From an uncultured Bradyrhizobium sp. (GTDB lineage Bacteria; Pseudomonadota; Alphaproteobacteria; Rhizobiales; Xanthobacteraceae), in the NCBI RefSeq assembly GCF_947648125.1, contig NZ_CANSMR010000001.1, forward strand, positions 372,001-436,000: a stretch of 64,000 bases of DNA, in the 5' to 3' direction. The stretch's first letter is position 1; every line of letters begins with the position of its first letter. This document shows positions 1-64,000 of this stretch, one piece after another. The translations under genes and the position numbers were made by a program. The notes below the pieces were generated by a model that searched no databases, was not told where the DNA came from, and was given only the letters and a program-made list of their open reading frames with translations.

Positions 1-1
1 T

Positions 2-1912
2 CGCTCTCTTGCCGAGCGCCACGGCGTTACCGTTTTGCGGGGCGTACAGGTCCAGGATATCCGCCGCGACGGTGAGGGTCTGGTGGTCAATACCTCCGCC
101 GGCGCTTTCGCTGCAGATACCATCTGCGTCGGTGTCGGCTTGGCCCCCGAGACGGAACTGGCAGCCGCGGCCGGCTGCGAGGTGGATGGGGGGATCGTTG
201 TCGACGCAGAGCAAAGGACCAGCATCGCGGGAATCTGGGCAGCGGGCGACTGCGCACTGCATTGCCGTCCGGTCAGGGGGCGCTCCCACCGCTTTGAGAG
301 TTGGCATAATGCGGAGCAGCAAGGTGCAGCCGCAGGGCAGTCGATTGCCGGGGCGGCGCCGAGCACGGATGCGCAGGCTCCCTGGTTCTGGACCGACCAG
401 TTCGGCCTGAACATTCAGATAGTCGGGGTCTCGTCACCGGGCGACAAGGTCGCGCTCACGGGCCGCGATGGCGAACCTGGTGCCGTCTATCGCACGATTG
501 ATCCGGACACCGGACGGCTTACCAGCGTGGTCGCGTTTTCTGATCCCGCCGCGATACGGCAGGCGCGCAAGCAGCTCGAAAACCCTGACATGTTCGATAT
601 CGCCAAGGTTTCCGCTGCTCTGCTCACGAGTGACGGCAAAAAGGAGAATACCCAGGTGGTGAACGAGAGGTCGGTGACGACGACGTCGAAGCAATACGTC
701 TGGCCATCCGAGGGGCTCACCAGGGTGCCTGATTGGGTCTACACGGACAGCGACATCTACCGACGCGAAGTCGAAAAGATCTTTCACGGGCGAACATGGA
801 ATTACGTCGCGCTGGAGAGCGAGACTCCCGAAATTGGCGATTTCATCCGGTCGAATGTAGGACCGACGCCCGTCGTCGTATCGCGCGCCGAGGACGGTTC
901 GATCAACGTCTTCGAGAACCGCTGTGCTCATCGCGCGGCCGAGTTCTGTCGCGAGCTGAGCGGCAACGCCAAGGAATTCGTCTGTCCCTATCATCAGTGG
1001 TCCTACGACCTAAAGGGCAATCTGGCGGGGGTGCCGTTCCGCCGGGGGGTCGACGGCAAGGGCGGAATGCCGCGCGATTTCAAGAATGCAGACCACGGGC
1101 TTAGGCAGCTGAAAGTCACGACCCATCGTGGCGTGGTGTTCGCGTCGTACTGCGACGACATGGAGCCGTTGGCCGAATATCTCGGACCGGAGATTCTCCG
1201 CGAGTTCGAGGCGACTTTCGACGGGCGGAAGCCCAAGGTGCTCGGTCACTATCGCCACAGTCTTCCGGGAAACTGGAAGCTCTATCACGAGAACCTCAAG
1301 GACCCGTATCACGCAACGCTGCTGCACACGTTTCTGGTGACGTTCGGCCTGCTGGTGGCCGGCAACAAGTCGTCGATGATCGCCGACCCCTCGGGGCGGC
1401 ATGGCGTGATGGCATCGGCAAAGTCGGACGTCAGCAAGCTCGACAACAACACCAAGAAGGAGATGCGCGCCTACAAGGAAGGCATGCAGCTCGAGGAGCC
1501 GCGCTTCATGGATTTCGTCAATGAGTTCGACAGTCCCTGGTCGGTGACCATGACGACGATCTGGCCCAATCTCATCGTGCAACGGGAGATGAACACCCTG
1601 GGCGTTCGGCAGATCGTCCCGACGGGACCGAACGAGTTCATCATGAAGTGGACCATGTTCGGCTTCGAGGGTGACGATGAGGAAATGACCCGTCATCGGT
1701 TGCGGCAAGGCAACCTGATGGGGCCGGCAGGCTTCCTTGGCCTCGAAGACAACGAAGCCATCAAGTTCGTGCAGGACGGCATGCTTGCGGTCCCCGACGG
1801 CCAACATGTGGTCGAACTGGACCCCGGGGTCATCGGTACCGCGGACACCTTGATCTCTGAGGCGTCGATACGCGCGATGTATCAGCATTGGCGCAGCGCG
1901 ATGGAACTCTAA
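2..1912 (+). CDS. FAD-dependent ferredoxin reductase fused in frame to Rieske oxygenase large subunit (5' partial)
   Basis: The reading frame is open from the left window edge, so the N-terminus is missing. The first ~200 codons are the C-terminal half of a putidaredoxin-reductase-like flavoprotein: GIWAAGDCA is the FAD-contact motif, and WFWTDQFGLNIQIVG is typical of the reductase C-terminal domain. With no stop codon the frame continues into a full Rieske oxygenase alpha subunit, with CAHR/CPYH Rieske ligands near nt 923 and 983 and the mononuclear iron triad DPYHATLLH. The oxygenase resembles the anthranilate/salicylate hydroxylase family. AAGGAG at 641-646 lies 9 nt before GTG at 656, so the oxygenase may also start on its own. 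In context I infer the PicB-like 6-hydroxypicolinate 3-monooxygenase; its ferredoxin would lie left of the window. The family call is firm, the substrate is inferred. Confidence 0.85.
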   Translation, partial: RSLAERHGVTVLRGVQVQDIRRDGEGLVVNTSAGAFAADTICVGVGLAPETELAAAAGCEVDGGIVVDAEQRTSIAGIWAAGDCALHCRPVRGRSHRFESWHNAEQQGAAAGQSIAGAAPSTDAQAPWFWTDQFGLNIQIVGVSSPGDKVALTGRDGEPGAVYRTIDPDTGRLTSVVAFSDPAAIRQARKQLENPDMFDIAKVSAALLTSDGKKENTQVVNERSVTTTSKQYVWPSEGLTRVPDWVYTDSDIYRREVEKIFHGRTWNYVALESETPEIGDFIRSNVGPTPVVVSRAEDGSINVFENRCAHRAAEFCRELSGNAKEFVCPYHQWSYDLKGNLAGVPFRRGVDGKGGMPRDFKNADHGLRQLKVTTHRGVVFASYCDDMEPLAEYLGPEILREFEATFDGRKPKVLGHYRHSLPGNWKLYHENLKDPYHATLLHTFLVTFGLLVAGNKSSMIADPSGRHGVMASAKSDVSKLDNNTKKEMRAYKEGMQLEEPRFMDFVNEFDSPWSVTMTTIWPNLIVQREMNTLGVRQIVPTGPNEFIMKWTMFGFEGDDEEMTRHRLRQGNLMGPAGFLGLEDNEAIKFVQDGMLAVPDGQHVVELDPGVIGTADTLISEASIRAMYQHWRSAMEL

Positions 1913-1918
1913 CGAGAG

Positions 1919-2446
1919 ATGCGGGCTATTCAGATGTTGGCCACCGATCCCACCTACACCGCACAAATTCACCAGCTGCTGCTGCGGAATGCAATCGAGC
2001 AGTTCAACTGCCAGTACGCGGCCGCCCTCGACGAGCAGCGGCTCTCGGACTGGAGCGAGATGTTCACGCCGGACGCGAGCTATGTCGTTTTGTCGCGCGA
2101 GAATGAGGATCGCGGCCATCCGGTCGGTCTCATCTATTGCGAGAATAGGGGCATGATTCGCGATCGGGCGTTCGCGCTGGAGAAAACCGCCATGTTTGCG
2201 CCGCGGTACCTTCGTCACTTGATCAGCAATTTGCAGTTGCTCGGCGAAGATCAGCACGGAAACATCACGGCCCGGGCGAACTATGTCGTCCTGCAGGTCC
2301 TGTTCGATCGTCCTGACGCGACCATTCACCAGGTCGGAACCTATCACGACGTGTTTCGGCGTTCCGACGAGGGCCTCAAGCTCAAGCAACGCCGCTGCGT
2401 TTACGACAACCTGCTCGTTCCCAACGCGCTTTGCATTCCGGTGTAA
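1919..2446 (+). CDS. Ring-hydroxylating oxygenase small (beta) subunit
   Basis: This 175-residue protein has the NTF2-like cone fold signature of Rieske oxygenase beta subunits: NAIEQFNCQYAAALDEQRLSDWSEMF at the N-terminus, a central RLLSN-like region (RYLRHLISNLQ), and the terminal strand KLKQRRCVYDNLLVPNALCIPV. Beta subunits have no cofactor and pack against the alpha subunit in an alpha3beta3 hexamer. It follows the alpha subunit by 6 nt, so co-translation is likely. ATG 1919 has GAGAG just upstream; an in-frame ATG at 1934 is a weaker alternative. I infer it partners the upstream oxygenase in hydroxylating a pyridine carboxylate. Confidence 0.88.
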   Translation: MRAIQMLATDPTYTAQIHQLLLRNAIEQFNCQYAAALDEQRLSDWSEMFTPDASYVVLSRENEDRGHPVGLIYCENRGMIRDRAFALEKTAMFAPRYLRHLISNLQLLGEDQHGNITARANYVVLQVLFDRPDATIHQVGTYHDVFRRSDEGLKLKQRRCVYDNLLVPNALCIPV

Positions 2447-2526
2447 AGCCGCTTGCGATCAGGGGACAATCACTGTGACCTTCGTGACGTCGGGAACGTT
2501 TAGGTAGAGCGCATGAGAGGATCATC

Positions 2527-4905
2527 ATGAGCGGGGACGGGGCGGTCGGTGAAGGTATCGGGGCGCGAGCACGGCGCAAGGAGGATGCCCGGCACTTGCG
2601 CGGCCGGGGCCGGTTCGTCGGTGACATCCAGATGCCTGGGCTACGCGAAGTGGCGTTCCTGCGCAGTCCAATGGCGCATGCGAAGCTCCTGTCGAAGACA
2701 AAATCGCCGGATCACGCCGTCGATACCTTCTTCTCCGAGGATCTGGTCGGGGTCGCGCCGATCGTTACGCGATCTTCCATTCCTGGGTACAAGGTCTCGC
2801 AATATCCGATCCTGGCCACTGACAAGGTGCGCTTCGTCGGCGAACCCGTTGCCATGTGCGTGGCAAGAAATCGCGCGATCGCGGAAGACCTGATCGAGCA
2901 AGTCGAGATCGGCTACGACGAGCTGCCGGCGATCGCTTCTTGCGCGGGCGGTCGTCGCGAGAACTCGGAACTCCTGCATCCGGAGTGGGGCGATAACCTG
3001 TTCCTGGAGACGTTCTTCGACAGCGGCGTCGACGAGGTTATCGCCAGGGCGCCGATCTCGGTCGAGCTCGAGATGTCATGCGCCCGACAGACGATGCATC
3101 CCATGGAAGGCAAGGGCGTGCTGGCCTGGTGGGATGATCGCACCGATCAGCTCGTGGTGCACACCTCCACCCAGGTGCCGCACTTGATACGGGCCGGGCT
3201 CGCCGAGTGTCTCGGGATTGCGCAGGCGCAAATCAGGGTCGCTCCGCCGGACGTCGGAGGCGGCTTCGGCTACAAGTGCCTGTTGCAGCCCGAGGAGGTT
3301 GCCGTCGCCTGGCTGGCTGCAACTTTCAAGAAGCCGTTCCGCTGGACCGAGGATCGCAGGGAGCATCTCGTCGCCGGCGCCAACGCACGGCAGCACGAAT
3401 ACCATATCAAGGCCTATGCTGACAGGCAGGGGCGGCTTCTCGCGCTGGACGCGGAAGTGTCCGTCGATACGGGCGCGTACTCGGTATGGCCGTTCACCGC
3501 CTGCCTGGAAGCTGCGCAGGCCGGAGGAAACCTGCCCGGACCGTACCATCTGGCTGCGTACCGGTGCCGTACCTATTCGGTTGCGACCAACAAGCCGCCT
3601 TTCGCGCCGTATCGCGGTGTCGCGCGGCCGGGAGTCTGCTTTGCGATGGAGCAGGTCATTGACGCGATCGCGCAGAAGGTCGGTCGCGAAGCATGGGAGG
3701 TCCGCCGGGACAATCTGGTCCCGGCTTCGGCGATGCCTTACACCAACATCACGAACAAGCATTACGACTCCGGCGACTACCCGGAGGCACTTGTTGCTGC
3801 CAAGAACATGATCGGTCTTGAGGCATTCCGCGCAGGGCCCAGGCGCGACGACAAGGGACGTTACCTCGGCATCGGGTTCGCTAGTTTCACGGAGCAGTCC
3901 GCGCATGGCACCAAGGTGTTTGCATCCTGGGGATTGCCGTTGGTGCCGGGGTTCGATCAGGCGCATGTGAAGCTGACGCCGGACGGCGCGCTGGAGGTCG
4001 CGGCGGGTATCCATACCATCGGGCAGGGTCTGGAAACGACGTTGGCGCAGATTGCTCACGAACAGACGCGTGTTCCGCTCAAGCACATCAGGGTCACGCT
4101 CGGCGATACGGCGATGACGCCGTTCTCGACCGGTGCCTACGCTTCGCGCGGGATCGTCATGTCGGGCGGTGCGGTCTCGCGGGCCGCCGAGGTCGTTGCA
4201 GGCCGGATCAAGTCGATTGCCGCCCATTTGCTGCAAGTCGAGCCGGCCGCCGTCGGATTTGCCGAGGGGCGGATCTTTGCGGCGAATGCCAGTGTCTCTT
4301 ACGAGGACGTCGGACGCGCCTGGTATCTCCGCCCGGACCAGCTTCCCGAGACCGTGAACACGGCAGGCCTCGAGGCGACCGAAGGATACAAGCCGGACGT
4401 CGATACGGGCGTGTTTTCTTACGCCACGCACGCCGTTCGGCTCGCAGTTGACGTCGAGACCGGTCTTGTCGAGATCCTCGACTATGCGATCGTCGAGGAT
4501 TGTGGACGCATGGTCAATCCGATGATTGTCGAGGGGCAGACCTATGGAGGGGCGGCGCAAGGTATCGGCACCGCGCTGTTCGAAGAGAGCCCGTACGACG
4601 ACAACGCTCAACCGCTCGCCTCGACGCTGCTCGATTATATTCTGCCTGGTCCGACCGAGCTGCCGAGCTTCCGCATCGACCATCGCGAGACGCTGTCGCC
4701 TTACTCGGCTCACGGAATCAAGGGCGTCGGCGAGGGCGGAGCGATTGCGCCGCCCGCTGCGATCGTCAATGCAATCAACGATGCCTTGTCGCCGCTCAAC
4801 GCTGCGATACGTCAGGTACCTGCGAGCCCACGGCGGATCCGTGAGGCAATTCGGCGCGCGCGTCCGTCGCAGGCGGCAGCTCCTGAAGCGGGCGCAGAGC
4901 GATGA
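2527..4905 (+). CDS. Molybdenum hydroxylase large subunit (xanthine dehydrogenase/CoxL family)
   Basis: At 792 residues this is a full-length molybdopterin-binding large subunit. It opens with the typical RRKEDARHLRGRGRFVGD stretch, has the substrate-loop motif PYRGVARPG where CO dehydrogenase form I has AYRCSFR (so it is not a CO dehydrogenase), the cofactor segment GIHTIGQGLET, and the catalytic glutamate in GVGEGGAIAPP near the C-terminus. Such enzymes hydroxylate N-heterocycles or aldehydes with water as oxygen donor. It overlaps the FAD subunit gene by 4 nt. With a 2,5-dihydroxypyridine pathway downstream, I infer hydroxylation of picolinate to 6-hydroxypicolinate (PicA-like); another pyridine carboxylate is possible. 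AGAGGATC precedes ATG 2527. Confidence 0.88.
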   Translation: MSGDGAVGEGIGARARRKEDARHLRGRGRFVGDIQMPGLREVAFLRSPMAHAKLLSKTKSPDHAVDTFFSEDLVGVAPIVTRSSIPGYKVSQYPILATDKVRFVGEPVAMCVARNRAIAEDLIEQVEIGYDELPAIASCAGGRRENSELLHPEWGDNLFLETFFDSGVDEVIARAPISVELEMSCARQTMHPMEGKGVLAWWDDRTDQLVVHTSTQVPHLIRAGLAECLGIAQAQIRVAPPDVGGGFGYKCLLQPEEVAVAWLAATFKKPFRWTEDRREHLVAGANARQHEYHIKAYADRQGRLLALDAEVSVDTGAYSVWPFTACLEAAQAGGNLPGPYHLAAYRCRTYSVATNKPPFAPYRGVARPGVCFAMEQVIDAIAQKVGREAWEVRRDNLVPASAMPYTNITNKHYDSGDYPEALVAAKNMIGLEAFRAGPRRDDKGRYLGIGFASFTEQSAHGTKVFASWGLPLVPGFDQAHVKLTPDGALEVAAGIHTIGQGLETTLAQIAHEQTRVPLKHIRVTLGDTAMTPFSTGAYASRGIVMSGGAVSRAAEVVAGRIKSIAAHLLQVEPAAVGFAEGRIFAANASVSYEDVGRAWYLRPDQLPETVNTAGLEATEGYKPDVDTGVFSYATHAVRLAVDVETGLVEILDYAIVEDCGRMVNPMIVEGQTYGGAAQGIGTALFEESPYDDNAQPLASTLLDYILPGPTELPSFRIDHRETLSPYSAHGIKGVGEGGAIAPPAAIVNAINDALSPLNAAIRQVPASPRRIREAIRRARPSQAAAPEAGAER

Positions 4906-5741
4906 AGTCGTCGGCGTTCGAGCTCAAGCATGCACGGACCCTCGGCGAGGCAACCGAACTCCTCGCTGCGGCCGATGGCGACGCCAAGGTGCTGGCTGGC
5001 GGCCAGTCGTTGGTGCCGACGCTGAACCTGCGATTGGCCCGGCCCAAACTATTGGTCGACATCAAGCGCGCGTCCGGCTTTCGGGAGCTTGCGGCCGACG
5101 ACAGGGTGTTCTCGATCGGTGCCGGATGGACCCACGCCGAGATCGAGGATGGTGTGCTGGAGGATCCGACGCGCGGGCTGCTGCGATCAGTCGCACACGG
5201 AATTGCTTACAGAGCGGTGCGCAATCGCGGCACCATGGGCGGAAGCCTGGCACATGCCGATCCAGCCGCAGACTGGGTCTCGACGCTGGCGGCACTGGGG
5301 GCCACGATCGTCGTCCAGGGCGGCGACGAACGGCCGAAGCGCCATGCCGCCGAGAGCTTCGTCGACGGAGCGTTTGCGACCAAGCTCGGCGAGAGCGAAA
5401 TCATTTCCGCGATCGAGGTGCCGCGGCTGTCGGCGGATGCATCCTGGGCCTATCACAAGATTTGCCGCAAGACCGGTGAATTCGCCAATGCGATCGGCGT
5501 TGTCGTTCTCGATCCGAAGGCAGGTCTGCAGCGGGTGCTTGCCGGTGCGACCAGCGGTTCACCGGCGCTGCTCTCTAAGACCGCTGCACGACTCGCCGAG
5601 GCGGGGCCGCGTGCGGCATGCGAGATCGTCGCAGAGGAAATCCGCGCCGTTCTGCCGAATCTTGATCTCGACACGCAGGAATTGCATGCGGTCGCGGTTC
5701 GCCGGGCTCTGGCGACTTTGGGTGAAGGACAGCGCCGATGA
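4902..5741 (+). CDS. Molybdenum hydroxylase FAD-binding subunit (CoxM family)
   Basis: This 279-residue protein has both FAD signatures of the medium subunit: AGGQSLVPTLNLRLA near residue 30 and RNRGTMGGSLAHADPAAD near residue 110. It also has the C-terminal CO-dehydrogenase-flavoprotein domain ending in the usual alanine-rich helix. It passes electrons from the 2Fe-2S centres of the small subunit to the final acceptor. The start ATG overlaps the stop of the large subunit as ATGA, and its own end overlaps the next gene in the same way, showing a tightly coupled L-M-S operon order. Confidence 0.9.
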   Translation: MKSSAFELKHARTLGEATELLAAADGDAKVLAGGQSLVPTLNLRLARPKLLVDIKRASGFRELAADDRVFSIGAGWTHAEIEDGVLEDPTRGLLRSVAHGIAYRAVRNRGTMGGSLAHADPAADWVSTLAALGATIVVQGGDERPKRHAAESFVDGAFATKLGESEIISAIEVPRLSADASWAYHKICRKTGEFANAIGVVVLDPKAGLQRVLAGATSGSPALLSKTAARLAEAGPRAACEIVAEEIRAVLPNLDLDTQELHAVAVRRALATLGEGQRR

Positions 5742-6877
5742 CGCAGGTGTCGATGACGGTCAACGGAGGCGCCGTCGCGGCGGATGTTGAGCCGCGCACG
5801 CTATTGGCAGACTTCTTGCGGGGCGATCTGCAACTCACCGGAACGCATCTCGGATGCGAGCAGGGTGTCTGCGGCGCCTGCACCGTTGTGCTCGACGGCA
5901 GGATCCAGCGGTCGTGCATCACATTTGCCGCCGATTGCGATGGCGCCGACGTCACCACGATCGAAGGCTTTGACGATGATCCAACCATGCAGGAACTGCG
6001 GGAGGCGTTTTCCGAGCACCACGCCCTGCAATGCGGCTTTTGCACGCCGGGAATGCTGACGACCGCACGGGATATCGTGCTTCGGCTCGGCGAGATCGAT
6101 GAGCGGGCGCTGCGTGAGGAGCTTTCCGGCAATCTCTGCCGGTGCACCGGCTATGTCGGGATCGTCGCCGCGGTCAAGAAAGTCGCCACAGGGAAGAAGC
6201 CCGACGTCGCGGCCGCTGTGGCACCGGTCGTCGGCAGGCTCGAGGGTTCGAGGTCGCCGCCTGCGCCGTCGTCTCAACAGACAACCGGCCCGGTCACGCG
6301 CACGTCGACACAAGCCATGACATCATCGGTTGGCGGATCCGCGGGCAGCACGTCAATTGAGGAACGGGTGCGGGTGGCTGCGCCGGCCGAACAGGTCTGG
6401 AGCCTGCTTTCGGACCTCCAACGGGTGGTCCCGTGCGTGCCCGGAGCGGAGATCACGTCACTTGACGGAGAAGATATTGTCGGAAAGGTCAGGATCGCAC
6501 TCGGCCCGATCAAGGTCACCTTCAACGGCCAGGCGAAGGTCGGGATGGATCCCGCCAAGCGGGAGGGATGGCTGACGGGCCGCGGGCGTGATGCCGGGCA
6601 AGGCTCGTCCGCGGAGGGCGGCGCGCGCTGGACCGTCATCGCTGACGGGGCAAGCGCGTCCCTGATTGCGGTCGTCCTGACCTGGAAGCTGAGTGGACCC
6701 CTCGCTCAGTTCAACCGAGCCGGACTGGTGCACGACGTCGTGCGCCGGTTGGCGGCGACATTCGCCGAGAATCTCGAAGCGGCCATTACCGGGGCGGCTC
6801 CGCCTCGCCGTAAGGCGCTCGGTGGCCTCGGATTGATCTGGTCCGTCATCAAGGCGCGCTTGTTCTCTCGGCGATAG
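5738..6877 (+). CDS. 2Fe-2S small subunit (CoxS) fused to a CoxG/SRPBCC domain
   Basis: Residues 1-155 are a complete small subunit: plant-type 2Fe-2S motif CEQGVCGACTVVLDG and helical-domain cysteines CGFCTPGM and CRCTGY. A Ser/Thr/Pro-rich linker (about residues 165-205) leads to a CoxG-type SRPBCC domain (VRVAAPAEQVWSLLSDLQRV to about residue 350) and a basic hydrophobic tail, GLIWSVIKARLFSRR. CoxG proteins are linked to membrane recruitment or maturation of these hydroxylases, so the fusion may tether the enzyme to the membrane. It is the last gene of the molybdenum hydroxylase operon. Confidence 0.87.
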   Translation: MTQVSMTVNGGAVAADVEPRTLLADFLRGDLQLTGTHLGCEQGVCGACTVVLDGRIQRSCITFAADCDGADVTTIEGFDDDPTMQELREAFSEHHALQCGFCTPGMLTTARDIVLRLGEIDERALREELSGNLCRCTGYVGIVAAVKKVATGKKPDVAAAVAPVVGRLEGSRSPPAPSSQQTTGPVTRTSTQAMTSSVGGSAGSTSIEERVRVAAPAEQVWSLLSDLQRVVPCVPGAEITSLDGEDIVGKVRIALGPIKVTFNGQAKVGMDPAKREGWLTGRGRDAGQGSSAEGGARWTVIADGASASLIAVVLTWKLSGPLAQFNRAGLVHDVVRRLAATFAENLEAAITGAAPPRRKALGGLGLIWSVIKARLFSRR

Positions 6878-6894
6878 GGCCGCCGAAGCGGCCC
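6877..6894 (+). terminator. Hairpin after the molybdenum hydroxylase operon
   Basis: GGGCCGC-CGAA-GCGGCCC forms a perfect 7-bp stem with a four-base loop, starting at the last base of the stop codon of the CoxS-CoxG gene. No T-run follows, so it is a pause or terminator candidate only. It sits between convergent genes. Confidence 0.4.
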
Positions 6895-6930
6895 CATCTC
6901 CCGAACAACTGCCAGGTTCACTCCTGTAAT

Positions 6931-6945
6931 AGAGATGTATACTGA
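6931..6945. promoter_or_regulatory. Candidate MarR operator, copy 1
   Basis: AGAGATGTATACTGA is the exact reverse complement of the 15 bp at 7587-7601. It lies in the convergent gap between the CoxS-CoxG gene and marR, downstream of both, which is an odd place for an operator. Confidence 0.5.
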
Positions 6946-6966
6946 CTAAAATTGGATCGCTTCCGG

Positions 6967-7512
6967 CTATTCGTCCCGGCTGGCCGTCGACTTCCGCCGA
7001 CCGGATGCCGAGTTGGTGTCGGGCAGGCTGTATTTGCTGTTGCCCTCGATCAATTCAGTCACCATCGCGAGAAAAGCGGCCCTGAACTCGGGCCGCAGGG
7101 GCGCGAGGAAGCGATCCTGTGCACGGCGCATGCTGTCGTACATCTTGTCTGCGACCGCCTCGCCCTCCTTGGTCAGGAAGGCCACCATCGAACGCCGGTC
7201 GGTTTGGCTGCGTTCGCGCCGCACCAGGCCGCGTTCCGACAGGCGGTTCAGAACATCTGCTACATTTGTGCGATCGATGCCCACTTCACCACCCAACGTG
7301 ACCTGATCGATCCCGGGGTTGTTGAGCAGGGTCGTGATCAGGCCGTACTGCACCGGTGTGATGCCGAATTCCTGGCACTCCTCAAGAAAGATCGCCGAGT
7401 GGATCTGATGCAGCCGGCGGACCAGGTAGCCCGGGCGCGATGCCAGGGGCATCCGCGCCATTTCCACCTTGACCTCGGACCTCGTGGAATTGGTGGATGA
7501 TTGCTTCTTCAA
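6967..7512 (-). CDS. MarR-family transcriptional regulator (PicR-like)
   Basis: The 181-residue protein has a MarR winged helix: recognition region QVTLGGEVGIDRTNVADVLNRL and the wing motif RSQTDRRSMVAFLT, with the conserved DRR. MarR proteins for aromatic catabolism usually repress and release DNA on binding a pathway intermediate. The TTG start at 7512 is chosen because GGAAGGA lies 7-13 nt upstream; ATG 7461 would cut off a poorly conserved N-terminus. The gene lies between the molybdenum hydroxylase operon and the binding-protein gene, facing the latter. The repeated operator-like sequence at 7587-7601 is in its own promoter region. A hairpin (AGGCCC/GGGCCT, 7559-7576) lies in its leader. 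Confidence 0.85.
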   Translation of the reverse strand: MKKQSSTNSTRSEVKVEMARMPLASRPGYLVRRLHQIHSAIFLEECQEFGITPVQYGLITTLLNNPGIDQVTLGGEVGIDRTNVADVLNRLSERGLVRRERSQTDRRSMVAFLTKEGEAVADKMYDSMRRAQDRFLAPLRPEFRAAFLAMVTELIEGNSKYSLPDTNSASGRRKSTASRDE

Positions 7513-7586
7513 CGTGCATTCCTTCCATTTGAGCGGCCCGCGGTCAGCAAATGAGCCGAAGGCCCCTTGACGGGCCTCCTAATTAC

Positions 7587-7601
7587 TCAGTATACATCTC
7601 T
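7587..7601. promoter_or_regulatory. Candidate MarR operator, copy 2 (marR / binding-protein divergent promoter)
   Basis: TCAGTATACATCTCT with a GTATAC core lies between divergent marR (start 7512) and the binding-protein gene (start 7690). On the minus strand the core contains TATACT, which could serve as the marR -10 box, so binding here would give autorepression. Confidence 0.6.
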
Positions 7602-7689
7602 TTATCGCGAACGGTACTGCCGATTCCAGGATTGACCTGAGAATAACAACAATAAGATGGCGGCGCGCGAGGCAAACGGAGGATGGCTC

Positions 7690-8889
7690 ATGAACAGGCT
7701 CACATCATCAATTCTCGCGCTGACCCTCATGTCGGGTCTGGGTCCAGCGAAGGCTGGCCCGGACGCAATGACGATCGGTGTCCTCAACGACCTCAGTGGC
7801 GTCTACTCGGATCTCGGCGGGCCCGGCTCCGTTGCGGCCGCGGAAATCGCGGTGGAGGAGTTCGGGCCAACCGTGATCGGCAAGCCGATCAAGGTGATGT
7901 CGGGAGATCACCAGAACAAGGCCGATGTCGGTTCGCAGCTGGCGCGTCGATGGTTCGACGTTGACCACGTCGACATGGTGATCGACTTCCCGAACTCGGG
8001 CGTGGCACTGGCCGTGCAGGAGGTCGCGAGAGCGAAGAAGAAGATTGCGATCTATTCCACGGCGGCAACCATGGACCTTACCGGCAAGGCCTGTTCGCCG
8101 ACCGGGTTTCAGTGGACCTACGACAACTATTCGAATGCTGCGGGCGTCGCCTCTGCGCTCGTGAAGAAGGGCTTTGACACCTGGTATTTCCTGACGGTCG
8201 ATTATGCGTTCGGTCTTTCGCTCGAGGCGGAAGCTTCGAAAGCCGTCAAGGCAGCCGGCGGCAAGGTGGTGGGAGCTGCGCGCCATCCGCTGAACACACC
8301 GGATTTCTCCTCCTTCCTGCTCCAGGCTCAATCCTCCAAGGCAAAAGTCATCGCGTTCGCCAACGCCGGTGGCGACACGGTCAATGCCGTGAAGCAGGCC
8401 AATGAATTCCAGATCGTGCAAGGCGGGCAGACGATCGTCACGCCGGTCACGTTCATCACCGACGTGCATAGTCTGGGTCTTCAGGTCGCCCAGGGGCTCA
8501 CCTTCGTGACCGGCTACTATTGGGATCTGAACGACCAGACCCGTGCGTTCGCGGAGAAATTCTACAAGAAGCGCAAAGCGATGCCGACGATGGCGCAGGC
8601 TGGCGTTTATTCCGGCGTGCTTCACTACCTGAAGGCGGTGAAGGAGGCCGGTACCGATGACGGGATTGCGGTCGCCGAAAAGATGCGCGAGCTGCCCGTG
8701 CGGGATGCCTTTACGCAGACCGGTTCGGTGCGAGCCGACGGACGGATGGTCCACGACATGTACCTCGTCGAGGTGAAGAAGCCGTCGGAGTCGAAAGCGC
8801 CGTGGGACTACTACAAGGTTCTGGCGACCATTCCCGCGGCCGAGGCGTTCAAGCCTTTGGCTGAAAGCGAATGCCCCCTGGTGAAGTGA
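7690..8889 (+). CDS. ABC transporter substrate-binding protein, branched-chain amino acid/aromatic acid type
   Basis: The 399-residue protein has a signal peptide (MNRLTSSILALTLMSGLGPAKAG) and the Periplasmic_binding_6 start MTIGVLNDLSGVYSDLGGPG. This family binds branched amino acids, amides and, in rhizobia and Rhodopseudomonas, many aromatic acids. GGAGGA before ATG 7690 favours this start over an upstream in-frame ATG at 7657. No permease or ATPase gene is adjacent, so it either uses a transporter encoded elsewhere or acts in sensing. Its promoter carries the candidate MarR site. Confidence 0.85.
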   Translation: MNRLTSSILALTLMSGLGPAKAGPDAMTIGVLNDLSGVYSDLGGPGSVAAAEIAVEEFGPTVIGKPIKVMSGDHQNKADVGSQLARRWFDVDHVDMVIDFPNSGVALAVQEVARAKKKIAIYSTAATMDLTGKACSPTGFQWTYDNYSNAAGVASALVKKGFDTWYFLTVDYAFGLSLEAEASKAVKAAGGKVVGAARHPLNTPDFSSFLLQAQSSKAKVIAFANAGGDTVNAVKQANEFQIVQGGQTIVTPVTFITDVHSLGLQVAQGLTFVTGYYWDLNDQTRAFAEKFYKKRKAMPTMAQAGVYSGVLHYLKAVKEAGTDDGIAVAEKMRELPVRDAFTQTGSVRADGRMVHDMYLVEVKKPSESKAPWDYYKVLATIPAAEAFKPLAESECPLVK

Positions 8890-8967
8890 CTGTCAGGGCC
8901 GTCCCGGTCGCGTTTGTCCCAGCCGTGACCGGGATCCGCGTACGTCGAGATCCGCAAGGAGCAATTC

Positions 8968-9936
8968 ATGTCGTCCAGAATTCGCAAGATCGCGCTCGAA
9001 GAGCACTTCACGGCGCCGGGCTTCGAGGAATATTCGAAGGTCTTCACGAAGCACATGGACGCCGCGGCGCAATCCAGGCTGTCGTCCCAACTCAGGGATT
9101 TCGACGATCTGCGGCTGGGGGAGATGGACCGGGCCGGAATCGACAAGGTCGTTCTGTCGCAGACTGGACCAAGCGTCCAGGGCGAAACCAACATTGACCT
9201 CGCCATCCGGCGCGCGGCCGAAGGCAATGACTATCTGGCGCGGCAGATTCAGCGGCATCCGGACCGCTATGCCGGCTTCGCATCGCTGCCGATGCACTCC
9301 CCGAAAGCAGCCGCAGGCGAGCTGACCCGTGCCGTCGATGTTCTCGGCTTCAAGGGAGCGCTGGTCAACGGTCATACGGGCGGGATCTATTATGACGATC
9401 CGGCCTACGACGCGTTCTGGGAGCGGATGCAACATTTGGATGTGCCGCTCTACCTGCATCCGACGGACCCAAGTCCGGTGCCGAAAGCCTATGACGGCCA
9501 TCCTGAACTCACCGGCGCGGTGTGGGGGTGGGGCGTCGAGACCGCGACCCATGCGCTCAGGCTGCTGTTCGGAGGAGTCTTCGATCGCTTTCCGCGGTTG
9601 AAGATCATCCTCGGTCATATGGGCGAGGGGCTGCCGATGCTGCTCTGGCGGTTCGACAGCCGCTTCGCGGTGTATCCCCATGGCGTTCGGCTTGCGCACA
9701 AGCCGTCCGAATACTTCGGACGCAATATTTTCATCACGACGTCAGGCGTCTGCTCGTCCGCGGCGCTTGCCTGCGCGCTTGCCGAGATGGGCAACGCCGC
9801 CGTCATGTTTTCGGTCGACTACCCCTACGAGTCGACGGCAATCGCCGCGGATTTCATCGAGCGCGCACCGATATCCGAGGACGTCCGCGCGCAGGTCTGC
9901 TCGCGCAACGCCGAGCGCATTCTGAAGCTGGCCTGA
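8968..9936 (+). CDS. Amidohydrolase-type non-oxidative decarboxylase (PicC-like)
   Basis: The 322-residue protein belongs to the ACMSD/gamma-resorcylate decarboxylase branch of the amidohydrolase superfamily. Expected metal ligands are visible: the glutamate and histidine of IALEEHF at residue ~8-13, histidine in LYLHP, histidine in GHMGE, and aspartate in SVDYPYES. These enzymes remove ring carboxylates without oxygen. Since the next four genes consume 2,5-dihydroxypyridine, the expected substrate is 3,6-dihydroxypicolinate, which would give exactly that product; gamma-resorcylate-like substrates are the alternative. AAGGAG precedes ATG 8968. Confidence 0.85.
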   Translation: MSSRIRKIALEEHFTAPGFEEYSKVFTKHMDAAAQSRLSSQLRDFDDLRLGEMDRAGIDKVVLSQTGPSVQGETNIDLAIRRAAEGNDYLARQIQRHPDRYAGFASLPMHSPKAAAGELTRAVDVLGFKGALVNGHTGGIYYDDPAYDAFWERMQHLDVPLYLHPTDPSPVPKAYDGHPELTGAVWGWGVETATHALRLLFGGVFDRFPRLKIILGHMGEGLPMLLWRFDSRFAVYPHGVRLAHKPSEYFGRNIFITTSGVCSSAALACALAEMGNAAVMFSVDYPYESTAIAADFIERAPISEDVRAQVCSRNAERILKLA

Positions 9937-9955
9937 TCGGCCGAGGAGACACCAC

Positions 9956-10756
9956 ATGCAGAAGGTCTATCGCATCGGCCAAATCGTTCCGAGCTCGAAT
10001 ACAACCATGGAGACTGAAATTCCCGCGATGCTTGGCGCGCATTCGCTCGCGCACGGCACGCGCTTCACTTTCCATTCGAGCCGGATGCGGATGAAGACGG
10101 TCAAGAAAGAGGAGCTCGCCGCGATGGACAGCGAGTCCGATCGCTGCGCGCTCGAGCTCTCGGATGCACGTGTCGACGTCCTCGGCTACGCCTGCCTGGT
10201 CGCGATCATGAGCATGGGGAAGTCGTATCACCGCGTCTCGCAGCAGCGGCTCCATGGTCGCACGGTCGAGAACGGTGCGCCGGCGCCCGTGGTGACCAGC
10301 GCCGGTGCACTGGTCGATGCGCTGCATGTCATCGGCGCCAAGCGCATTGCCGTCGTCGCGCCGTACATGAAGCCGCTGACGCAGCTCGTCATCGACTACA
10401 TCGAGCATGAGGGGATCAAGGTCTGCGATTCCCGCGCACTCGAGATTCCGGACAACATCATGGTCGGTCGGCACGACCCTGCGAACCTGCCGAAGATCGT
10501 GGCGGGGATGGACCTCAAGGACGCCGACGCGGTCGTCTTGTCGGCGTGCGTCCAGATGCCGTCGTTGCCTTCGATCGCCGAGGTCGAGGCGAGAACCGGC
10601 AAGCCTGTGATCACCGCGGCGGTCGCGACCACCTACGCCATGCTGACGGCGCTCGACCTGAGCACGCGGGTGCCGGGTGCCGGCGCATTGCTCTCGGGCG
10701 CCTTCGGCAACAATGCAGCCGCCACTCATACCGCAAAGCTGCAGGCGGCCGGATGA
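9956..10756 (+). CDS. nicE: Maleate cis-trans isomerase
   Basis: The sequence matches my recollection of Pseudomonas NicE along its whole length: start RIGQIVPSSNTTMETEIPAM, middle FTFHSSRMRMK, and end VPGAGALLSG. The two catalytic cysteines of the Asp/Glu-racemase fold are seen in GYACLVA and LSACVQM. It converts maleate to fumarate, the last step of the maleamate pathway. At 266 residues it is a little longer than the ~250 usual. Its stop overlaps the next start as ATGA. Confidence 0.93.
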   Translation: MQKVYRIGQIVPSSNTTMETEIPAMLGAHSLAHGTRFTFHSSRMRMKTVKKEELAAMDSESDRCALELSDARVDVLGYACLVAIMSMGKSYHRVSQQRLHGRTVENGAPAPVVTSAGALVDALHVIGAKRIAVVAPYMKPLTQLVIDYIEHEGIKVCDSRALEIPDNIMVGRHDPANLPKIVAGMDLKDADAVVLSACVQMPSLPSIAEVEARTGKPVITAAVATTYAMLTALDLSTRVPGAGALLSGAFGNNAAATHTAKLQAAG

Positions 10757-11604
10757 GTACATTCCGATATGGCGCAAACGTCCAGGCCAACGGCGTGCGG
10801 CTGCACTATCTGCTCTACGGGCAGGCGCGAGCGGGGCGTGATCCGGTCATCATCCTGCCGGGCATAACCAGTCCAGCCATCACCTGGGGGTTCGTCGGCG
10901 AGCGCTTTGGACGCGAGTTCGAGACCTACGTTCTCGATATTCGGGGCCGGGGGCTGTCGCAATCCGGCCCCACGCTCGACTACAGCCTCGACGCGCAGGC
11001 CGCCGATCTGGCCGCGCTGGCTGCGGCGTTGAAACTGCCACGATATACCGTAGTCGGCCACTCGATGGGGGCCCGCATTGCCGTTCGCGCGGCGCGGAAC
11101 GGATCGCCTGGACTGGCAAGGCTGGTCCTGGTGGATCCGCCGGTCTCGGGACCGGGTCGACGCGCCTATCCGGCGAAGCTCGATTGGTACGTCGATTCCA
11201 TTCGGCTCTCGGTTGCCGGTTGCTGCGCTGAAAAGATGCGGGCGTTCTGTCCGACCTGGACCGAGGATCAGCTGCAGCTGCGTGCGGAGTGGCTGCACAC
11301 TTGCGACGAGCGCGCGGTGCGCGAGAGCTTTGACGGATTCCACAATGACGATATTCACGGCGATCTCGGACGGATCACCGTTCCCGTCCGACTGATCGCT
11401 GCAGGACGCGGCGACGTCATTCGCGACGAGGACATCGCCGAAATCCGGCGGCTGTTGCCGAGCACGTCGACCACGCGCGTCCCCGACGCGGGGCACATGA
11501 TTCCGTGGGACGATGAGGCGGGGTTCTACGCCGCCTTCGAGGAGTTTCTTGGCGCTCCCCTCGGCGCCGCAGTCAGCAAGGAGAAGCAACATGTCGGTCA
11601 GTGA
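10753..11604 (+). CDS. nicD: N-formylmaleamate deformylase (alpha/beta hydrolase)
   Basis: The 283-residue alpha/beta hydrolase matches remembered NicD: PGITSPAITWGFV near the oxyanion region, nucleophile elbow GHSMGAR, VDPPVSGPGRRAYP, and catalytic histidine in AGHMIPWDD. NicD hydrolyses N-formylmaleamate to maleamate and formate. ATG 10753 is chosen because it overlaps the nicE stop and gives the family N-terminus (MSTF...). The gene ends 14 nt inside nicX. Confidence 0.93.
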   Translation: MSTFRYGANVQANGVRLHYLLYGQARAGRDPVIILPGITSPAITWGFVGERFGREFETYVLDIRGRGLSQSGPTLDYSLDAQAADLAALAAALKLPRYTVVGHSMGARIAVRAARNGSPGLARLVLVDPPVSGPGRRAYPAKLDWYVDSIRLSVAGCCAEKMRAFCPTWTEDQLQLRAEWLHTCDERAVRESFDGFHNDDIHGDLGRITVPVRLIAAGRGDVIRDEDIAEIRRLLPSTSTTRVPDAGHMIPWDDEAGFYAAFEEFLGAPLGAAVSKEKQHVGQ

Positions 11605-12649
11605 TCACGATCTGATACAGGCCTGGAAACAGGTTCTCTCGCTTTCCAAGCTGGAGCGAGGTCAACTCGTGACGGTGCTCACCAGCTCGTCGACGCATCC
11701 GCAGACCCTGTCGACCGCGATTCTCGCGGCTGCGTCGATGGGCGCAATCGTCAACCGGCTCGATCTGCTTCCGGTCAACGGCGAGAAGGCTCTGAGCCGC
11801 GACTCGCTGGCCTATCTCGGGACGACGCCCCTGACCGGGAATCGCGCAGCGATCGCTGCACTGAAGGAGAGCGACCTCGTCCTGGACCTCATGACCCTGC
11901 TGTTCTCGCCCGAGCAGCACGACATCCTGAAGGCGGGCACGAAAATCCTGCTGGCTGTCGAACCACCGGAAGTCCTGGTTCGGATGGTGCCGACAATGGC
12001 TGACCGTGCGCGCGTTGCCGCCGCGAGTGCGAAGCTCGGCAAAGCGAAGGAGATGCATGTGACGTCGCCGGCCGGCACGGACGTCCGCTTCAAACTGGGT
12101 CAGTTCCCGGCCATCAGCGAATATGGCTTTGTCGACGAGCCCGGGCGGTGGGATCATTGGCCGAGCGGTTTCGCTTTGACCTGGGCGAATGAGGGGGAGG
12201 CCGATGGAACGATCGTGATGGAGCGGGGCGATATTCTGCTTCCGATGAAGTCCTACATTCAGGATCGCATCCACTTCAGGATCGAGAAGGGCTTTGTGAC
12301 CTCGATCGAGGGCGGCGTCGATGCCGAGATTCTGAGCGAGTACATGGCCTCGTACAATGATCGAGACGCATATGCGATGTCGCACATCGGCTGGGGACTG
12401 CAGCCGAGAGCCAAGTGGTCGACGCTCGGTCTCTATGACCGGGAGGCCACGATCGGCATGGACGCACGGGCGTTCGAGGGCAATTTCCTGTTCTCGTTCG
12501 GCCCGAACAACGAGGCCGGCGGGAGCCGGACAACGGCCTGTCACATCGATATTCCGATGCGGAATTGCACGATTGCGCTCGACGGGGAGGGGGTCGTCCG
12601 AAACGGAAAGGTGCTCGATGGAGGACCGGTTCGGGAGGCCGCCGAATGA
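11591..12649 (+). CDS. nicX: 2,5-dihydroxypyridine 5,6-dioxygenase
   Basis: The 352-residue protein matches NicX, a ring-cleaving iron(II) dioxygenase unrelated to intradiol or extradiol enzymes. Long remembered blocks are present: LLAVEPPEVLVRM, DEPGRWDHWPSGF, ISHIGWGLQPRA-like SHIGWGLQPRA, and FGPNNEAGG. The metal ligands are the histidine in SHIGWGL and the histidine and aspartate in CHIDIPMRNC. It opens 2,5-dihydroxypyridine to N-formylmaleamate. AAGGAG lies before ATG 11591, which sits inside the 3' end of nicD, and its stop overlaps the nicF start as ATGA. Confidence 0.93.
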   Translation: MSVSDHDLIQAWKQVLSLSKLERGQLVTVLTSSSTHPQTLSTAILAAASMGAIVNRLDLLPVNGEKALSRDSLAYLGTTPLTGNRAAIAALKESDLVLDLMTLLFSPEQHDILKAGTKILLAVEPPEVLVRMVPTMADRARVAAASAKLGKAKEMHVTSPAGTDVRFKLGQFPAISEYGFVDEPGRWDHWPSGFALTWANEGEADGTIVMERGDILLPMKSYIQDRIHFRIEKGFVTSIEGGVDAEILSEYMASYNDRDAYAMSHIGWGLQPRAKWSTLGLYDREATIGMDARAFEGNFLFSFGPNNEAGGSRTTACHIDIPMRNCTIALDGEGVVRNGKVLDGGPVREAAE

Positions 12650-13311
12650 CCGATGACAAGGCGGCATATCGCCGGCAGGGCTTCGGTAAGAACCTCGATC
12701 TCGATGCTCCATTCGGGCTGCTGATCGTCGATTTCGTCAACGGATTTCTCGATCCCGCCGTTTTCGGCGGCGGCAACATCGCCGCCGCCATGGAGAGGAC
12801 GATCGGACTGCTGGATGAAGCACGCCGGCGAGGGTGGCCGGTTGCGCATTCGAGGATCGTATTCGCCGACGACGACGCTGATCGCAACGTGTTCGCGATG
12901 AAGGTGCCGGGGCTGCTCACGCTGAAGGAGTCTTCTTCCAATAGCGCGATCGTTCCGCAGCTCGCGCCGGAACCGGGTGAACTGGTTGTCCGGAAGACCG
13001 TGCCGTCGGCATTCTTCGCGACGGGACTGGGACCATGGCTGACGCAGCGCGGCGTCCGCACGCTTGTGGTCGCTGGTTGCGTGACCAGCGGTTGTGTCCG
13101 GTCAAGCGTCGTTGACGCGATGTCGCTGGGCTTCCTTCCGCTCGTGGTCAGGGATTGCGTCGGGGACCGTGCCATCGGGCCGCACGAGGCGAATCTGTTC
13201 GACATGTCGGAGAAGTACGCGGTCGTCATGGACCTCTCCGATACCTTGAAGCACTTGGAATCCAAAGCTGCTGGATCTGCCGTTGTGACTGGCGGCGCAG
13301 ACATCAGCTAG
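12646..13311 (+). CDS. nicF: Maleamate amidohydrolase (isochorismatase-like)
   Basis: This 221-residue cysteine hydrolase of the isochorismatase fold has the catalytic aspartate in LIVDFVNGF, lysine in VVRKTVPSAFF, and cysteine in VTSGCVRSS. NicF hydrolyses maleamate to maleate and ammonia, providing nitrogen from the pyridine ring. ATG 12646 overlaps the nicX stop. It closes the nicE-D-X-F cluster; a strong terminator follows at 13400. Confidence 0.92.
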   Translation: MTDDKAAYRRQGFGKNLDLDAPFGLLIVDFVNGFLDPAVFGGGNIAAAMERTIGLLDEARRRGWPVAHSRIVFADDDADRNVFAMKVPGLLTLKESSSNSAIVPQLAPEPGELVVRKTVPSAFFATGLGPWLTQRGVRTLVVAGCVTSGCVRSSVVDAMSLGFLPLVVRDCVGDRAIGPHEANLFDMSEKYAVVMDLSDTLKHLESKAAGSAVVTGGADIS

Positions 13312-13399
13312 CGATATCGGCCGTCGGTTCGGCGGCAGCCTCGACTGCGCAACAGTCGGCGATCGTGCCCGCACGTTTCGACAACAAGCTCCCTGCCTA

Positions 13400-13425
13400 T
13401 CCCGCGCCTCCGCGGGATTTTTTTT
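13400..13425 (+). terminator. Rho-independent terminator after nicF
   Basis: TCCCGCG-CCTC-CGCGGGA makes a perfect 7-bp stem with a 4-base loop and is followed at once by eight T residues. It ends the catabolic operon before the permease promoter. Confidence 0.9.
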
Positions 13426-13494
13426 GCCCGCGCGCTGGTCGAGGTTTGACGCAGAGGTCAGTCGTCAGGCGTCGATCAGGATCTAAAGTTCGTT

Positions 13495-13504
13495 TGTATA
13501 CTGA
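13495..13504. promoter_or_regulatory. Candidate MarR half operator, copy 3
   Basis: TGTATACTGA matches the first ten bases of the repeated motif in the orientation of 6931-6945. It lies about 120 bp before the second permease-promoter copy at 13623. Confidence 0.4.
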
Positions 13505-13622
13505 TGAAACTTGGTGCATCTAGTTTGTCCATGATCGGGTTATGTTGCGGAAAATATGCGAATTTCAGCTGAATCAAACCTGCGTCGATTCCGTATTGTC
13601 TGCCGTCGCAAAAATGATATGA

Positions 13623-13636
13623 TCAGTATACATCTC
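13623..13636. promoter_or_regulatory. Candidate MarR operator, copy 4 (permease promoter)
   Basis: TCAGTATACATCTC is identical to 14 of the 15 bp at 7587-7601. It lies 29 nt before the permease start codon, over the likely promoter. The rest of the 13426-13620 interval shows no gene. Confidence 0.6.
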
Positions 13637-13664
13637 AATTAACAGCATAAGAGGTGAGGGGACG

Positions 13665-15266
13665 ATGACGGACACGCTGCATTCTGCGCGCGCCATTCGC
13701 GCGACTTCCGCAATGACCGCCGAGGAGAAGAAGGTCGTACTGGCATCGTCCTTTGGCGCGCTGCTCGAGTGGTACGACTTCTACATCTACGCGGCCCTTG
13801 CCGTTCAGCTCGGGCACCTGTTCTTTCCGAAGGGCAATGAGACGGCGGCATTCCTCGCAAGCCTCGCAACGTTTGGCGCCGGCTTCCTCATTCGCCCGAT
13901 CGGCGCGCTGTTCTTCGGCCGCCTGGGAGACATGGTCGGACGCAAGAAGACGTTTCTGGTGACCATTATCCTCATGGGCGTCGCCACGGTCGGCGTGGGA
14001 TTGCTCCCGACCTACGATCAGATCGGAATAGCCGCGACGTACGGGCTCGTGCTTTGCCGCCTGCTGCAAGGGCTGGCGCTTGGCGGCGAGGTTGGCGGAG
14101 CCGTGACTTATGTCGCGGAGCACTCGCCGGTGAACCGGCGTGGCGCGTACACCAGTTCACTTCAGACCACGGCGACGCTTGGGCTTCTGAGCTCCATCAT
14201 CGTCGTCTTCGGGTTGAAGCTCATCCTTTCCGATGCGCAGTTCCACGATTGGGGCTGGCGTTTGCCATTCGTGCTGTCGCTGCTGTTGCTGGTCGTATCG
14301 GTCTACTTCCGGGCGAAGTTACATGAATCGCCCACGTTCCAGCGCATGAAGGCTGCCGGCGCAACGTCCAAGGCGCCGGTCACGGAGAGCTTTACGCGCG
14401 CCGCGAACCTCAAATACGTCGTCCTGTTGTTCGTCGTTGCTGCCGGCCTTGGCGCGATCTTCGGCACTGGACACTTCTATTCGATGTTCTTTCTCAACAA
14501 GACCCTGAAAGTGCCGATGGATGACGTGCAATTGCTGATTGGGCCGGCCCTGGTGGTGGTCACGCCGCTGTATGTCTTCTTCGGCTGGTTGTCCGATCGC
14601 ATCGGCCGCAAGCCCATCATGGCGATGGCCTGCCTGCTCGCAGCTGTCACCATCCAGCCGATCTTCAAGGGACTGACCCACTATGCAAACCCGGCCCTGG
14701 AGCGCTTCCTCGAGAGCACCGATATCGTCGTCACGGCGCGCGACTGCAATTTCCGTTTGTTTGCCGAGGCCGCCACGGAATGCGACAAGGTCACCGGCTT
14801 TCTGACTGATCTTGGCGTTCAATATCGATCGGAGCAGGCAGCCCCGGGCGCACCGACCACAGTCAAGATCGCGGGACAGGTGGTCGAAGGCTTCAACCCC
14901 GACAGCCTTAGGCAGGCGTTGGTCTCGGCGGGATGGCCGTCGTCCGCCGATCTTTCGAAGATCAATCGCCCCGCGGTATTCGGGCTTCTGTTCGTGCTCG
15001 TGCTCTATCTGGCGATGGTATACGGCCCGATGGCGGCCTTCATGGTCGAACTGTTTCCAGCGCGCATTCGATATACCTCCCTCTCGTTTCCGTTCCATGT
15101 GGGCGCCGGCTGGGTCGGAGGCATGCTGTCGTTCGTCGTCACGGCAATGAATGTGTATTCCGGCAATCCGTACTTCGGATTGTGGTATCCCGTGATCGTG
15201 TCCGGCTTCGCCTTTGTTGTCGCTATTTGCCTCGTGCCGGAGACGCGTGGTCGTCCGTTGGATTGA
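13665..15266 (+). CDS. MFS permease, metabolite:H+ symporter (MHS) family
   Basis: The 533-residue protein begins after a hydrophilic N-terminus with the MHS hallmark SSFGALLEWYDFYIYAAL, followed by the loop motif GRLGDMVGRKKTF between helices 2 and 3 and RLLQGLALGGEVGGA in helix 4. About 95 residues between helices 8 and 9 (around residues 345-440) form an unusually long soluble insertion. MHS members import carboxylates such as shikimate, citrate or osmolytes. The operator copies upstream and the nic genes behind it suggest uptake of the pyridine carboxylate. GAGGTGAGGGG precedes ATG 13665. Confidence 0.88.
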   Translation: MTDTLHSARAIRATSAMTAEEKKVVLASSFGALLEWYDFYIYAALAVQLGHLFFPKGNETAAFLASLATFGAGFLIRPIGALFFGRLGDMVGRKKTFLVTIILMGVATVGVGLLPTYDQIGIAATYGLVLCRLLQGLALGGEVGGAVTYVAEHSPVNRRGAYTSSLQTTATLGLLSSIIVVFGLKLILSDAQFHDWGWRLPFVLSLLLLVVSVYFRAKLHESPTFQRMKAAGATSKAPVTESFTRAANLKYVVLLFVVAAGLGAIFGTGHFYSMFFLNKTLKVPMDDVQLLIGPALVVVTPLYVFFGWLSDRIGRKPIMAMACLLAAVTIQPIFKGLTHYANPALERFLESTDIVVTARDCNFRLFAEAATECDKVTGFLTDLGVQYRSEQAAPGAPTTVKIAGQVVEGFNPDSLRQALVSAGWPSSADLSKINRPAVFGLLFVLVLYLAMVYGPMAAFMVELFPARIRYTSLSFPFHVGAGWVGGMLSFVVTAMNVYSGNPYFGLWYPVIVSGFAFVVAICLVPETRGRPLD

Positions 15267-15447
15267 ACCCACGGGTCGCAGGTGGCAATTCAACCCGCAG
15301 AAAATTGCAGCTGGATACCGTCACCCAAGCTATCGGTCTCATCTCGTTCACGAATACCGAGCACCCGCGCACGACCGAAAACAGCAATCTGGTGCGGTCG
15401 TCCAGATCAGGTCAAGTAAGGCCGTATATGCGATTGATTGATTTCTG

Positions 15448-15492
15448 TGGTGGGCCCGGCAGGACTCGAACCCGCACGCAGACCGTTTTGAA
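15448..15492 (-). other. tRNA 3' fragment (possible attachment-site scar)
   Basis: Read on the minus strand, the segment starts at anticodon-loop position 32 and runs through a paired T-arm (GCGGG TTCGAGT CCTGC), acceptor strand CGGGCCC, discriminator A and CCA. The 5' half of the tRNA (D-arm and 5' acceptor) is missing. The loop reads TTCAAAA; one change from a CAT-anticodon loop. Such 45-nt 3' pieces are what tRNA-targeting integrases leave at element ends. Which tRNA it came from is uncertain. Confidence 0.6.
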
Positions 15493-15539
15493 CGGGCCCG
15501 GGACGATCCGGTCGTCCCCACGCTTCGTCGTCCGCTCTC

Positions 15540-15835
15540 CTTCCATCGCTGAGGACATGAGCGCGTCGAGAACTTCCAGGACGATTCGAGTTCGGTTCGC
15601 CGCGGAGCCGCCATAGGCGTCTTCGCGGATGTTCAGCGCGCTGTTGAGGAGTTCCGGCAGGAGATAGGTGGTTGCGGCATGCAGCTCCACACCATCGAAG
15701 CCGGCCTCGCGGGCGTTCTTTGCGGCTGGCCCATAGTCCGCGACGGTCGAAGCGATCTCTTCAACCGACATGGCGCGCGGCGTCACCGTGTCCTTGAAAC
15801 CGTCTGGACCGCCCAAGATTTGAAGGCCCATTCCG
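15540..15835 (-). pseudogene. Internal fragment of an old-yellow-enzyme family flavin oxidoreductase
   Basis: About 85 codons carry a clear internal piece of an NADH:flavin oxidoreductase: TPRAMSVEEIAS, NAREAGFDGVELHAA, LLNSALNIREDAYGGS and NRTRIVLEVLDA. Both the N-terminal ~130 and the C-terminal ~150 residues expected for the family are absent. The homology ends just before the tRNA fragment. The frame runs into a second relic on its 5' side. It is not functional. Confidence 0.75.
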
Positions 15836-15839
15836 ATCG

Positions 15840-16022
15840 GCCACACAATAAAAGCGCATTCTCCCATCTGCGAAAGCCTTCGTACTCGGACAGGGTATGC
15901 TCTTTGCCTCATTTCCCGCAGTAAGTCTCAACCCCGGCACTGCACCTATGGAGCGGAGCATCTGGATACATCCATACCCCGTAGGCCAGCGTAGTTGTCA
16001 CCGCCACGTAAACCGCGATCAT
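15840..16022 (-). pseudogene. Broken small membrane protein (YCGK type)
   Basis: From ATG 16022 the frame reads one hydrophobic segment (MIAVYVAVTTTLAYGVWMY), then PDAPLHRC and YCGK, where an in-frame TGA interrupts it. Past the stop the homology seems to go on (GKEHTLSEYEGFRRWENA), then a frameshift leads to FIVWPIGMG. I remember intact Bradyrhizobium small proteins with the order hydrophobic helix, YPDAPIHPC, YCGKQGQPHT, WQTTLFWVWPIGM. So this looks like a remnant with one nonsense and one frameshift change. Confidence 0.5.
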
Positions 16023-16841
16023 AAGCTTCCGCCAGCCGGGACGAAGCCCTGTCGGTTTGATGATGCCTATCCTGTGAATATGGCCGTGATCGCCGCTATT
16101 TTCTATCCCTGGGTCAGCCCAAGTCGGCTTCGGGTCACGTCGCTGATGTGTCAGTTCTCGGACCGAAGCGGACCTTGCCGTCGGTAATGCCTAATTGTCG
16201 AAAGCGAGCGCATGTTGGAGGCGTTGGCGGCGGCGTAGCGAGACGCGGGTGAGCGGGACAGCGCGTCCCGCCTCGCGGCAGGTTCATTTTGCTCAAGGGC
16301 GGCCATCGCTCAAGCGAGAACGGCTGACGCTTGACTTATGTCACTAGGTGACCTAATAAATTGTTGCGTTGGAAGGGTTCTCCCTGGTTAACCACCGCGT
16401 GTGGTCTAGAAAATCTAAAATAGGCCGAGGCAAGGGACGGAAATGAACGGGAGTTCCTCCCTGCAGATCTCTGCGATGTCAGTCACGCCAGCGAGGATAG
16501 TAGCCTCTTCGGCCCACGAAGCGAGGCCGTTGGTGAGACAAACAGTCGCGTCGTCCCGATCGGCCGATGAGCGCAAGCGAAGACGTAAGTCTGATCAAGG
16601 GCATTCTGGAATCCTAGAACATTACGGAAGTCTGTCTTTCGGCAGGCGTCTGCGACGTGACGGCCGTCATCGAGCTCGGCCCGAGCGGTCACGTCCACTG
16701 CTATCGCGATGTTGAACGTCTCAATAGAATGAAGATTGGCCGGCCTCTTCGAGCGCAACTGCCTGTTGGTGCACTTCGGAGAAGCATCTTTGTAGCGCTT
16801 AGTGCAAGCAAGTATCGGTCGGAATAGAGAGGGAGTGAGCA
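16023..16841. other. Long region without a convincing gene
   Basis: Several short open frames occur on both strands but none shows codon structure, an RBS and a recognisable domain together. The only clear signal is the promoter/operator at 16331-16359. A transcript from there would have a leader of nearly 480 nt before the permease gene. Confidence 0.5.
16331..16359 (+). promoter_or_regulatory. Promoter with embedded 13-bp operator, site A
   Basis: TTGACT (16331-16336) and TAATAA (16354-16359) are spaced by 17 bp. The spacer holds GTCACTAGGTGAC (16340-16352), part of the wider near-palindrome TTATGTCAC-TAG-GTGACCTAA. A protein bound here would block RNA polymerase. The same 13-mer class recurs across 16-32 kb. 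Confidence 0.75.
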
Positions 16842-18206
16842 ATGAACCTGAGCGGCGATCATCTCCGCGCATCAGCGATCGACGATATGCCGCTGAGTTC
16901 GTATCAACTGACGATAATTGTGGTTTGCTCGTTGGTAGCTATGATCGATGGATTCGACACCCAGGCGATCGCCTTTGTCGCACCCGACATCGCCAAGGAG
17001 TGGCAGGTGCCGATCTCGTCATTCGGGCCCGTGTTTGGTGCGGGCTTGTTTGGCGCGTTGATCGGGGCGCTCATAGCAGGCAGCGTTTCTGACCGTATTG
17101 GCAGGAAGCCGGGAATATTGCTTTCCCTGTTCACCTTTGGCCTGACGTCATTGCTCATGTCGAGAGCGAATTCGCTCGGTGAGCTGACGATCTTTCGTTT
17201 CATTGCGGGACTTGGGTTGGGAGGCGCGATGCCAAGCATCATTGCTCTGACAACAGAGTACACGCCGCGTCGCAAACGAACTACTTTTGTTGCGGCTATG
17301 TTTTGTGGGTTTCCGTTTGGCGCATCGTTGGGGGCGGCCGCGAGCGCTTGGGCTCTTCCGAACTACGGTTGGAAGAGCGTCTTCCTTGCGGGCGGCGTTC
17401 TCCCGCTGTTGCTGTTACCAATCGTCGGCGTGGTTATCCCTGAGTCGCTTCATTTCCTCGTTCGGAATGGAAAAGCGGCTAAGTTAAACCAGATCACGAG
17501 ACGCCTCGGCATTTCCGACTACAAGCAAACCAACGACGATTCTCCTTCCTCGGAGATCCAGCCAAGTCGTTCCCTTGCCGAGATATTCAGGGGAGGGCGT
17601 CTCGTAGGGACCACGCTGTTGTGGTTGACCTTCTTCTTAAGCCTCCTTCTCAGCTACTTCCTGGTCAACTGGATTCCATCGGTAACTCGGCAAGCAGGAT
17701 TGATTACCGAAGGTGCGGTAGGCGCGGTTGCTGTGCTCAATATAGGAGGAATCATTGGATGTTTTGTCCTAAGTTGGTGTATCGATAAATTCAATGCAAA
17801 CTACACGATCTGCGTTGGATATTTGCTGGGGGCATTGGCAATCGTCACGATCGGACTAACGGCTTCTTCGCTAGCCGCGGTGTTGATCAGTGTATTTGTT
17901 GCGGGCTTTTTCAGTCTTGGCGCGCAGCTTTGCGTCGTTGCGGTGGCCGCAGTCTACTACCCTCAACATATAAGGGCGACCGGGGTCGCATGGACAATGG
18001 GGATTGGGCGCATCGGGGCGGTCGTCGGGCCCGTGTTGGGAGGGTTGCTGATTGCCGAGGGCTTTGGTCCGGCAGGCCTATTTGCCGTTGCTGGTCTGGC
18101 ATCCTTACTTGCTGGAGTCGCAGTTGGTCTTATGGAGCTGCTCCGCAGCGATAGGAAACCGCTCGAAGCCAATTCAATGACGAGCACCGCAAAGTCCGCA
18201 TACTGA
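16842..18206 (+). CDS. MFS permease, aromatic acid:H+ symporter (AAHS) family
   Basis: The 454-residue, 12-helix transporter has the AAHS helix-1 motif MIDGFDTQAIAFVAP, the loop motif GSVSDRIGRKPG and, in the second half, the GRIGAVVGPVLGG motif. PcaK- and MhpT-like members import 4-hydroxybenzoate, protocatechuate and other aromatic carboxylates. GAGGGAG precedes ATG 16842. It is 450 residues, the normal length. Operator site A lies upstream. The hairpin at 18221 ends the unit. Confidence 0.88.
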   Translation: MNLSGDHLRASAIDDMPLSSYQLTIIVVCSLVAMIDGFDTQAIAFVAPDIAKEWQVPISSFGPVFGAGLFGALIGALIAGSVSDRIGRKPGILLSLFTFGLTSLLMSRANSLGELTIFRFIAGLGLGGAMPSIIALTTEYTPRRKRTTFVAAMFCGFPFGASLGAAASAWALPNYGWKSVFLAGGVLPLLLLPIVGVVIPESLHFLVRNGKAAKLNQITRRLGISDYKQTNDDSPSSEIQPSRSLAEIFRGGRLVGTTLLWLTFFLSLLLSYFLVNWIPSVTRQAGLITEGAVGAVAVLNIGGIIGCFVLSWCIDKFNANYTICVGYLLGALAIVTIGLTASSLAAVLISVFVAGFFSLGAQLCVVAVAAVYYPQHIRATGVAWTMGIGRIGAVVGPVLGGLLIAEGFGPAGLFAVAGLASLLAGVAVGLMELLRSDRKPLEANSMTSTAKSAY

Positions 18207-18220
18207 CGTACTGACGGTGT

Positions 18221-18243
18221 GCGCTTGTCGAGGGAACAAGCGC
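18221..18243 (+). terminator. Hairpin after the first AAHS permease
   Basis: GCGCTTGT-(7 nt)-ACAAGCGC forms a perfect 8-bp stem 15 nt after the stop codon. There is no T-run. Confidence 0.4.
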
Positions 18244-18452
18244 CGCGCGTTCGTTTCGATGCAGAAAGAATGAGCAACTCGGAAGGCACGGGATCGGCAA
18301 TGTGTGCCGACACCGCAGGCTGCAAATCATCTTGAGTGGCCGCGCTTCGTAATCCCGAGTCAACACTTGCTACTCTCAATCTCTGCGCGCGCTTTTTGAG
18401 GCTGGGCTAAGTATCGCTTCAGAGCTAATTCTTGCCGATTGTGGGACATCAA

Positions 18453-18890
18453 ATGACCGAACGTTCAACACCGTGCTTCGACCGCTCTTCTTCCGGGCGC
18501 TGGGCTGGGTTGGGGCTGGCCGCCCTCCGAATTATGTCTGGCCTGCTATTTTTGGAGCACGGGACCCAAAAGCTCTTAGGCTTTCCAGAGCCCACGCGTG
18601 GCATAGCGCCAGTCCTGTCTTTGATGGGCTTGGCGGGTTGCCTCGAGATATTCGGCGGCCTGTCAGTCGTATTGGGGTTCCAAACTCGTCTCGTGGCGTT
18701 TGTTCTCTCCGGACAAATGGCAATTGCCTATTTTCTCGCGCATGCGTCCCGTAATTTCTTTCCGGTGCTCAACGGAGGCGATGCCGCGATCCTTTTCTGC
18801 TTCATTTTTCTATTTTTGGCACTCGCCGGATCCGGTCGCCTTAGTGTCGATTCGTTCATGGACGGACGCAAAACGTCGAAGGCTGTTTAG
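18453..18890 (+). CDS. DoxX-family membrane protein
   Basis: The 145-residue protein has four predicted membrane helices and DoxX features: LRIMSGLLFLEHGTQKLLGF in helix 1 and LAGCLEIFGGLSVVLGFQTR in helix 2, with an alanine-rich third helix. DoxX proteins are thought to work in redox or quinone homeostasis, and many are of unknown role. ATG 18453 is preferred over a TTG at 18432; neither has a strong RBS. No operator copy is seen close upstream, so it may be read through from the permease. Confidence 0.8.
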   Translation: MTERSTPCFDRSSSGRWAGLGLAALRIMSGLLFLEHGTQKLLGFPEPTRGIAPVLSLMGLAGCLEIFGGLSVVLGFQTRLVAFVLSGQMAIAYFLAHASRNFFPVLNGGDAAILFCFIFLFLALAGSGRLSVDSFMDGRKTSKAV

Positions 18891-19620
18891 TTCATCCGGG
18901 AGGGATTCTGCCGTTGCGCATCACGCTTCCCATGAAAGCGATTTGCGGCAGTGAAGTGTTCGGCGCCTGAGGTGGCTCCCCGCCAAACCGGGCTCCTTCC
19001 ACCCGGCGCGCTCTCAGTGGCGAAGGCGAGTTCGCGGGTGGTCCATGGGGAGCGGACGACACCTTTCCGACAGCGCCGTCGATCGCATGCGGCATTCCGG
19101 CGTCGGTCAATCTCGCCCTCGTCTTTCGGGGATATGGCCGCCAAATCCAGCCATACTGACAGTCGAACGCGAATGAGTGTTGACTCTATGTGACTAGGTG
19201 ACTTAGTATTCCAGCCGTCGAATTTCATGACGAGGCTGTTTGGCTGATAGGTCGAGAGGGGGAGGGCATGCACGCTGAAAGCCGGTGTTCGCCAAACACG
19301 GCGGCTCGCCGGAGGCTGGTCGCGCTACCGATTGCGTGCGGGTGGTGCCATCGACACTCCTGCCGATCGACTGCGTTTGCGGGGCACTCGATCTGTTCGC
19401 AAACACGATTCATTAGTGCAGCTTGGCAAAGCCGAGCGATCGCGCCGTAGCGGCTTTCACGTCGTCCTTCTGCGACCAACGAAGGGACGAGGGTGTGCGG
19501 ATTGGATGTTTGGAATGCTGGCTGGCCGATCTTTGGTCTCGTCTCAACAGAGGCTGACTTCAGCTGGCAGGGAGCACAGATGAAGTAAATGAATGAGTGG
19601 AAAAGGATTGGGGGGATACA
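18891..19620. other. Intergenic region upstream of the porin
   Basis: No open frame here is convincing. The only signal is the promoter/operator at 19180-19209; the 410 nt between it and the porin start would be an unusually long leader. The 15-mer AGTCGAACGCGAATG at 19161-19175 recurs at about 23063. Confidence 0.45.
19180..19209 (+). promoter_or_regulatory. Promoter with embedded 13-bp operator, site B
   Basis: TTGACT (19180-19185) is followed after 17-18 bp by TTAGTA/TAGTAT. The spacer is filled by GTGACTAGGTGAC (19190-19202). The layout is the same as site A. Confidence 0.75.
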
Positions 19621-21177
19621 ATGAAGTTGACTAGAGGCGTGATGCTGGGCTCAGCGGCGAGTCTGATTGCTATCGGAGCAGCTCAGGCGGCTGATCTTCC
19701 GGTGAAGGCCAAGGCGGTTGAGTACGTCAAGGTTTGTTCGCTGTATGGCCCGGGGTTCTACTACATTCCCGGCACTGACACCTGCATCAAGCTGGGCGGC
19801 TACCTGCGCACTGAAATCGTGGCAAACTCGAACTCGGACAATCTGGGTAACACCGGTCTGCCCGGCGGCGCCAACAACCGGTTCACCAACGGTTACACAT
19901 GGCGCTCCCGCCAAGACCTCACCCTGGATACACGCACCGCGACCGAGTACGGCTTGGTCCGCACCTTCTTTGAGGCGACGTTCAACTGGACGACGGATAA
20001 CTACACGGCGAACCCGGCCGCGGCAGGTTCGAGCATCTACTCGGCCATCGGTAGTGTGTCGGCGCCGAACAATGCCAACAATGGCGCTGTCGCGGGTGGC
20101 CAGATCGGTGTCTACTACGCTTTCATCCAGTTCGCTGGCTTCATGTTCGGCAAGGCGGTCTCGCAGTTCAGTACGCCTTGGGTCAGCTATCCAGGCAACA
20201 CCTTCGATGGTCTGGTCGGCGGTGGCGGCGCGGCAACTGGTGTCAACCAGTTCACCTACACCGCTGAGTTCGGCAACGGGGTTTCGGCGTCGGTTTCGGC
20301 GCAGGACCAGACCGGCTACAATCAAGCCGGCGTCAACAATATCCTTGCGGGTGGCGCTTACGGCACCAGCGACTACGCTGGAACCATCGCGCCCGACGTC
20401 GTTGGTATGCTTCGCGTCGACCAAGCCTGGGGTTTGTTTCAGGCGTCGGTCGCTGCGCACGACAACCACGCAGCGTATTACGGTGCCACAGAGCTCACCG
20501 GCCATCCTGACGACAAGTGGGGTTGGGCCGGTCAGTTGGCCCTGTCGATCAAGAACATTCCGACCGGCGAGGGTGACACGATCAACATTCAAGGCGTGTA
20601 TACAAACGGCGCTACCCGCTACAACATTACTGATCTGGCATTCCAGGCGGGGGCGAACCAGATCTATGGCAGCACAAGCCTTCCCGGCGCCTACCAGAGC
20701 ATCGGGATCGGATTTGCTCCAGATAGTGTGTTCGGGGCCATCGGTGGCGTAAACACATCGCAGCAGTTGATAACGACTTGGGGCATGCGCGGCGCGTACA
20801 CCCACAATTGGGATCCCTACTGGAACACTGCGATCTACGGTGCGTATGCTGGGATACGTTACAATGGCACGGCCAAGACGTTGCTCTGCGGTGTCGGTGG
20901 TGTAGGTGGCTCGGTTCGTGCCGTGCTAAATGCTGCCGGTGGAACGATCAGCACCTGCAATCCCGACTACAACATCGCGCAGCTTGGTGTGGTCACGCGG
21001 TGGACGCCGGTCAGAAATTTGACCTTCTCGGCTGATCTGACCTACACCCATCTGGATCAGAACTATGTTGGTACAGTCTCGGCTCCGTCGGCGACCGTCG
21101 GTAAACCAGCCGCGATTTACGAACTCAAGGATCAGAACACGATAGCCCTCCAGCTTCGTGCTCAGCGCAACTTTTGA
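19621..21177 (+). CDS. Outer-membrane porin (Porin_2/Omp2b family)
   Basis: The 518-residue protein has a signal peptide cut after GAAQA to give ADLPVKAKAVEYVKVC, the standard N-terminus of Bradyrhizobium and Brucella Omp2-type trimeric porins. CSLYGPGFYYIPGTDTCIKLGGYLR with two cysteines follows, as usual, and the protein ends in QRNF, a C-terminal phenylalanine for BAM recognition. ATG 19621 follows GGGGGAT. Set among transporters and catabolic genes with the same operator, it probably opens the outer membrane to the pathway substrate. Confidence 0.92.
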   Translation: MKLTRGVMLGSAASLIAIGAAQAADLPVKAKAVEYVKVCSLYGPGFYYIPGTDTCIKLGGYLRTEIVANSNSDNLGNTGLPGGANNRFTNGYTWRSRQDLTLDTRTATEYGLVRTFFEATFNWTTDNYTANPAAAGSSIYSAIGSVSAPNNANNGAVAGGQIGVYYAFIQFAGFMFGKAVSQFSTPWVSYPGNTFDGLVGGGGAATGVNQFTYTAEFGNGVSASVSAQDQTGYNQAGVNNILAGGAYGTSDYAGTIAPDVVGMLRVDQAWGLFQASVAAHDNHAAYYGATELTGHPDDKWGWAGQLALSIKNIPTGEGDTINIQGVYTNGATRYNITDLAFQAGANQIYGSTSLPGAYQSIGIGFAPDSVFGAIGGVNTSQQLITTWGMRGAYTHNWDPYWNTAIYGAYAGIRYNGTAKTLLCGVGGVGGSVRAVLNAAGGTISTCNPDYNIAQLGVVTRWTPVRNLTFSADLTYTHLDQNYVGTVSAPSATVGKPAAIYELKDQNTIALQLRAQRNF

Positions 21178-21225
21178 GTTCAATCGGCATAGAAGGTGCA
21201 TTCAAATCCTGGCCCTTCCTAATCT

Positions 21226-21262
21226 CCAGGACCTCCGGCAATGCCTTGCCGGAGGTATCTGG
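21226..21262 (+). terminator. Strong hairpin after the porin gene
   Basis: ACCTCCGGCAA-TGCC-TTGCCGGAGGT forms a perfect 11-bp stem (21231-21256), framed by CCAG/CTGG that can extend it. It lies about 50 nt after the porin stop. No long T-run follows. Confidence 0.6.
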
Positions 21263-21399
21263 ATTTGAGCTCGGCGCGGCGATTGCTCTTCTCGCAGCGA
21301 TCAGGCGCCTTTGAGGTTGATCTCGGTATTGACGACGAGGGCGCCCGCGGCCGCTCGTACAGGAAGGCCTGCATCTAGCGCCTGCCAATCCGATTGTGC

Positions 21400-21560
21400 T
21401 CGCCTTGCAACGAGCCGTTACCCAGGTCGAGCAGGACCAACTGCTTTCCGGCATAGACTATCATTGGACGAGATCGGTGCTCGTAGCGATTGGAATCGAC
21501 CCGGTTCGCGCGCGCGAGCGCTGTTATGCCGCCGGCGAATGCCTGCCGCCAAGACCTGGC
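21400..21560 (-). pseudogene. Truncated duplicate of the metallo-beta-lactamase-fold hydrolase
   Basis: On the minus strand about 50 codons read ALARANRVDSNRYEHRSRP, then LVLLDLGNGSLQGEH. These align with ALARANRIDHNRYEHPFIP and LVLFDTGNGALQREH of the intact gene at 25463-26365. The part carrying the zinc motif HxHxDH is missing. It is a dead piece of a paralogue, which shows local duplication followed by deletion. Confidence 0.75.
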
Positions 21561-21665
21561 TCGATCCCTCGCGACCTGCCCGCAATGTTGCAGCGGCAGA
21601 CCTTCGACGCTCGGCGCGTTCGACGGGAACGGATTGCTCCGCGGGATGAACAAGCAACAAGCGTC

Positions 21666-21694
21666 TGGACAATAGTGACCAGGTGACTTATTGT
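21666..21694 (+). promoter_or_regulatory. Promoter/operator, site C
   Basis: GTGACCAGGTGAC (21675-21687) lies between a weak -35 (TGGACA, 21666-21671) and TATTGT (21689-21694), 17 bp apart. The next gene starts 112 nt downstream. Confidence 0.65.
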
Positions 21695-21805
21695 CGTGTT
21701 ATGGTTGGCGGATCGAACTTGTCGGGACGCTTGGCCTGGGCCGTCGCAGGCTTGATGGCCAAGCAAAAACGCGCGGCTATATCATGCCCTTGTAGGGGAG
21801 ACGAA

Positions 21806-22633
21806 ATGCACAAAAACCGGTTGCTCGCGCTGGTCGAACAGAAGCAAATTCCGCTCGGTATCCAGTTTTTCACCGGAAGCCCGGCAATCATCGAAGTTCT
21901 TGGGCGAACCGGCTACGACTTCGTCATGATTGATACCGAGCACTCCCCGGCCAACGTCCAGACGCTGGACGAGCTGATCCGAACGGCGGAGCTAGCCGGC
22001 CTAATTCCGTACGTCCGCATCACCAGTTTGCATAGTGAAGTAGAAATCCGTCGTGCGCTCGAGGCCGGAGCCGAAGGTCTGTTCTTGCCGCGGATAAATT
22101 CGGTTGAGGACATCAAACGGATCGCCGACTTCGCTTTCATCCCTCCGAAAGGCCGACGTCGCATATGTCCAGCAACGCGTGCAGCGAACTACAACACTCC
22201 TGGTCTGGACCAGTATTCCGAATGGAATAACACCGAGGTCGCGCTAGTTCCGATCATCGAAACGGGCGAAGCGTTGGAGGACGTTGATGCAATCTGTGCT
22301 CATCCCGACGTGAAGATGTTGTACTTCGCGCCCGGGAATCTTGCCGTTCAACTGGGCCTGGGCTTGCGGGGGGTGCGAAGCCCCCAGATCCTGGCGGCTC
22401 ATCGCAAGGTGCTGGATGCCGCGGCGCGTAACGGCGTGGTGATGGTCGGCGGGCCGATAATCGCGACGCCCGAGGCTTGCCGAAAGGCGATCGAGGATGG
22501 AGTCAGGGTCTTCAGCTTGGGTCTCGATACTTTGGGCTTCCGCTACTTCTGCGAACAGACGGTAGCGGCTGTCAATGCCGCGGTCGTGGGCACAAATCTT
22601 GGGCGATCGCCAGCGCCGCCAAGCGGCCTTTGA
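21806..22633 (+). CDS. HpcH/HpaI-family aldolase with altered metal site
   Basis: The 275-residue protein belongs to the class II pyruvate-aldolase TIM-barrel family: base/catalytic region VMIDTEHSP, arginine in PYVRI, and glutamate in PIIETGEAL. At the position of the second metal ligand, where relatives read GP(A/N)DL, it reads APGNL, so Asp has become Asn. The family cleaves 4-hydroxy-2-oxo acids to pyruvate and an aldehyde. AGGGGAG precedes ATG 21806. With another aldolase (24524) and a CitE-like lyase nearby, a retro-aldol step is expected, but this copy may have changed chemistry. Confidence 0.83.
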   Translation: MHKNRLLALVEQKQIPLGIQFFTGSPAIIEVLGRTGYDFVMIDTEHSPANVQTLDELIRTAELAGLIPYVRITSLHSEVEIRRALEAGAEGLFLPRINSVEDIKRIADFAFIPPKGRRRICPATRAANYNTPGLDQYSEWNNTEVALVPIIETGEALEDVDAICAHPDVKMLYFAPGNLAVQLGLGLRGVRSPQILAAHRKVLDAAARNGVVMVGGPIIATPEACRKAIEDGVRVFSLGLDTLGFRYFCEQTVAAVNAAVVGTNLGRSPAPPSGL

Positions 22634-23135
22634 CTTCTAACCGGTGGGGGCCGGAAGTTGGGAGGACGAGAAGAGCTCAGGGTAGTGACCATCGGATCAG
22701 CGTCAGACAAGTCATGAGGGTTGTGCGGGAGCTTTATCAACTTTGGCCCCGCAGCTCACTCCGATCGGCGCGCTTGCATCCGTTGCTCCGTGACGAAGTT
22801 CGTCCCGGACTAGCTGCTGCTCTCGCTTGAGTGCAGAGTCCTGTGTGACGTTTGAGGTCGAACGGCCAGCCCACAAATCGAGATTTCCAAGGAGCCCTCT
22901 GTGTAAAGGTTCATCCCTCAACTTGGCGCCGCCTTTTGTGGCGCCGTTTTCTTGGATGATCAGGAGGGCGAAGCGTTGGCGTTCGTGGTCGAGCGCTATC
23001 ACTGCTGTCCAAAATCGCGGTTGGGTTGCACTCACCGCTGATGCGGTGATACCGCAGTGGAAGTCGAACGCGAATGCTTCTCGATCAAGCTCAACTATCA
23101 GCTTGCTGGCCCCGATCTACGCCTCACAAGGCTGC
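22634..23135. other. Intergenic region between convergent genes
   Basis: No gene is supported. GGCGCC at 22925-22930 and 22940-22945 can pair and is followed by GTTTTC, a modest terminator-like element on the plus strand. The 15-mer shared with 19161-19175 lies near 23063. Confidence 0.4.
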
Positions 23136-23951
23136 TCATTTTGACGTCGAAGAAATGAACAATTTGGTCAGGACAGGATCAGAAATGCGGGCGGGCTGCG
23201 AGGCGGCAATGACTTTGAGAGACTGTGCCTGGTATTCCCGAGCGCAGCTCATGGCACTCTCAACATTGCGCGCCTTTATCGCGTTGACCAGACGTTGACG
23301 ATAAGGTGCAAGCTTGTCGGCCGTCTTCCGCCAGCCCTTTATCGTGTGTCCAGTTATCTCCTTAGCAAATCGGACCTGGAGACGGGCCAAAAACCGGCAG
23401 AGAATATCCAGTAATGGGTTGTGAGAGGCATACGAGAGAGCGTGCAAGAAGTGGGTTAGTCCTTCGGCAATTTCGTCCGCCTCAGTTGCATTGTCCATCC
23501 GGTCCAGTCCGCGTTGCATTTCCTCGATGTCCCGTTTTGTCGCGTTTGCCGCCGCCAATTCCGCGGCGTAGGCATTCAGTGCACCGAGCGTTCCCAGCAG
23601 ATCTTCCACGCCCATACGCTCAAGCGGGATCAAAGAGTTTAGAGAGACGGCGAGTAGTTGATCGGCGTCGGCAGTAACGTAAGCCCCGCTGCCATGCCGG
23701 ACTTCGATTAACCTCATAGTCGCTAGGCTCCGGATCGCCTCGCGAATCGTGGGGTTGCTGACTCCGTAGCCGCTAGCCAGTTGTTTCTCTGTCGGAAGCC
23801 TGCTGCCACGAGAAAGTCGACCATTTAGTATTTGTCTATGAATCTCTCCGGCAATTTGCTCCGCGGCATTTCCTCGCTCCAACGTGCTAAACGGGGCGAT
23901 TTTGGCCGCATCTGGGCGGCCGCTATTTGCGTGCTTCGGTTGCTTTGGCAT
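23136..23951 (-). CDS. GntR/FadR-family transcriptional regulator
   Basis: Of 271 residues, about 30-95 form the GntR winged helix (AEQIAGEIHRQILNGRL, SRLPTEKQLASGYGVSNPTIREAIRSL) and the rest an FCD ligand domain (FLHALSYASHNPLLDIL). The C-terminal half of the FCD domain, where relatives carry metal-binding histidines in Hxxil.AI..rd.e.A and a final H, reads APYRQRLVNAIKARNVESAMSCAREYQ: those histidines are missing. It lies in the middle of the gene set whose promoters share the 13-bp motif, and the perfect palindrome GAGAC-TAG-GTCTC is 38 nt upstream of its own start. It is the likely regulator of the block. Confidence 0.87.
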   Translation of the reverse strand: MPKQPKHANSGRPDAAKIAPFSTLERGNAAEQIAGEIHRQILNGRLSRGSRLPTEKQLASGYGVSNPTIREAIRSLATMRLIEVRHGSGAYVTADADQLLAVSLNSLIPLERMGVEDLLGTLGALNAYAAELAAANATKRDIEEMQRGLDRMDNATEADEIAEGLTHFLHALSYASHNPLLDILCRFLARLQVRFAKEITGHTIKGWRKTADKLAPYRQRLVNAIKARNVESAMSCAREYQAQSLKVIAASQPARISDPVLTKLFISSTSK

Positions 23952-23988
23952 TTGCTGCTTCCCAATAACAGTGTGAATCGGGGCGGAG

Positions 23989-24001
23989 GAGACTAGGTCT
24001 C
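23989..24001. promoter_or_regulatory. Candidate autoregulatory operator of the GntR gene
   Basis: GAGACTAGGTCTC is a perfect inverted repeat with a TAG centre, the same architecture as the eight sites that follow GTnAC-nAG-GTGAC. It lies in the promoter region of the regulator gene. Confidence 0.5.
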
Positions 24002-24364
24002 TTGGACCATAGCAGGGCTGGCCCGCTCAAGCCAAACGTCAAAACTCAACTTCTCGGGCTAACTGGGCTCCGGCCGAGGTTGGTCCAGCAGGCAACGTGC
24101 ACCCGAACCGAGGCGACCCGAGCGCGAACTGCGACGAGTTCAGGCGATCGCCTTGATCGTAGTGCGTGGAGCAAAGACAGAGATCCGTCGAGCACTCTCG
24201 ATTGCTGTCGGGCTGACCAATCTCTCCCTGGCATATGTCGGCCATCGGATCCATTAATCGAACGACGCCAGCGAGAGTGCCCGGAAGCAATCCAGCCGGA
24301 ATCGATCGATGCCAAATGGCAACAAGACCGAAGAGCGCCAGCGGAACGATAAGTCACCGGGGTG

Positions 24365-24403
<39 letters not shown>

Positions 24404-24431
24404 AATGGTTGACTCTCACCTTGAGACAAAG

Positions 24432-24459
24432 TTAACATGTGACTAGGTTAATTTACGCT
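24432..24459 (+). promoter_or_regulatory. Promoter/operator, site D
   Basis: GTGACTAGGTTAA (24439-24451) lies between TTAACA (24432-24437) and TACGCT (24454-24459), 16 bp apart. The match to the motif is weaker in the right half. The aldolase start is 65 nt downstream. Confidence 0.55.
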
Positions 24460-24523
24460 AGTTTTGCTGACGCTTCGCGGCACACGAGAGCTGAGTGCGG
24501 CTCGTCATTCACCGCAGGTAACG

Positions 24524-25333
24524 ATGAATAGAACCTGTTCGAACGAAAATGGGCTTCTGTACAGGTTGAGCAGGGGGGAGCTGACGCTCGCCATGATGAT
24601 CAGGAGTGCCAGGACTCCCGACGTGGTCCGTATGGCGCATTCCAGTGGACATCATAGCATCATAGTAGACCTCGAGCACAGCACGATGTCGCTTGATGAA
24701 GCGGCGGTGATGGCGTCAACGGCAAGTGACCTTGGCTTGTTTCCTTTTGTTCGCGTACCGGAGCGCGACTATGGGGCAATCGGACGCTGTCTGGACGGCG
24801 GAGCATTGGGCATCGTCGCGGCGCGGATCGAGAGTGCAACTCAGGCCGAAGAAGTTGCGCGAGCGTGCCGCTTTGCTCCGCGCGGGCAGCGGTCTCAGAT
24901 CGCGTCGGTGCCTCAATTCGGCTTCGTTCCCACTCCGGCAGCGACGCTCAATCCGATGTTGGATCGGTCGGTGGTCGTGCAAGTACTGCTTGAAACGCCA
25001 TTAGGCGTATCGAATGCGTCTTCCATTGCCCAAGTCGATGGTGTCGACATGTTGGCAATCGGTGCCAACGACCTCTCGGCTGAACTGGGATACTCGGGCG
25101 ATTTCAGCAACTCCAATTTGCAGGAAAGCATACGGCAGGTCGCGGCCGCATGCAGAGACAATGGTAAGCTCTGCGTGCTCGGAGGTGTTTCAGACCTCGG
25201 TCTCCTTCGAAAATTCCTGTCGTTTGGGATTGCGCCGCTAGTCATCTCCGGGAGCGATACCGAACTGCTTGCAAACGCAGCCAAGCACCGCAGCGGCGTG
25301 CTGAAGGATTGGCACGCTGAAGTGTTGAGTTGA
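24524..25333 (+). CDS. HpcH/HpaI-family aldolase
   Basis: The 269-residue protein shows the full active-site set of the family: VDLEHST, arginine in PFVRVP, glutamate in VLLETPLGV, and GANDLSAELG with the metal-binding aspartate. It should cleave a 2-oxo-acid aldol to pyruvate (or a similar enolate) and an aldehyde. ATG 24524 gives the usual N-terminus; a TTG at 24464 is possible. It shares only the fold with the aldolase at 21806, so the two are not a recent duplication. Confidence 0.85.
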   Translation: MNRTCSNENGLLYRLSRGELTLAMMIRSARTPDVVRMAHSSGHHSIIVDLEHSTMSLDEAAVMASTASDLGLFPFVRVPERDYGAIGRCLDGGALGIVAARIESATQAEEVARACRFAPRGQRSQIASVPQFGFVPTPAATLNPMLDRSVVVQVLLETPLGVSNASSIAQVDGVDMLAIGANDLSAELGYSGDFSNSNLQESIRQVAAACRDNGKLCVLGGVSDLGLLRKFLSFGIAPLVISGSDTELLANAAKHRSGVLKDWHAEVLS

Positions 25334-25462
25334 GCCTCACGCCAACGGATGGTAGTATAAGCCACGGTTCCAACGAAACTCCTGTGCCGTCTATCGTTTG
25401 GCGAAGCCGCGGGCGAGGAGCCACTTCTCTTGCAGCGTAGGGTGCGAGAAAATTGGGCCGTC

Positions 25463-26365
25463 TCACAAATTCAACTGATAGCCGTGCGGAATCCAGCGAT
25501 AACCGTCGTGCTCGCGCTCCACAAACCCGATACCGGGAAATGGCATGTGATAGCCGACTACGAACAACTCATCCGTAGCGACCATATCCAGGATCCGCTT
25601 GCGCGTGTTCGCTGCCGCTTCCTTGTCGTCATCCATATCGAGATGAATATCGGGCCGCTGCACCGAGACCGCATAGTGACTGCAGGTATCGGCCCAGTTG
25701 AGCAGGCGCTTGCCATCGCTCTCGATCAGGTAGGCCATCATACCCGGAGAATGCCCTGCCGCGTCGACGGCTCGAATACCAGATACGACCTCGTCACCGG
25801 GATCGAGAAAGTTGGCGCGATCGGCCAGTGGCGCCGCTAGCTGCATGAATAGTGACCGATTGAACTTTCGTGCCTCACGGACGTCGCCGCGCCTCCAGTA
25901 ATCGAATTCAGCAGCACCGAAGACGTAGCGCGCATTGGGGAACACTGGGCTGCCCGCCTCCATCAGGCCGCCGATGTGATCCGGATGGCCATGCGTTATC
26001 ACGACGATATCGACATCCTGCGGCTGATAGCCAGCCCAGCGCAAGCGCTCGACCAGGCGCCCATCGGGTAATCGACCGCGAAGCGGTTCGTGCTCGCGTT
26101 GTAAAGCGCCGTTGCCGGTGTCGAACAGGACCAGCTCTCTTTCGGTTTTGACTATTGTCGGAATGAACGGGTGTTCGTATCGATTGTGGTCGATGCGGTT
26201 TGCGCGGGCCAGAGCCTGCACTTCACTGGCGCGTGCCTCGCCCCCGTGACTTGGACTCAATCCTTCGCGAACGATCTTGCTGTCCATGATCGTCATCACT
26301 TCGAAGCGACCGAGCCTGAACCGGTAAAGTGCTGGCTGCAACTCGTCCTGGAAAGGAGTGCTCAT
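25463..26365 (-). CDS. Metallo-beta-lactamase-fold hydrolase
   Basis: The 300-residue protein has the zinc motifs in order: THGHPDHIGG (HxHxDH), histidine in DAAGHSPGM, aspartate in NWADTC, and histidine in VGYHMPFPG. The family hydrolyses esters, lactones and thioesters; AttM/AhlD-like lactonases are among the relatives, but nothing fixes the substrate. ATG 26365 (MSTPFQDEL) is chosen; a TTG nine codons upstream lacks support. A truncated paralogue is at 21400. No operator copy is seen in front of it. Confidence 0.83.
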   Translation of the reverse strand: MSTPFQDELQPALYRFRLGRFEVMTIMDSKIVREGLSPSHGGEARASEVQALARANRIDHNRYEHPFIPTIVKTERELVLFDTGNGALQREHEPLRGRLPDGRLVERLRWAGYQPQDVDIVVITHGHPDHIGGLMEAGSPVFPNARYVFGAAEFDYWRRGDVREARKFNRSLFMQLAAPLADRANFLDPGDEVVSGIRAVDAAGHSPGMMAYLIESDGKRLLNWADTCSHYAVSVQRPDIHLDMDDDKEAAANTRKRILDMVATDELFVVGYHMPFPGIGFVEREHDGYRWIPHGYQLNL

Positions 26366-26568
26366 CTGCTTTCGTATCCATGCTGCCCTCAAAAGGGTCC
26401 TCGAAGATCGGCATCTCGTTTGATGCTTGAATGCGAGCTAGTGATGAAATGTGCTCTCGGAGCCATAATTGATCTCGATTTGTGCCAAGTCGATGCGGCA
26501 ATGCAGTTGCCGTCCTGTCGATGGATGGCAATTGAGAATCGGCATAGCCGGCACGGTATCTCAATCGA

Positions 26569-28521
26569 TCATTGCGCTTCATCAGGCCACACTATGTCAT
26601 AGTTGAAGGCATATGATTCCATAACGCCGCGAATGTCATCAACCAGGCGTTCCCGCTCGGATGCAAGCACGTTCCGAACCGCGAGCTTCACCACGGTGCC
26701 GCGCGAAGTATGTGATTCTACCGATACTCCGAGTTTGCCGCGACCAAGACCGACGCTCCCAAGCGCATCTGTGAACGCACGACGCGCCGCGTCCATTCGC
26801 AGCGCCACCTTATCGGGCTTCTGCAGGGCAGTGAGCGGCAGCCGATCGACCACCAGGATTTGCTTTGGGATTGCTGCGCGTTCCTCAATGGAGTTTGCGG
26901 CAAGCGCAATTAATTGCGCTTCGTCGAGCGTCGAGCCCGGCGCCAACTGAACATATGCAACCGGCAGCTCTCCGGCATACGCGTCGGGTTTGCCAACCGC
27001 CGCGGCATAGATGACATCCGGTGATCGCAGCAGGGCATCCTCAATAGGTGCGGGTTCGATGTTGTGGCCTCCGCGAATGATAATGTCCTTTGCTCGTCCG
27101 GTGACGTATAACCTGCCGGCTTCGTCCAGACGGCCGAGGTCGCCGGTAATGAGCCAGCCGTCATCGGATCGCGAGTTCGCGGCTTTGCTCGCATCGAGAT
27201 AGCCCGGCGTAACCGCCGGACCGTCGACCTCGATCATGCCGATTTCGTTGGCGCCGCAAATGCGCCGGCGTCCCCCGTCCTGCGCAACAATACGAACGTG
27301 CGTGTAGGGTACGCGAACGCCCGAGCTTCCTTGCCGTCGCTCGCCATCGCGTAGGTCCACCGCCACGGTTGCGGTGTTCTCGGTCAAACCGTAAGAGTTG
27401 AGGATCCGGCAACCTGATACAGTCTCGAAGTCTCGCTGAACCGAAGGTGGCAGCGCGCTCGATCCGGTCTGGAAGAATGGACGCAGCGAGGACAGATCGA
27501 TGTCGCCAGGAGGATTTTTGGCGATGATCGAGAACATCGTCGGCACTCCCGAAAGCCGTGTGAGCCGAAAACGCTCGACAAACCGCCAATAATTCGAAAT
27601 GTAACGCTTGTCGCGGGCCCCCATGATGCTGGGGATCACGAAGCGCGCGCCCGAGGCGAGCATTGGCAGAGACCGGCCCGCCAGGCCGCCGACGTGAAAA
27701 ATCGGTGTGTCTTGGAGCATGATTTCGCCGAACTCCACCTGCATGACGAGCTGCTGTGCCCAGTGCCGGTAGGAGAGGTTGCGGTGCGTCAGGCGCACGA
27801 TCTTGGGGCTACCGGTCGTGCCACCGGAATGAAGGTAGGCGGCGATGTCTTGGGCGCGGCGGGGATTTTGCCGCCGCTCGCGCGCGGTGTTGCAGGGCAA
27901 CACGCTGTTCAGCGCCTTGTCGAGATCGCCAGGTTGCTCCTCGCCGCCGGGTCCGCGCACCGACCAGATCGGAAGGCCTGGTGCCAACTCACCAAGACCC
28001 TCGAGCAGGCTCTCCCATATCTTGAAGCCTGGCGTTGGGCCAAGCGCGATGATCGCCTTGGCGCCCGACTCCGCTATCAGTGAAATCAGGGGCTTCGTTT
28101 CAAGCATCCAATTTATCGGGAAAGGGATCGCGGTCGCCATCGCGCCCAGGATCGCCCAGTAAGTTGCCGGCAAGGTCGGCAGAATGATCGCCACCACGTC
28201 GTCCCGTTGGATCGCGTGAGATCTCAGAAGGGCCGCTACGCGATCAACCTTCTCGCGCAAGGTTCCGAAACTCGCTTCTTCAACCACCCCGTCTACGTTG
28301 CCATCGGCTATGAAGCTGATCGCCTTCGTCTCCTGGTCGTGCGCCTGCAGGGCGATCTGCACCCGCAGATAGAAATCACTGATCCGCAGCCTGTCCTCCA
28401 GCGGAGTCTGCTCGATTGCTTCGATGTCGGAGATGTCGCGCAAGGGGTGGGAAAGGAGAGCTTCGTCCGCCGTCTCGGGAAGAAACCTGATACCGCTCAG
28501 CCGATTAGCCACGCCGCCCAT
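26569..28521 (-). CDS. AMP-forming acyl-CoA synthetase
   Basis: The 650-residue ANL enzyme has P-loop YLHSGGTTGSPKIV, A5 motif NSYGLTENTA, A7 GWLITGDLG, hinge GRAKDIIIRGGHNIEP, and a C-terminal lysine in LQKPDK. It would activate a carboxylic acid with CoA through an acyl-adenylate. About 60 extra N-terminal residues make it longer than typical benzoate or phenylacetate ligases. ATG 28521 follows GGAGAAGG; a GTG five codons upstream is weaker. It is divergent from the CitE-like gene and shares its operator-rich promoter region. Confidence 0.87.
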   Translation of the reverse strand: MGGVANRLSGIRFLPETADEALLSHPLRDISDIEAIEQTPLEDRLRISDFYLRVQIALQAHDQETKAISFIADGNVDGVVEEASFGTLREKVDRVAALLRSHAIQRDDVVAIILPTLPATYWAILGAMATAIPFPINWMLETKPLISLIAESGAKAIIALGPTPGFKIWESLLEGLGELAPGLPIWSVRGPGGEEQPGDLDKALNSVLPCNTARERRQNPRRAQDIAAYLHSGGTTGSPKIVRLTHRNLSYRHWAQQLVMQVEFGEIMLQDTPIFHVGGLAGRSLPMLASGARFVIPSIMGARDKRYISNYWRFVERFRLTRLSGVPTMFSIIAKNPPGDIDLSSLRPFFQTGSSALPPSVQRDFETVSGCRILNSYGLTENTATVAVDLRDGERRQGSSGVRVPYTHVRIVAQDGGRRRICGANEIGMIEVDGPAVTPGYLDASKAANSRSDDGWLITGDLGRLDEAGRLYVTGRAKDIIIRGGHNIEPAPIEDALLRSPDVIYAAAVGKPDAYAGELPVAYVQLAPGSTLDEAQLIALAANSIEERAAIPKQILVVDRLPLTALQKPDKVALRMDAARRAFTDALGSVGLGRGKLGVSVESHTSRGTVVKLAVRNVLASERERLVDDIRGVMESYAFNYDIVWPDEAQ

Positions 28522-28646
28522 GGAAACCTTCTCCACCCACTCTTCGGCAACGACACAGCCGGGGTAACTTTCGTGATCATGGGGATCGACGACCGCACCG
28601 CGCTGAGTGCTCGACCGAGCGCTAAACTAGTTGGTTTAAGATACTA

Positions 28647-28667
28647 GTCAACTGGTGAATAGGTGAC
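28647..28667. promoter_or_regulatory. Two overlapping operator copies, site E
   Basis: GTCAACTGGTGAA (28647-28659) overlaps GTGAATAGGTGAC (28655-28667). Both differ slightly from the consensus. They lie 126 bp before the ligase start on the minus strand. Confidence 0.5.
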
Positions 28668-28931
28668 ATGTGGTATCGGGTTGCGGACGCGCTGTAGCGT
28701 CCGCCGCATTACGGCACGCTCACCAGGTGCTGCTGCGCAAGCTCACGCGCGGAAGGCAACTGCGTGCCATGCAGGGCGCAGTCTCAGGCGCTGGCCTCGC
28801 CACTCCCGTCCTTCCGTTATCGCCTTCTCGTTCGCGCCGCACCGGCCAAGCGCCCTGAATGCCCCCCGTGACGCAGTCTTATCGCTCGCCCACGCGGCGC
28901 GCGATTGCGTTCGGTCGCCAAAAGAGTGATT

Positions 28932-28944
28932 GTCACAAGGTGAC
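28932..28944. promoter_or_regulatory. Operator, site F
   Basis: GTCACAAGGTGAC abuts the ribosome-binding site of the CitE-like gene, so bound regulator would sit at or just past the transcription start. Confidence 0.6.
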
Positions 28945-28959
28945 CAGAGGAAAATGATC

Positions 28960-29835
28960 ATGCCGGATCAGGAAATTCCACGCAGCTTGTTGTTCGTGCC
29001 CGGGAACCGGCCGGAATTGTTCGCCAAGGCGGCCCGTTCGACGGCGGACACTCTCGTTCTGGACCTGGAGGACGGCGTTCCAGCCGCCGAGAAAGCGAGG
29101 GCGCAAGAGGCTACCTCCGAGGCCCTCGCTCAATGGCCTGATCGATTGACCCTTGTGCGCGTTCGTCATCCAGCCCTGGGCGAGCTTCATCGCGACATAG
29201 CCGTACTGGCGCCCCATACAAATCAGGTGGTGCTGCTGCCGAAGACGGAAAGCGCTGCCGACGTCGCTGCCATCGACCATGCGCTCGGCGCCTTCGAGCA
29301 GCGGTCGGGGCTCGCGCCGGACTGTGTCGGGGTCATGGTCGTGATTGAGAGCTGTGCCGGCCTGCAGGCGCTGCCCTCGATACTCGGCAGCGCGCGGAGA
29401 ATCCGGGGCGCGTCCCTCGCCACGGCCGAGGAAGGAGATCTTATGGCCGATCTCGGCGGCTGTTGGACCCCTGGCGGCGAAGCGCTCCATTATGCCCGTG
29501 GCAAGCTCGTGGCAGATACCCGCGCGGCACGCCTGCCTTGGCTTGTCGATGGGCCTTTAATGCAATTCTCCGACGACCAAGCCCTGCGGCGCGAAGCCGA
29601 ACTTGCCCGGACCTTCGGCTTCAACGGTAAAGTCGCCATCCATCCTCGTCAGGTCGCCACCATAAACGATGTGTTTTCGCCTGCGCCTGCGCAGATCGAG
29701 CGCGCCGAAGCTCTAATCGCAGCCTACCAGGCGGCCCGCGCGGCAGGGCACGGCGTCATCAAAATCCAGGGCATGATGGTCGACGAAGCTAATGTGCGGC
29801 GCGCGGAGCGGCTGCTGGCGCGACGCCCGCGCTGA
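28960..29835 (+). CDS. CitE-like lyase (HpcH/HpaI aldolase/citrate lyase beta family)
   Basis: The 291-residue protein shows CitE-family features: RSLLFVPGNRPELFAKA, VLDLEDGVP with the metal-site acidic residues, arginine in LVRVRHP, glutamate in VVIESCAGL, and the C-terminal AIHPRQV. Members cleave or form malyl-CoA-type or citramalyl-CoA-type C-C bonds. Together with the ligase across the promoter it could act on an acyl-CoA aldol. The RBS AGAGGA at 28946-28951 leaves 8 nt to ATG 28960 but only 2 nt to ATG 28954, which decides the start. Confidence 0.86.
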   Translation: MPDQEIPRSLLFVPGNRPELFAKAARSTADTLVLDLEDGVPAAEKARAQEATSEALAQWPDRLTLVRVRHPALGELHRDIAVLAPHTNQVVLLPKTESAADVAAIDHALGAFEQRSGLAPDCVGVMVVIESCAGLQALPSILGSARRIRGASLATAEEGDLMADLGGCWTPGGEALHYARGKLVADTRAARLPWLVDGPLMQFSDDQALRREAELARTFGFNGKVAIHPRQVATINDVFSPAPAQIERAEALIAAYQAARAAGHGVIKIQGMMVDEANVRRAERLLARRPR

Positions 29836-29994
29836 CTGCGCGCTCTACGATTTGGCTCTTGACGGCCATTCCAGCAGGTCAGCGAAGACCTCGGCGCGGC
29901 GGAAGCAGTCTGGTCCGGTTTGGTGATCCTTCCGTGGTCCGAAGCACGACGGGTCCTACCGGGCCCCTATGGACTCTACCTGCTTAATGAACTA

Positions 29995-30007
29995 GTCACC
30001 AGTTAAC
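29995..30007. promoter_or_regulatory. Operator, site G
   Basis: GTCACCAGTTAAC matches the motif on the reverse strand (GTTAACTGGTGAC). It ends 18 nt before the permease start codon. Confidence 0.55.
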
Positions 30008-30025
30008 AGGTAAAAAGGGGGGGCG

Positions 30026-31321
30026 ATGCACCAGATCAATAGTGCTCCGGTGATTGACACCAGCGCTCGGTACCGCGTGATTGTCATCACGCTTTGCGCT
30101 CTCATCGCGCTCATCGACGGCATGGACACTCAGTCGATCGGTGTCGTGGCGCCATCCATCGCCCAAGCTTGGCGCACGCCTCCCGCCGAGTTTGGTCCTG
30201 TATTTGGAGGCGGGCTGCTCGCCGGAACCTTCGGTGCCTTCCTGTTCGGTATGGTAGCTGATCGTCGAGGACGTAAACCAGCATTGATCGCAGCGACTCT
30301 GATCTTCGCCGCATGCTCGGTCGCAACGATCTGGGCTGGTTCGATGCGCGAACTGCTTGTCGCGCGCATCGCCACGGGCTTCGGCCTGGGTGGAGCCCTG
30401 CCGATCATCATCTCGATCACCTCCGAATGTGCGCCGGTTCGTACACGAACCCGTATCGTCGCGCTGATGTATTGCGGCTTTCCGCTCGGCGCCGTCTTGG
30501 GTGGAGTGGCGACGGCGCTGCTCGTGCCGATTTACGGCTGGCAAAGCATTTTTCTTCTTGGGGGCTTGCTGCCGCTTCTTCTAACGCCTCTTCTGGTTGT
30601 CTTTGTGCCGGAATCTGTCCAATTCCTGCGCCGCCAGGGCAGGGACGATGAGGCCGAGCGGGCCGTCCGTCGATTGGGCGTGTCGAGCGATGGGCAACCC
30701 GCTGCTGTTCAACAGGCCGCCGTTCGCGCGTCGTTCGCCGACCTGTTCGCGCCCAATCGGATCGCTCCGACGTTCCTGATCTGGACAACACTGTTTCTGA
30801 GCCTGTTGCTCACCGTCTTTCTCGTCAACTGGATTCCCTTGATCGCACATGCGGCCGGCCTGGAGGTCGGCCAGGCGGTGTTGGCCGTGGCTACGCTCAA
30901 CATTGGCGGCATCGTTGGTGGGTTCACGATCGGACGGCTCTGCGACCGGGTGCGCTCGCCGCGTCCGGTGGCCATCGCGTATGCTGTCGGGGCGGTAGCC
31001 GTCGCGGCTCTAGGCGTCTGGTCGCGTTCGGCGCCTGGCCTCCTCGCTACAGCCTTCGTGGTGGGCATGTCTGCAGTAGGTGCGCAGATGTCGGCTATCG
31101 CTTTGTCCTCACGCCTTTACCCGAGCTCTATCCGATCAACCGGGGTCGGCTATGCATTCGGGGTGGGTCGAATCGGAGCGGTGGTGGGACCGCTCTTAGG
31201 TGGACTTTTGGTAGGCGCGGGTCTCACGCCGACCTCACTCTTTCTTATCGCGGGCGTCGTTGCGGCGGCCGCGGCGCTCTCCTCCGCGGCCATCCGACCG
31301 AGTATGTTGGTGGACGGCTGA
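30026..31321 (+). CDS. MFS permease, AAHS family
   Basis: This is a 431-residue 12-helix transporter with the AAHS motif LIDGMDTQSIGVVAPSI, loop motif GMVADRRGRKPA and RIGAVVGPLLGG. Helix for helix it is close to the permease at 16842 (for example LTVFLVNWIP against LSYFLVNWIP), so the two are paralogues kept under the same operator. It likely imports an aromatic or related carboxylate. AAAAAGGGGGGG precedes ATG 30026. A strong hairpin follows the stop. Confidence 0.88.
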   Translation: MHQINSAPVIDTSARYRVIVITLCALIALIDGMDTQSIGVVAPSIAQAWRTPPAEFGPVFGGGLLAGTFGAFLFGMVADRRGRKPALIAATLIFAACSVATIWAGSMRELLVARIATGFGLGGALPIIISITSECAPVRTRTRIVALMYCGFPLGAVLGGVATALLVPIYGWQSIFLLGGLLPLLLTPLLVVFVPESVQFLRRQGRDDEAERAVRRLGVSSDGQPAAVQQAAVRASFADLFAPNRIAPTFLIWTTLFLSLLLTVFLVNWIPLIAHAAGLEVGQAVLAVATLNIGGIVGGFTIGRLCDRVRSPRPVAIAYAVGAVAVAALGVWSRSAPGLLATAFVVGMSAVGAQMSAIALSSRLYPSSIRSTGVGYAFGVGRIGAVVGPLLGGLLVGAGLTPTSLFLIAGVVAAAAALSSAAIRPSMLVDG

Positions 31322-31337
31322 ACTTCACCGCCGCCCA

Positions 31338-31374
31338 ACTTCGCCGAGACTGGTACCTCAGGCCTCGGCGAAGT
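31338..31374 (+). terminator. Hairpin after the second AAHS permease
   Basis: ACTTCGCCGAG and CTCGGCGAAGT form a perfect 11-bp stem (31338-31348 with 31364-31374) around a 15-nt loop, 17 nt after the stop. No T-run is present. Confidence 0.5.
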
Positions 31375-31873
31375 GCCTGGCGGATCAGTCCGGCAGAGCG
31401 GCCCATGATGGCATCGTCGCTTCGCGTCTTCGGTGACCGGGGCAACGTCAGGAGCGAACGTGCGTCGATCTCCGCTCTGTTCGTTGCCGGCCTCCGTCGC
31501 ACGAGGACCACGCTTTGCGTGTCGCAATCTTCTTGTTATCTGTTTTTATTCTCTACGCGAGTGAGCTCTCCATTCTGACCGGCAAAGGCTTCCAGGTAGA
31601 AATGGCGAGCTTTCGCTTCGGCTGCTCGACTTCGGCCGAGCCGGTTGCTGCAGCGTCACCGGTTGGGCGATCGGCTGCTGTGGTTTTCGAGGCGCGGGCG
31701 CGACGACCGTCGGCGCCGCGATCCCGGCATGAATGGAGCTTCGACCGAGACCCGGCCGTTGCTGATGGTCCTTCCATGTATCGAAGGACCCTGTCTGCTC
31801 GGCACGCAGGCCCAGTACGCGCTGGCCACGGACTGGCGGGCGGGCCAGTGTTGCCAATCGCTGAATTCCAATA

Positions 31874-31886
31874 TACACTAGGTGAC
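31874..31886. promoter_or_regulatory. Operator, site H
   Basis: TACACTAGGTGAC matches the right half of the motif perfectly and the left half partly. It lies 176 nt before the cupin gene. Confidence 0.5.
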
Positions 31887-32061
31887 TTGGTGAAGTTGGG
31901 GATGGAGCAGCGTACGAGGTGGGCGTCTATGTGAGGCCAAAAACTCGCTCATCGAAATGAACGAGCGGAGGCCGTGCATGATTGGATGGTACCCAAATTG
32001 CTGCTTATCCCAGCCCTTCCCCTCGTAACTTAGGCACAACACGGAGCGTTCAGGAGAAGCC

Positions 32062-32592
32062 ATGTCCAGGTTTAAGCGGTATGTAGTGGGGCTGAATAGC
32101 GAGGGAAAGTCAGCGGTTCTGATGGACACGCCGAATAATGTCCAATCAGAAGAAGGGCATTTTTGGCGAGCCACATTATGGGGCAGCGATCAGATTCCGG
32201 TCGATAACACGTTGACCGGAGATCAAGCGGACGGTCGCCAGTTGCGAGAGCCGCCCGAAGGCGGAATGTTATTCCGCATGCTTGAAATCTGGCCTGACAT
32301 GGAGGATCGCCAAAAGCAGAAGGAACGAGTTAGCGAACTTCACCGAATGGTCAAGCAGAAGTACCCTCCGACCGAAGCGGATCTTGAACGTCATCCCAGC
32401 ATGCATCGCACGGATACGCTTGATTGCATCGCCATTGTGTACGGCGAAATGTATCTGGTCACGGACGCGGAAGAGGTGCTGATGAAGCAGGGGGATTCCG
32501 TCGTGGTGCGTGGAACCAATCACGGATGGAGCAATCGATCCAACAAGCCCTGCCTCTCTGTGGGCTGCATGATAAGCGCCAAGCCGCTTTAG
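32062..32592 (+). CDS. Cupin-domain protein
   Basis: The 176-residue protein has a C-terminal cupin barrel: MHRTDTLDCIAIVYGEMYLV (motif 1 region with histidine), then QGDSVVVRGTNHGWSNRSNKPC (motif 2 with asparagine-histidine). The N-terminal ~90 residues fit a related half-barrel. Such two-part small cupins are common next to aromatic catabolism genes in Bradyrhizobium, but the reaction is unknown. AGGAGAAGCC precedes ATG 32062. It is the last member of the shared-operator block. Confidence 0.82.
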   Translation: MSRFKRYVVGLNSEGKSAVLMDTPNNVQSEEGHFWRATLWGSDQIPVDNTLTGDQADGRQLREPPEGGMLFRMLEIWPDMEDRQKQKERVSELHRMVKQKYPPTEADLERHPSMHRTDTLDCIAIVYGEMYLVTDAEEVLMKQGDSVVVRGTNHGWSNRSNKPCLSVGCMISAKPL

Positions 32593-32659
32593 CCACCACT
32601 CGAACTACTGGAGGGAATAATGTGCAGAGCCGTTATCCCTCTATTGGTGCGATCCGGTA

Positions 32660-32689
32660 GTCTCGGAGACACTCTTGGATTTCCGAGAC
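32660..32689. terminator. Bidirectional terminator hairpin
   Basis: GTCTCGGA and TCCGAGAC form a perfect 8-bp stem between the convergent cupin and permease genes. Confidence 0.5.
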
Positions 32690-32748
32690 CATCTGCTACG
32701 CGAAGATCACACGCGGCTGAAGAAGCCGTCGAGCCCGCGAAGAAGCAT

Positions 32749-33576
32749 CTATGACTTGACCGCGCCGGCTGTCATGCCGTCGATGAAGCGACGTTGCAGC
32801 AGCACAAAAGCCAGTACGACCGGCAACACTATGATCACTGCTGCAGCCAGCATCTCACCCCAATCCGTCGAATACTGTCCAGTCAGATTGTAGAACTTCA
32901 CGATCGCCGTGACATTGCTGTCGTTCTGCAAGAACGTGACTGCGATCACGAATTCATTCCAGGCATTGAGGCCGACGATAATCGCAACGGTCAGAAGTCC
33001 AGGCCGCATCATCGGCAGGACGACGTAGTAAAACTTCTGCCAGGCAGTCGCGCCGTCCACCTCCGACGCCTCTTCCAGCGCGTAGGGGATCGAGACCACA
33101 TAGGTACGCAGGAGGAAGATCGAGAACGGCGAGAACATCGCCGTATAGATCAGCGCTACTGCCGGGATCGAGTTGACCAGTCCGAGCTTGGCGAAGATGA
33201 AATACAGCGGATAGAGATAGAGCTGCACCGGGATGGTGATCGAGGCCATGAAATAGAACGTGAGGAGCCGGAAGCCTCGTCCTCGCTGCCGTGCCAGGAC
33301 GTAGGCGCAAGGTGCCGCCGTGGCGCAAACCATGACGATGGTGAGGGCGGCGACTTCGGCGGTGTGCAACAGGCTGGGGCCGAGCGCCGCATTGTTCCAG
33401 GCTGAGGTGAAATTCTCCCAGTGCAATTGGCGAGGGGGCGCCAGTGGGTTTGTGCTGATTTCCACGGTTGTCTTCAGTGCATTCATCACCGCGAGCACGA
33501 TGGGCAGCAGGGAGGCGAATGACGCCACGCCGATCAGGATCAGGCAGAGCGTCCGGTTCAGGCGGCTCTCGGTCAT
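32749..33576 (-). CDS. Sugar ABC transporter permease (MalG type)
   Basis: The 275-residue protein has six membrane helices and the EAA loop EEASEVDGATAWQKFYYVVLPMMRPGL that contacts the ATPase. MalG/UgpE-type permeases pair with a MalF-type partner, here the preceding gene, which it overlaps by 4 nt (start ATG 33576). No ATPase gene follows; the operon ends at this gene, so a shared MsmK/UgpC-type ATPase is expected elsewhere. Confidence 0.9.
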   Translation of the reverse strand: MTESRLNRTLCLILIGVASFASLLPIVLAVMNALKTTVEISTNPLAPPRQLHWENFTSAWNNAALGPSLLHTAEVAALTIVMVCATAAPCAYVLARQRGRGFRLLTFYFMASITIPVQLYLYPLYFIFAKLGLVNSIPAVALIYTAMFSPFSIFLLRTYVVSIPYALEEASEVDGATAWQKFYYVVLPMMRPGLLTVAIIVGLNAWNEFVIAVTFLQNDSNVTAIVKFYNLTGQYSTDWGEMLAAAVIIVLPVVLAFVLLQRRFIDGMTAGAVKS

Positions 33577-34433
33577 GCTGCGCTGGCACTGTCGCGGGTT
33601 TGCAGCCAGAGATAAACCGACGTCGCGCACAGGCCGAAGAGACTCATCACGCAGGCCGCCGCCGTCGCCTTGCCGATATCGCCTGCGAAGAACGCGTTGC
33701 GATATGCGAGTGTGGCGAGCACCTCGCTGCCGTTGGCAGGACCTCCCTGGGTCACGATGTAGATGAACTCGAAGACCTGGAATGACCATATCACGGTGAG
33801 GATCATCATCAGCACGAGCGTCGGCCGAATGCCGGGCAGCAGGACATAACGCAGCAGTGCGAAAAAGCCGGCACCGTCGAGACGGGCCGCCTCGATCTGA
33901 TCGACGCTGATCTGCCGCATGGCTGCGAAATACACGACTGCGAGAAAGCCCCACCAATGCCAGATGTCGACGGCCGCGACCGCATAGAGCGAGCGGTCAG
34001 GATCGGCGAGCGGATCCGAGATGGAAAGGCCATGCCCGTTCAGCCATCCCACCAGTCCGGTGACCGGGCTGAAGATCATGCCTTGGAAGACCCGGCCGGT
34101 GACGGCGGCGGCGAGAATCCGGGGCAGGAAGATAATGCATTGCACGACGATGCGCGACGAAGGAACCATCATCAGCGCGGCCGCCATGACCAGCGCGAGG
34201 CACATCGGCACGATCAGAAAGATTGCGGTCCAGATGAAGTTGTTGGTCAGCGCGGTCCAGAACACGGGATCGTCGAACAAGCTGTGGAAATTCGCGAGCC
34301 CCGCCCATGCCGGCGTGCCCACGCCGTCCCAGACGAAGAACGCTGCCATCAGCGTGAGAAGGCCGGGAATCAGGATGATGCAAACGTTGATCAGCAGTGC
34401 GGGAAGCGCAAACAACCACATTCTGTCGCTCAC
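33573..34433 (-). CDS. Sugar ABC transporter permease (MalF type)
   Basis: The 286-residue protein has six membrane helices and the EAA motif QIEAARLDGAGFFALLRYVLLPGIRPTL. The GTG at 34433 overlaps the stop of the binding-protein gene as GTGA, which supports coupled translation; ATG 34421 is the alternative start. It is upstream partner of the MalG-type permease and downstream of the binding protein, the common order for carbohydrate uptake operons. Confidence 0.88.
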   Translation of the reverse strand: MSDRMWLFALPALLINVCIILIPGLLTLMAAFFVWDGVGTPAWAGLANFHSLFDDPVFWTALTNNFIWTAIFLIVPMCLALVMAAALMMVPSSRIVVQCIIFLPRILAAAVTGRVFQGMIFSPVTGLVGWLNGHGLSISDPLADPDRSLYAVAAVDIWHWWGFLAVVYFAAMRQISVDQIEAARLDGAGFFALLRYVLLPGIRPTLVLMMILTVIWSFQVFEFIYIVTQGGPANGSEVLATLAYRNAFFAGDIGKATAAACVMSLFGLCATSVYLWLQTRDSASAA

Positions 34434-35773
34434 GCTGTGCGGGGAGGGAGTGGGGGCACCCTGCCTGCCTTGAGTTCCTCGGCAAACACGGTCTGCAAGC
34501 GGTTGAGATAGCCGTCGGCGGTGATCCGGTTGAGCCAAACCTGCTCGATACCCTCCGTGACATAGCTGTTCGCGGCGTTCGGCCAGAACGTCCATGTCGT
34601 GAAGCCGAACCGTCCCTTGCTGAACGCCTCATGCAGGCTGGCGATGGTCTTCTCGAACAGGGGATATCCGATGCCTTGCAACAGATCGGGGGGAAGATCC
34701 TTCACCGGCAGCGCCCATTTGCCCGGCCAATCGCGATTCATGCTTTGGTAGAACTGCCGCGACAGCATGAACTCGAACACGGCTGCCGCGCCTTCAGCGT
34801 TCTGCGAAGTCTTCGCGATCGAAAGCGTGGCGCCGCATGCAAGATGCGAGAGCGGCTCAGTCACCCTGTCGCTCAGGCCGGGGATCGGTACCACGTCCAT
34901 CACCGTATCGGGCTTCGACATGCCGAAGGACTTGGTGCCGAACGACCAGGTGCCGTTCATTGCCATGGCTGCCTTGCCGTTCACCACCTGCAGAAAGCTC
35001 TGCTCGTTGGTGAGGGAGAAATAGTTCTTTCCGAAGTAGCCCTTGTTGTACCAGGCCTTGGCGAGTTCGACGGCTTCGACGAAGGGGGGCGCCGTCCACG
35101 GCAACTCGCCGCTGAGTGCCCTGCGGACATTGTCGGGACCGGCGACATTGTTGAAGAACACTGTCATCAGCCACTCGTTGACGCCCTTCCAGTCCGCGTT
35201 GCCGGCGCTGAACGGCGTGATGCCCTTGGCGAGGGCCGCGTCCGCGAGGGCTTCGGTTTCGGCGCGATTGGTCGGAACCTTCCAGCCGTTCTGGCTGAAC
35301 ACCTGCTTGTTGTAGAACAAGTGCATGGATTCGTAGTCGCGCGGCAGGGCGTAGAGCTTGTCGCCATAAACGCCGGTATTGAGCAGCGCCGGCAGGAAGC
35401 GCTCCTTCCATTTGTAGCGCGCCGCAAGATCATCGAGCGGCAGCAACTGGCCGGCATTGGCGATCGCCGTGAGATAGGAGGGGCCTGACGTCTGCACGAT
35501 GTCGGGTCCGTTGCCGGCAAGCAGTGCGACCTTCAGCAGATTGTTGACCGCAGCGCCTTTGACCTCGAGCTGAAGCAGATATTTGTCTTGTGAGGCGTTG
35601 AATGCATCGACGAGGTCGTTGCGCAGCGCCGTCTGGCCATCGGAGTTGGCCTGCGCGAACCAGAACGTCACCACCTTGCGTCCGTCCTGTGCCCGTGCGG
35701 GCACGCGAGGCAGGCTGGCCGCGACAGCGGCGGCGGGCAGGGCGGCAACGATTTGGCGTCGGGTTACTGGCAT
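34430..35773 (-). CDS. Extracellular sugar-binding protein, family 1
   Basis: The 447-residue protein has a twin-arginine-like signal (PVTRRQIVAALPAAAVAASLPRVPARAQ) and then KVVTFWFAQANSDGQTALRNDLVDAFNAS, the start of an SBP_bac_1 sugar-binding fold, with GNGPDIVQTSGP and KAAMAMNGTWSFG as further family landmarks. ATG 35773 follows AGAGGAAG. It delivers a carbohydrate or nucleoside-type ligand to the two permeases. The operator under the divergent lacI promoter probably controls it. Confidence 0.9.
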   Translation of the reverse strand: MPVTRRQIVAALPAAAVAASLPRVPARAQDGRKVVTFWFAQANSDGQTALRNDLVDAFNASQDKYLLQLEVKGAAVNNLLKVALLAGNGPDIVQTSGPSYLTAIANAGQLLPLDDLAARYKWKERFLPALLNTGVYGDKLYALPRDYESMHLFYNKQVFSQNGWKVPTNRAETEALADAALAKGITPFSAGNADWKGVNEWLMTVFFNNVAGPDNVRRALSGELPWTAPPFVEAVELAKAWYNKGYFGKNYFSLTNEQSFLQVVNGKAAMAMNGTWSFGTKSFGMSKPDTVMDVVPIPGLSDRVTEPLSHLACGATLSIAKTSQNAEGAAAVFEFMLSRQFYQSMNRDWPGKWALPVKDLPPDLLQGIGYPLFEKTIASLHEAFSKGRFGFTTWTFWPNAANSYVTEGIEQVWLNRITADGYLNRLQTVFAEELKAGRVPPLPPRTA

Positions 35774-35825
35774 GGCGGCGCTTCCTCTTTCCCGGGACGG
35801 AGGAATTATGATTGTTGATATTCCA

Positions 35826-35845
35826 TTAGTAATACGTATAATTAA
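35826..35845. promoter_or_regulatory. LacI-type operator in the divergent promoter
   Basis: The 20-bp near-palindrome starting TTAGTAATACGTATAATTAA matches its reverse complement at 16 positions, with a perfect ATACGTAT centre. It ends 5 nt before the lacI start codon and lies between lacI and the transport operon, so it can control both. Confidence 0.6.
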
Positions 35846-35850
35846 AAGAG

Positions 35851-36903
35851 ATGAGATCGTCAACACAAACACCGCGGAGCGGCGGAGGCGGCGAGCGCTT
35901 CAATCCGCGCACGACGCAGAAAGACATTGCGTTGGCGGCCGGCGTCTCGCAGGCTGCCGTGTCGCTGGTGCTCAACAAGTCTGAGACGCCGTCCGTCCCC
36001 GATGCGACGCGCGCGCGCATTCTCAAATTCGCCGGTGAAATGGGGTATCAGCCGCACCATCCCGCACGGATGCTGCGCCGCGCCCGCACGATGGCGCTCG
36101 CCTGCGTCGTGCCGGACATCACCAACCCGTTCTATCCGGGACTCGTGCGGGGCGTGCAATCGGTGGCGGCGCCTGCCGGTTACGACGTGCTGATGTTCGA
36201 TACCGATGGCCGTGAAGAAGGGGAGGCGCGCGCCGTCAGCTGGTTGTTGCAGGGCCGTGCGGATGGCGTCGTCGGCACGTTCTTTCACCTGCGTGTTCCG
36301 CAACTGTCGACGCTTGCCGGACAGAGTGTCCCGATCGTTCGCCTCGAGAGCCGGTACAAGGCGGCCGGCGATTTGCCGATCGACAGCGTCTACATCGACA
36401 ACGCGGAGGCATCGGCCGCCATGACGAGATATCTGATCGAGCGGGGACATCGGCGGATCGCCATGATCCTCGCCGAGGTCGGGCCGAGCCGGCAGCGGGC
36501 ACTCGGCTATGCCGCGGTGATGCGCGCAGCCGGTCTCGTGCCGGATGTGGTGACTGACAGCCGCTATTCGGAGGAGTCGGGCGCGCGCGCCATGAGCGAG
36601 ATCCTGGCGCGAGGCCGAGACCGACCCACTGCGGTGTTCTGTGCCAACGACATGCTGGCGATCGGTGCGATGGTCAGCGCGCGAAGCGCTGGTCTGTCGG
36701 TTCCGGACGATATCGCGATCGCCGGCTTCGACGATATTCCAGCCGCCAAGCTCCTGGGCTTGACGACGGTCCGGCAGCCCGAATTCGATCTCGGTGCGCT
36801 CGCGGCACGCACGCTGCTCGAGCGGTTGCAGCCGGGCGGCTTGAATTCCCGCGGCCAGAGCCGCGAGTTGAAGTTTGAAGTCATGACACGTTCGTCGGCT
36901 TGA
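35851..36903 (+). CDS. LacI-family transcriptional regulator
   Basis: The 350-residue protein has the LacI HTH and hinge helix (TTQKDIALAAGVSQAAVSLVLNKSE, then ILKFAGEMGYQPHHPAR) and a periplasmic-binding-protein-like ligand domain (DDIAIAGFDDIPAAKL). It should bind the operator overlapping its own 5' region and respond to a sugar or related ligand. AAAAGAG directly abuts ATG 35851, leaving almost no spacing, so translation may be weak. It is followed by the first ADP-ribosylglycohydrolase gene 24 nt downstream. Confidence 0.9.
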   Translation: MRSSTQTPRSGGGGERFNPRTTQKDIALAAGVSQAAVSLVLNKSETPSVPDATRARILKFAGEMGYQPHHPARMLRRARTMALACVVPDITNPFYPGLVRGVQSVAAPAGYDVLMFDTDGREEGEARAVSWLLQGRADGVVGTFFHLRVPQLSTLAGQSVPIVRLESRYKAAGDLPIDSVYIDNAEASAAMTRYLIERGHRRIAMILAEVGPSRQRALGYAAVMRAAGLVPDVVTDSRYSEESGARAMSEILARGRDRPTAVFCANDMLAIGAMVSARSAGLSVPDDIAIAGFDDIPAAKLLGLTTVRQPEFDLGALAARTLLERLQPGGLNSRGQSRELKFEVMTRSSA

Positions 36904-36927
36904 GGCTGCGGACGAAGGGAGTGCGAC

Positions 36928-39078
36928 GTGCCGACGATACCAGGTGGTTATGCCGAACGGGTCTACGCGGGCGTGCTCGGCAAGTTGATCGGCGTCTATC
37001 TCGGGCGCCCGTTCGAGGGCTGGACCTATGATCGGATCATGCAGGAGCTCGGTCCGATCAACTACTATGTCAACGAGCGCCGTGACGTTGCATTGCGGTC
37101 GCACCATCTCGTCGTCACCGACGACGACGTTTCGGGCACTTTCGCCTTTCCGCGGACGCTTGCCGACTGCGGCTTTCCCGAGCGGCTGACGTCGCAGCAG
37201 ATCGGGAACGGCTGGCTCAACTACATCGTCGAGGACCGTTCGGTCCTGTGGTGGGGCGGCATCGGCAATTCGACGGAACATACGGCGTATCTGAGGCTGA
37301 AGTCCGGAATACCGGCTCCGCGCAGCGGTTCGGTCGAGCTGAACGGCAAGACCGTCGCCGAGCAGATCGGCGGACAGATATTCATCGATGGCTGGGCGAT
37401 GGTGAGCCCCGGCAATCCCGAACAGGCGGCTTATCTCGCCGAGCAGGCGGCCCGCGTCAGCCACGATGGCGAGGCGGTGCATGCAGCCAGGCTGCTGGCC
37501 GCGATGGAGGCGCAGGCATTCGTCGAAGCGGACGTTCAGAAGCTGGTCGACATCGGCCTCGGATTCGTTCCCGCCGATTGCTTGATCCGGCGCGTGGTCG
37601 ATGACGTGCGCGCATGGCATGCGGGTGACAATGGCAACGACTGGGAACGCACGCGGGCGCTGATCGCCGGGCGCTATGGCTACGACAAGTTCAGTGGCAA
37701 TTGCCACGTCGTGCCCAATCACGCCCTTGTCATCCTCGCGACACTCTACGGCGCCGACAGCTTCCAGGACGCGATGCGCATCGCCAACACCGCCGGCTGG
37801 GACACCGATTGCAATGCCGGCAATGTCGGGTGCCTGTTCGGCATCAGGACGGGTCTTGCGGGCATCGACGCCGGACCCGACTTTCGTGCGCCGATCGCAG
37901 ACAGGATGTACATCTCGACGGCGGATGGCGGCGCTTCGATCACCGATGCCGTGATCGAGGCCAATGCGTTGATCGAGGCGGGCCACAGGCTGGTGGGATC
38001 GAACCCGCCCGCGCGGCCGAAGAACGGTGCGCGCTTCAACTTCGATTTCCCGGGTAGCCTGCAAGGATTTTGTGCGAAGTCAGGGGAGGCCGCCAGCCTG
38101 CATCCATTGCAGGTCGGCAACGTGGAGGGGCACAGCCAAGACGGGCATCGCTGCCTCGCCGTCGGCTTTCGACGTCTCGCGCGCGGACGGGTCGCGCGCG
38201 TGGCGACGCCAACGTTCTTCGACAAGGACGTCTTCACGATGCCGATCTACCAGCTGCTGGCCTGTCCGACGTTGCATTCCGGACAGCTTGTCGAAGCCAG
38301 GGTCGAGGCTGGTTCAAGCGTCAGAGACGTTTCCGTGCGTCTCTACGCCAGCGTCTATGACGAGCGCGATGAACTCGCCCCGATCTTCGGCGACCGGCTG
38401 CCATTGCAGCCAGGTCAGGATGCCGTCCTGACCTGGCGGATTCCCGATACCGGCGGATATCCGATCTTCGAGATCGGGCTCGAACTTGAAACCGAAGACC
38501 CGCTTGGCGCGGATGGCACGGTCTTCCTCGATTATCTGACCTGGTCCGGCGCGCCGGAGGCCAGGCTCTATCGGCCGGACGATAATCTGAGCACGATGTG
38601 GAAGCATGCCTGGGTGAACGGCGCGAGCCAGTTTCAGACCCGCTGGGAAGGATTGCGCGTCACCAATGGTGAAGGCATCGGTTTCGTCTCGCAGGGTTCG
38701 CGGGAGTGGCGTGACTACCGCGTCAGCTCAGTGATCACGCCGCTGCTCGCCAGGCGTTGGGGTCTCGCGGCCCGCCTGCAAGGGCGCGAGCGCTACTACG
38801 CGCTGATGTTCGACGCGGTCGACGGAGGCCGCGTCACGCTGCTCAGGCGCGACCACGAGGAGACGGTTCTCGCCAGCAACCGTTTCGCCTGGGACGTCGA
38901 CCGGCCATACGCCCTTGAGCTTCGGCTGCATGACGTGGAGATCCTGGCCTTCATCGACGGTCGTCAGGTGTTTTCGGTTCGCGACGAAGGCAGGCTGCCG
39001 CTGCTCGGTGGCGCGGTCGGACTTGTCGTCGATACCGGGTCGATCTCGACGAAGGCCGTCGATATTTCCCCGCTTTAA
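36928..39078 (+). CDS. ADP-ribosylglycohydrolase-family protein with C-terminal beta-sandwich
   Basis: At 716 residues this is about twice the family length. Residues ~1-370 are an ADP-ribosylglycohydrolase fold: VLGKLIGVYLGRPFEG, acidic cluster VTDDDVSGTF and the C-terminal metal motif NTAGWDTDCNAGNVG. Residues ~390-716 form one or two beta-sandwich modules of carbohydrate-binding or concanavalin type (GSREWRDYRVSSVITP, YYALMFDAVDGGRVTLLRR). No signal peptide is visible. GTG 36928 follows AAGGGAG. In a sugar-uptake operon it may cleave an imported N-glycoside (ADP-ribose-like or nucleoside) instead of de-modifying proteins. That role is inference. Confidence 0.82.
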   Translation: MPTIPGGYAERVYAGVLGKLIGVYLGRPFEGWTYDRIMQELGPINYYVNERRDVALRSHHLVVTDDDVSGTFAFPRTLADCGFPERLTSQQIGNGWLNYIVEDRSVLWWGGIGNSTEHTAYLRLKSGIPAPRSGSVELNGKTVAEQIGGQIFIDGWAMVSPGNPEQAAYLAEQAARVSHDGEAVHAARLLAAMEAQAFVEADVQKLVDIGLGFVPADCLIRRVVDDVRAWHAGDNGNDWERTRALIAGRYGYDKFSGNCHVVPNHALVILATLYGADSFQDAMRIANTAGWDTDCNAGNVGCLFGIRTGLAGIDAGPDFRAPIADRMYISTADGGASITDAVIEANALIEAGHRLVGSNPPARPKNGARFNFDFPGSLQGFCAKSGEAASLHPLQVGNVEGHSQDGHRCLAVGFRRLARGRVARVATPTFFDKDVFTMPIYQLLACPTLHSGQLVEARVEAGSSVRDVSVRLYASVYDERDELAPIFGDRLPLQPGQDAVLTWRIPDTGGYPIFEIGLELETEDPLGADGTVFLDYLTWSGAPEARLYRPDDNLSTMWKHAWVNGASQFQTRWEGLRVTNGEGIGFVSQGSREWRDYRVSSVITPLLARRWGLAARLQGRERYYALMFDAVDGGRVTLLRRDHEETVLASNRFAWDVDRPYALELRLHDVEILAFIDGRQVFSVRDEGRLPLLGGAVGLVVDTGSISTKAVDISPL

Positions 39079-39087
39079 GGAGCCGAC

Positions 39088-40104
39088 ATGCAAGCCAGCA
39101 CCTCCAGCCGGTTTGAGACCCACGTTCTGGCTTGCTTGACGTTCGGCGTGATCGGCGACGCCATGGGAACGCCGACCGAGAATCTCGAGCCGGCCGAGAT
39201 CGAGCGGCGCTTCGGCTGGGTGAATTCGTTCGAGGGTGACGGAACCGACGACACGATCATGCGCGACTTGATCGCATCCGCGCTCATCCGGACCGGCGGG
39301 TATGCCGACGCCGATCATTGGGCCGAGGAGTGGCGTGATCGGCACGATTTGATCTTCGGCAGCAAGGTCGGTCGTTTCTTCCCGTCCGTGCTGCATGCGG
39401 CCGCCAAGTTGCGCCACGGCTATGCGCCGCGCACGATTGCCGAGGGTACGATGCCGAGCTCGAGCGCCGCGATGGCGATCGCACCGGTTGGAATCGTCAA
39501 TGCCGGAAATCCGCGCGCGGCGGCGGCGCAGGCCATGGAGATCGCGAGCCTGCTCCACGTCACGGACCTCGCGTTCTGCCAGGATGGGGCGGCGGCAATC
39601 GCCGCCGCCGTGGCCGAGGCACTGATGCCGGAGTCGACGGTCGAGTCGGTCCTGAAAGCGTCGACGGCTCACCTGAAGCCCTGGAGTGGCAAGGAAATGC
39701 TGTCGCTGATCGCAGCCGCGCTCGAGCTTGCCGGCGAGGCGGCCGACTACAAGATGTTCCGCGAGCGCTATCACGCCAAATTCCGTCGGCAAATCGCCTG
39801 CGACAGCCGCGAAACGGTCCCCGCTGCACTGGCGATCGTCCGTCTTGCCGGGGGCGATCCCCGGTTGGCCGCCGCCCTCGGCGCCAATTTTGGCCGCGAT
39901 GCCGATACGGTTGCCTGCATGGCCGCCGGCATCTGCGGCGCATTAAGTGGCTTTTCACCTCTGAATGCGGAATTGATCGAGCGTTTGCCCAACGAAGCGC
40001 AGGGCGCTCTGGCCGAACTGGCCTCGCGACTGTCGGTCGTCACACGTGCCAAGATGGAACGCGAGCTGAGAGCTGTCGCTCGCTGCCCCGTAGACGCATC
40101 GTAA
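39088..40104 (+). CDS. ADP-ribosylglycohydrolase-family protein
   Basis: The 338-residue protein has the standard single-domain length. It shows FGVIGDAMGTPTENL, first metal motif GDGTDDTIM and second metal motif GRDADTVACMAAGICGAL. These bind the Mg ions used for N- or O-glycosidic cleavage of ADP-ribosyl groups. AAGGAGCCGAC precedes ATG 39088, nine bases after the upstream stop, so the two family members are co-transcribed under LacI. Confidence 0.86.
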   Translation: MQASTSSRFETHVLACLTFGVIGDAMGTPTENLEPAEIERRFGWVNSFEGDGTDDTIMRDLIASALIRTGGYADADHWAEEWRDRHDLIFGSKVGRFFPSVLHAAAKLRHGYAPRTIAEGTMPSSSAAMAIAPVGIVNAGNPRAAAAQAMEIASLLHVTDLAFCQDGAAAIAAAVAEALMPESTVESVLKASTAHLKPWSGKEMLSLIAAALELAGEAADYKMFRERYHAKFRRQIACDSRETVPAALAIVRLAGGDPRLAAALGANFGRDADTVACMAAGICGALSGFSPLNAELIERLPNEAQGALAELASRLSVVTRAKMERELRAVARCPVDAS

Positions 40105-40109
40105 TGGCG

Positions 40110-40132
40110 GCGGCGCCAGGGTCCTGCGCCGC
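40110..40132 (+). terminator. Hairpin after the LacI operon
   Basis: GCGGCGC-(9 nt)-GCGCCGC forms a perfect 7-bp GC stem 6 nt after the stop codon. No T-run follows. Confidence 0.45.
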
Positions 40133-40720
40133 AGAACTAAGCAGGCGTCCTTCGGTGCTAACTTCGGCGCGAGGTCTGGACGCTGATCACGCTTTCGGGA
40201 TCGACGGATGGTTCTCGCGTTTCGTCTTTCTCGGCGACGGTCATAATAACGTTCTATTTTGCCGCCCGACCTGATCCTATTGTGGATAAGCGCCGAGCGT
40301 TGCGCCCATCTGTTCATGTGCCGCGACTACCCGCAGAACGGCCGCAAGCCGCAGTTTCAGACAACGGTTGCCGAGCAGCGGCGATCGAATATCCATGTAC
40401 GCGACGGCATCGATGAAGAGCAGTTCGTGATCGGCGATTCGGTCGGCTTGCGATTGGCGACTAGCCAGCGGCTGGGGCTGCTGAGGACGCCCTGTCTTCG
40501 ACTGGTTGGCGCGGCTTCGCTCCGAGTGTCTGTTGATCCTTCAGCATTCGGCGTCGTCAGCGCAACTTGGCCCGCTTGGAGAAGCACGGCTTTTTCATGC
40601 GGTGGATTGAAGCAAGTAACGTAGGTCCGCCGAGTGTGGAAAGGCGGTAGCGGTCTCCTGACCCGAACCCCCGACGCTTCATCTTGTAGGTTCTCGCGAG
40701 GTGCGCGTATTTGCTACCGC

Positions 40721-40789
40721 GCCATTCCGACAAATGGAAATCCAATTGTGGGTTCAATGCACCTTCAACGAGGCGTTTGTCGGAATGGC
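40721..40789. repeat. Perfect 14-bp inverted repeat
   Basis: GCCATTCCGACAAA (40721-40734) and TTTGTCGGAATGGC (40776-40789) are exact reverse complements 41 bp apart. They end 28 bp before the tRNA-Lys fragment. They could be recombinase arm sites or the end of a small mobile element. Confidence 0.8.
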
Positions 40790-40817
40790 CCTTGATCTTA
40801 CAGAGAAATCATTCGCC

Positions 40818-40862
40818 TCTTAATCAGCGGGTCCCAGGTTCGAGCCCTGGTGCGCCCACCAA
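40818..40862 (+). other. tRNA-Lys(CTT) 3' fragment, likely attachment site
   Basis: CTCTTAATCAGC starts at the anticodon loop (CTT in the lysine position). A paired T-arm (CCAGG TTCGAGC CCTGG), acceptor TGCGCCC, A and CCA follow. The 5' half is absent: the bases before it (ATTCGC) do not complete the anticodon stem. A tRNA-Lys copy with the same 3' end is expected elsewhere in the chromosome. Confidence 0.75.
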
Positions 40863-41489
40863 AGGAAAATCCTTATTTTCCAAGACCTTCGCGGCGTGGT
40901 CGTCGAGAACAAAATGGGTCTCGTGCGACGTTTTTTTGCGGAAGGACGTGGTGCAGCCAGATTGCTGTGCGACTTTCCCTTTGTTTTTGTATCTTCACCC
41001 CATTCGATACAGCGCGCTGATCCGCTGGTACAGGTCGATTACGTGCTCGTCGTAGAATAGGATATCAGGGCGAGCAGAACGGACAGTCTGTTCTGCTCGT
41101 CGCCACAGGGTACCGTTTGCTGAAGAATCAGAATTGGATTGTCCGGGAGGCGATTCGTCCCCTCGTGACCCCACGACTTTCCACGCCAAACTACGATTGC
41201 TCACGATCTCATACGCTACACGGTTGTGAACGCTGAGCTGAGTGGCCCTTTGTTCCTCCGCCGAAGGTTCCGCTTTTCGTCCGGCAGACCTCGCGAACCT
41301 TGACATCGCTTCAGATCTCGCCCCGGCAACCCACCTCAAAGAAATCTCACTCACTGCCGGCACTACACGTCGAAATCCTTCTCCATCGCCGCTGACGGTA
41401 TGTCGATCCTGGCCAGTGCAAATTTCGCTGCTTCCCCGACTCTGCAACTTCAGCTCCTCTAGTGACGGATGCACTAACGGCTCCGCGAC

Positions 41490-41790
41490 CAGCACAGGTG
41501 GCTGGCTGCGGTGCCGCGCGGGCACTACGCCTACTTCGGCATCTCTGGCAATAGCACCTGCCTCCGTCGCTTCCGTCTTCAGGTAACGAAGGCGTGGCTG
41601 CGGGTCCTGCTACGACGAAGCCAACGGCCGAAGCGGTCGTGGGAGCGGTTCAACGCGATCCTGAAGGTCTTCCCGATACCGATTGGGCATGTACGCGACT
41701 GGCGTCACCAAATGGCCGAATCAAGTTACTCGTCAGCGGAGCCGGATGCGGGAAAGCTGCACGTCCGGATCTGTGAGGGGGGCGTCGAGC
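41490..41790 (+). mobile_element. Group II intron remnant (maturase C-terminus and domain V)
   Basis: The frame reads HRWLAAVPRGHYAYFGISGN, then RRSQRPKRSWERFNAILKVFPIP: this is the C-terminal DNA-binding end of a group II intron reverse transcriptase. Downstream, 41739-41772 folds like domain V (GAGCCGGATGC, GAAA loop, GCACGTCCGGATC), but the third pair of the catalytic AGC triad is a G-A mismatch. The reverse transcriptase core is missing. It is a 3'-end relic, not a mobile intron. Confidence 0.75.
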
Positions 41791-41940
41791 AATCGACGCC
41801 TCTACTCGACCCTGCGGCGGTGTGATCGGTCGCGGGCAGGGAGGAAAGGGCGGTCTTCTGTTCAGTCATTGGTGAGATGACACTATCTCTGATTGGATCG
41901 AATTGGACATCGGTAGCTGGAGCTAGCCCAAACTGGCCCA

Positions 41941-42140
41941 TGATGGATTGGAGCGAGAGTTCAAGGCCTTCAATCGGTTGGAAGATGGCGCGTGCACGAC
42001 GTGTGCACCGGCAGAGCCAAAAAAAATCTAGTAACGGCCAATGTAAGCGAGCCTTCTGAAGTGAGCGGATCCGTCTCCGGTTGGCGCACGTGCACGATCA
42101 AAATGTTCGAAGGCAGGGGAGCAAGGGCGAGTATCGCTTG
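41941..42140 (+). pseudogene. Frameshifted copy of the 51977 small gene
   Basis: PMMDWSESS and ARRVHRQSQK align with PMMDWTESS and ARRVRREVQE of the frame at 51977. A run of eight A's shifts the frame; removing one A restores NLVTANVSEPSEVSG, matching NLATANVNGLSEVIGG. The DNA match covers about 150 bp. The double glycine has become GS, so this copy is dead. Confidence 0.6.
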
Positions 42141-42275
42141 TCGGAGGTGGAAAGCGTCACTCCTGCGCTGCAGGCCGGAGCTTTGGAGAGTGAGGCTGCA
42201 GCAAAGCGGCGGCTAACGGACGAGTGCGACGCTGGTGCAGGACAGGGAAGACCACGGGTCGTTAGCCCGCCCTGA

Positions 42276-42485
42276 TCAGATCGGCTGCGGGTAGGGCTGA
42301 CCGATCCAAGGATTCCATGTGATGGTGCCCGGCGGATAGCCTCCAAGGGGCGGGCGCGTCGTGCAGCCGATGATAACGACCTCGCCGCCACGGCCGCCGC
42401 TCACCTGTTCCAGTCGCTCGAGCGAGAGGACCTCTGTTTCGAAATGATCGATAGACGTCTGGTTCCGAAGATTAATCGTGGTCAT
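42276..42485 (-). CDS. Double-glycine leader peptide precursor 1 (proline-rich core)
   Basis: The 69-residue peptide has leader MTTINLRNQTSIDHFETEVL-SLERLEQVSGG with the GG-leader consensus (L at -7, V at -4, GG at -2/-1). The 38-residue core begins RGGEVVIIGC and is rich in Pro, Gly and Trp, with one Cys. GGGAGGAATGCG precedes ATG 42485, confirming the start. The NHLP C39 transporter 4 kb away should cut after GG and export the core. No modification enzyme is present. A CRP-like site lies 85 nt upstream. Confidence 0.75.
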   Translation of the reverse strand: MTTINLRNQTSIDHFETEVLSLERLEQVSGGRGGEVVIIGCTTRPPLGGYPPGTITWNPWIGQPYPQPI

Positions 42486-42569
42486 CGCATTCCTCCCGGG
42501 CGTGGTTGGATCGAGTGCCGGGCGTCCCGTCACTTCGGAGCCAATATGCCTCATCGCAGGCGGGCATAC

Positions 42570-42585
42570 TGTGACATCCGTCACC
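42570..42585. promoter_or_regulatory. CRP/FNR-like site between peptide genes 1 and 2
   Basis: TGTGA-CATCCG-TCACC matches the TGTGA-N6-TCACA consensus at nine of ten positions. It lies between divergent precursors 1 and 2. Confidence 0.5.
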
Positions 42586-42729
42586 TACCTCTTGGCCTAG
42601 ATGTCGTAACGGAAATGGATCGCGGCTCTGCACACTCCTAAGGCCTGTGACCCGGCAACGTGACCTTGGCCACATCCGCGTGAGCGCAGAGCATCATACT
42701 GATGCAATTCGAAAGAAGAGGATCACGCC

Positions 42730-42903
42730 ATGAGCAACGGCAAAACCGACGTGGAAGAAACGATCAAGCGCACCGAAGAATTCTATGATGTCAAATCCGA
42801 GCTTAGCGAAGAAGAACTATCCAAGGTGTCGGGTGGCCGCGGCCACCTGTGGGTGGCGTGCGCGGTTGGGCAACACATCAAGGCAGCTAACATCACGTGT
42901 TGA
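42730..42903 (+). CDS. Double-glycine leader peptide precursor 2
   Basis: This 57-residue gene codes a charged leader ending DVKSELSEEELSKVSGG, again with L at -7, V at -4 and GG. The 21-residue core RGHLWVACAVGQHIKAANITC (quoted in two parts: RGHLWVACAV, GQHIKAANITC) has two cysteines, so a disulfide is possible. AGAGGATC precedes ATG 42730. It is divergent from precursor 1 and upstream of precursor 3. Short but convincing because leader, RBS and context agree. Confidence 0.72.
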   Translation: MSNGKTDVEETIKRTEEFYDVKSELSEEELSKVSGGRGHLWVACAVGQHIKAANITC

Positions 42904-42939
42904 TGGCGGGTTGACATCCGCTGGACGCGTATAGGTGAC

Positions 42940-42953
42940 GACTTTGCAAAGTC
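42940..42953. promoter_or_regulatory. Perfect 14-bp palindrome before precursor 3
   Basis: GACTTTGCAAAGTC is a perfect palindrome, extended by GTGAC and AC flanks (GTGAC at 42935, GTCAC at 42951). It ends 20 nt before ATG 42974 and could be an operator. Confidence 0.45.
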
Positions 42954-42973
42954 ACAGACAATCGGAGGCTGCC

Positions 42974-43150
42974 ATGAAAGACGCGTTTCAGGAGTTGAAC
43001 GCTGACGAACTCGATACGGTGTGCGGCGGAATGAAAACCGACCCGAACTACGTGAGCAAAGATGTCATCGACGCACGAGGTGGCTATTTCACGGTTTTGG
43101 GAATAACTTTCACCTTTGATGTAAACGGCAAGATCAGCAGCATCAGCTAG
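42974..43150 (+). CDS. Double-glycine leader peptide precursor 3
   Basis: The 58-residue peptide has the short leader MKDAFQELNADELDTVCGG, the same consensus with Cys at -3. The 39-residue core starts MKTDPNYVSK and ends in alternating hydrophobic residues (YFTVLGITFTFDV), suggesting a beta-rich peptide. GGAGG precedes ATG 42974, preferred over an ATG at 42935 that lacks an RBS. It runs convergently toward the second ABC transporter gene. Confidence 0.72.
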   Translation: MKDAFQELNADELDTVCGGMKTDPNYVSKDVIDARGGYFTVLGITFTFDVNGKISSIS

Positions 43151-43270
43151 CGCTTTGGCGATGCCGCCGGTCTCATGGGCGCTTAACTCGCTGGCCCATT
43201 GCTGCCCAAGGTCTTCGGCGCGCGGCACCTTCGTGCGCCGGATCAGATTGCCGTAACCGCGCGAGCCAGC

Positions 43271-46162
43271 CTATCCGACCATTTGCCGGCGCGCGAATTC
43301 TTCAAACGGTCCCGCTCCATTGATGAGCTCGCCATAGCTTCCGGATTGCACGATCTTGCCGCCCGACAACATCACGATGCGGTCGGCATGGCGGATGGTG
43401 CTGAGGCGGTGGGCAATGACAATTCGCGTTATGCTCAGCTGCCGCAACGAGGTGCCCACGATCGCCTGGGTCTGGTTGTCGAGTGCGCTGGTCGCCTCGT
43501 CGAACACGAGGATGCGCGGAGAACGCGCCAGTGCGCGGGCGATCAACACCCGCTGACGCTGTCCGCCGGAGAGCGTGTTGATCCCTTCAGCAACCAGCGT
43601 GTGCATGCCCATCGGCATCTGCCTGATATCGGCGTCGAGCGCCGCCAGCCTTGCAGCCTCCCATGCCTTGTCCAGCGTCAGTTCGACGCCGCCGCAGATG
43701 TTTTCGTAAATGCTGCCTGTTGCCAGCTTGGTGTCCTGCAGCACGACCCCGAGCTGGCGGCGCACGCCGTTGACCTCGATCGTGTTCAGCGCCTTGCCGT
43801 CATAGAAGATGGTCCCGGCTTCCGGCCGCTCGAAGCCAAGCAGTAGGCGCAACAGCGACGATTTTCCGCTGCTCGACGGACCGACAATCGCCACGTATTC
43901 CCCTCTCGGAATGCGTAGGGTGATGTCCTCGAGAATCTTCGGTCCGCCCTCGATATAGCGGAAGGTGACGCCGGAAAACTCGATCTCGCCCGACAGATCT
44001 CCCGGCGCCCGTCGATCTTCCGCTATCTCGGCCGCGGTGAAGAGAATCGGCTTCATGCGGGTGAGGTGTGGAATCGCCACGAGCGATTCACTCATGCTCG
44101 AGGCCCAGTTGCCGACGGCCGCCGCGGTCTGCCCGAATGCGGCGAGGAAGCCAAGAAAGGCGCCGAGATTGGTCAGGAGCTGACTGTTGGTACGCGAGGC
44201 GATCGCGAAAATGCTCAACGTCGCCAGCATCGGGAAGGCCGTCTCGAACACCGTCAGAACGTTGGCTGCCCGTTGCGAGGCGATGAAGTAGCGCTTCTGC
44301 GTCGCAAACTGTTCCGACCATCGGGCCAGCGCGCGCGCCGCGGCGTTCGCCACGCGAAGCTTGCTGACGCCCGCGATCAGTTGCAGGACGAACCCGCTGA
44401 CCTTGCCCTGCTGGTTGAAGTGCTTGCTCTCGTAGTAGATCCGCACGGCGCTGGTTGCGACGATCGCCGCTGCCCTTAGCACGATCATCAGGAGCGCGAT
44501 GCTGCCGAGCCTGAGGTCATAGTAGAACATGAGCCCAATGCTGAAGAGGCCGAACAGAGCAGACGTGAAGCCCCGCAAGGTACGTCCGGTGAAGATCTGG
44601 CGCGCCGCCTCGATGCCCATCGAGCGGTTGACCAGATCGCCTGTCGTGTGGTCGCGAAACAGGGAAGCGGGCAGCCTTAGCAAGCGATCGATGAGGGCAG
44701 CCTGGAGCTTGTAGTCGAGCAGGCCTTCGAGCCTGAGCGTGACCATTCCCTGCATCCCCTGCAGGCTTGCCATGGCTATCGCGGTGACGGAGAGCGCCGC
44801 CGCGCAAACGACGAGCTGGTCGATCTCGGTGCGAGGGATCACCGAATTGACCAGCAGGTTGGTCACGAGCGGCGGTATCAGCGACAGCAGTCCGATGGCG
44901 ATGATCGCAAGCCCCATGCGGACGATGCTGCCGGCCAGGCTTCCCGTTGCGAATGACAACAGATCACGATAGCGAAGCGGGTGTGCCGGCAGGGCCTTGT
45001 AGAAGCTAACGGCCTCCGGAGCCAAATCGTTTGCGACCGAGCGGCTGACCGAGTGTCGCCGTCCTTGCTTCGAATCGACCATCATGTACCGGCCGCGCCG
45101 GTCGCGGATCAGGGCGACCGGGTCGCTTTCCGGCCCATGCCACCCCAACAGGGGGCCGGCGTCGGATTTCCACCAGCGATCGCGCAGCTGCACTCGGCGA
45201 ATTCGCAATCGGGATGCACGCGCGACCTCCAGAATGTCGCCGAAGCTCTGGCCTGCGGGTCGGGTTCGGCTGGAGTGTGCAATCGAGCTTCCCAGAGCCT
45301 CTGCGACGATCCGGCAACTGGAGAGCAGGGGATCGGCGGCATCCGGTTCGAATTGGGTACGATCGGCTGGCCTGGAGACGACCTCGGACAGGCGCTCGAA
45401 GGCATCGAGCGTCCGCGCGTGGGTCAATTCGGTTCGCCTGGCGAGCCGCTGCCGTTCGAGCGTCAGATTGCGTCCAAGCGACCGTTCCAGACTGGCGACA
45501 ACAACCGCGTGAAAAAGGTCGATCGCGGGCCAGACCAGCGGCGCTTCGAGCGCGGCCGCCTCCGCCACGATCCTGCAGCCGCGTGCTCCCGCGTCGAGCC
45601 AGAACCCCGCCGTGAGCGGGATGGGAAGATCTCCGGCTTCGAGTTCGAGGTCGAGGTTCAGCGGTTTTACGCTGCCAGCTTCGATGCGGGCCCAGACGAT
45701 GCTCCGCCGTGGGCCGCAACTACGCGCGCCCGGCTGCAGGTCTCTCGCCTCGCCGCCGATCAATTCGGGACTGTTGTCTGATCGGGTCGAGCCGGCCGCG
45801 AGCATGCACAGCTGCGTAATCCAGCCGGACATGCGGTCGGAAGAAGCGATCTCGCTTCGCGAAACCGCGATGATCTCGGCGTCGGGCCCGCCGACTGCGA
45901 CGATCTGCAGCCGGCTCGCCGATCTTTCGCAGGCGGCATGCAGATCCAGGATGATTTCACCCACCTCACATCGAAACAGATGATGGCGGACGCCCCCGGT
46001 CTCGACGGCGAAGATATCGACGTGACCGGCACTCACCTCCAGCACCTGATCGCGTTCGTCGAGGAGAATGGGATGGCGTGGATCGATCGCCACGCGGCGA
46101 GAGCCGGGGGCCGCAATTGGCCTTACGGTCGCAAACTCATCCTTGGCGAGAGGGTCACTCAT
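43271..46162 (-). CDS. NHLP-family peptide export ABC transporter (permease/ATPase, second subunit)
   Basis: The 963-residue protein has a long N-terminal region (~400 residues) starting with a cyclic-nucleotide-binding-like fold (LLDERDQVLEVSAGHVDIF), then six membrane helices (from RMGLAIIAIGLLSLIPPLV) and an ATPase with Walker A GPSSSGKSS, signature LSGGQRQR and Walker B ILVFDEATSALD. There is no C39 peptidase. This is the layout of the NHLM/NHLP ABC2 protein. Its ATG overlaps the stop of the peptidase-ABC gene by 4 nt. It probably forms a heteromeric exporter for the GG peptides around it. Confidence 0.9.
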   Translation of the reverse strand: MSDPLAKDEFATVRPIAAPGSRRVAIDPRHPILLDERDQVLEVSAGHVDIFAVETGGVRHHLFRCEVGEIILDLHAACERSASRLQIVAVGGPDAEIIAVSRSEIASSDRMSGWITQLCMLAAGSTRSDNSPELIGGEARDLQPGARSCGPRRSIVWARIEAGSVKPLNLDLELEAGDLPIPLTAGFWLDAGARGCRIVAEAAALEAPLVWPAIDLFHAVVVASLERSLGRNLTLERQRLARRTELTHARTLDAFERLSEVVSRPADRTQFEPDAADPLLSSCRIVAEALGSSIAHSSRTRPAGQSFGDILEVARASRLRIRRVQLRDRWWKSDAGPLLGWHGPESDPVALIRDRRGRYMMVDSKQGRRHSVSRSVANDLAPEAVSFYKALPAHPLRYRDLLSFATGSLAGSIVRMGLAIIAIGLLSLIPPLVTNLLVNSVIPRTEIDQLVVCAAALSVTAIAMASLQGMQGMVTLRLEGLLDYKLQAALIDRLLRLPASLFRDHTTGDLVNRSMGIEAARQIFTGRTLRGFTSALFGLFSIGLMFYYDLRLGSIALLMIVLRAAAIVATSAVRIYYESKHFNQQGKVSGFVLQLIAGVSKLRVANAAARALARWSEQFATQKRYFIASQRAANVLTVFETAFPMLATLSIFAIASRTNSQLLTNLGAFLGFLAAFGQTAAAVGNWASSMSESLVAIPHLTRMKPILFTAAEIAEDRRAPGDLSGEIEFSGVTFRYIEGGPKILEDITLRIPRGEYVAIVGPSSSGKSSLLRLLLGFERPEAGTIFYDGKALNTIEVNGVRRQLGVVLQDTKLATGSIYENICGGVELTLDKAWEAARLAALDADIRQMPMGMHTLVAEGINTLSGGQRQRVLIARALARSPRILVFDEATSALDNQTQAIVGTSLRQLSITRIVIAHRLSTIRHADRIVMLSGGKIVQSGSYGELINGAGPFEEFARRQMVG

Positions 46163-48315
46163 TCGCTTGCCACGAGCCTTGCATAAGCGCCCTGGAGTGC
46201 GACGAGTTGTTCATGGGTGCCGCGTTCCACGATCCGGCCACGCTCCAGCACGATGATTTCGTCGCAGTCGCGCACCGTGCTCAGCCGGTGCGCGATGATG
46301 ATGCAGGTGCAGCCCCGGCGCCGCAAATTGTCGTCGATGGCCTTTTCCGTGATCGGATCGAGGGCGGCGGTTGCCTCATCCAGCACGAGAATGGATGGAT
46401 TGCAGACCAGCGCTCGGGCGATCTCGATACGCTGGCGTTGACCGCCGCTGAAATTGCTGCCGCCCTCATTGACGTGGCAGTCGTAGTTTCCGGGGCGCGC
46501 GGCAAGATCATGATGGATCAGCGCATCCCTGGCGGCGGCGATCAGATCGCGCTCGTCGACCGTCGAATCCCAAAGGGTCAGATTGTCTCGCGCGCTTCCC
46601 TCGAACAGAAAGATGTCCTGGTCGACATAAGAGACGGAATTTGCGAACTCTTCGGGCGGGAGGTCCGCCAGTTTCCATCGTTCGAAGAGAATTTCCCCCG
46701 ACCACGGCTCGTACAGTCCGCAGATCAGCTTGCCGAGCGTCGACTTGCCGCTGCCGGAGACGCCGACAAGCGCCACGCGAGATCCCGCAGGTATCACGAG
46801 CGACAGATCGGCCAGCAGCGGCGGCTCGAGGACCGAATAGCCGAAGTTGACGTTGCAAAGCTCGACCCTGCCGGCGAGTTTTGGCGGAAAATCATTGGCC
46901 GAGTCGCGCAGTGACGCGGGGCGGAGGGGGTATTTGTAGATATCCTCGAGCCGTTCGAGCGCTCCCTTGATGGTCTGCAGGCCGCCGAAATAGTTGACGA
47001 GATTGGCGAAGGGTTCGGAGAAGTTCGCCGCCAGGGACTGGAACGCAACCAGGCTGCCGAGCGTCAGCGAGCCCTGGATGACCCTCAAGCCACCGAGGCC
47101 GAGGATCGCGGCGACCATCAGGCCCGAGAGCAGCGTCGGCACCATGTCCAGGATGATGGCCGACACGCCAAGCTTCTGCTCGGCATTCAAATTGTTGGCC
47201 TGAAGGCCTGCCCATTTGCCGAAGGCATCGTCCTCCAGGCCGCTCGCCTTGATGGTCTCGATGGTGCGCACCATGCCCACGGTGGCGCCCAGGAGCTTGC
47301 CTTGTTCGACCGCGAGCCGGTAGCTGAGGTCTTGCCGCGGTGCTGCAACCAGGCGCAGCAGGAGCACGTTGAGGAGGGAGATCGCGGCGCACAGCAGCGT
47401 GAGGCTGACATCGTAGACCGCCATCGCGGCACCGAACAGCAGCACCGACGTCAGGCTGAGCGCGTTCATCGTGACGCCGCCGGACAAAAGCCGGGCCACC
47501 TGCTCGTTGGACGCGACGCGGCTCGCAACATCGCCGGCATGGCGCTGGGTGAAGAATTCCAGCGGCAGCGCCATCAGACGCCAAAGGAAACGGCTGGTCA
47601 TGACGACGGAGAGCTTGGCCTGCAGCCGCAGCAGGACCGACTGACGAACCGCGACCAGCATGGCGCGACAGGCCGCCGTCAATGCCATTCCGATCAGGAG
47701 CGGCATGAGCCAGCCATTGTTGTGCTGGATCAGGATGTCGTCGACAAATATCTTGGAAAAGCCGGCGGCAAGGATATTGGGCACGACGAGCGCGATGCTT
47801 ACGATCACCAGCAGGGCAACCCCCACCCGAGAGTAACGCAACTCACGCAGCAGCAGGCCGATCCCGTTCGGCTTGCTGCCGACCTTTTTGAACTCTTCGC
47901 CGCACTCGAAGGCCAACACGACCCCGGTGAAGGCGAGATCGAGTTCGGCCATGCTGATGCGCCTGCGGCCGGTCGCGGGATCGTTGATGTAGGCATGCTC
48001 GCCCTTGATGCCCTCCAGGACCACAAAGTGATTGAAGTTCCAGTGGATGATGCAGGGCTTCGGAATCTGGGCCAGCGCCGGGGGCTCGACGCTATAACCC
48101 CTTGCGACAAGGCCATAGCGGCGCGCTGCCCTGACGATATTGCTAGCCTTGCTGCCGTCCCGCGACACGCCGCAGGCGATGCGAAGCTGCTCCAGGGAAA
48201 TCCAGGCGCCGTGATAGGCGAGGATGATCGCGAGCGCCGCAGCGCCGCATTCGACCGCCTCCATCTGCAGGATGATGGGCGTCCGCTTTACCTTCTTGCG
48301 CAACAGTTCTGGCAT
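46159..48315 (-). CDS. NHLP-family peptide export ABC transporter with C39 peptidase
   Basis: The 718-residue protein has a C39 leader peptidase (Cys in QMEAVECGAAALAIIL, His in NHFVVLEG, Asp in INDPATGRR), six membrane helices, and an ATPase with Walker A GVSGSGKST, signature FSGGQRQR and Walker B ILVLDEATAALD. All catalytic residues are present. C39 domains cut after GG of double-glycine leaders during export. ATG 48315 is chosen because AGGGAAG precedes it; an ATG at 48372 would overlap the upstream HlyD gene. It is the core of the export locus. Confidence 0.93.
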   Translation of the reverse strand: MPELLRKKVKRTPIILQMEAVECGAAALAIILAYHGAWISLEQLRIACGVSRDGSKASNIVRAARRYGLVARGYSVEPPALAQIPKPCIIHWNFNHFVVLEGIKGEHAYINDPATGRRRISMAELDLAFTGVVLAFECGEEFKKVGSKPNGIGLLLRELRYSRVGVALLVIVSIALVVPNILAAGFSKIFVDDILIQHNNGWLMPLLIGMALTAACRAMLVAVRQSVLLRLQAKLSVVMTSRFLWRLMALPLEFFTQRHAGDVASRVASNEQVARLLSGGVTMNALSLTSVLLFGAAMAVYDVSLTLLCAAISLLNVLLLRLVAAPRQDLSYRLAVEQGKLLGATVGMVRTIETIKASGLEDDAFGKWAGLQANNLNAEQKLGVSAIILDMVPTLLSGLMVAAILGLGGLRVIQGSLTLGSLVAFQSLAANFSEPFANLVNYFGGLQTIKGALERLEDIYKYPLRPASLRDSANDFPPKLAGRVELCNVNFGYSVLEPPLLADLSLVIPAGSRVALVGVSGSGKSTLGKLICGLYEPWSGEILFERWKLADLPPEEFANSVSYVDQDIFLFEGSARDNLTLWDSTVDERDLIAAARDALIHHDLAARPGNYDCHVNEGGSNFSGGQRQRIEIARALVCNPSILVLDEATAALDPITEKAIDDNLRRRGCTCIIIAHRLSTVRDCDEIIVLERGRIVERGTHEQLVALQGAYARLVASE

Positions 48316-48361
48316 GCGGCTTCCCTGCTGCGGGCTTTCCCGGGCCGAGTGAGGAGAGGGC

Positions 48362-49672
48362 CTACCCATCAATTCCCGTGAGATGCCTGATCAAGGGGAT
48401 CACCAGATCGAGCGGTCGTTGCCGCCGAGTCGTGATTTCCGCGCGCGCCAGGGTCCCGCTCGTCAAATGAGCGTCCGGGCCCTTGCCCACGGCCCAGCGA
48501 TAGCCCGTCGCAGTGGAAGCATCCTCTTGAAGCGCCACCTCGGCGGCATACGGCGCGCCATTGTGGGAGAAGCGGGACACCAGGCTTTCATTGTGCAGCA
48601 CCGCGCTGATGCCTTGAGGCGTCATCGGGAAGTCGGAGACGTTCAAGACAGTACCCAGCATCATGCCGAACTCTTCGCGCTTGATGGTGCTCGGCTCGAG
48701 ATGAACCTGCATTCCCGGCTTGATCTGCTTGCCATGTTCGGCCGGGATGTAGACGACGGCCTGGAGCTTCTTGCCTTCGCTTTCGATCTGGACCACCGGC
48801 ATCCCGACGGAGAGCACGGAGCCGGGGGAGATCTTCACCTCGAGGACGCGCCCTTCAATCGGACTAAGCACCTGAGTGTTCTGGCTCAATTGCTCCGCGA
48901 CCGCATGCATCTGCCGTCGCGCTTCGTTCAGGGTGAATTCGGACTGCTGGATCTCGCGCTCGCGCTGCGTCTCGAGATCCGTCTTTTGCGACCTGAGCTT
49001 CAGGATCTCGTTCTGCGCGTCGATGCGGCGTTGCTGCGCATCGGTCAATTCCTGTCGCCGCTCCTCCAGATTGCGCCGCGTCGTGTAGCCCTTCGCGAGC
49101 AAACCTTCGAGGTTCTTGACGTCGACCGAAAGATAATCGACGCGCTGGCCCGTCGCCTTGATGACCTGTTCAAGTGCGGCTTCCAGCTTCTCGAAGTTCT
49201 GGCTCTTGGCGGCGAGTTCGCTCGCTACCTTCGATTTGAGGTCGGCGTATTCGTGCTGGCGCTCTTGGAGCACTTCGACCGCCGACTTGTGCTTCTGTTC
49301 GATGTCGGTCTGAACGATCTGGGCGATCGGCTGACCCAGCTCGACGTGGTCGCCGACCGTGACGGCAACGGATTGGAGCCGGCCGGCAGCAGCGGATACC
49401 GCGTCGACCACGTTGCCGCCATTGCTGATCAGGATTCCCTCGCCGGAGACGCGGGAGGGCACGCGTCCGAAAATGCCCCACACCAACGCGGCCGCCACCG
49501 CAACGAGGATCACCAGCGTGATAATCCAGTCGGCGGGCCTGGTGACGACGACAAGATGATCAAGCTGCTCGGGAGAGGCCGCACGGTCGAGTGCCGCGGC
49601 GCGAAATGCCCGTTGCGGCTCGGGGGTCGCCCTCCTATTCTCCGGTTGTCCGAGCGTGTCCGAGGCCGACAT
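48362..49672 (-). CDS. HlyD-type membrane fusion protein of the NHLP exporter
   Basis: The 436-residue adaptor has one N-terminal membrane anchor (ADWIITLVILVAVAAALVWGIFG), a barrel/lipoyl part (SRVSGEGILISNGGNVVDAVSAAAG), a long coiled coil (about residues 135-260) and a second lipoyl half (LSPIEGRVLEVKISPGSV). It bridges the inner-membrane transporters to an outer-membrane channel, which is not encoded here. The start is taken at ATG 49672 (MSASDTLG); ATG 49720 would add 16 residues; neither has a strong RBS. The 5' region faces the divergent gene at 49779. Confidence 0.86.
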   Translation of the reverse strand: MSASDTLGQPENRRATPEPQRAFRAAALDRAASPEQLDHLVVVTRPADWIITLVILVAVAAALVWGIFGRVPSRVSGEGILISNGGNVVDAVSAAAGRLQSVAVTVGDHVELGQPIAQIVQTDIEQKHKSAVEVLQERQHEYADLKSKVASELAAKSQNFEKLEAALEQVIKATGQRVDYLSVDVKNLEGLLAKGYTTRRNLEERRQELTDAQQRRIDAQNEILKLRSQKTDLETQREREIQQSEFTLNEARRQMHAVAEQLSQNTQVLSPIEGRVLEVKISPGSVLSVGMPVVQIESEGKKLQAVVYIPAEHGKQIKPGMQVHLEPSTIKREEFGMMLGTVLNVSDFPMTPQGISAVLHNESLVSRFSHNGAPYAAEVALQEDASTATGYRWAVGKGPDAHLTSGTLARAEITTRRQRPLDLVIPLIRHLTGIDG

Positions 49673-49778
49673 ATCTGCACGCAAAGCGTTCAACTGATTG
49701 AATGAATATGCCGGGATCATCGCATAGAACGGACGTGGTAACAACAAACGCCCGCGCGGAACCGGCGTCAGGGCTTGA

Positions 49779-50306
49779 ATGCGCATGGTGATCGGCAACG
49801 CAAAGCGGCTGTTTGCAGCGCACGCACGGCATGTGATGCTTGCGGCGAGCCTTGCGGTGGGCCTGCTATGGTCCTCCGTTTCACGGGCCGGCGTCCTGTC
49901 CGAGAGCGACCTCAAGCAGGCGGAGGGCCTGAGGCCGCTGTTTGCGAGGCTGATGAACGATCTCGTCGAAGCCATAAAGCGCCCGGATGTACCGAGCGGA
50001 GACGCTGGCTGCATCAACTCGACGATCCGTGAGCTCCTGCAGATCTCCGACGAACTCGCCAGCTACGAATACCTGATCACGATGGAGAAGGACCTGACTG
50101 ACGTCGGCGACGACAACCCGTTGCGAGGCGTCGTCAAGTTTGCGGTTGAGAAAACCAGCGTCATTCTCATCGGCGAGAGGAAGCGGCTGGTCCAATTGTC
50201 CGAGCAGTGTGCCAGATATCCGGTGGGGCTTGAAAAGGCACAGGAGGCGTTGAAGGTCATCGATACGACGACCGGAATCCTTAGTTCCATTCGCGAACGT
50301 CTGTGA
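49779..50306 (+). CDS. Predicted secreted protein of unknown function
   Basis: I do not recognise this 175-residue protein. It has a signal peptide (basic start, then HVMLAASLAVGLLWSSVSRAG, likely cut after SRA) and a mainly helical mature part with two cysteines (DAGCINSTI and LSEQCARYP) that could form a disulfide. It is transcribed divergently from the HlyD gene. Its place in the export locus suggests a periplasmic accessory or immunity role, which is only a guess. The start ATG 49779 has a weak AGGG upstream; ATG 49785 is possible. Confidence 0.65.
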   Translation: MRMVIGNAKRLFAAHARHVMLAASLAVGLLWSSVSRAGVLSESDLKQAEGLRPLFARLMNDLVEAIKRPDVPSGDAGCINSTIRELLQISDELASYEYLITMEKDLTDVGDDNPLRGVVKFAVEKTSVILIGERKRLVQLSEQCARYPVGLEKAQEALKVIDTTTGILSSIRERL

Positions 50307-50434
50307 AGATGCGTGCCGAGGCCGATCGCGCGATTGAAGGAGTAGCTCGGCCTCGTGCATCATTCTTCCTGATCCGGAAAGAAAAGAGGTCGCCAATGGA
50401 GCGGCCTCTATTGGAGAGTCGACATGGCCGGCGA

Positions 50435-50635
50435 TCAGAAGATGTGACCCAGTGCTCCGAGCACGCTTCCGAGCGCGTCGACAATCGGCTCGACGATCGG
50501 CCTGACAATTCGGACGAGGCCGCCGCCGCCATGGCCGGTACCGGTGCCCGTGCCGGAGCCGTCTCCGCTCTTGCCCCCGACGACATTATCGAGGGTTTCG
50601 ATCGAGATTTCGCGAATTTCAAACTCCAGGTTCAT
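50435..50635 (-). CDS. Double-glycine leader peptide precursor 4 (Gly-rich plus amphipathic core)
   Basis: The 66-residue peptide has leader MNLEFEIREISIETLDNVVGG (L at -7, V at -4, GG). The 45-residue core starts with a Gly/Ser/Thr stretch (KSGDGSGTGTGTGHGGGG) and ends with a hydrophobic amphipathic segment, LVRIVRPIVEPIVDALGSVL then GALGHIF, reminiscent of membrane-active bacteriocins. CAGGAGACAGCC precedes ATG 50635. The CRP-like site at 50720 is 85 nt upstream, the same spacing as for precursor 1. Confidence 0.75.
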   Translation of the reverse strand: MNLEFEIREISIETLDNVVGGKSGDGSGTGTGTGHGGGGLVRIVRPIVEPIVDALGSVLGALGHIF

Positions 50636-50719
50636 GGCTGTCTCCTGATGTAGGTGTTCGGGAAGGACGGTCCCCTCTCGATCCGTGGGCAGCACGATAG
50701 TCATTTGGCTCAGATCGAC

Positions 50720-50735
50720 CGTGATGCGCGTCACA
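50720..50735. promoter_or_regulatory. CRP/FNR-like site between precursor 4 and the cNMP-binding gene
   Basis: CGTGA-TGCGCG-TCACA matches TGTGA-N6-TCACA at nine of ten positions. It lies between divergent genes starting at 50635 and 50815. Confidence 0.55.
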
Positions 50736-50814
50736 AGGTTCGACTGCGAGCGTACGCACGTCCCGTAGAGCCTGGTCCGCTTGCCGCCGCTGGGCGCGGG
50801 AGTATATTTGGCCG

Positions 50815-51294
50815 ATGGCTGTCAGCTCGCCCGATCTGAAAGCGTTCTTGCTCTCCACACCTTTCTTCGGTGGCCTCGGAGACGCGAGCCTCGATCTCCT
50901 GATCTCAATGCTGGTCGAGCGCCGCTTCGACGTCGGCGCCACCATCGTAACGGAAGGAGAACCGGGGCGCTCAATGTTCGTTGTTCATTCCGGCGAGCTC
51001 CTGGTGGGCAAACTCGGGGATTCGGGGCGCGTCATTCGGATGGCGGATCTCGGACCTGGTGATTTTTTCGGCGAAATGACGCTCATCGAAATGCAGAACC
51101 GATCAGCGTCCGTCGTCGCGCAGAGCTCGGCCGTATTGTACGAGCTCACGGCCCGAAGCCTCTATACGTACTACAGGGCCGACATCCACGCCTATGTGAT
51201 CGTGATGCAGAACATCAATCGCGAGCTTTGTCGGCGGCTCCGTCGCGCCGACAGCCGCATTGCCGAACTGCTGATGCGCCACGCAAGTGGATGA
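50815..51294 (+). CDS. Stand-alone cyclic-nucleotide-binding protein
   Basis: The 159-residue protein is a single cNMP-binding barrel: MLVERRFDVGATIVTEGEPGRSMFVVHSGEL, then the phosphate-binding cassette PGDFFGEMTLIEMQNRSASV with Glu and Arg in the expected places. It stops after the helix that follows the barrel and has no CRP-type HTH, so it cannot bind DNA like CRP. It may gate the NHLP transporter, which has a similar N-terminal fold, or act with another regulator. It is divergent from precursor 4 with a CRP-like site between. Confidence 0.82.
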   Translation: MAVSSPDLKAFLLSTPFFGGLGDASLDLLISMLVERRFDVGATIVTEGEPGRSMFVVHSGELLVGKLGDSGRVIRMADLGPGDFFGEMTLIEMQNRSASVVAQSSAVLYELTARSLYTYYRADIHAYVIVMQNINRELCRRLRRADSRIAELLMRHASG

Positions 51295-51666
51295 CGCGGA
51301 CTCATGTGAGTCGTGTGGGCTGAGAAGAGACTGCGACCAGCGCCTACAGCGTTGATCGTACGACTGCGGCGTTCCCCGGCCGCAGTTCGGCGAAGGAAAT
51401 CGCGTCGCCGGTTCGACGAACGGTAAGCGCACCACGCAGGACGGTCTTGCGAATTGTGATCGGCATCACGGAGCGCCTCGGCGCCTCGAGCTACTGATGT
51501 CGTGTCGCTGAAGAGACCGGAGGTCGGGAACAAATCCAAGCCAATAGCGCAGTGTGATGAATGACCTTCGCCGCATGGCCCCGACGCCCGGCGCTTTCCG
51601 CGGCACAAGTACGACAGTGGAACTGTAAACCGGCCGACGAGGCCACCTCACAAACGGAGAGAGATC
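51295..51666. other. Intergenic region before precursor 5
   Basis: No convincing gene is seen. GACTCA-TG-TGAGTC at 51299-51312 is an inverted repeat just after the cNMP gene stop. No CRP-like site was found here. Confidence 0.4.
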
Positions 51667-51864
51667 ATGAGCAACTGCCTCAAGCGAGTTCTTCTGGACG
51701 ACGAGTTGGACGCCGTCAGCGGTGGCCAGCTCACCGAAGTGCACTTTCAGCCGGACTACAAGGAGCCGACCGTCCTTTTGGATGACGGCATGAATATACG
51801 GACCACTGGCATTGGTCACAGCAATGTCGCCTATGACTCTCCCTTCACCCCCATTCCGGCGTGA
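51667..51864 (+). CDS. Double-glycine leader peptide precursor 5
   Basis: The 65-residue peptide has leader MSNCLKRVLLDDELDAVSGG, close to the consensus. The 45-residue core starts QLTEVHFQPDYKEP and is acidic and polar, with a terminal FTPIPA; it has no cysteine. CGGAGAGAGATC precedes ATG 51667. The core does not resemble those of precursors 1-4; only the leader is shared. Confidence 0.72.
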   Translation: MSNCLKRVLLDDELDAVSGGQLTEVHFQPDYKEPTVLLDDGMNIRTTGIGHSNVAYDSPFTPIPA

Positions 51865-51976
51865 GCACGCGGCGGGATGGCGTTTTGTCCGAAGCGTCAT
51901 CCCGCTCGAACCGGCGGCTCAGATATTCATACGGCCTCCTTGGAGCTCATTTGGCAGAGTTAGCTCAAACTTGCCC

Positions 51977-52156
51977 ATGATGGATTGGACAGAGAGTTCA
52001 AGTTTTCCGAGTGGTCAGAAGGCGGCGTGTGCACGACGTGTGCGCCGGGAGGTCCAGGAGAATCTCGCTACGGCCAACGTGAATGGGCTTTCCGAGGTGA
52101 TCGGGGGCGCTGATACGGTGTCGTTGCTGCCGGACGAGCTAGCGTGGACGCGCTGA
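51977..52156 (+). CDS. Possible GG-leader peptide 6 (uncertain)
   Basis: The 59-residue frame starts MMDWTESSSFPSG and reaches NLATANVNGLSEVIGG, which fits the GG-leader spacing (L at -7, V at -4), followed by a 15-residue tail ADTVSLLPDELAWTR. A related, broken copy lies at 41941, which suggests the unit was once a real gene family. Against it: no RBS before ATG 51977, an unusually long arginine-rich leader, and 18 nt of overlap with the convergent extradiol gene. Confidence 0.4.
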   Translation: MMDWTESSSFPSGQKAACARRVRREVQENLATANVNGLSEVIGGADTVSLLPDELAWTR

Positions 52157-52987
52157 TTTCGCGCCCCACATGCAAAGGCTTGATGGTTCGAAGCCGAACT
52201 GTCGGGGCCTATGGGTTTCCTCATCCTCGATTTCGTCGACGCCGACGGAATACTCAAAAACCATGCCGTCCGGACCTTGGAAATACAGAAAGCGCGCGCC
52301 GGACGTCGGGTGACGACCGGGACCGAAGACGATCGGGACGCGCTGACCGGACAAATGGTAGTACGAGCGCAATACATCGTCGTTGCTCTCGACCTGATGG
52401 TTGATGTGCTGAACGCCTGGCCCCCGTCCTGGTGCCAGGGCCACGGTGTGGTGGATAGCATTGACCCGCATGAGTGCGATGTCGCCGATGCGGTCGCTGA
52501 CCCGTGCGTTGCAGACCTGGGTCCAGAACCGCTCGTCCCGCAGCGGATCGGTGGTAAACAGACCTACATGGCTGAAGCCGGTAATTCCGGCATCGCGGGT
52601 GGCAAAATATCGCTTGCCGCTGCGCTCGGGCCGCACGACCAGTTCGATCTGGTTGCCGGTCGGATCCTTGAAGCCGATGAAGGCCTTGACCTTGCGGAGC
52701 ATACACTCGTCCGGCGTGCCGGCGTGGACGGCATGGCCGAGAGCGTCGAGCGTCGCGCCGGCGGCGTTGAGCTTGTCCTCATCGGTGACCTCGAAGGCGA
52801 CCGTCTGGTCCCGCGGATCGCCTTCGAAATAGCAGAGCGTATGAGCGCGGTCGTCGGATCGCAAATAGAGCGCCGTCTTCGCCTGCTCGCCAACTTGCAG
52901 GCCGAGGCTCCTGGTCGCGAAACTCTGCGCATCCTCGAGGTTGGAGGCGCCCAGCCGTACATAAGCGAGATCTCGCAATTCAATCAT
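52139..52987 (-). CDS. Type I extradiol ring-cleavage dioxygenase (two VOC domains)
   Basis: The 282-residue protein has the two-module VOC layout of catechol 2,3-dioxygenases. The C-terminal module keeps the iron triad: His in GFSHVGL, His in VQHINHQVES, and Glu in MVFEYSVG. It would cleave a dihydroxylated aromatic ring next to the diol. In this operon the diol comes from the Rieske dioxygenase and SDR, so a 2,3-dihydroxy aromatic carboxylate (2,3-dihydroxy-p-cumate-like) is the likely substrate. It is the last gene of the minus-strand operon. Confidence 0.87.
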   Translation of the reverse strand: MIELRDLAYVRLGASNLEDAQSFATRSLGLQVGEQAKTALYLRSDDRAHTLCYFEGDPRDQTVAFEVTDEDKLNAAGATLDALGHAVHAGTPDECMLRKVKAFIGFKDPTGNQIELVVRPERSGKRYFATRDAGITGFSHVGLFTTDPLRDERFWTQVCNARVSDRIGDIALMRVNAIHHTVALAPGRGPGVQHINHQVESNDDVLRSYYHLSGQRVPIVFGPGRHPTSGARFLYFQGPDGMVFEYSVGVDEIEDEETHRPRQFGFEPSSLCMWGAKSARPR

Positions 52988-53004
52988 CTGGCGCTCCGTC
53001 GTCT

Positions 53005-53907
53005 TCAGCGTTGATCAGTGGCGGCTGGCTGCAGTTCCGGGATGCCCTGGCATTGGCTGCCCCACTCGCAGAGCGAGTCAGGATGGGTGGAAAACTGCCG
53101 GGGGCGATGATCGGGTTCGACGTCGTTGAGGCCGTGGCTGTACGAGAAGACGAGTCCCTCGGGTCCCTCAAACCTCAGAAAGATCTGTCCCGACGCGGGC
53201 TCGCGTCCGGGACCGTGCAAGATCCTGATCTGACGATCCTGCACGAAATAGTGGCTCTGCATGATCGCATCCAGGCTCTCGACGCCGTAGCTCACATAGA
53301 GAATTCCTGGGCGGTCGGATGGATAGAGCGCGATGCGGTGGTGCTTTTGGTCGATCCTCAGATATGTGATGTCGCCAGCCCAGTCACTGATCCGGGCGCC
53401 CAGGATTGACGTCCAGAATCGCTGGTCATCCCGCAACTGTGAGCTGCGTAGCCCCACGCCCTGTAGTCCAGTGATGCCCGCGTCGCGGCTTGGAAAATAG
53501 CGTCGGCCGCTTTGCGCCGGGCGCAACACCAAGTCGATCTCGTTGCCACTGGCGTCTTGCGCGATGAGAGTGTCGCGCACAAACCGCTGCTTGCATTCGT
53601 CCCGACTGCTCCGGCGGACGGCGAAACCGTCCTTCTGCAGCGCATGTTCAATGCGCTCAAGAGCGACTTCGTCTGATATCTCGATCCCGATTGACGACGC
53701 CACCGTCGGCGCCGGCACCAGCGACAGCGAGTGATAACGATCGTCCGAGCGAAACAGCAGGGCCTGTTTGTCGGGCACCGGCTGCAAGCCCAGAATGTCG
53801 GTTGCGAAGGCGGCCGCCGAGAGCGGCTCACGGACCGCGAGTCTGACGTAGCAGAGCGCGATCAAAGGGCCTTGGGGACCTCTGCCAGCTGAATTGCGTC
53901 CCGTCAT
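53005..53907 (-). CDS. Extradiol-type VOC protein lacking the metal ligands
   Basis: The 300-residue protein aligns along its length with the next gene, but all three iron ligands are gone: GLQGVGL replaces GFSHVGL, LYVSYGVES replaces HINHQVES, and LVFSYSHGL replaces MVFEYSVG. It should therefore not be an iron dioxygenase. It may be a binding or regulatory partner, or use another chemistry. Its ATG overlaps the TetR stop, so it is translated in the operon; the frame is intact, which argues against simple decay. Confidence 0.8.
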   Translation of the reverse strand: MTGRNSAGRGPQGPLIALCYVRLAVREPLSAAAFATDILGLQPVPDKQALLFRSDDRYHSLSLVPAPTVASSIGIEISDEVALERIEHALQKDGFAVRRSSRDECKQRFVRDTLIAQDASGNEIDLVLRPAQSGRRYFPSRDAGITGLQGVGLRSSQLRDDQRFWTSILGARISDWAGDITYLRIDQKHHRIALYPSDRPGILYVSYGVESLDAIMQSHYFVQDRQIRILHGPGREPASGQIFLRFEGPEGLVFSYSHGLNDVEPDHRPRQFSTHPDSLCEWGSQCQGIPELQPAATDQR

Positions 53908-54650
53908 GGCCGTTTTCTCGACTGCTTGGGGATCGAGTCCTCGATGTGCTGCCGCACGATCTTGCGCCAGACCGCGAGCAGGCGCGAGAAGTGCTCGGGA
54001 TCGTTCTCGATCAGCATTCGGACCGAGAAGCCGCGAACCACGCTGAGCGTGAGCGCAAGCACGTCCCTGGCGAGCTGTTCCGGGATTCCCGACGATATAA
54101 GCGTGTCGAGCCAGGTTGCCTCGATCGAGAAGCGGGTCTGCCGGGCAAACTGCTGGGTCTCTCGTTTGAGCCGCCGCGTGCTTTCGTCGCTCATGCCGAT
54201 GGCGAGCTCGATGAAGAAGTAGTCGCCGAAGAAGAAGTCCTGGGCGTCCTTGATGATACTGTCGATCGGATCGCCGCCATCGTGTCGCGCCGATTGCGCA
54301 CGGCGTGTACTCTGGGTGAACGTAATTTCGTTGACGTAGGTCAGCACGGCGACCACAAGCTCGTGCTTGCTTGGGAAATGGTGCATCAGCGCGCCGCGCG
54401 AAACGCCGGCGAGGTCGGCGACCTCCACGGTTCGCAGGCCGCCGAAGCCGTTCTGGCGGATCAGCTTGACGGCTGCGTCCATGAGCTGCTTGCGCGTGGT
54501 CTCGCTGCGCTCTGCCTGGGTTCGCCGCGGCGCGTATGTCGGCTCCGCCGTGCTGTCGCGGCGCGATCTCAGTTTCTGTCGGGTTGCGGGCGGCCGCGAC
54601 GTGCCGGCGGCACGCCGGGTCCTGGGCTTGGGGTCGTCAGAATTCGACAT
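53904..54650 (-). CDS. TetR-family regulator within the operon
   Basis: The 248-residue protein has a ~50-residue basic N-terminal extension, then the TetR HTH (RKQLMDAAVKLIRQNGFGGLRTVEVADLAGVSRGALMHHFPSKHELV) and a helical ligand domain. It lies between the ferredoxin gene (overlap 14 nt) and the VOC gene (overlap 4 nt), so it is co-transcribed with the pathway it presumably controls, giving feedback. The likely operator is in the divergent promoter at 58826. CmtR of p-cumate degradation is also TetR-type. Confidence 0.86.
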   Translation of the reverse strand: MSNSDDPKPRTRRAAGTSRPPATRQKLRSRRDSTAEPTYAPRRTQAERSETTRKQLMDAAVKLIRQNGFGGLRTVEVADLAGVSRGALMHHFPSKHELVVAVLTYVNEITFTQSTRRAQSARHDGGDPIDSIIKDAQDFFFGDYFFIELAIGMSDESTRRLKRETQQFARQTRFSIEATWLDTLISSGIPEQLARDVLALTLSVVRGFSVRMLIENDPEHFSRLLAVWRKIVRQHIEDSIPKQSRKRP

Positions 54651-54960
54651 AGACGCTGCCTGCTATCACCTTGACCGGAAAGCTCTTCAACGGAACCGTA
54701 CACGGCATGCCGGTCGGCGCGCCGCTTGTGACGTCGAACGTACCAAAATGCCAGGGACATTCGACGATGTTTCCGGCCAGAATACCCTCTTCGGACAACG
54801 AAGCCTCGCCATGGGTGCACAGGTCCGCCGTCGCGTAGATCGTTCCTTCCACATTGTAGATGGCAAGATTGGTGCCGTCGGGCATCGCCGCGGGACGAAT
54901 TTCACCTTCCGGAAAGTCCTGAACCGTGCCAACGAGGACACCATTGATCGTGGTCGTCAT
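54637..54960 (-). CDS. Rieske-type ferredoxin
   Basis: The 107-residue protein has the Rieske ligands CTHGEASL and CPWHFGTFD at about residues 45 and 64. It carries electrons from the FAD reductase (57535) to the oxygenase alpha subunit (56228). ATG 54960 overlaps the SDR stop by 4 nt. Length and motifs fit ferredoxins of three-component dioxygenases (CmtAd/BphA3 type). Confidence 0.9.
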   Translation of the reverse strand: MTTTINGVLVGTVQDFPEGEIRPAAMPDGTNLAIYNVEGTIYATADLCTHGEASLSEEGILAGNIVECPWHFGTFDVTSGAPTGMPCTVPLKSFPVKVIAGSVYVEF

Positions 54961-55718
54961 AGCATGGTGCTTCCGCCGTTGACGCTGATGACCTGTCCGG
55001 TGACGAACGAGGCCTCTTTCGACGCGAGATAACATACCATCGAGGCCACCTCGTCCATCTCGGCTGCGCGCCCCATCGGTACGACGTCAACGAAGCGTTG
55101 CAATGCCTTCGGCGCCCTGAGGGTGGCCTCCCGCACCTGGGGCGTGTCGACGATACAGGGGGCGACGACGTTCACGGTGATGCCGTCCTTGGCAAACTCG
55201 CGCGCCAATCCGGTCGCCATCGCATGCACGCCGCCCTTGGCGGCATTATAGGCCGCGTGATCCCAAAGTCCGTTGCGGACCGAATCGGCGCCGATGTTGA
55301 CGATGCGTCCATAGCCCCGGGCTTTCATGACCGGAACGGCGTGCCAGGTGCACCACAGCGCGGTCCAGAGATTGCGATCGATCGTCGTCCGTAACGTGTC
55401 GGGCGTGTGGTCCAGAAACGGCTTGATGATCCCACCGCCGGCGTTGTTGACCAGAATGTCGAGACCCCCGAAATTATCCACCGCCGACTTGATCACGCCG
55501 CGTGCGACGTCTTCCCGGGACAGGTCGCCGGCTTTCATGATTGGCCGCCCGGCGCCGCTCGCGGCGATGTCATCCGCAACGGCGCCGAGGCGTCCCTCGT
55601 CGATATCCGAAAGCACGAGCTTGGCTCCGGCGTCGGCGAAATGGCGGGCGATGACTGCGCCAATGCCGCTGGCAGCGCCGGTCACCACGATTGATTGTCC
55701 TTCGAACCGTAAAGCCAT
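54957..55718 (-). CDS. SDR-family cis-dihydrodiol dehydrogenase
   Basis: The 253-residue short-chain dehydrogenase has the cofactor motif TGAASGIG, structural NNAG, and catalytic YNAAK. Located between the oxygenase subunits and the ferredoxin, it likely oxidises the cis-diol made by the dioxygenase to a catechol (CmtB role). NAD is expected from the aspartate after the second strand (LVLSDID). Confidence 0.88.
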   Translation of the reverse strand: MALRFEGQSIVVTGAASGIGAVIARHFADAGAKLVLSDIDEGRLGAVADDIAASGAGRPIMKAGDLSREDVARGVIKSAVDNFGGLDILVNNAGGGIIKPFLDHTPDTLRTTIDRNLWTALWCTWHAVPVMKARGYGRIVNIGADSVRNGLWDHAAYNAAKGGVHAMATGLAREFAKDGITVNVVAPCIVDTPQVREATLRAPKALQRFVDVVPMGRAAEMDEVASMVCYLASKEASFVTGQVISVNGGSTML

Positions 55719-55731
55719 GTAATTTTACCCG

Positions 55732-56217
55732 TCAGAGCACGATGCTGATGCGACCGCTCGGCCGCAGTCCGTCGCCGGCGAGGAGGCAGCGCTTCTCCCG
55801 GATACGAAAGCCCTCGCCATCGAGCGCCAGCCTGTACTTGTTGGTTCCGAAGTAGAGATCGGTGACGCCATCCTTGGTCCGCAGGGTCTGGAAAACGCAA
55901 CTGACGTCAATCTCGTCCTCGCGTCTTGCCTGGATCCGGACGTTGCCAACGATACGGCTTGTCTTCGAATGCGGAAACTCCGCGTGCGCCGTGCGTTTCA
56001 TCAGCCGCTTGACCCGCTCGCCGAGCCGGACGCGATCGTCCGCGATGTAGAACAGGTTGCTCTCCGACGAGGCGTCGGCCGGCAGATCGGTGCAGGGCAC
56101 TTCATATTTCGCATCGTCCGTGAACAGCGTGAGCCACTCCGGCAGACGCCATTGATCGAGCAACTCGGCCTCGTTGAACAGGAAGTCTTCCACTTCGGTT
56201 CGGCTCAGGGATTGCAT
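55732..56217 (-). CDS. Ring-hydroxylating dioxygenase beta subunit
   Basis: The 161-residue protein has beta-subunit features: FLFNEAELLDQWRLPEWLTLFTDDAKYEVP and the terminal strand FRIREKRCLLAGDGLRPSGRISIVL. GAGGAGGACAAC precedes ATG 56217, 10 nt after the alpha subunit. It should pair with that alpha subunit. Confidence 0.9.
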   Translation of the reverse strand: MQSLSRTEVEDFLFNEAELLDQWRLPEWLTLFTDDAKYEVPCTDLPADASSESNLFYIADDRVRLGERVKRLMKRTAHAEFPHSKTSRIVGNVRIQARREDEIDVSCVFQTLRTKDGVTDLYFGTNKYRLALDGEGFRIREKRCLLAGDGLRPSGRISIVL

Positions 56218-56227
56218 GTTGTCCTCC

Positions 56228-57520
56228 TCAGGCCGCGACGCCTTTGATGCCGGATGCCGGGGCAGGGAACATCTGCTTGTTCCACTGCGTCCAGAATGCC
56301 CGCATCTGCAACTCGTCGTCGTGATGCGCCTTGTCCTTGCCCATTCCCTTCGAGATGTCGTTCCAGAGGGCTTCCTTGGAGTTCTCGAAGCCGCGCTGGC
56401 AATGTTCCAGCGCCTCGGCGTCGTCAGGTGTCGCGAAACCGCCAGGGCCCAAGAATTCCAGGAAGTTGTTGAGACGATACTTCCGCGCCCACGCCGATTC
56501 ATCGTTTGGCGCAAGCGCCCAGGCGTTGATGACCATGTAGTCGGGGGCCACCGGGAAATAGGTGCGCACAGTCAGCGCCATGATGTCGTTGACGACAAGG
56601 TTCGGAAAAATGAACAAATTGCGGTTCTTGCGCGCGATCCGATCGGCGCGTTCCTGGCCGTGGCGCTTGACGAGGTTGTCGTAGAGTTGGTCGATCTCCG
56701 ATTTGCCGGCTTCACCCCATCCGGGAATCCATTGCGCAACCGGGCGTCCCCATGGGGCGCCGTATTCGAGCACGGCGTGGCCGTTGCCGAGATCGTATCC
56801 GTAACCGCCACCGCCCATGCCGCCAGCAAGATTATCGGTCGAGCTCATCAGGATGTCGAAATACGTCGCATGGGTGGTTGCGGCATGATAGCCGTCGATA
56901 CTGTTCTCGGTGAGCAGCTTCCAGTTCGCCCGGATCGAATATTCTTGGCTTCCGGCGACGATCGACATTCCCGCATCGGTCTGATCGCAGATGACGTCGA
57001 GGAATTCTTTGGCGCCGGCGAGATAGTCGACGAGCGGAACGATGTTGCTGTCGAACGAGATGAAGTTGAAGTCGCGATAGGTTTCGAACCGCGGCACCGG
57101 CTGCATGTTCGAGGTGTCGCGGCCTTTGAAGCCCTCGGGGTAGGAGGCTTCACCGGGCTGACTGCGCAGCTTGCCGTCTGCGCCGAACACCCAGCCGTGG
57201 TAGAAGCACTGGAACGACTTGGCGTTGCCCTTGCGCTCGCGGCACACCTGGGCGCCACGGTGTGGGCAAGTATTGAGCAGGGCGCGCAATTGGCCCTTGC
57301 TGTCCCGGGTAAACAAGACGCCGCGGCCGGCAACCTTGCGGGTGATGAAGTCACCCGGCTTCGGCAGTTCGGACGAATGCCCGAGGTAGAGCCACGAGCG
57401 GTCGAAGATCATTTCCTTTTCGGCCCTGAAGATCTCGGGGTCAACGAAGTTGCGTCGCGCCACCTTGAAAATGCGCTGTGCCGGATCGACGAGCAGTGCG
57501 GGCTGGTGTTGTGCGTTCAT
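56228..57520 (-). CDS. Rieske dioxygenase alpha subunit (aromatic carboxylate type)
   Basis: The 430-residue catalytic subunit has Rieske ligands CPHRGAQVC and CFYHGW (about residues 85-110) and the mononuclear iron triad [10 protein letters not shown] (about 210-220). It would dihydroxylate an aromatic ring to a cis-diol. The family resembles benzoate/p-cumate-type oxygenases as I remember them. The rest of the operon (diol dehydrogenase, extradiol enzyme, then decarboxylase and hydrolase across the promoter) points to a substrate whose carboxyl group survives ring cleavage, such as p-cumate. The substrate is an inference. Confidence 0.88.
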
Positions 57521-57534
57521 TGGGGTCCTCTTCC

Positions 57535-58752
57535 CTAGGCGGCGAGTGAGCGCTTCAGTTCGAATGCAGGATTTTCCAGGTCGCTTTTTCGAACGGGCTT
57601 GCGCGAGGCGACGAGGCGGCGCAGCACCGCCATGTCTCGCGCGGAATTGACGGTGATGCCGCCGATGACTTCGCCGTCACGGACGCTGATGCTGACGAAG
57701 CATCCAGCCGCAACGTCTCCCCTGACGATCTCGTCTCCGCCGGCCGGATTGCCGACCACCTGGATGTTGGCGTCGTACTGGTCGGACCAGAACCAGGGCG
57801 GGGCATCATAGGCGGTACTGACGCCAGCCATGGATTTTGCGGTGGCGATCGCCTGGTTCTGCGCGTTGGCCCAGTTCTCGACGCGCATCCAGCGGTCGTG
57901 ACTTCGGCTCCACTGTTCGGCGACATCACCAGCGGCAAAAATGCCATCCGCGGCGGTTGCGCCGGTCGACGTGACGCGGACGCCGCGTTCGGCATCGAGG
58001 CCCAATTGACGCGCCAGCTCGGTGACTGGTTCGACGCCGACGCCGACCAAAGCAAGATCGGCCGGAATGAAGCGACCGTCGCCGAGCTCCAATCCGCGAG
58101 ATGTCGCCTGCCTGACTGAGCCGCCACAAATGATCTCGGCGTCTCGCGACGCATGCAGTTGCTGAAGATATCGGCCAAGCGACGCGGAGCCGATTTGAGG
58201 CAGCAGCCGGTCGGCTTTCTCGACGATCGTGACGAGACAGCCGCGCCCGATCGCGGCCGACGCGACTTCGAGGCCGACGACCCCGCCGCCAATCAGCGCG
58301 ACCCTGCGCCCGGGCTGCAACTCCTCGCGCAGCGCGAGCGCGTCGCCCATGCCGCGCAGGTAGCGGACCGGGAGTGGAGCATTGTCGAGTTCAATCAAGC
58401 GCCGGACGCGGGTCCCGGTCGTGAGCAGCAGGCAGTCGAATGCCAATTCCTGCCCGTTCGCAAGGCCGACGATGCGTTTCTGCCCATCGGCTGCCACCAC
58501 GCGCGACGACGTGAGCAGTGCGACATCGAGTTCATTCCACTCCGGACTCTGCCGGATCAGTGTCGGATTAGGGTCCCGGTCGATCAAAATGGCTTTCGAC
58601 AATTGCGGGCGTTCGTAGGGAAGGTGCTCTTCCTCGCCAACGAGGGTGATCGACCCGCGATGGCCGGCCGCGCGCAATGCCTCGGCGGCCCGGGCGCCTG
58701 CCTGTCCGGCGCCAACGATCACGATGCGCGCTTGCTGAGGGTTCAACGTCAT
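57535..58752 (-). CDS. FAD-dependent ferredoxin reductase
   Basis: The 405-residue protein has the FAD motif [21 protein letters not shown] motif [20 protein letters not shown] contact [10 protein letters not shown], and the reductase C-terminal domain ([17 protein letters not shown]). AAGGGAGCGA precedes ATG 58752, which decides among in-frame starts. It is the first gene of the minus-strand operon and feeds the Rieske ferredoxin. The C-terminal domain is also seen in the fused gene at the window start, so the window has two such reductases. Confidence 0.9.
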
Positions 58753-58817
58753 TCGCTCCCTTGGCGCGGCTTTTCCGTGCTGCGCCATCACGACGCTCCG
58801 AGGCGTCTTGACAGCGA

Positions 58818-58846
58818 CAATAAAAACAATCATTCCTGTTTGTAAA
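58818..58846 (-). promoter_or_regulatory. Promoter and TetR-type operator for the minus-strand operon
   Basis: On the minus strand TTTACA (58841-58846) and TTATTG (58818-58823) are 17 bp apart. The spacer overlaps ACAATCATTCCTGTTTGT (58826-58843), whose ends ACAA/TTGT are inverted. I take it as the likely TetR site controlling both divergent operons; TTGACA at 58808 may be a plus-strand -35. Confidence 0.5.
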
Positions 58847-58922
58847 GTGAATTCTGCGGCGCGCGCGAGCGCAGGCAGCGTTCACGCAAAGAAGCTCGCA
58901 ATAGAGCGACAGGGAGAGCGCA

Positions 58923-59963
58923 TTGGGCACGGTGATTGATATTCACACGCATATTGTGCCTCCGCGGCTGGCCGCGGACCCGAGGCGGGACGTGCGCTGG
59001 CCAAGCGTCGATCATTCGATGGGGGATCAGGCCGCGGTGATGATCGCCGGCAAGGTATTCCGAAAGATCGATACGAGATCGTGGGATGTCGAGCGACGCC
59101 TTGCAGACATGGCCGAGGATGGCACCGACATGCAGGTGCTCTCGCCGATGCCCGAACTGTTGTCGCATTGGCTGCCCGCTGACGATGCGGAATACCTCGC
59201 GGAGGTCATGAACGACCAGATCGCGGCCATGATCGCGTACGCGCCACGCAACTTCGCCGGCATCGGGATGGTGTGCATGCAGGATGTGGCGCGCGCCGTC
59301 CGGCAGCTCGAGAAGGTCAGAGCGCTCGGCCTGGCTGGGATCGAGATCGGTACGCACATCGACGGTGTGGCGCTTGGCAGCGAGCGCCTGTTTCCGGTGT
59401 ACGAAGCGGCTCAATCGCTCGGCCTCGGCATCTTTGTGCATCCGCTGCATCCGGCCGGCATGGATCGCGTGGGCGGCAGCCCAGAGTTCGCTGCGACGGC
59501 GGTGTTTCCGCTCGAAACGGCGCTCGCTGCCGTGTCACTGCTCGCGGCTGGCGTCCCCGAGATATTTCCGCGGCTACGGATCCTGCTCAGCCATGGCGGG
59601 GGAGCGCTGCCGTGGATTCTGCCGCGGATGGATTTTGGCTGGTCGCTCGGCGCGAAAGGCAAGATGACGCGGGCGCCTTCGAAGCTTGCCCGGCAATTCT
59701 GGTACGACAGCATCCTCTACGATCCGGTTTCATTGTCGTTCCTTGGCAATGCGGTGGGCGAGGGCCGCATCGTTGTCGGATCGGACTACCCCTTTGCGAT
59801 ACGACAGAAACAGCCGGGCGCGTTGGCAAAGCGCGCGCTGAGCAGTGATGCAGTGCTCGCGGAAAATTCCTTTGGCTTCCTCGGCCGGCGATACGACGTG
59901 GAGCCGCTCGGACTTGCAGTGGCGCAAGCGACGGGCGGACAGGCGAGGCCATCCCATGGCTGA
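58923..59963 (+). CDS. ACMSD-type amidohydrolase decarboxylase
   Basis: The 346-residue protein opens with DIHTHIVP (HxH zinc ligands) and has His in VHPLHP, His in LLSHGGG, and Asp in VGSDYPF. These are the zinc-site residues of aminocarboxymuconate-semialdehyde decarboxylase relatives. It would remove the retained carboxylate from the ring-cleavage product before the C-C hydrolase acts. AGGGAG precedes the TTG start at 58923. First gene of the plus-strand operon. A hydrolytic role is the alternative. Confidence 0.83.
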   Translation: MGTVIDIHTHIVPPRLAADPRRDVRWPSVDHSMGDQAAVMIAGKVFRKIDTRSWDVERRLADMAEDGTDMQVLSPMPELLSHWLPADDAEYLAEVMNDQIAAMIAYAPRNFAGIGMVCMQDVARAVRQLEKVRALGLAGIEIGTHIDGVALGSERLFPVYEAAQSLGLGIFVHPLHPAGMDRVGGSPEFAATAVFPLETALAAVSLLAAGVPEIFPRLRILLSHGGGALPWILPRMDFGWSLGAKGKMTRAPSKLARQFWYDSILYDPVSLSFLGNAVGEGRIVVGSDYPFAIRQKQPGALAKRALSSDAVLAENSFGFLGRRYDVEPLGLAVAQATGGQARPSHG

Positions 59964-60438
59964 TTGCCGCTCACTGCCTCAGATGTGCCTGCTCGGTCCC
60001 ATCCCGCCGCGAACGCCTGGCCGCAGCGATGCGCAGGTGCCTTCGGACGCGGCGAGGGGCACAAGCAAATACGGACGGATACCGTTCGTCTATTTCTACC
60101 AGAATGGCGATGGAGCGAATCCTGCATTCGGTTTGCTCGACATCGAGATTGCGGTCCAGCGTCGGGCTCCCGGCGTCTTCGAATGCGAGGTCTACGCGAT
60201 CGGAGACGGCTATCAGAGCGGTCACGGTGCGAGCTTACCCGAGCCGCTCGCGATCGAATTCCGCGGTCGAGGTCATACGGTCGCCAGAGCTCAATGGTGG
60301 TACCCGGCCGTTCTCAGCGGTCACATGGACGCGCTGACATTTTCAACGCCGCTCGCGTTGACGGACGAGGAGTTCGGCTTGCTCGACAGCATTTTGCTGC
60401 CGCCGGCACGCGCCGAAGTGACGGTTTGTCTGGAATGA
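59956..60438 (+). CDS. Protein of unknown function in the aromatic operon
   Basis: I do not recognise this 160-residue protein. It is soluble, has no signal peptide, and reads as a single beta-rich domain (FVYFYQNGDGANPAFGLLDIEIAVQRR, VFECEVYAIGDGYQSG). It overlaps the upstream decarboxylase by 8 nt and the downstream ligase by 4 nt, so it is surely translated as part of the operon. ATG 59956 is fixed by these overlaps. Confidence 0.75.
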   Translation: MADCRSLPQMCLLGPIPPRTPGRSDAQVPSDAARGTSKYGRIPFVYFYQNGDGANPAFGLLDIEIAVQRRAPGVFECEVYAIGDGYQSGHGASLPEPLAIEFRGRGHTVARAQWWYPAVLSGHMDALTFSTPLALTDEEFGLLDSILLPPARAEVTVCLE

Positions 60439-61958
60439 GCGCGATGCATGACAGCACAATCGTGATTGGGGAGCACCATGTTGCGCGCCAGACTTTGCTC
60501 GACCATGGCAGTCGTGCTGCCACTGTTCTTGAGGAGGTTGGTGTCCGCGAAGGCGACGCGATCGCGTTGCTGATCCGAAACGACCCCTGCTACTTCGAGA
60601 TCCTGCATGCGGCCTCGTTGCTCGGGGCTTACGTGGTTCCACTGAATTGGCACAGCAAAGCCGACGAAATCGCCTACATTCTCGCCGACTGCACCCCGCG
60701 GGTCCTGATCGGGCATCGCGACCTGATCGCGGCGGTCGAACGCGTCGTTCCTGCCGAACTGCCGACATTCGTCATGGACGATCCAGCCGCGGGCACTCGG
60801 TCGCTGTCGGCCTCACCGCCTCACGCACAGGCGTGGCCCGAGTTCCGTGACAGGGGCGCACGGTGGAAACAGCCTGCGCGCGCGCCCCGGGGAACGATGA
60901 TCTACACCTCAGGCACGACAGGACGTCCCAAGGGTGTTCGGCGTGCGCCGATGACGCCCGAGCAGATCGGGAAGAACGCGGCGCTGTTGCGCGAGATCTA
61001 CGGCATCGAGGACGGCATGCGGGCATTTGTTTGCGGGCCGCTCTATCACGCATCGCCTGGCGCCTTCGCGCGACAGGCCTTCCAGCATGCCGACCTGACG
61101 GTGCTCCAGCAGAGCTTCGATCCCGAGGATCTGTTGCGTGTCATCGCCCAGCACCGGATCACGCATCTGACGATGGTGCCGACGATGTTTGTCCGGCTGC
61201 TGCGGCTCAGCAACGCGACGCGACGGAGCTACGACCTGTCGTCGATCCGATGGGTGACGCACACCGGCGCGGCCTGCCCGCCGGACGTGAAGCGGGGGAT
61301 GATCGAGTGGTGGGGGCCGGTGATTCACGAGACCTATGGCGCGACCGAGACCGGTGCCGCCGTTGGCTGCAATGCGGAGGAATGGCTTGCTCATCCCGGT
61401 ACGGTCGGCCGGCCGATGCTGGGGACTGAACTGCGGATCTATGACGAGGCCGGCGGCGAGGTTGCTCCCGGTGGTATCGGCGAGATCTACCTGCGGACCG
61501 AAGCCTATTCGGATTTCACCTATCACGGCCGTCCGGATCAGCGCGCGCAGGTCGATCGCGCCGGGCTCGTGACCTGCGGAGATGTCGGCTATCTCGACGG
61601 CGACGGTTTCCTCTACATCTGCGATCGCAAGCGGGACATGGTCATCTCGGGTGGGGTCAACATCTACCCGGCCGAGATCGAGAGCGTTCTGGTCAATTGT
61701 CCCGGTGTGCGGGACTGCGCGGTGTTCGGCGTCCCTGATGAGGAGTTCGGCGAAAGCCTGATCGCAGCGATCGAAGCCGAGCAGGACGCTACACCAGCGG
61801 TGGCCGACATTAAGGTATTCCTCGAGCAGCGTCTCGCGCGCTTCAAGGTGCCAAAGCGCTTCGTTTTCCACGACGCGCTGCCGCGCGAGGTGAGCGGCAA
61901 GATATTCAAGCGGAAATTGCGAGACGGCTACCTTCAATCCGGCGTCGCGCCGGTCTGA
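60435..61958 (+). CDS. AMP-forming acyl-CoA synthetase
   Basis: The 507-residue ANL enzyme has P-loop MIYTSGTTGRPKGV, A5 ETYGATETGA, A7 GLVTCGDVGY, hinge CDRKRDMVISGGVNIYP, and the catalytic lysine in EVSGKIFKRKL. It would form a CoA thioester from the aromatic or short-chain acid of the pathway (for example isobutyrate in a p-cumate scheme). ATG 60435 overlaps the preceding stop. Confidence 0.88.
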   Translation: MSAMHDSTIVIGEHHVARQTLLDHGSRAATVLEEVGVREGDAIALLIRNDPCYFEILHAASLLGAYVVPLNWHSKADEIAYILADCTPRVLIGHRDLIAAVERVVPAELPTFVMDDPAAGTRSLSASPPHAQAWPEFRDRGARWKQPARAPRGTMIYTSGTTGRPKGVRRAPMTPEQIGKNAALLREIYGIEDGMRAFVCGPLYHASPGAFARQAFQHADLTVLQQSFDPEDLLRVIAQHRITHLTMVPTMFVRLLRLSNATRRSYDLSSIRWVTHTGAACPPDVKRGMIEWWGPVIHETYGATETGAAVGCNAEEWLAHPGTVGRPMLGTELRIYDEAGGEVAPGGIGEIYLRTEAYSDFTYHGRPDQRAQVDRAGLVTCGDVGYLDGDGFLYICDRKRDMVISGGVNIYPAEIESVLVNCPGVRDCAVFGVPDEEFGESLIAAIEAEQDATPAVADIKVFLEQRLARFKVPKRFVFHDALPREVSGKIFKRKLRDGYLQSGVAPV

Positions 61959-61984
61959 GCAACTTTACCAGTGGGAGATCGAGA

Positions 61985-62794
61985 GTGGACCTGAGTGATA
62001 AGTTTGTCGACGTCGCGGGGACCCGCACGCGTTACCACGATGTAGGACACGGAGAGCCGACGATCTTGATCCACGGCGGTGGCCCCGGCGCATCCGGCCT
62101 CAGCAACTACCGCAAGAATGTGGAGCCGCTCGCGGCCGGGCGCCGTGTTATCGTCGTCGACTTGCCCGGCTTCGGCGAAACCGAAGGCAAGTTGCAGGAC
62201 GGACCGATCTTCGAGGCGATGGGCGAGTTCGTTCGCGCCTTCATGGATGCGATTGGCGTTCAGACGGCAAGCTTCGTCGGCAACTCGCTGGGCGGCGCGA
62301 CTTCGCTCGCAGTCGCGCTGCGCGCCCCTGAACGGGTCAATCGTCTGGTTCTGATGGGAACGGGCGGCAGCCAGGCGATCTTTACGCCGATGCCGACGGA
62401 AGGCTTGCGTCGCATGGCGATGTTCCACGGCGGCGAGGGACCCTCGATGCAGAAGTTGAGGGGCGTCATCGAGCTCCTGGTATTCGATTCGAAATCGATC
62501 ACGGACGCATTGCTCGAGGAACGATTGAAGGCCGCAATGCGCAAGGACGTCATCGACATCTTCAAGCGACCGCCGCTCGACATTTGGCGCGAGAATCTCG
62601 CCGGACTGAAGCACCGGACACTGATCGTCTGGGGACGTGACGATCGCGTCGTGCCACTCGATTCTGCCTTCATTCTACTCAAGACCATGCCGAACGCGCA
62701 GCTTCACGTCTATCCCAAATGCGGTCACTGGGCGCAGTGGGAAAAGGCCGACGAGTTCAACGCGCTGGTCGCCGACTTCCTGGACCGGCCATGA
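61985..62794 (+). CDS. Meta-cleavage product C-C hydrolase (alpha/beta hydrolase)
   Basis: The 269-residue protein has the MCP-hydrolase (BphD/CmtE) hallmarks: oxyanion motif HGGGPGASG, nucleophile elbow GNSLGGA, and catalytic histidine in CGHWAQWEK, with Asp in GRDDRVVP. It cuts the 2-hydroxy-6-oxo-dienoate produced after extradiol cleavage (and decarboxylation) into 2-hydroxypenta-2,4-dienoate and an acid. GGGAG precedes the GTG start at 61985. Confidence 0.9.
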   Translation: MDLSDKFVDVAGTRTRYHDVGHGEPTILIHGGGPGASGLSNYRKNVEPLAAGRRVIVVDLPGFGETEGKLQDGPIFEAMGEFVRAFMDAIGVQTASFVGNSLGGATSLAVALRAPERVNRLVLMGTGGSQAIFTPMPTEGLRRMAMFHGGEGPSMQKLRGVIELLVFDSKSITDALLEERLKAAMRKDVIDIFKRPPLDIWRENLAGLKHRTLIVWGRDDRVVPLDSAFILLKTMPNAQLHVYPKCGHWAQWEKADEFNALVADFLDRP

Positions 62795-63570
62795 ACGCGG
62801 TCGTTGACAGGCTCGCAACACGCTTGCAGCAGGCGGAATCGGCCCGGCAACCGATCGATCCGATTGCAGGCGAGATCGGCGAGGGCAACGTTGAGGCTGC
62901 CTACGCGGTCCAGTCCGAGGTGACCCGGCGGGGCATCGCAGGCGGGAGACGATTGGTTGGCCGCAAGATCGGCCTCACGTCGAAAGCCGTGCAGCAGCAG
63001 CTTGGCGTCGATCAGCCAGACTATGGCGCCCTGTTCGCGGACATGGAAGTCCCGACGGGAGAGGCGATCACGGCTGCGCGGCTGATCCAGCCCCGCGTTG
63101 AGGCCGAGATTGCGCTCGTCCTCGAGCGCGATCTCGCTGGCGAAGACCTCACGCTCGGCGAGCTGATGCGATCGACCGCTTATGCCGTGGCTGCGCTCGA
63201 AGTGGTCGATAGCCGGATACGGGATTGGAAGATCAGCATTCTCGATACCGTGGCAGACAATGGCTCGAGCGCGCGGTACGTGCTCGGCGCATCGCCGCGA
63301 CGATTGACCGACGTGGATCTCGGGGCCTGCGGCATGACGATGACCCGCAACGGCGCGATCGCATCCATCGGCTGCGGCTCGGCTTGTCTCGGTCACCCGC
63401 TGCGTGCCGCACTCTGGCTGGCGCGAGCCATGGCGCGCGCTGGCCAACCGTTGCGGAGCGGGGACGTCGTACTGACGGGCGCCCTTGGCCCGGTGTCCCC
63501 GGTCGCGGTCGGCGAAGTCTACGAGGCGAGGATCTCCGGTTTCGGCCCCGTCAGCGTGACGTTCACGTAG
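62791..63570 (+). CDS. 2-Hydroxypenta-2,4-dienoate hydratase (2-keto-4-pentenoate hydratase family)
   Basis: The 259-residue protein has VGRKIGLTSKAVQQQLGV and QPDYGALFADM near residue 75, RVEAEIALVLERDL around 110 with the metal-binding acidic residues, and LEVVDSRI. The enzyme adds water to 2-hydroxypentadienoate to give 4-hydroxy-2-oxovalerate. ATG 62791 overlaps the hydrolase stop. The following aldolase and dehydrogenase of the pathway are not seen in the window. Confidence 0.9.
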   Translation: MNAVVDRLATRLQQAESARQPIDPIAGEIGEGNVEAAYAVQSEVTRRGIAGGRRLVGRKIGLTSKAVQQQLGVDQPDYGALFADMEVPTGEAITAARLIQPRVEAEIALVLERDLAGEDLTLGELMRSTAYAVAALEVVDSRIRDWKISILDTVADNGSSARYVLGASPRRLTDVDLGACGMTMTRNGAIASIGCGSACLGHPLRAALWLARAMARAGQPLRSGDVVLTGALGPVSPVAVGEVYEARISGFGPVSVTFT

Positions 63571-63647
63571 CCGAGCCCGCGCAACAGATCATTGGAGCCG
63601 TTCAAGAGCTTCAAGATTACCAGCAATCGAAAAGGGAGGAGCTGAAC

Positions 63648-64000
63648 ATGGGATTGATTTCGAGAAGATCTGCGGTCGCGGGCCTGGGAGCCAGCGCGCT
63701 CGTATTGGGGAGCGGCTCGCGGGCGCGCGCCGCAGGAAATTATGGACCCGGTGTCACCGACACGGAGATCAAGCTTGGGACCACTGCACCTTACAGCGGA
63801 CCGGCTTCCGGCTACGGCGTCTATGGACAGGCGCAAACCGCCTATTTCCAGATGATCAACGACAATGGTGGCATCAACGGTCGGAAGATCAACCTGATCT
63901 CGCTCGATAATGCATTCTCGCCGCCGAAAGCGGTCGAGCAAACCCGCAAGCTGGTCGAGTCGGAGGAAGTTTTTGCGATCGCGGGATTTCTCGGTACGGC
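63648..64000 (+). CDS. ABC transporter substrate-binding protein (3' partial)
   Basis: The window ends inside this gene. The first 117 codons show a twin-arginine-like signal (SRRSAVAGLGASALVLGSGSRARAA), then VTDTEIKLGTTAPYSGPASGYG and YFQMINDNGGINGRKINLI, the start of a Periplasmic_binding_6 (branched-chain amino acid/aromatic acid) protein. AAGGGAGGA precedes ATG 63648. It likely supplies the substrate of this cluster. Confidence 0.88.
   Translation, partial: MGLISRRSAVAGLGASALVLGSGSRARAAGNYGPGVTDTEIKLGTTAPYSGPASGYGVYGQAQTAYFQMINDNGGINGRKINLISLDNAFSPPKAVEQTRKLVESEEVFAIAGFLGT

Follow-up and report, generated by a model that had tools for sequence, protein, structure and literature searches.

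RESULTS

The 64,000-nt stretch of DNA analyzed here (the window) corresponds to positions 372,001 to 436,000 of contig NZ_CANSMR010000001.1 (assembly GCF_947648125.1), part of the 8.57-Mb genome of an uncultured Bradyrhizobium sp. Bradyrhizobium is a soil genus that nodulates legumes. The window carries a complete NHLM export cassette, whose three adjacent genes, all on the minus strand, score above the cutoffs of their family models: a HlyD-type adaptor (48362-49684; TIGR03794, 309 bits, cutoff 156), the C39-peptidase ABC exporter NHLM ABC1 (46159-48372; TIGR03796, 1014 bits, cutoff 853; Peptidase_C39, 121 bits), and NHLM ABC2, an ABC permease/ATPase lacking a peptidase (43271-46162; TIGR03797, 843 bits, cutoff 709). 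Of these two ABC proteins, only that encoded at 46159-48372 contains the C39 domain (PF03412), and this gene is also the sole place in the whole genome that exceeds the TIGR03796 cutoff. The original prediction of a C39-peptidase ABC transporter, a second ABC transporter, and a HlyD adaptor was thus borne out.

Five short genes surround the cassette. Gene A (42276-42485, minus strand) encodes a Pro-rich core with one Cys; B (42730-42903, plus strand) encodes a short core with two Cys residues; C (42974-43150, plus strand), which starts 70 bp after B, encodes a DVIDARGG-type core; D (50435-50635, minus strand) encodes a Gly-rich stretch followed by a hydrophobic tail; and E (51667-51864, plus strand) encodes an acidic core. 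The listed open reading frames of A and D begin too early, and the ATGs at 42485 and 50635, respectively, are the likely starts. All five leaders have L at -7, V at -4, and GG and conform to the double-glycine pattern L(-12) L(-7) V(-4) GG, with I at -12 of D falling within that pattern, and an AGGAG-like sequence lies 5' of each ATG. The positions, leader spacing, and ribosome-binding-site-like sequences originally proposed for these genes hold, as does the differing character of their cores, which we find to be mutually unrelated although the leaders are alike.

Homology searches of leaders and cores, the check suggested with the original prediction, point the same way. A 16-residue leader model, built from 39 leaders of other genomes only (some being homologues of B and C), ranked A to E first to fifth when all six frames of the whole genome were scanned (E values of 0.001 to 0.067), with C first, D second, E third, and A fourth; a sixth candidate reached an E value of 0.11 and the remaining matches start at 1.7. 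One peptide gene candidate lies far from the exporter, on another contig of the same genome. A possible sixth peptide in the window (51977-52156), ending in LSEVIGG, was rejected: it lies inside a dispersed repeat present in five copies in the genome, and copies at other places have in-frame stops. Every core has homologues. Those of A (62 to 76%) occur in 5 other genomes of the 195 searched, 12 weak matches not being counted; those of B in two genomes (loci L042 and L107); those of C in five genomes (seven loci, of which two pairs represent the same genome twice); those of D in many loci; and those of E in two others among the 195 genomes (G132 and G141). A homologue of A without this exporter may exist in G090, a genome that is 87% complete. 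Rough dN/dS values were 0.45 to 0.51 for B, 0.28 to 0.49 for C, 0.13 for E (over 32 residues), and 0.78 for D, the least constrained of these four, and the core of A is under tight constraint. When A to E were searched against Pfam and NCBIfam, no core exceeded a family cutoff and only the leader of B did so (TIGR01847, 17.4 bits, cutoff 15.7); the NHLP/Nif11 leader models TIGR03793 and TIGR03798 did not match A to E at an E value of 0.1.

The design of one exporter with several small peptide genes is present in many relatives. Among these we found 57 exporter matches, of which 4 (G137, G100, G230, and G200) were left out, and we distinguish type I (NHLM-type) exporter loci from type II loci, which have another exporter type and served for comparison. 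Across 54 loci, 58 open reading frames with a GG leader lie in the 104 kb within 1 kb of exporters versus 3 in the 60 kb at 8 to 12 kb. Since the leader pattern does not admit Ala at -4, the number of peptides given for a locus is a minimum; the permissive lists of GG open reading frames near exporters include some false ones. Cores turn over between strains: the 33 type I loci with peptide genes yielded 29 core families. Judged by sequence, the small genes A to E are real, and the data support the view that at least five unrelated double-glycine peptides would be served by one exporter.

In class II activator promoters, a CRP site resembling TGTGA-N6-TCACA is centered at -41.5, about 41 bp before the start. 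Most type I peptide genes have this layout when start sites are predicted from sequence: a CRP-type palindrome (YGTGAY-N4-RTCACR) precedes them, accompanied by a -10-like element at a constant distance. The palindrome precedes 65 of 97 type I peptides versus 1 of 35 type II peptides, was found in 137 of 3000 random segments, and occurs in 30 of the 33 peptide-bearing type I loci and in approximately 22 of the 29 core families. It was carried by six of seven held-out peptide genes not used in its derivation, and was lacking in 9 of 19 additional peptides from named loci, 7 of these 9 belonging to one family, as well as before the homologue of A in G132. A YA dinucleotide stands at the -10 offset in 28 of 40 sites (next-best offset, 13; mean, 3.6).

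Three sites in the window match 11 of the 12 consensus positions; no strand is assigned to them. The first, TGTGACATCCGTCACC (42570-42585), lies 84 bp before A and 144 bp before B, with CATATT at the -10 position of A; the second (50720-50735), scored on the plus strand, lies 84 bp before D, with TATCGT near the -10 position; and the third, TGTGATCGGCATCACG (51455-51470), lies at an atypical distance of 196 bp before E, with TACTGA at the -10 offset. A weaker palindrome (10/12), CGTGACCTTGGCCACA (42659-42674, plus strand), lies 55 bp before B, with CATACT displaced by one base from the usual -10 offset. Hence every peptide gene but C, which has no operator of its own, is preceded by a palindrome; the palindrome is also found at six other places in the window. 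An operator before the exporter is mostly absent, a score of 10/12 being reached in only 2 of 36 gaps between the HlyD gene and c175. An apparent enrichment of half-sites at spacing 2 (21 of 56 at 9/12; control, 4.3%) was read as overlap with the TG of the true half-site because only 1 of 56 reaches 10, and RpoN-type sites showed no excess (25 seen, 28.6 expected). Taken together, these sequence matches suggest that A to E are under a common DNA control site. According to one report, the genus Bradyrhizobium possesses a CRP orthologue that groups with Actinobacteria (PMC5449483). The window also encodes a stand-alone cyclic-nucleotide-binding domain protein (50815-51294, plus strand; PF00027, 72 bits), relatives of which occur in 17 of 46 named loci; its association with the exporter system is loose.

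Divergently oriented to the HlyD gene is c175 (49779-50306, plus strand), encoding a secreted-looking protein of 175 amino acids with two invariant Cys residues. This gene divergently adjoins the HlyD gene in all 46 named loci and is present in 35 of 36 type I loci versus 0 of 17 others. The protein has no Pfam or NCBIfam match, and its profile found nothing better in the PDB than an unrelated receptor (E value of 0.12). The common operator, the constant partner c175, and peptide genes distant from the exporter had not been part of the original prediction.

DISCUSSION

We consider it probable that this locus encodes a type I (NHLM-type) secretion system for double-glycine peptides that are left unmodified and form a regulon of their own. 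In this mechanism, a putative CRP-family activator would bind YGTGAY-N4-RTCACR, located some 41 bp 5' of the transcription start, and would switch on the peptide genes jointly. The peptides would be made with similar leaders, the C39 domain of the protein encoded at 46159-48372 would cut after GG, and the ABC pair, together with HlyD and a TolC-like channel encoded elsewhere, would export the unrelated cores, possibly assisted in the periplasm by the secreted partner c175. With somewhat less assurance, we lean toward a regulon that extends throughout Bradyrhizobium, in which one CRP-family activator would control a shifting repertoire of unmodified peptides, including those of far-off genes, served by one dedicated exporter and an undescribed periplasmic partner.

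The components recall several known systems. The NHLM/NHLP cassette (Haft et al. 2010, PMC2887384) likewise combines TIGR03794, TIGR03796, and TIGR03797 with neighboring peptides; in contrast to what the accessible part of that report describes, the Bradyrhizobium precursors have short GG leaders rather than NHLP/Nif11 leaders, no tailoring enzyme is seen at the locus, and a CRP-type operator and c175 are added. Cyanobacterial bacteriocin clusters, reported in 2011, also have a C39 exporter accompanied by multiple, differing GG precursors, approximately three to four per cluster in four of seven groups (PMC3140520), but belong to another phylum, and the accessible text mentions neither a common operator nor c175. 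A studied multipeptide case is EbfG1-4/PteB of Synechococcus elongatus, in which several small GG proteins share one C39 exporter (PMC4997328, PMC9981879); as far as the accessible text goes, that set forms one operon (PMC9981879), whereas the Bradyrhizobium set has unrelated cores in several transcription units. The suggestion that a cocktail of unmodified peptides would be a new kind of system is therefore not supported: several diverse peptides per exporter have already been described in cyanobacteria (PMC3140520, PMC4997328), making the cocktail a variant of something known. Class II microcins and class IIb bacteriocins share the GG leader, C39 exporter, and adaptor, and the leader of B passes the TIGR01847 cutoff, but the Bradyrhizobium locus has two ABC proteins and no core above a family cutoff, and a coarse screen recognized no immunity gene in the Bradyrhizobium loci. 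B. japonicum FN1 is reported to form inhibition zones and to carry several putative bacteriocin genes, neither assigned nor detailed (PMC4520892); the genus and the putative bacteriocin genes are shared, but the FN1 genes are not described well enough to be equated with those found here. We found no report of this Bradyrhizobium system among the open-licence papers listed, which is weak evidence of absence, and the accessible part of PMC13174018 does not mention Bradyrhizobium.

Among the possible purposes of the peptides, competing with related soil bacteria would be the likeliest. Some relatives' peptides have weak matches, all below cutoff, to class II bacteriocins; these matches and the turnover of cores from strain to strain would fit this, and none of ten relatives' peptides scored above a Pfam cutoff. 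The coarse screen of open reading frames recurring in type I loci recognized no immunity gene, with several hydrophobic candidates in four to five loci, which leaves room for matrix or signaling roles. A real but distinctly smaller chance is that the same machinery exports matrix or surface components for adhesion, biofilm formation, or root attachment, as for EbfG1-4, which the accessible reports describe as required for biofilm (PMC4997328) and, for three of the four, as amyloid-prone (PMC9981879). Tandem, near-identical N/Q/G-rich peptides in some relatives and the lack of a recognized immunity gene agree with such a role; however, curlin and other amyloid families matched none of the ten relatives' peptides tried, and the cores of A to E are unlike both each other and those tandem peptides.

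A signaling role of the peptides toward other cells or the plant host is improbable. The tight constraint on E and on the core of A suggests a fixed receptor, and a coordinated promoter would suit signaling, but our coarse screen revealed no receptor or response regulator that repeatedly adjoins the exporters, and the cores differ between strains. Slightly more doubtful still is that only some of A to E are working genes and the others decaying remnants: a group II intron domain V upstream, a dispersed repeat on both sides, and the weak constraint on D hint at this, but the start, ribosome site, leader, and stop are intact in all five, and all have homologues, with a palindrome upstream of A, B, D, and E.

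The proposal that no LanM, radical-SAM, or YcaO gene lies beside the exporter held for the kinds tested in the window (LanC-like, YcaO, and radical-SAM). For the LanC-like step of lanthipeptides, no enzyme match was found in the whole genome; the single YcaO gene lies on contig C2, and none of the 23 radical-SAM matches falls in the window. The exporter is known from 48 Bradyrhizobium genomes, of which 45 were examined (omitting G100, G101, and G137). Ten of the 45 carry a LanC-like gene: in six it shares a contig with the exporter, at a distance of approximately 446 kb in the closest case, and in four it lies on a different contig. These distant genes give modification of A to E in trans a slim chance at best, against which stand the location of all YcaO and radical-SAM matches outside the window, the absence of a LanC-like gene here, and cores that by eye have no common modifiable motif.

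Returning to a dedicated secretion system with its own peptide regulon, the peptides, exporter, secreted partner, and shared switch form a testable gene set, and the operator provides a means of finding peptide genes distant from the exporter. This may matter for legume inoculants, which are often outcompeted by native strains, at a time when the bacteriocin genes of Bradyrhizobium are still to be assigned (PMC4520892).

Small double-glycine peptide genes

Five short genes surround the exporter: A (42276-42485, minus strand), B (42730-42903, plus), C (42974-43150, plus), D (50435-50635, minus) and E (51667-51864, plus). Each is preceded by an AGGAG-like ribosome-binding sequence, and its leader ends in a double glycine (GG), L being at -7 and V at -4. 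On sequence grounds we regard all five as real genes, as three tests agree. First, GG-leader open reading frames (ORFs) crowd near exporters, with 58 in 104 kb at up to 1 kb versus 3 in 60 kb at 8 to 12 kb (53 relatives' loci plus the window). Second, a 16-residue leader model was built from 39 leaders of other genomes, leaving out the window's five and partly dependent in that some leaders come from homologues of B and C. Across six frames of the own genome, it returned A to E as exactly the five best places (E values, 0.001 to 0.067), followed by a candidate on contig C17 (0.11) and the remainder from 1.7 upward. Positions outside the search pattern are conserved too: among 70 type I leaders (defined below; the window's five included), glutamate occurs at -13 in 76% and at -8 in 71%, and -6 is D or E in 79%. 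Third, the cores have relatives: B at L042 and L107, C in five genomes (L052, L053, L062, L066, and L118), D at many loci and, among 195 genomes, A in 5 others (62-76%; 12 weak matches left uncounted) and E in 2 others. Rough dN/dS was lowest for E (0.13, from just 32 residues), intermediate for C (0.28-0.49) and B (0.45-0.51) and highest for D (0.78), where the comparison extended a few codons beyond the partner's stop. The original prediction of at least five such genes is borne out by crowding, leader ranking and conserved cores. Of the checks that it proposed, the homology search of leaders and cores gave a positive result, for the cores in all five cases.

Just upstream of the cluster, 41737-41810 matches group II intron domain V (47 bits; gathering threshold, 40), preceded by a short ORF (41511-41825) with no Pfam match. 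A dispersed repeat lies on both flanks (41920-42068 and 51930-52110); it occurs at five places in the own genome (contig C1 twice, C28, C31, and C4), and copies adjoin exporters in L061, L065, L094, and L096. Farther upstream (35851-40104), two tandem ADP-ribosylglycohydrolase-family genes come after a gene for a LacI-type regulator.

Exporter and constant partner

A complete NHLM-type cassette spans 43271-49684 (minus strand), with a peptidase-less ABC protein (TIGR03797, 843 bits), a C39-peptidase ABC exporter (TIGR03796, 1014 bits; Peptidase_C39, 121 bits) and an HlyD adaptor (TIGR03794, 309 bits), each exceeding its NCBI cutoff. The TIGR03796 cutoff is exceeded nowhere else in this 8.57-Mb genome. 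The second ABC protein was found in 55 of 295 genomes, own included (threshold, 1e-180). This exporter was defined by Haft et al. in 2010 and linked to NHLP and Nif11 precursors; the text of that paper does not contain the name Bradyrhizobium (PMC2887384).

The 53 loci fetched, of 57 matches outside the own genome, can be divided in two. Type I (L039-L074, to which the window also belongs) has a secreted-looking 175-residue protein, c175, beside HlyD; type II (L075-L091) lacks it. c175 occurs in 35/36 fetched type I loci and 0/17 type II loci; at the sole type I exception, L062, the contig is cut inside the exporter. Inspection by eye suggests a signal peptide at the start of the window's c175 (49779-50306, plus strand), which also carries two invariant cysteines. 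Pfam and NCBIfam searches assigned it to no family, and a PDB search returned no credible chain. A search of the species-genome collection with the c175 profile gave 46 loci, most of them in named Bradyrhizobium and the others in metagenome-assembled genomes, among these one Rhodoplanes. In all 46 it is divergent to the HlyD gene, at 84-449 bp in 45 and at 1.5 kb in one. Since c175 is retained as the peptide content varies, a role as a component of the exporter or as a general protector is more likely than immunity to one particular peptide.

The claim that no LanM, radical SAM or YcaO gene accompanies the cluster held: the own genome has no LanC-like match, one YcaO match (contig C2, outside the window) and 23 radical-SAM matches, none within the window. 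LanC-like matches occur in 10 of 45 exporter-bearing Bradyrhizobium genomes (45 of 48 known); in six the match shares a contig with the exporter, at about 446 kb or more from it, and in four it lies on other contigs. NHLP and Nif11 leader models matched none of A to E. The five peptides would be exported unmodified, modification in trans by an enzyme encoded elsewhere being judged unlikely.

A shared operator

Of 56 regions preceding type I peptide genes, 12 contain the word GTCACAG (maximum in 50 shuffles, 7), which resolves into a CRP-type palindrome, YGTGAY-N4-RTCACR. Exact half-sites 4 bp apart reached at least 10/12 matches in 25/56 regions versus 2.3% among 1500 random segments, and with any other spacing only 0-3 of 56 did so. 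With Y/R allowed, 40/56 regions scored 10/12 versus 137/3000 random segments, and 27/56 versus 14/3000 had the site 65-85 bp before the start. All counted, 65/97 type I peptides carry the operator, as do at least one peptide in 30/33 peptide-bearing type I loci and about 22/29 when one random member per core family is taken (15.5 at 60-90 bp); in type II, it is 1/35.

Only three sites in the window score 11/12: 42570-42585 and 50720-50735, each 84 bp before its gene (A and D), and 51455-51470, whose assignment to E is weaker at 196 bp. A 10/12 site (42659-42674) lies 55 bp before B, and C starts 70 bp after B. A looser pattern gives 10 sites versus 2.2 expected, four being those before A, B, D, and E; four of the other six fall within ORFs of a rough map.

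When 40 sites were aligned on the palindrome, a -10-like element fell at constant spacing: Y-A stood at offset 37 in 28 of them, compared with 13 at the second-best offset and a mean of 3.6. The palindrome center would then lie roughly 41 bp upstream of the predicted start. In class II CRP promoters, the CRP site is at -41.5. With start sites so predicted, operator and -10 spacing have the layout of this class, where the CRP site overlaps the -35 element (PMC5449483), suggesting that a CRP-family protein activates type I peptide genes. The stand-alone cyclic-nucleotide-binding protein at 50815-51294 (relatives in 17/46 named loci) is probably not that regulator, since at 159 residues it would lack CRP's DNA-binding domain.

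Peptides away from the exporter

Among seven held-out peptide genes, unused in deriving the motif, six have the operator: homologues of A in G012, G085 (these two nearly identical), G310, and G090 (78-86 bp, 10/12 each), the E homologue in G141 (79 bp, 10/12) and the own genome's C17 candidate (operator-like, 68 bp from a GTG start, 10/12). It is absent upstream of the A homologue in G132. Of another 19 peptides from named loci, some of them relatives of the derivation set, 10 have the operator, and one family accounts for 7 of the 9 misses. By contig arithmetic, the distance between the A homologue and the exporter in G085 is about 225 kb or more; for the homologues of A in G012 and E in G141, the contigs do not fix the distance. 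Four A homologues (L161, L162, L164, and L165) sit on contigs without an exporter; a gene beginning MARNILILGASYGSLL is nearby in the first three, and none was seen in L165. The C17 candidate (L166; G000:C17:133268-133468), an orphan picked out by the leader model and preceded by the operator-like site, has several cysteines, adjoins a recombinase-like ORF (by eye) and has no relative among 195 genomes.

Repertoire and possible role

Under a stricter filter, 132 peptides remained; they form 48 core families, of which 26 are singletons. The average for type I loci is 2.6 peptides, with at least one in 33/37 and two or more unrelated core families in 19/37. In the second Bradyrhizobium exporter type (L076-L085), which lacks c175 and almost lacks the operator, leaders are long and cores very short (SWPF or LWPY types, for example), with as many as 12 listed in L079. 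In L041, L044, and L046, N/Q/G-rich peptides occur as near-identical tandem copies, together with one rich in His (HHGHHHGHH...); they look repeat-like, and the two tried had no Pfam curlin match.

The original prediction had considered a cocktail of unmodified peptides from one exporter in a Bradyrhizobium-like organism new; that it is a new kind of system is not supported, as this architecture is already known (PMC2887384, PMC3140520, PMC4997328). A 2011 cyanobacterial survey described clusters with some 3-4 diverse precursors each in four of seven groups (PMC3140520), and EbfG1-4 are four GG proteins that one C39 exporter handles and that are needed for biofilm (PMC4997328). In the literature searched, we found no description of the CRP-type regulon, of exporter-distant peptide genes or of c175.

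Exporter, peptides, leaders, operator and partner c175 are established here at the sequence level. In the mechanism that we propose, a CRP-family protein would activate the peptide genes, and their products would be cleaved after GG and exported. Two purposes are candidates. Competition is consistent with the turnover of cores between loci and with weak class II bacteriocin matches, below cutoff, in relatives' peptides. A matrix or surface role is in line with the EbfG precedent (PMC4997328) and with a coarse screen that gave no clear immunity gene. The peptide and core-family counts of type I loci indicate that an exporter commonly has several peptides and that the set differs between strains.
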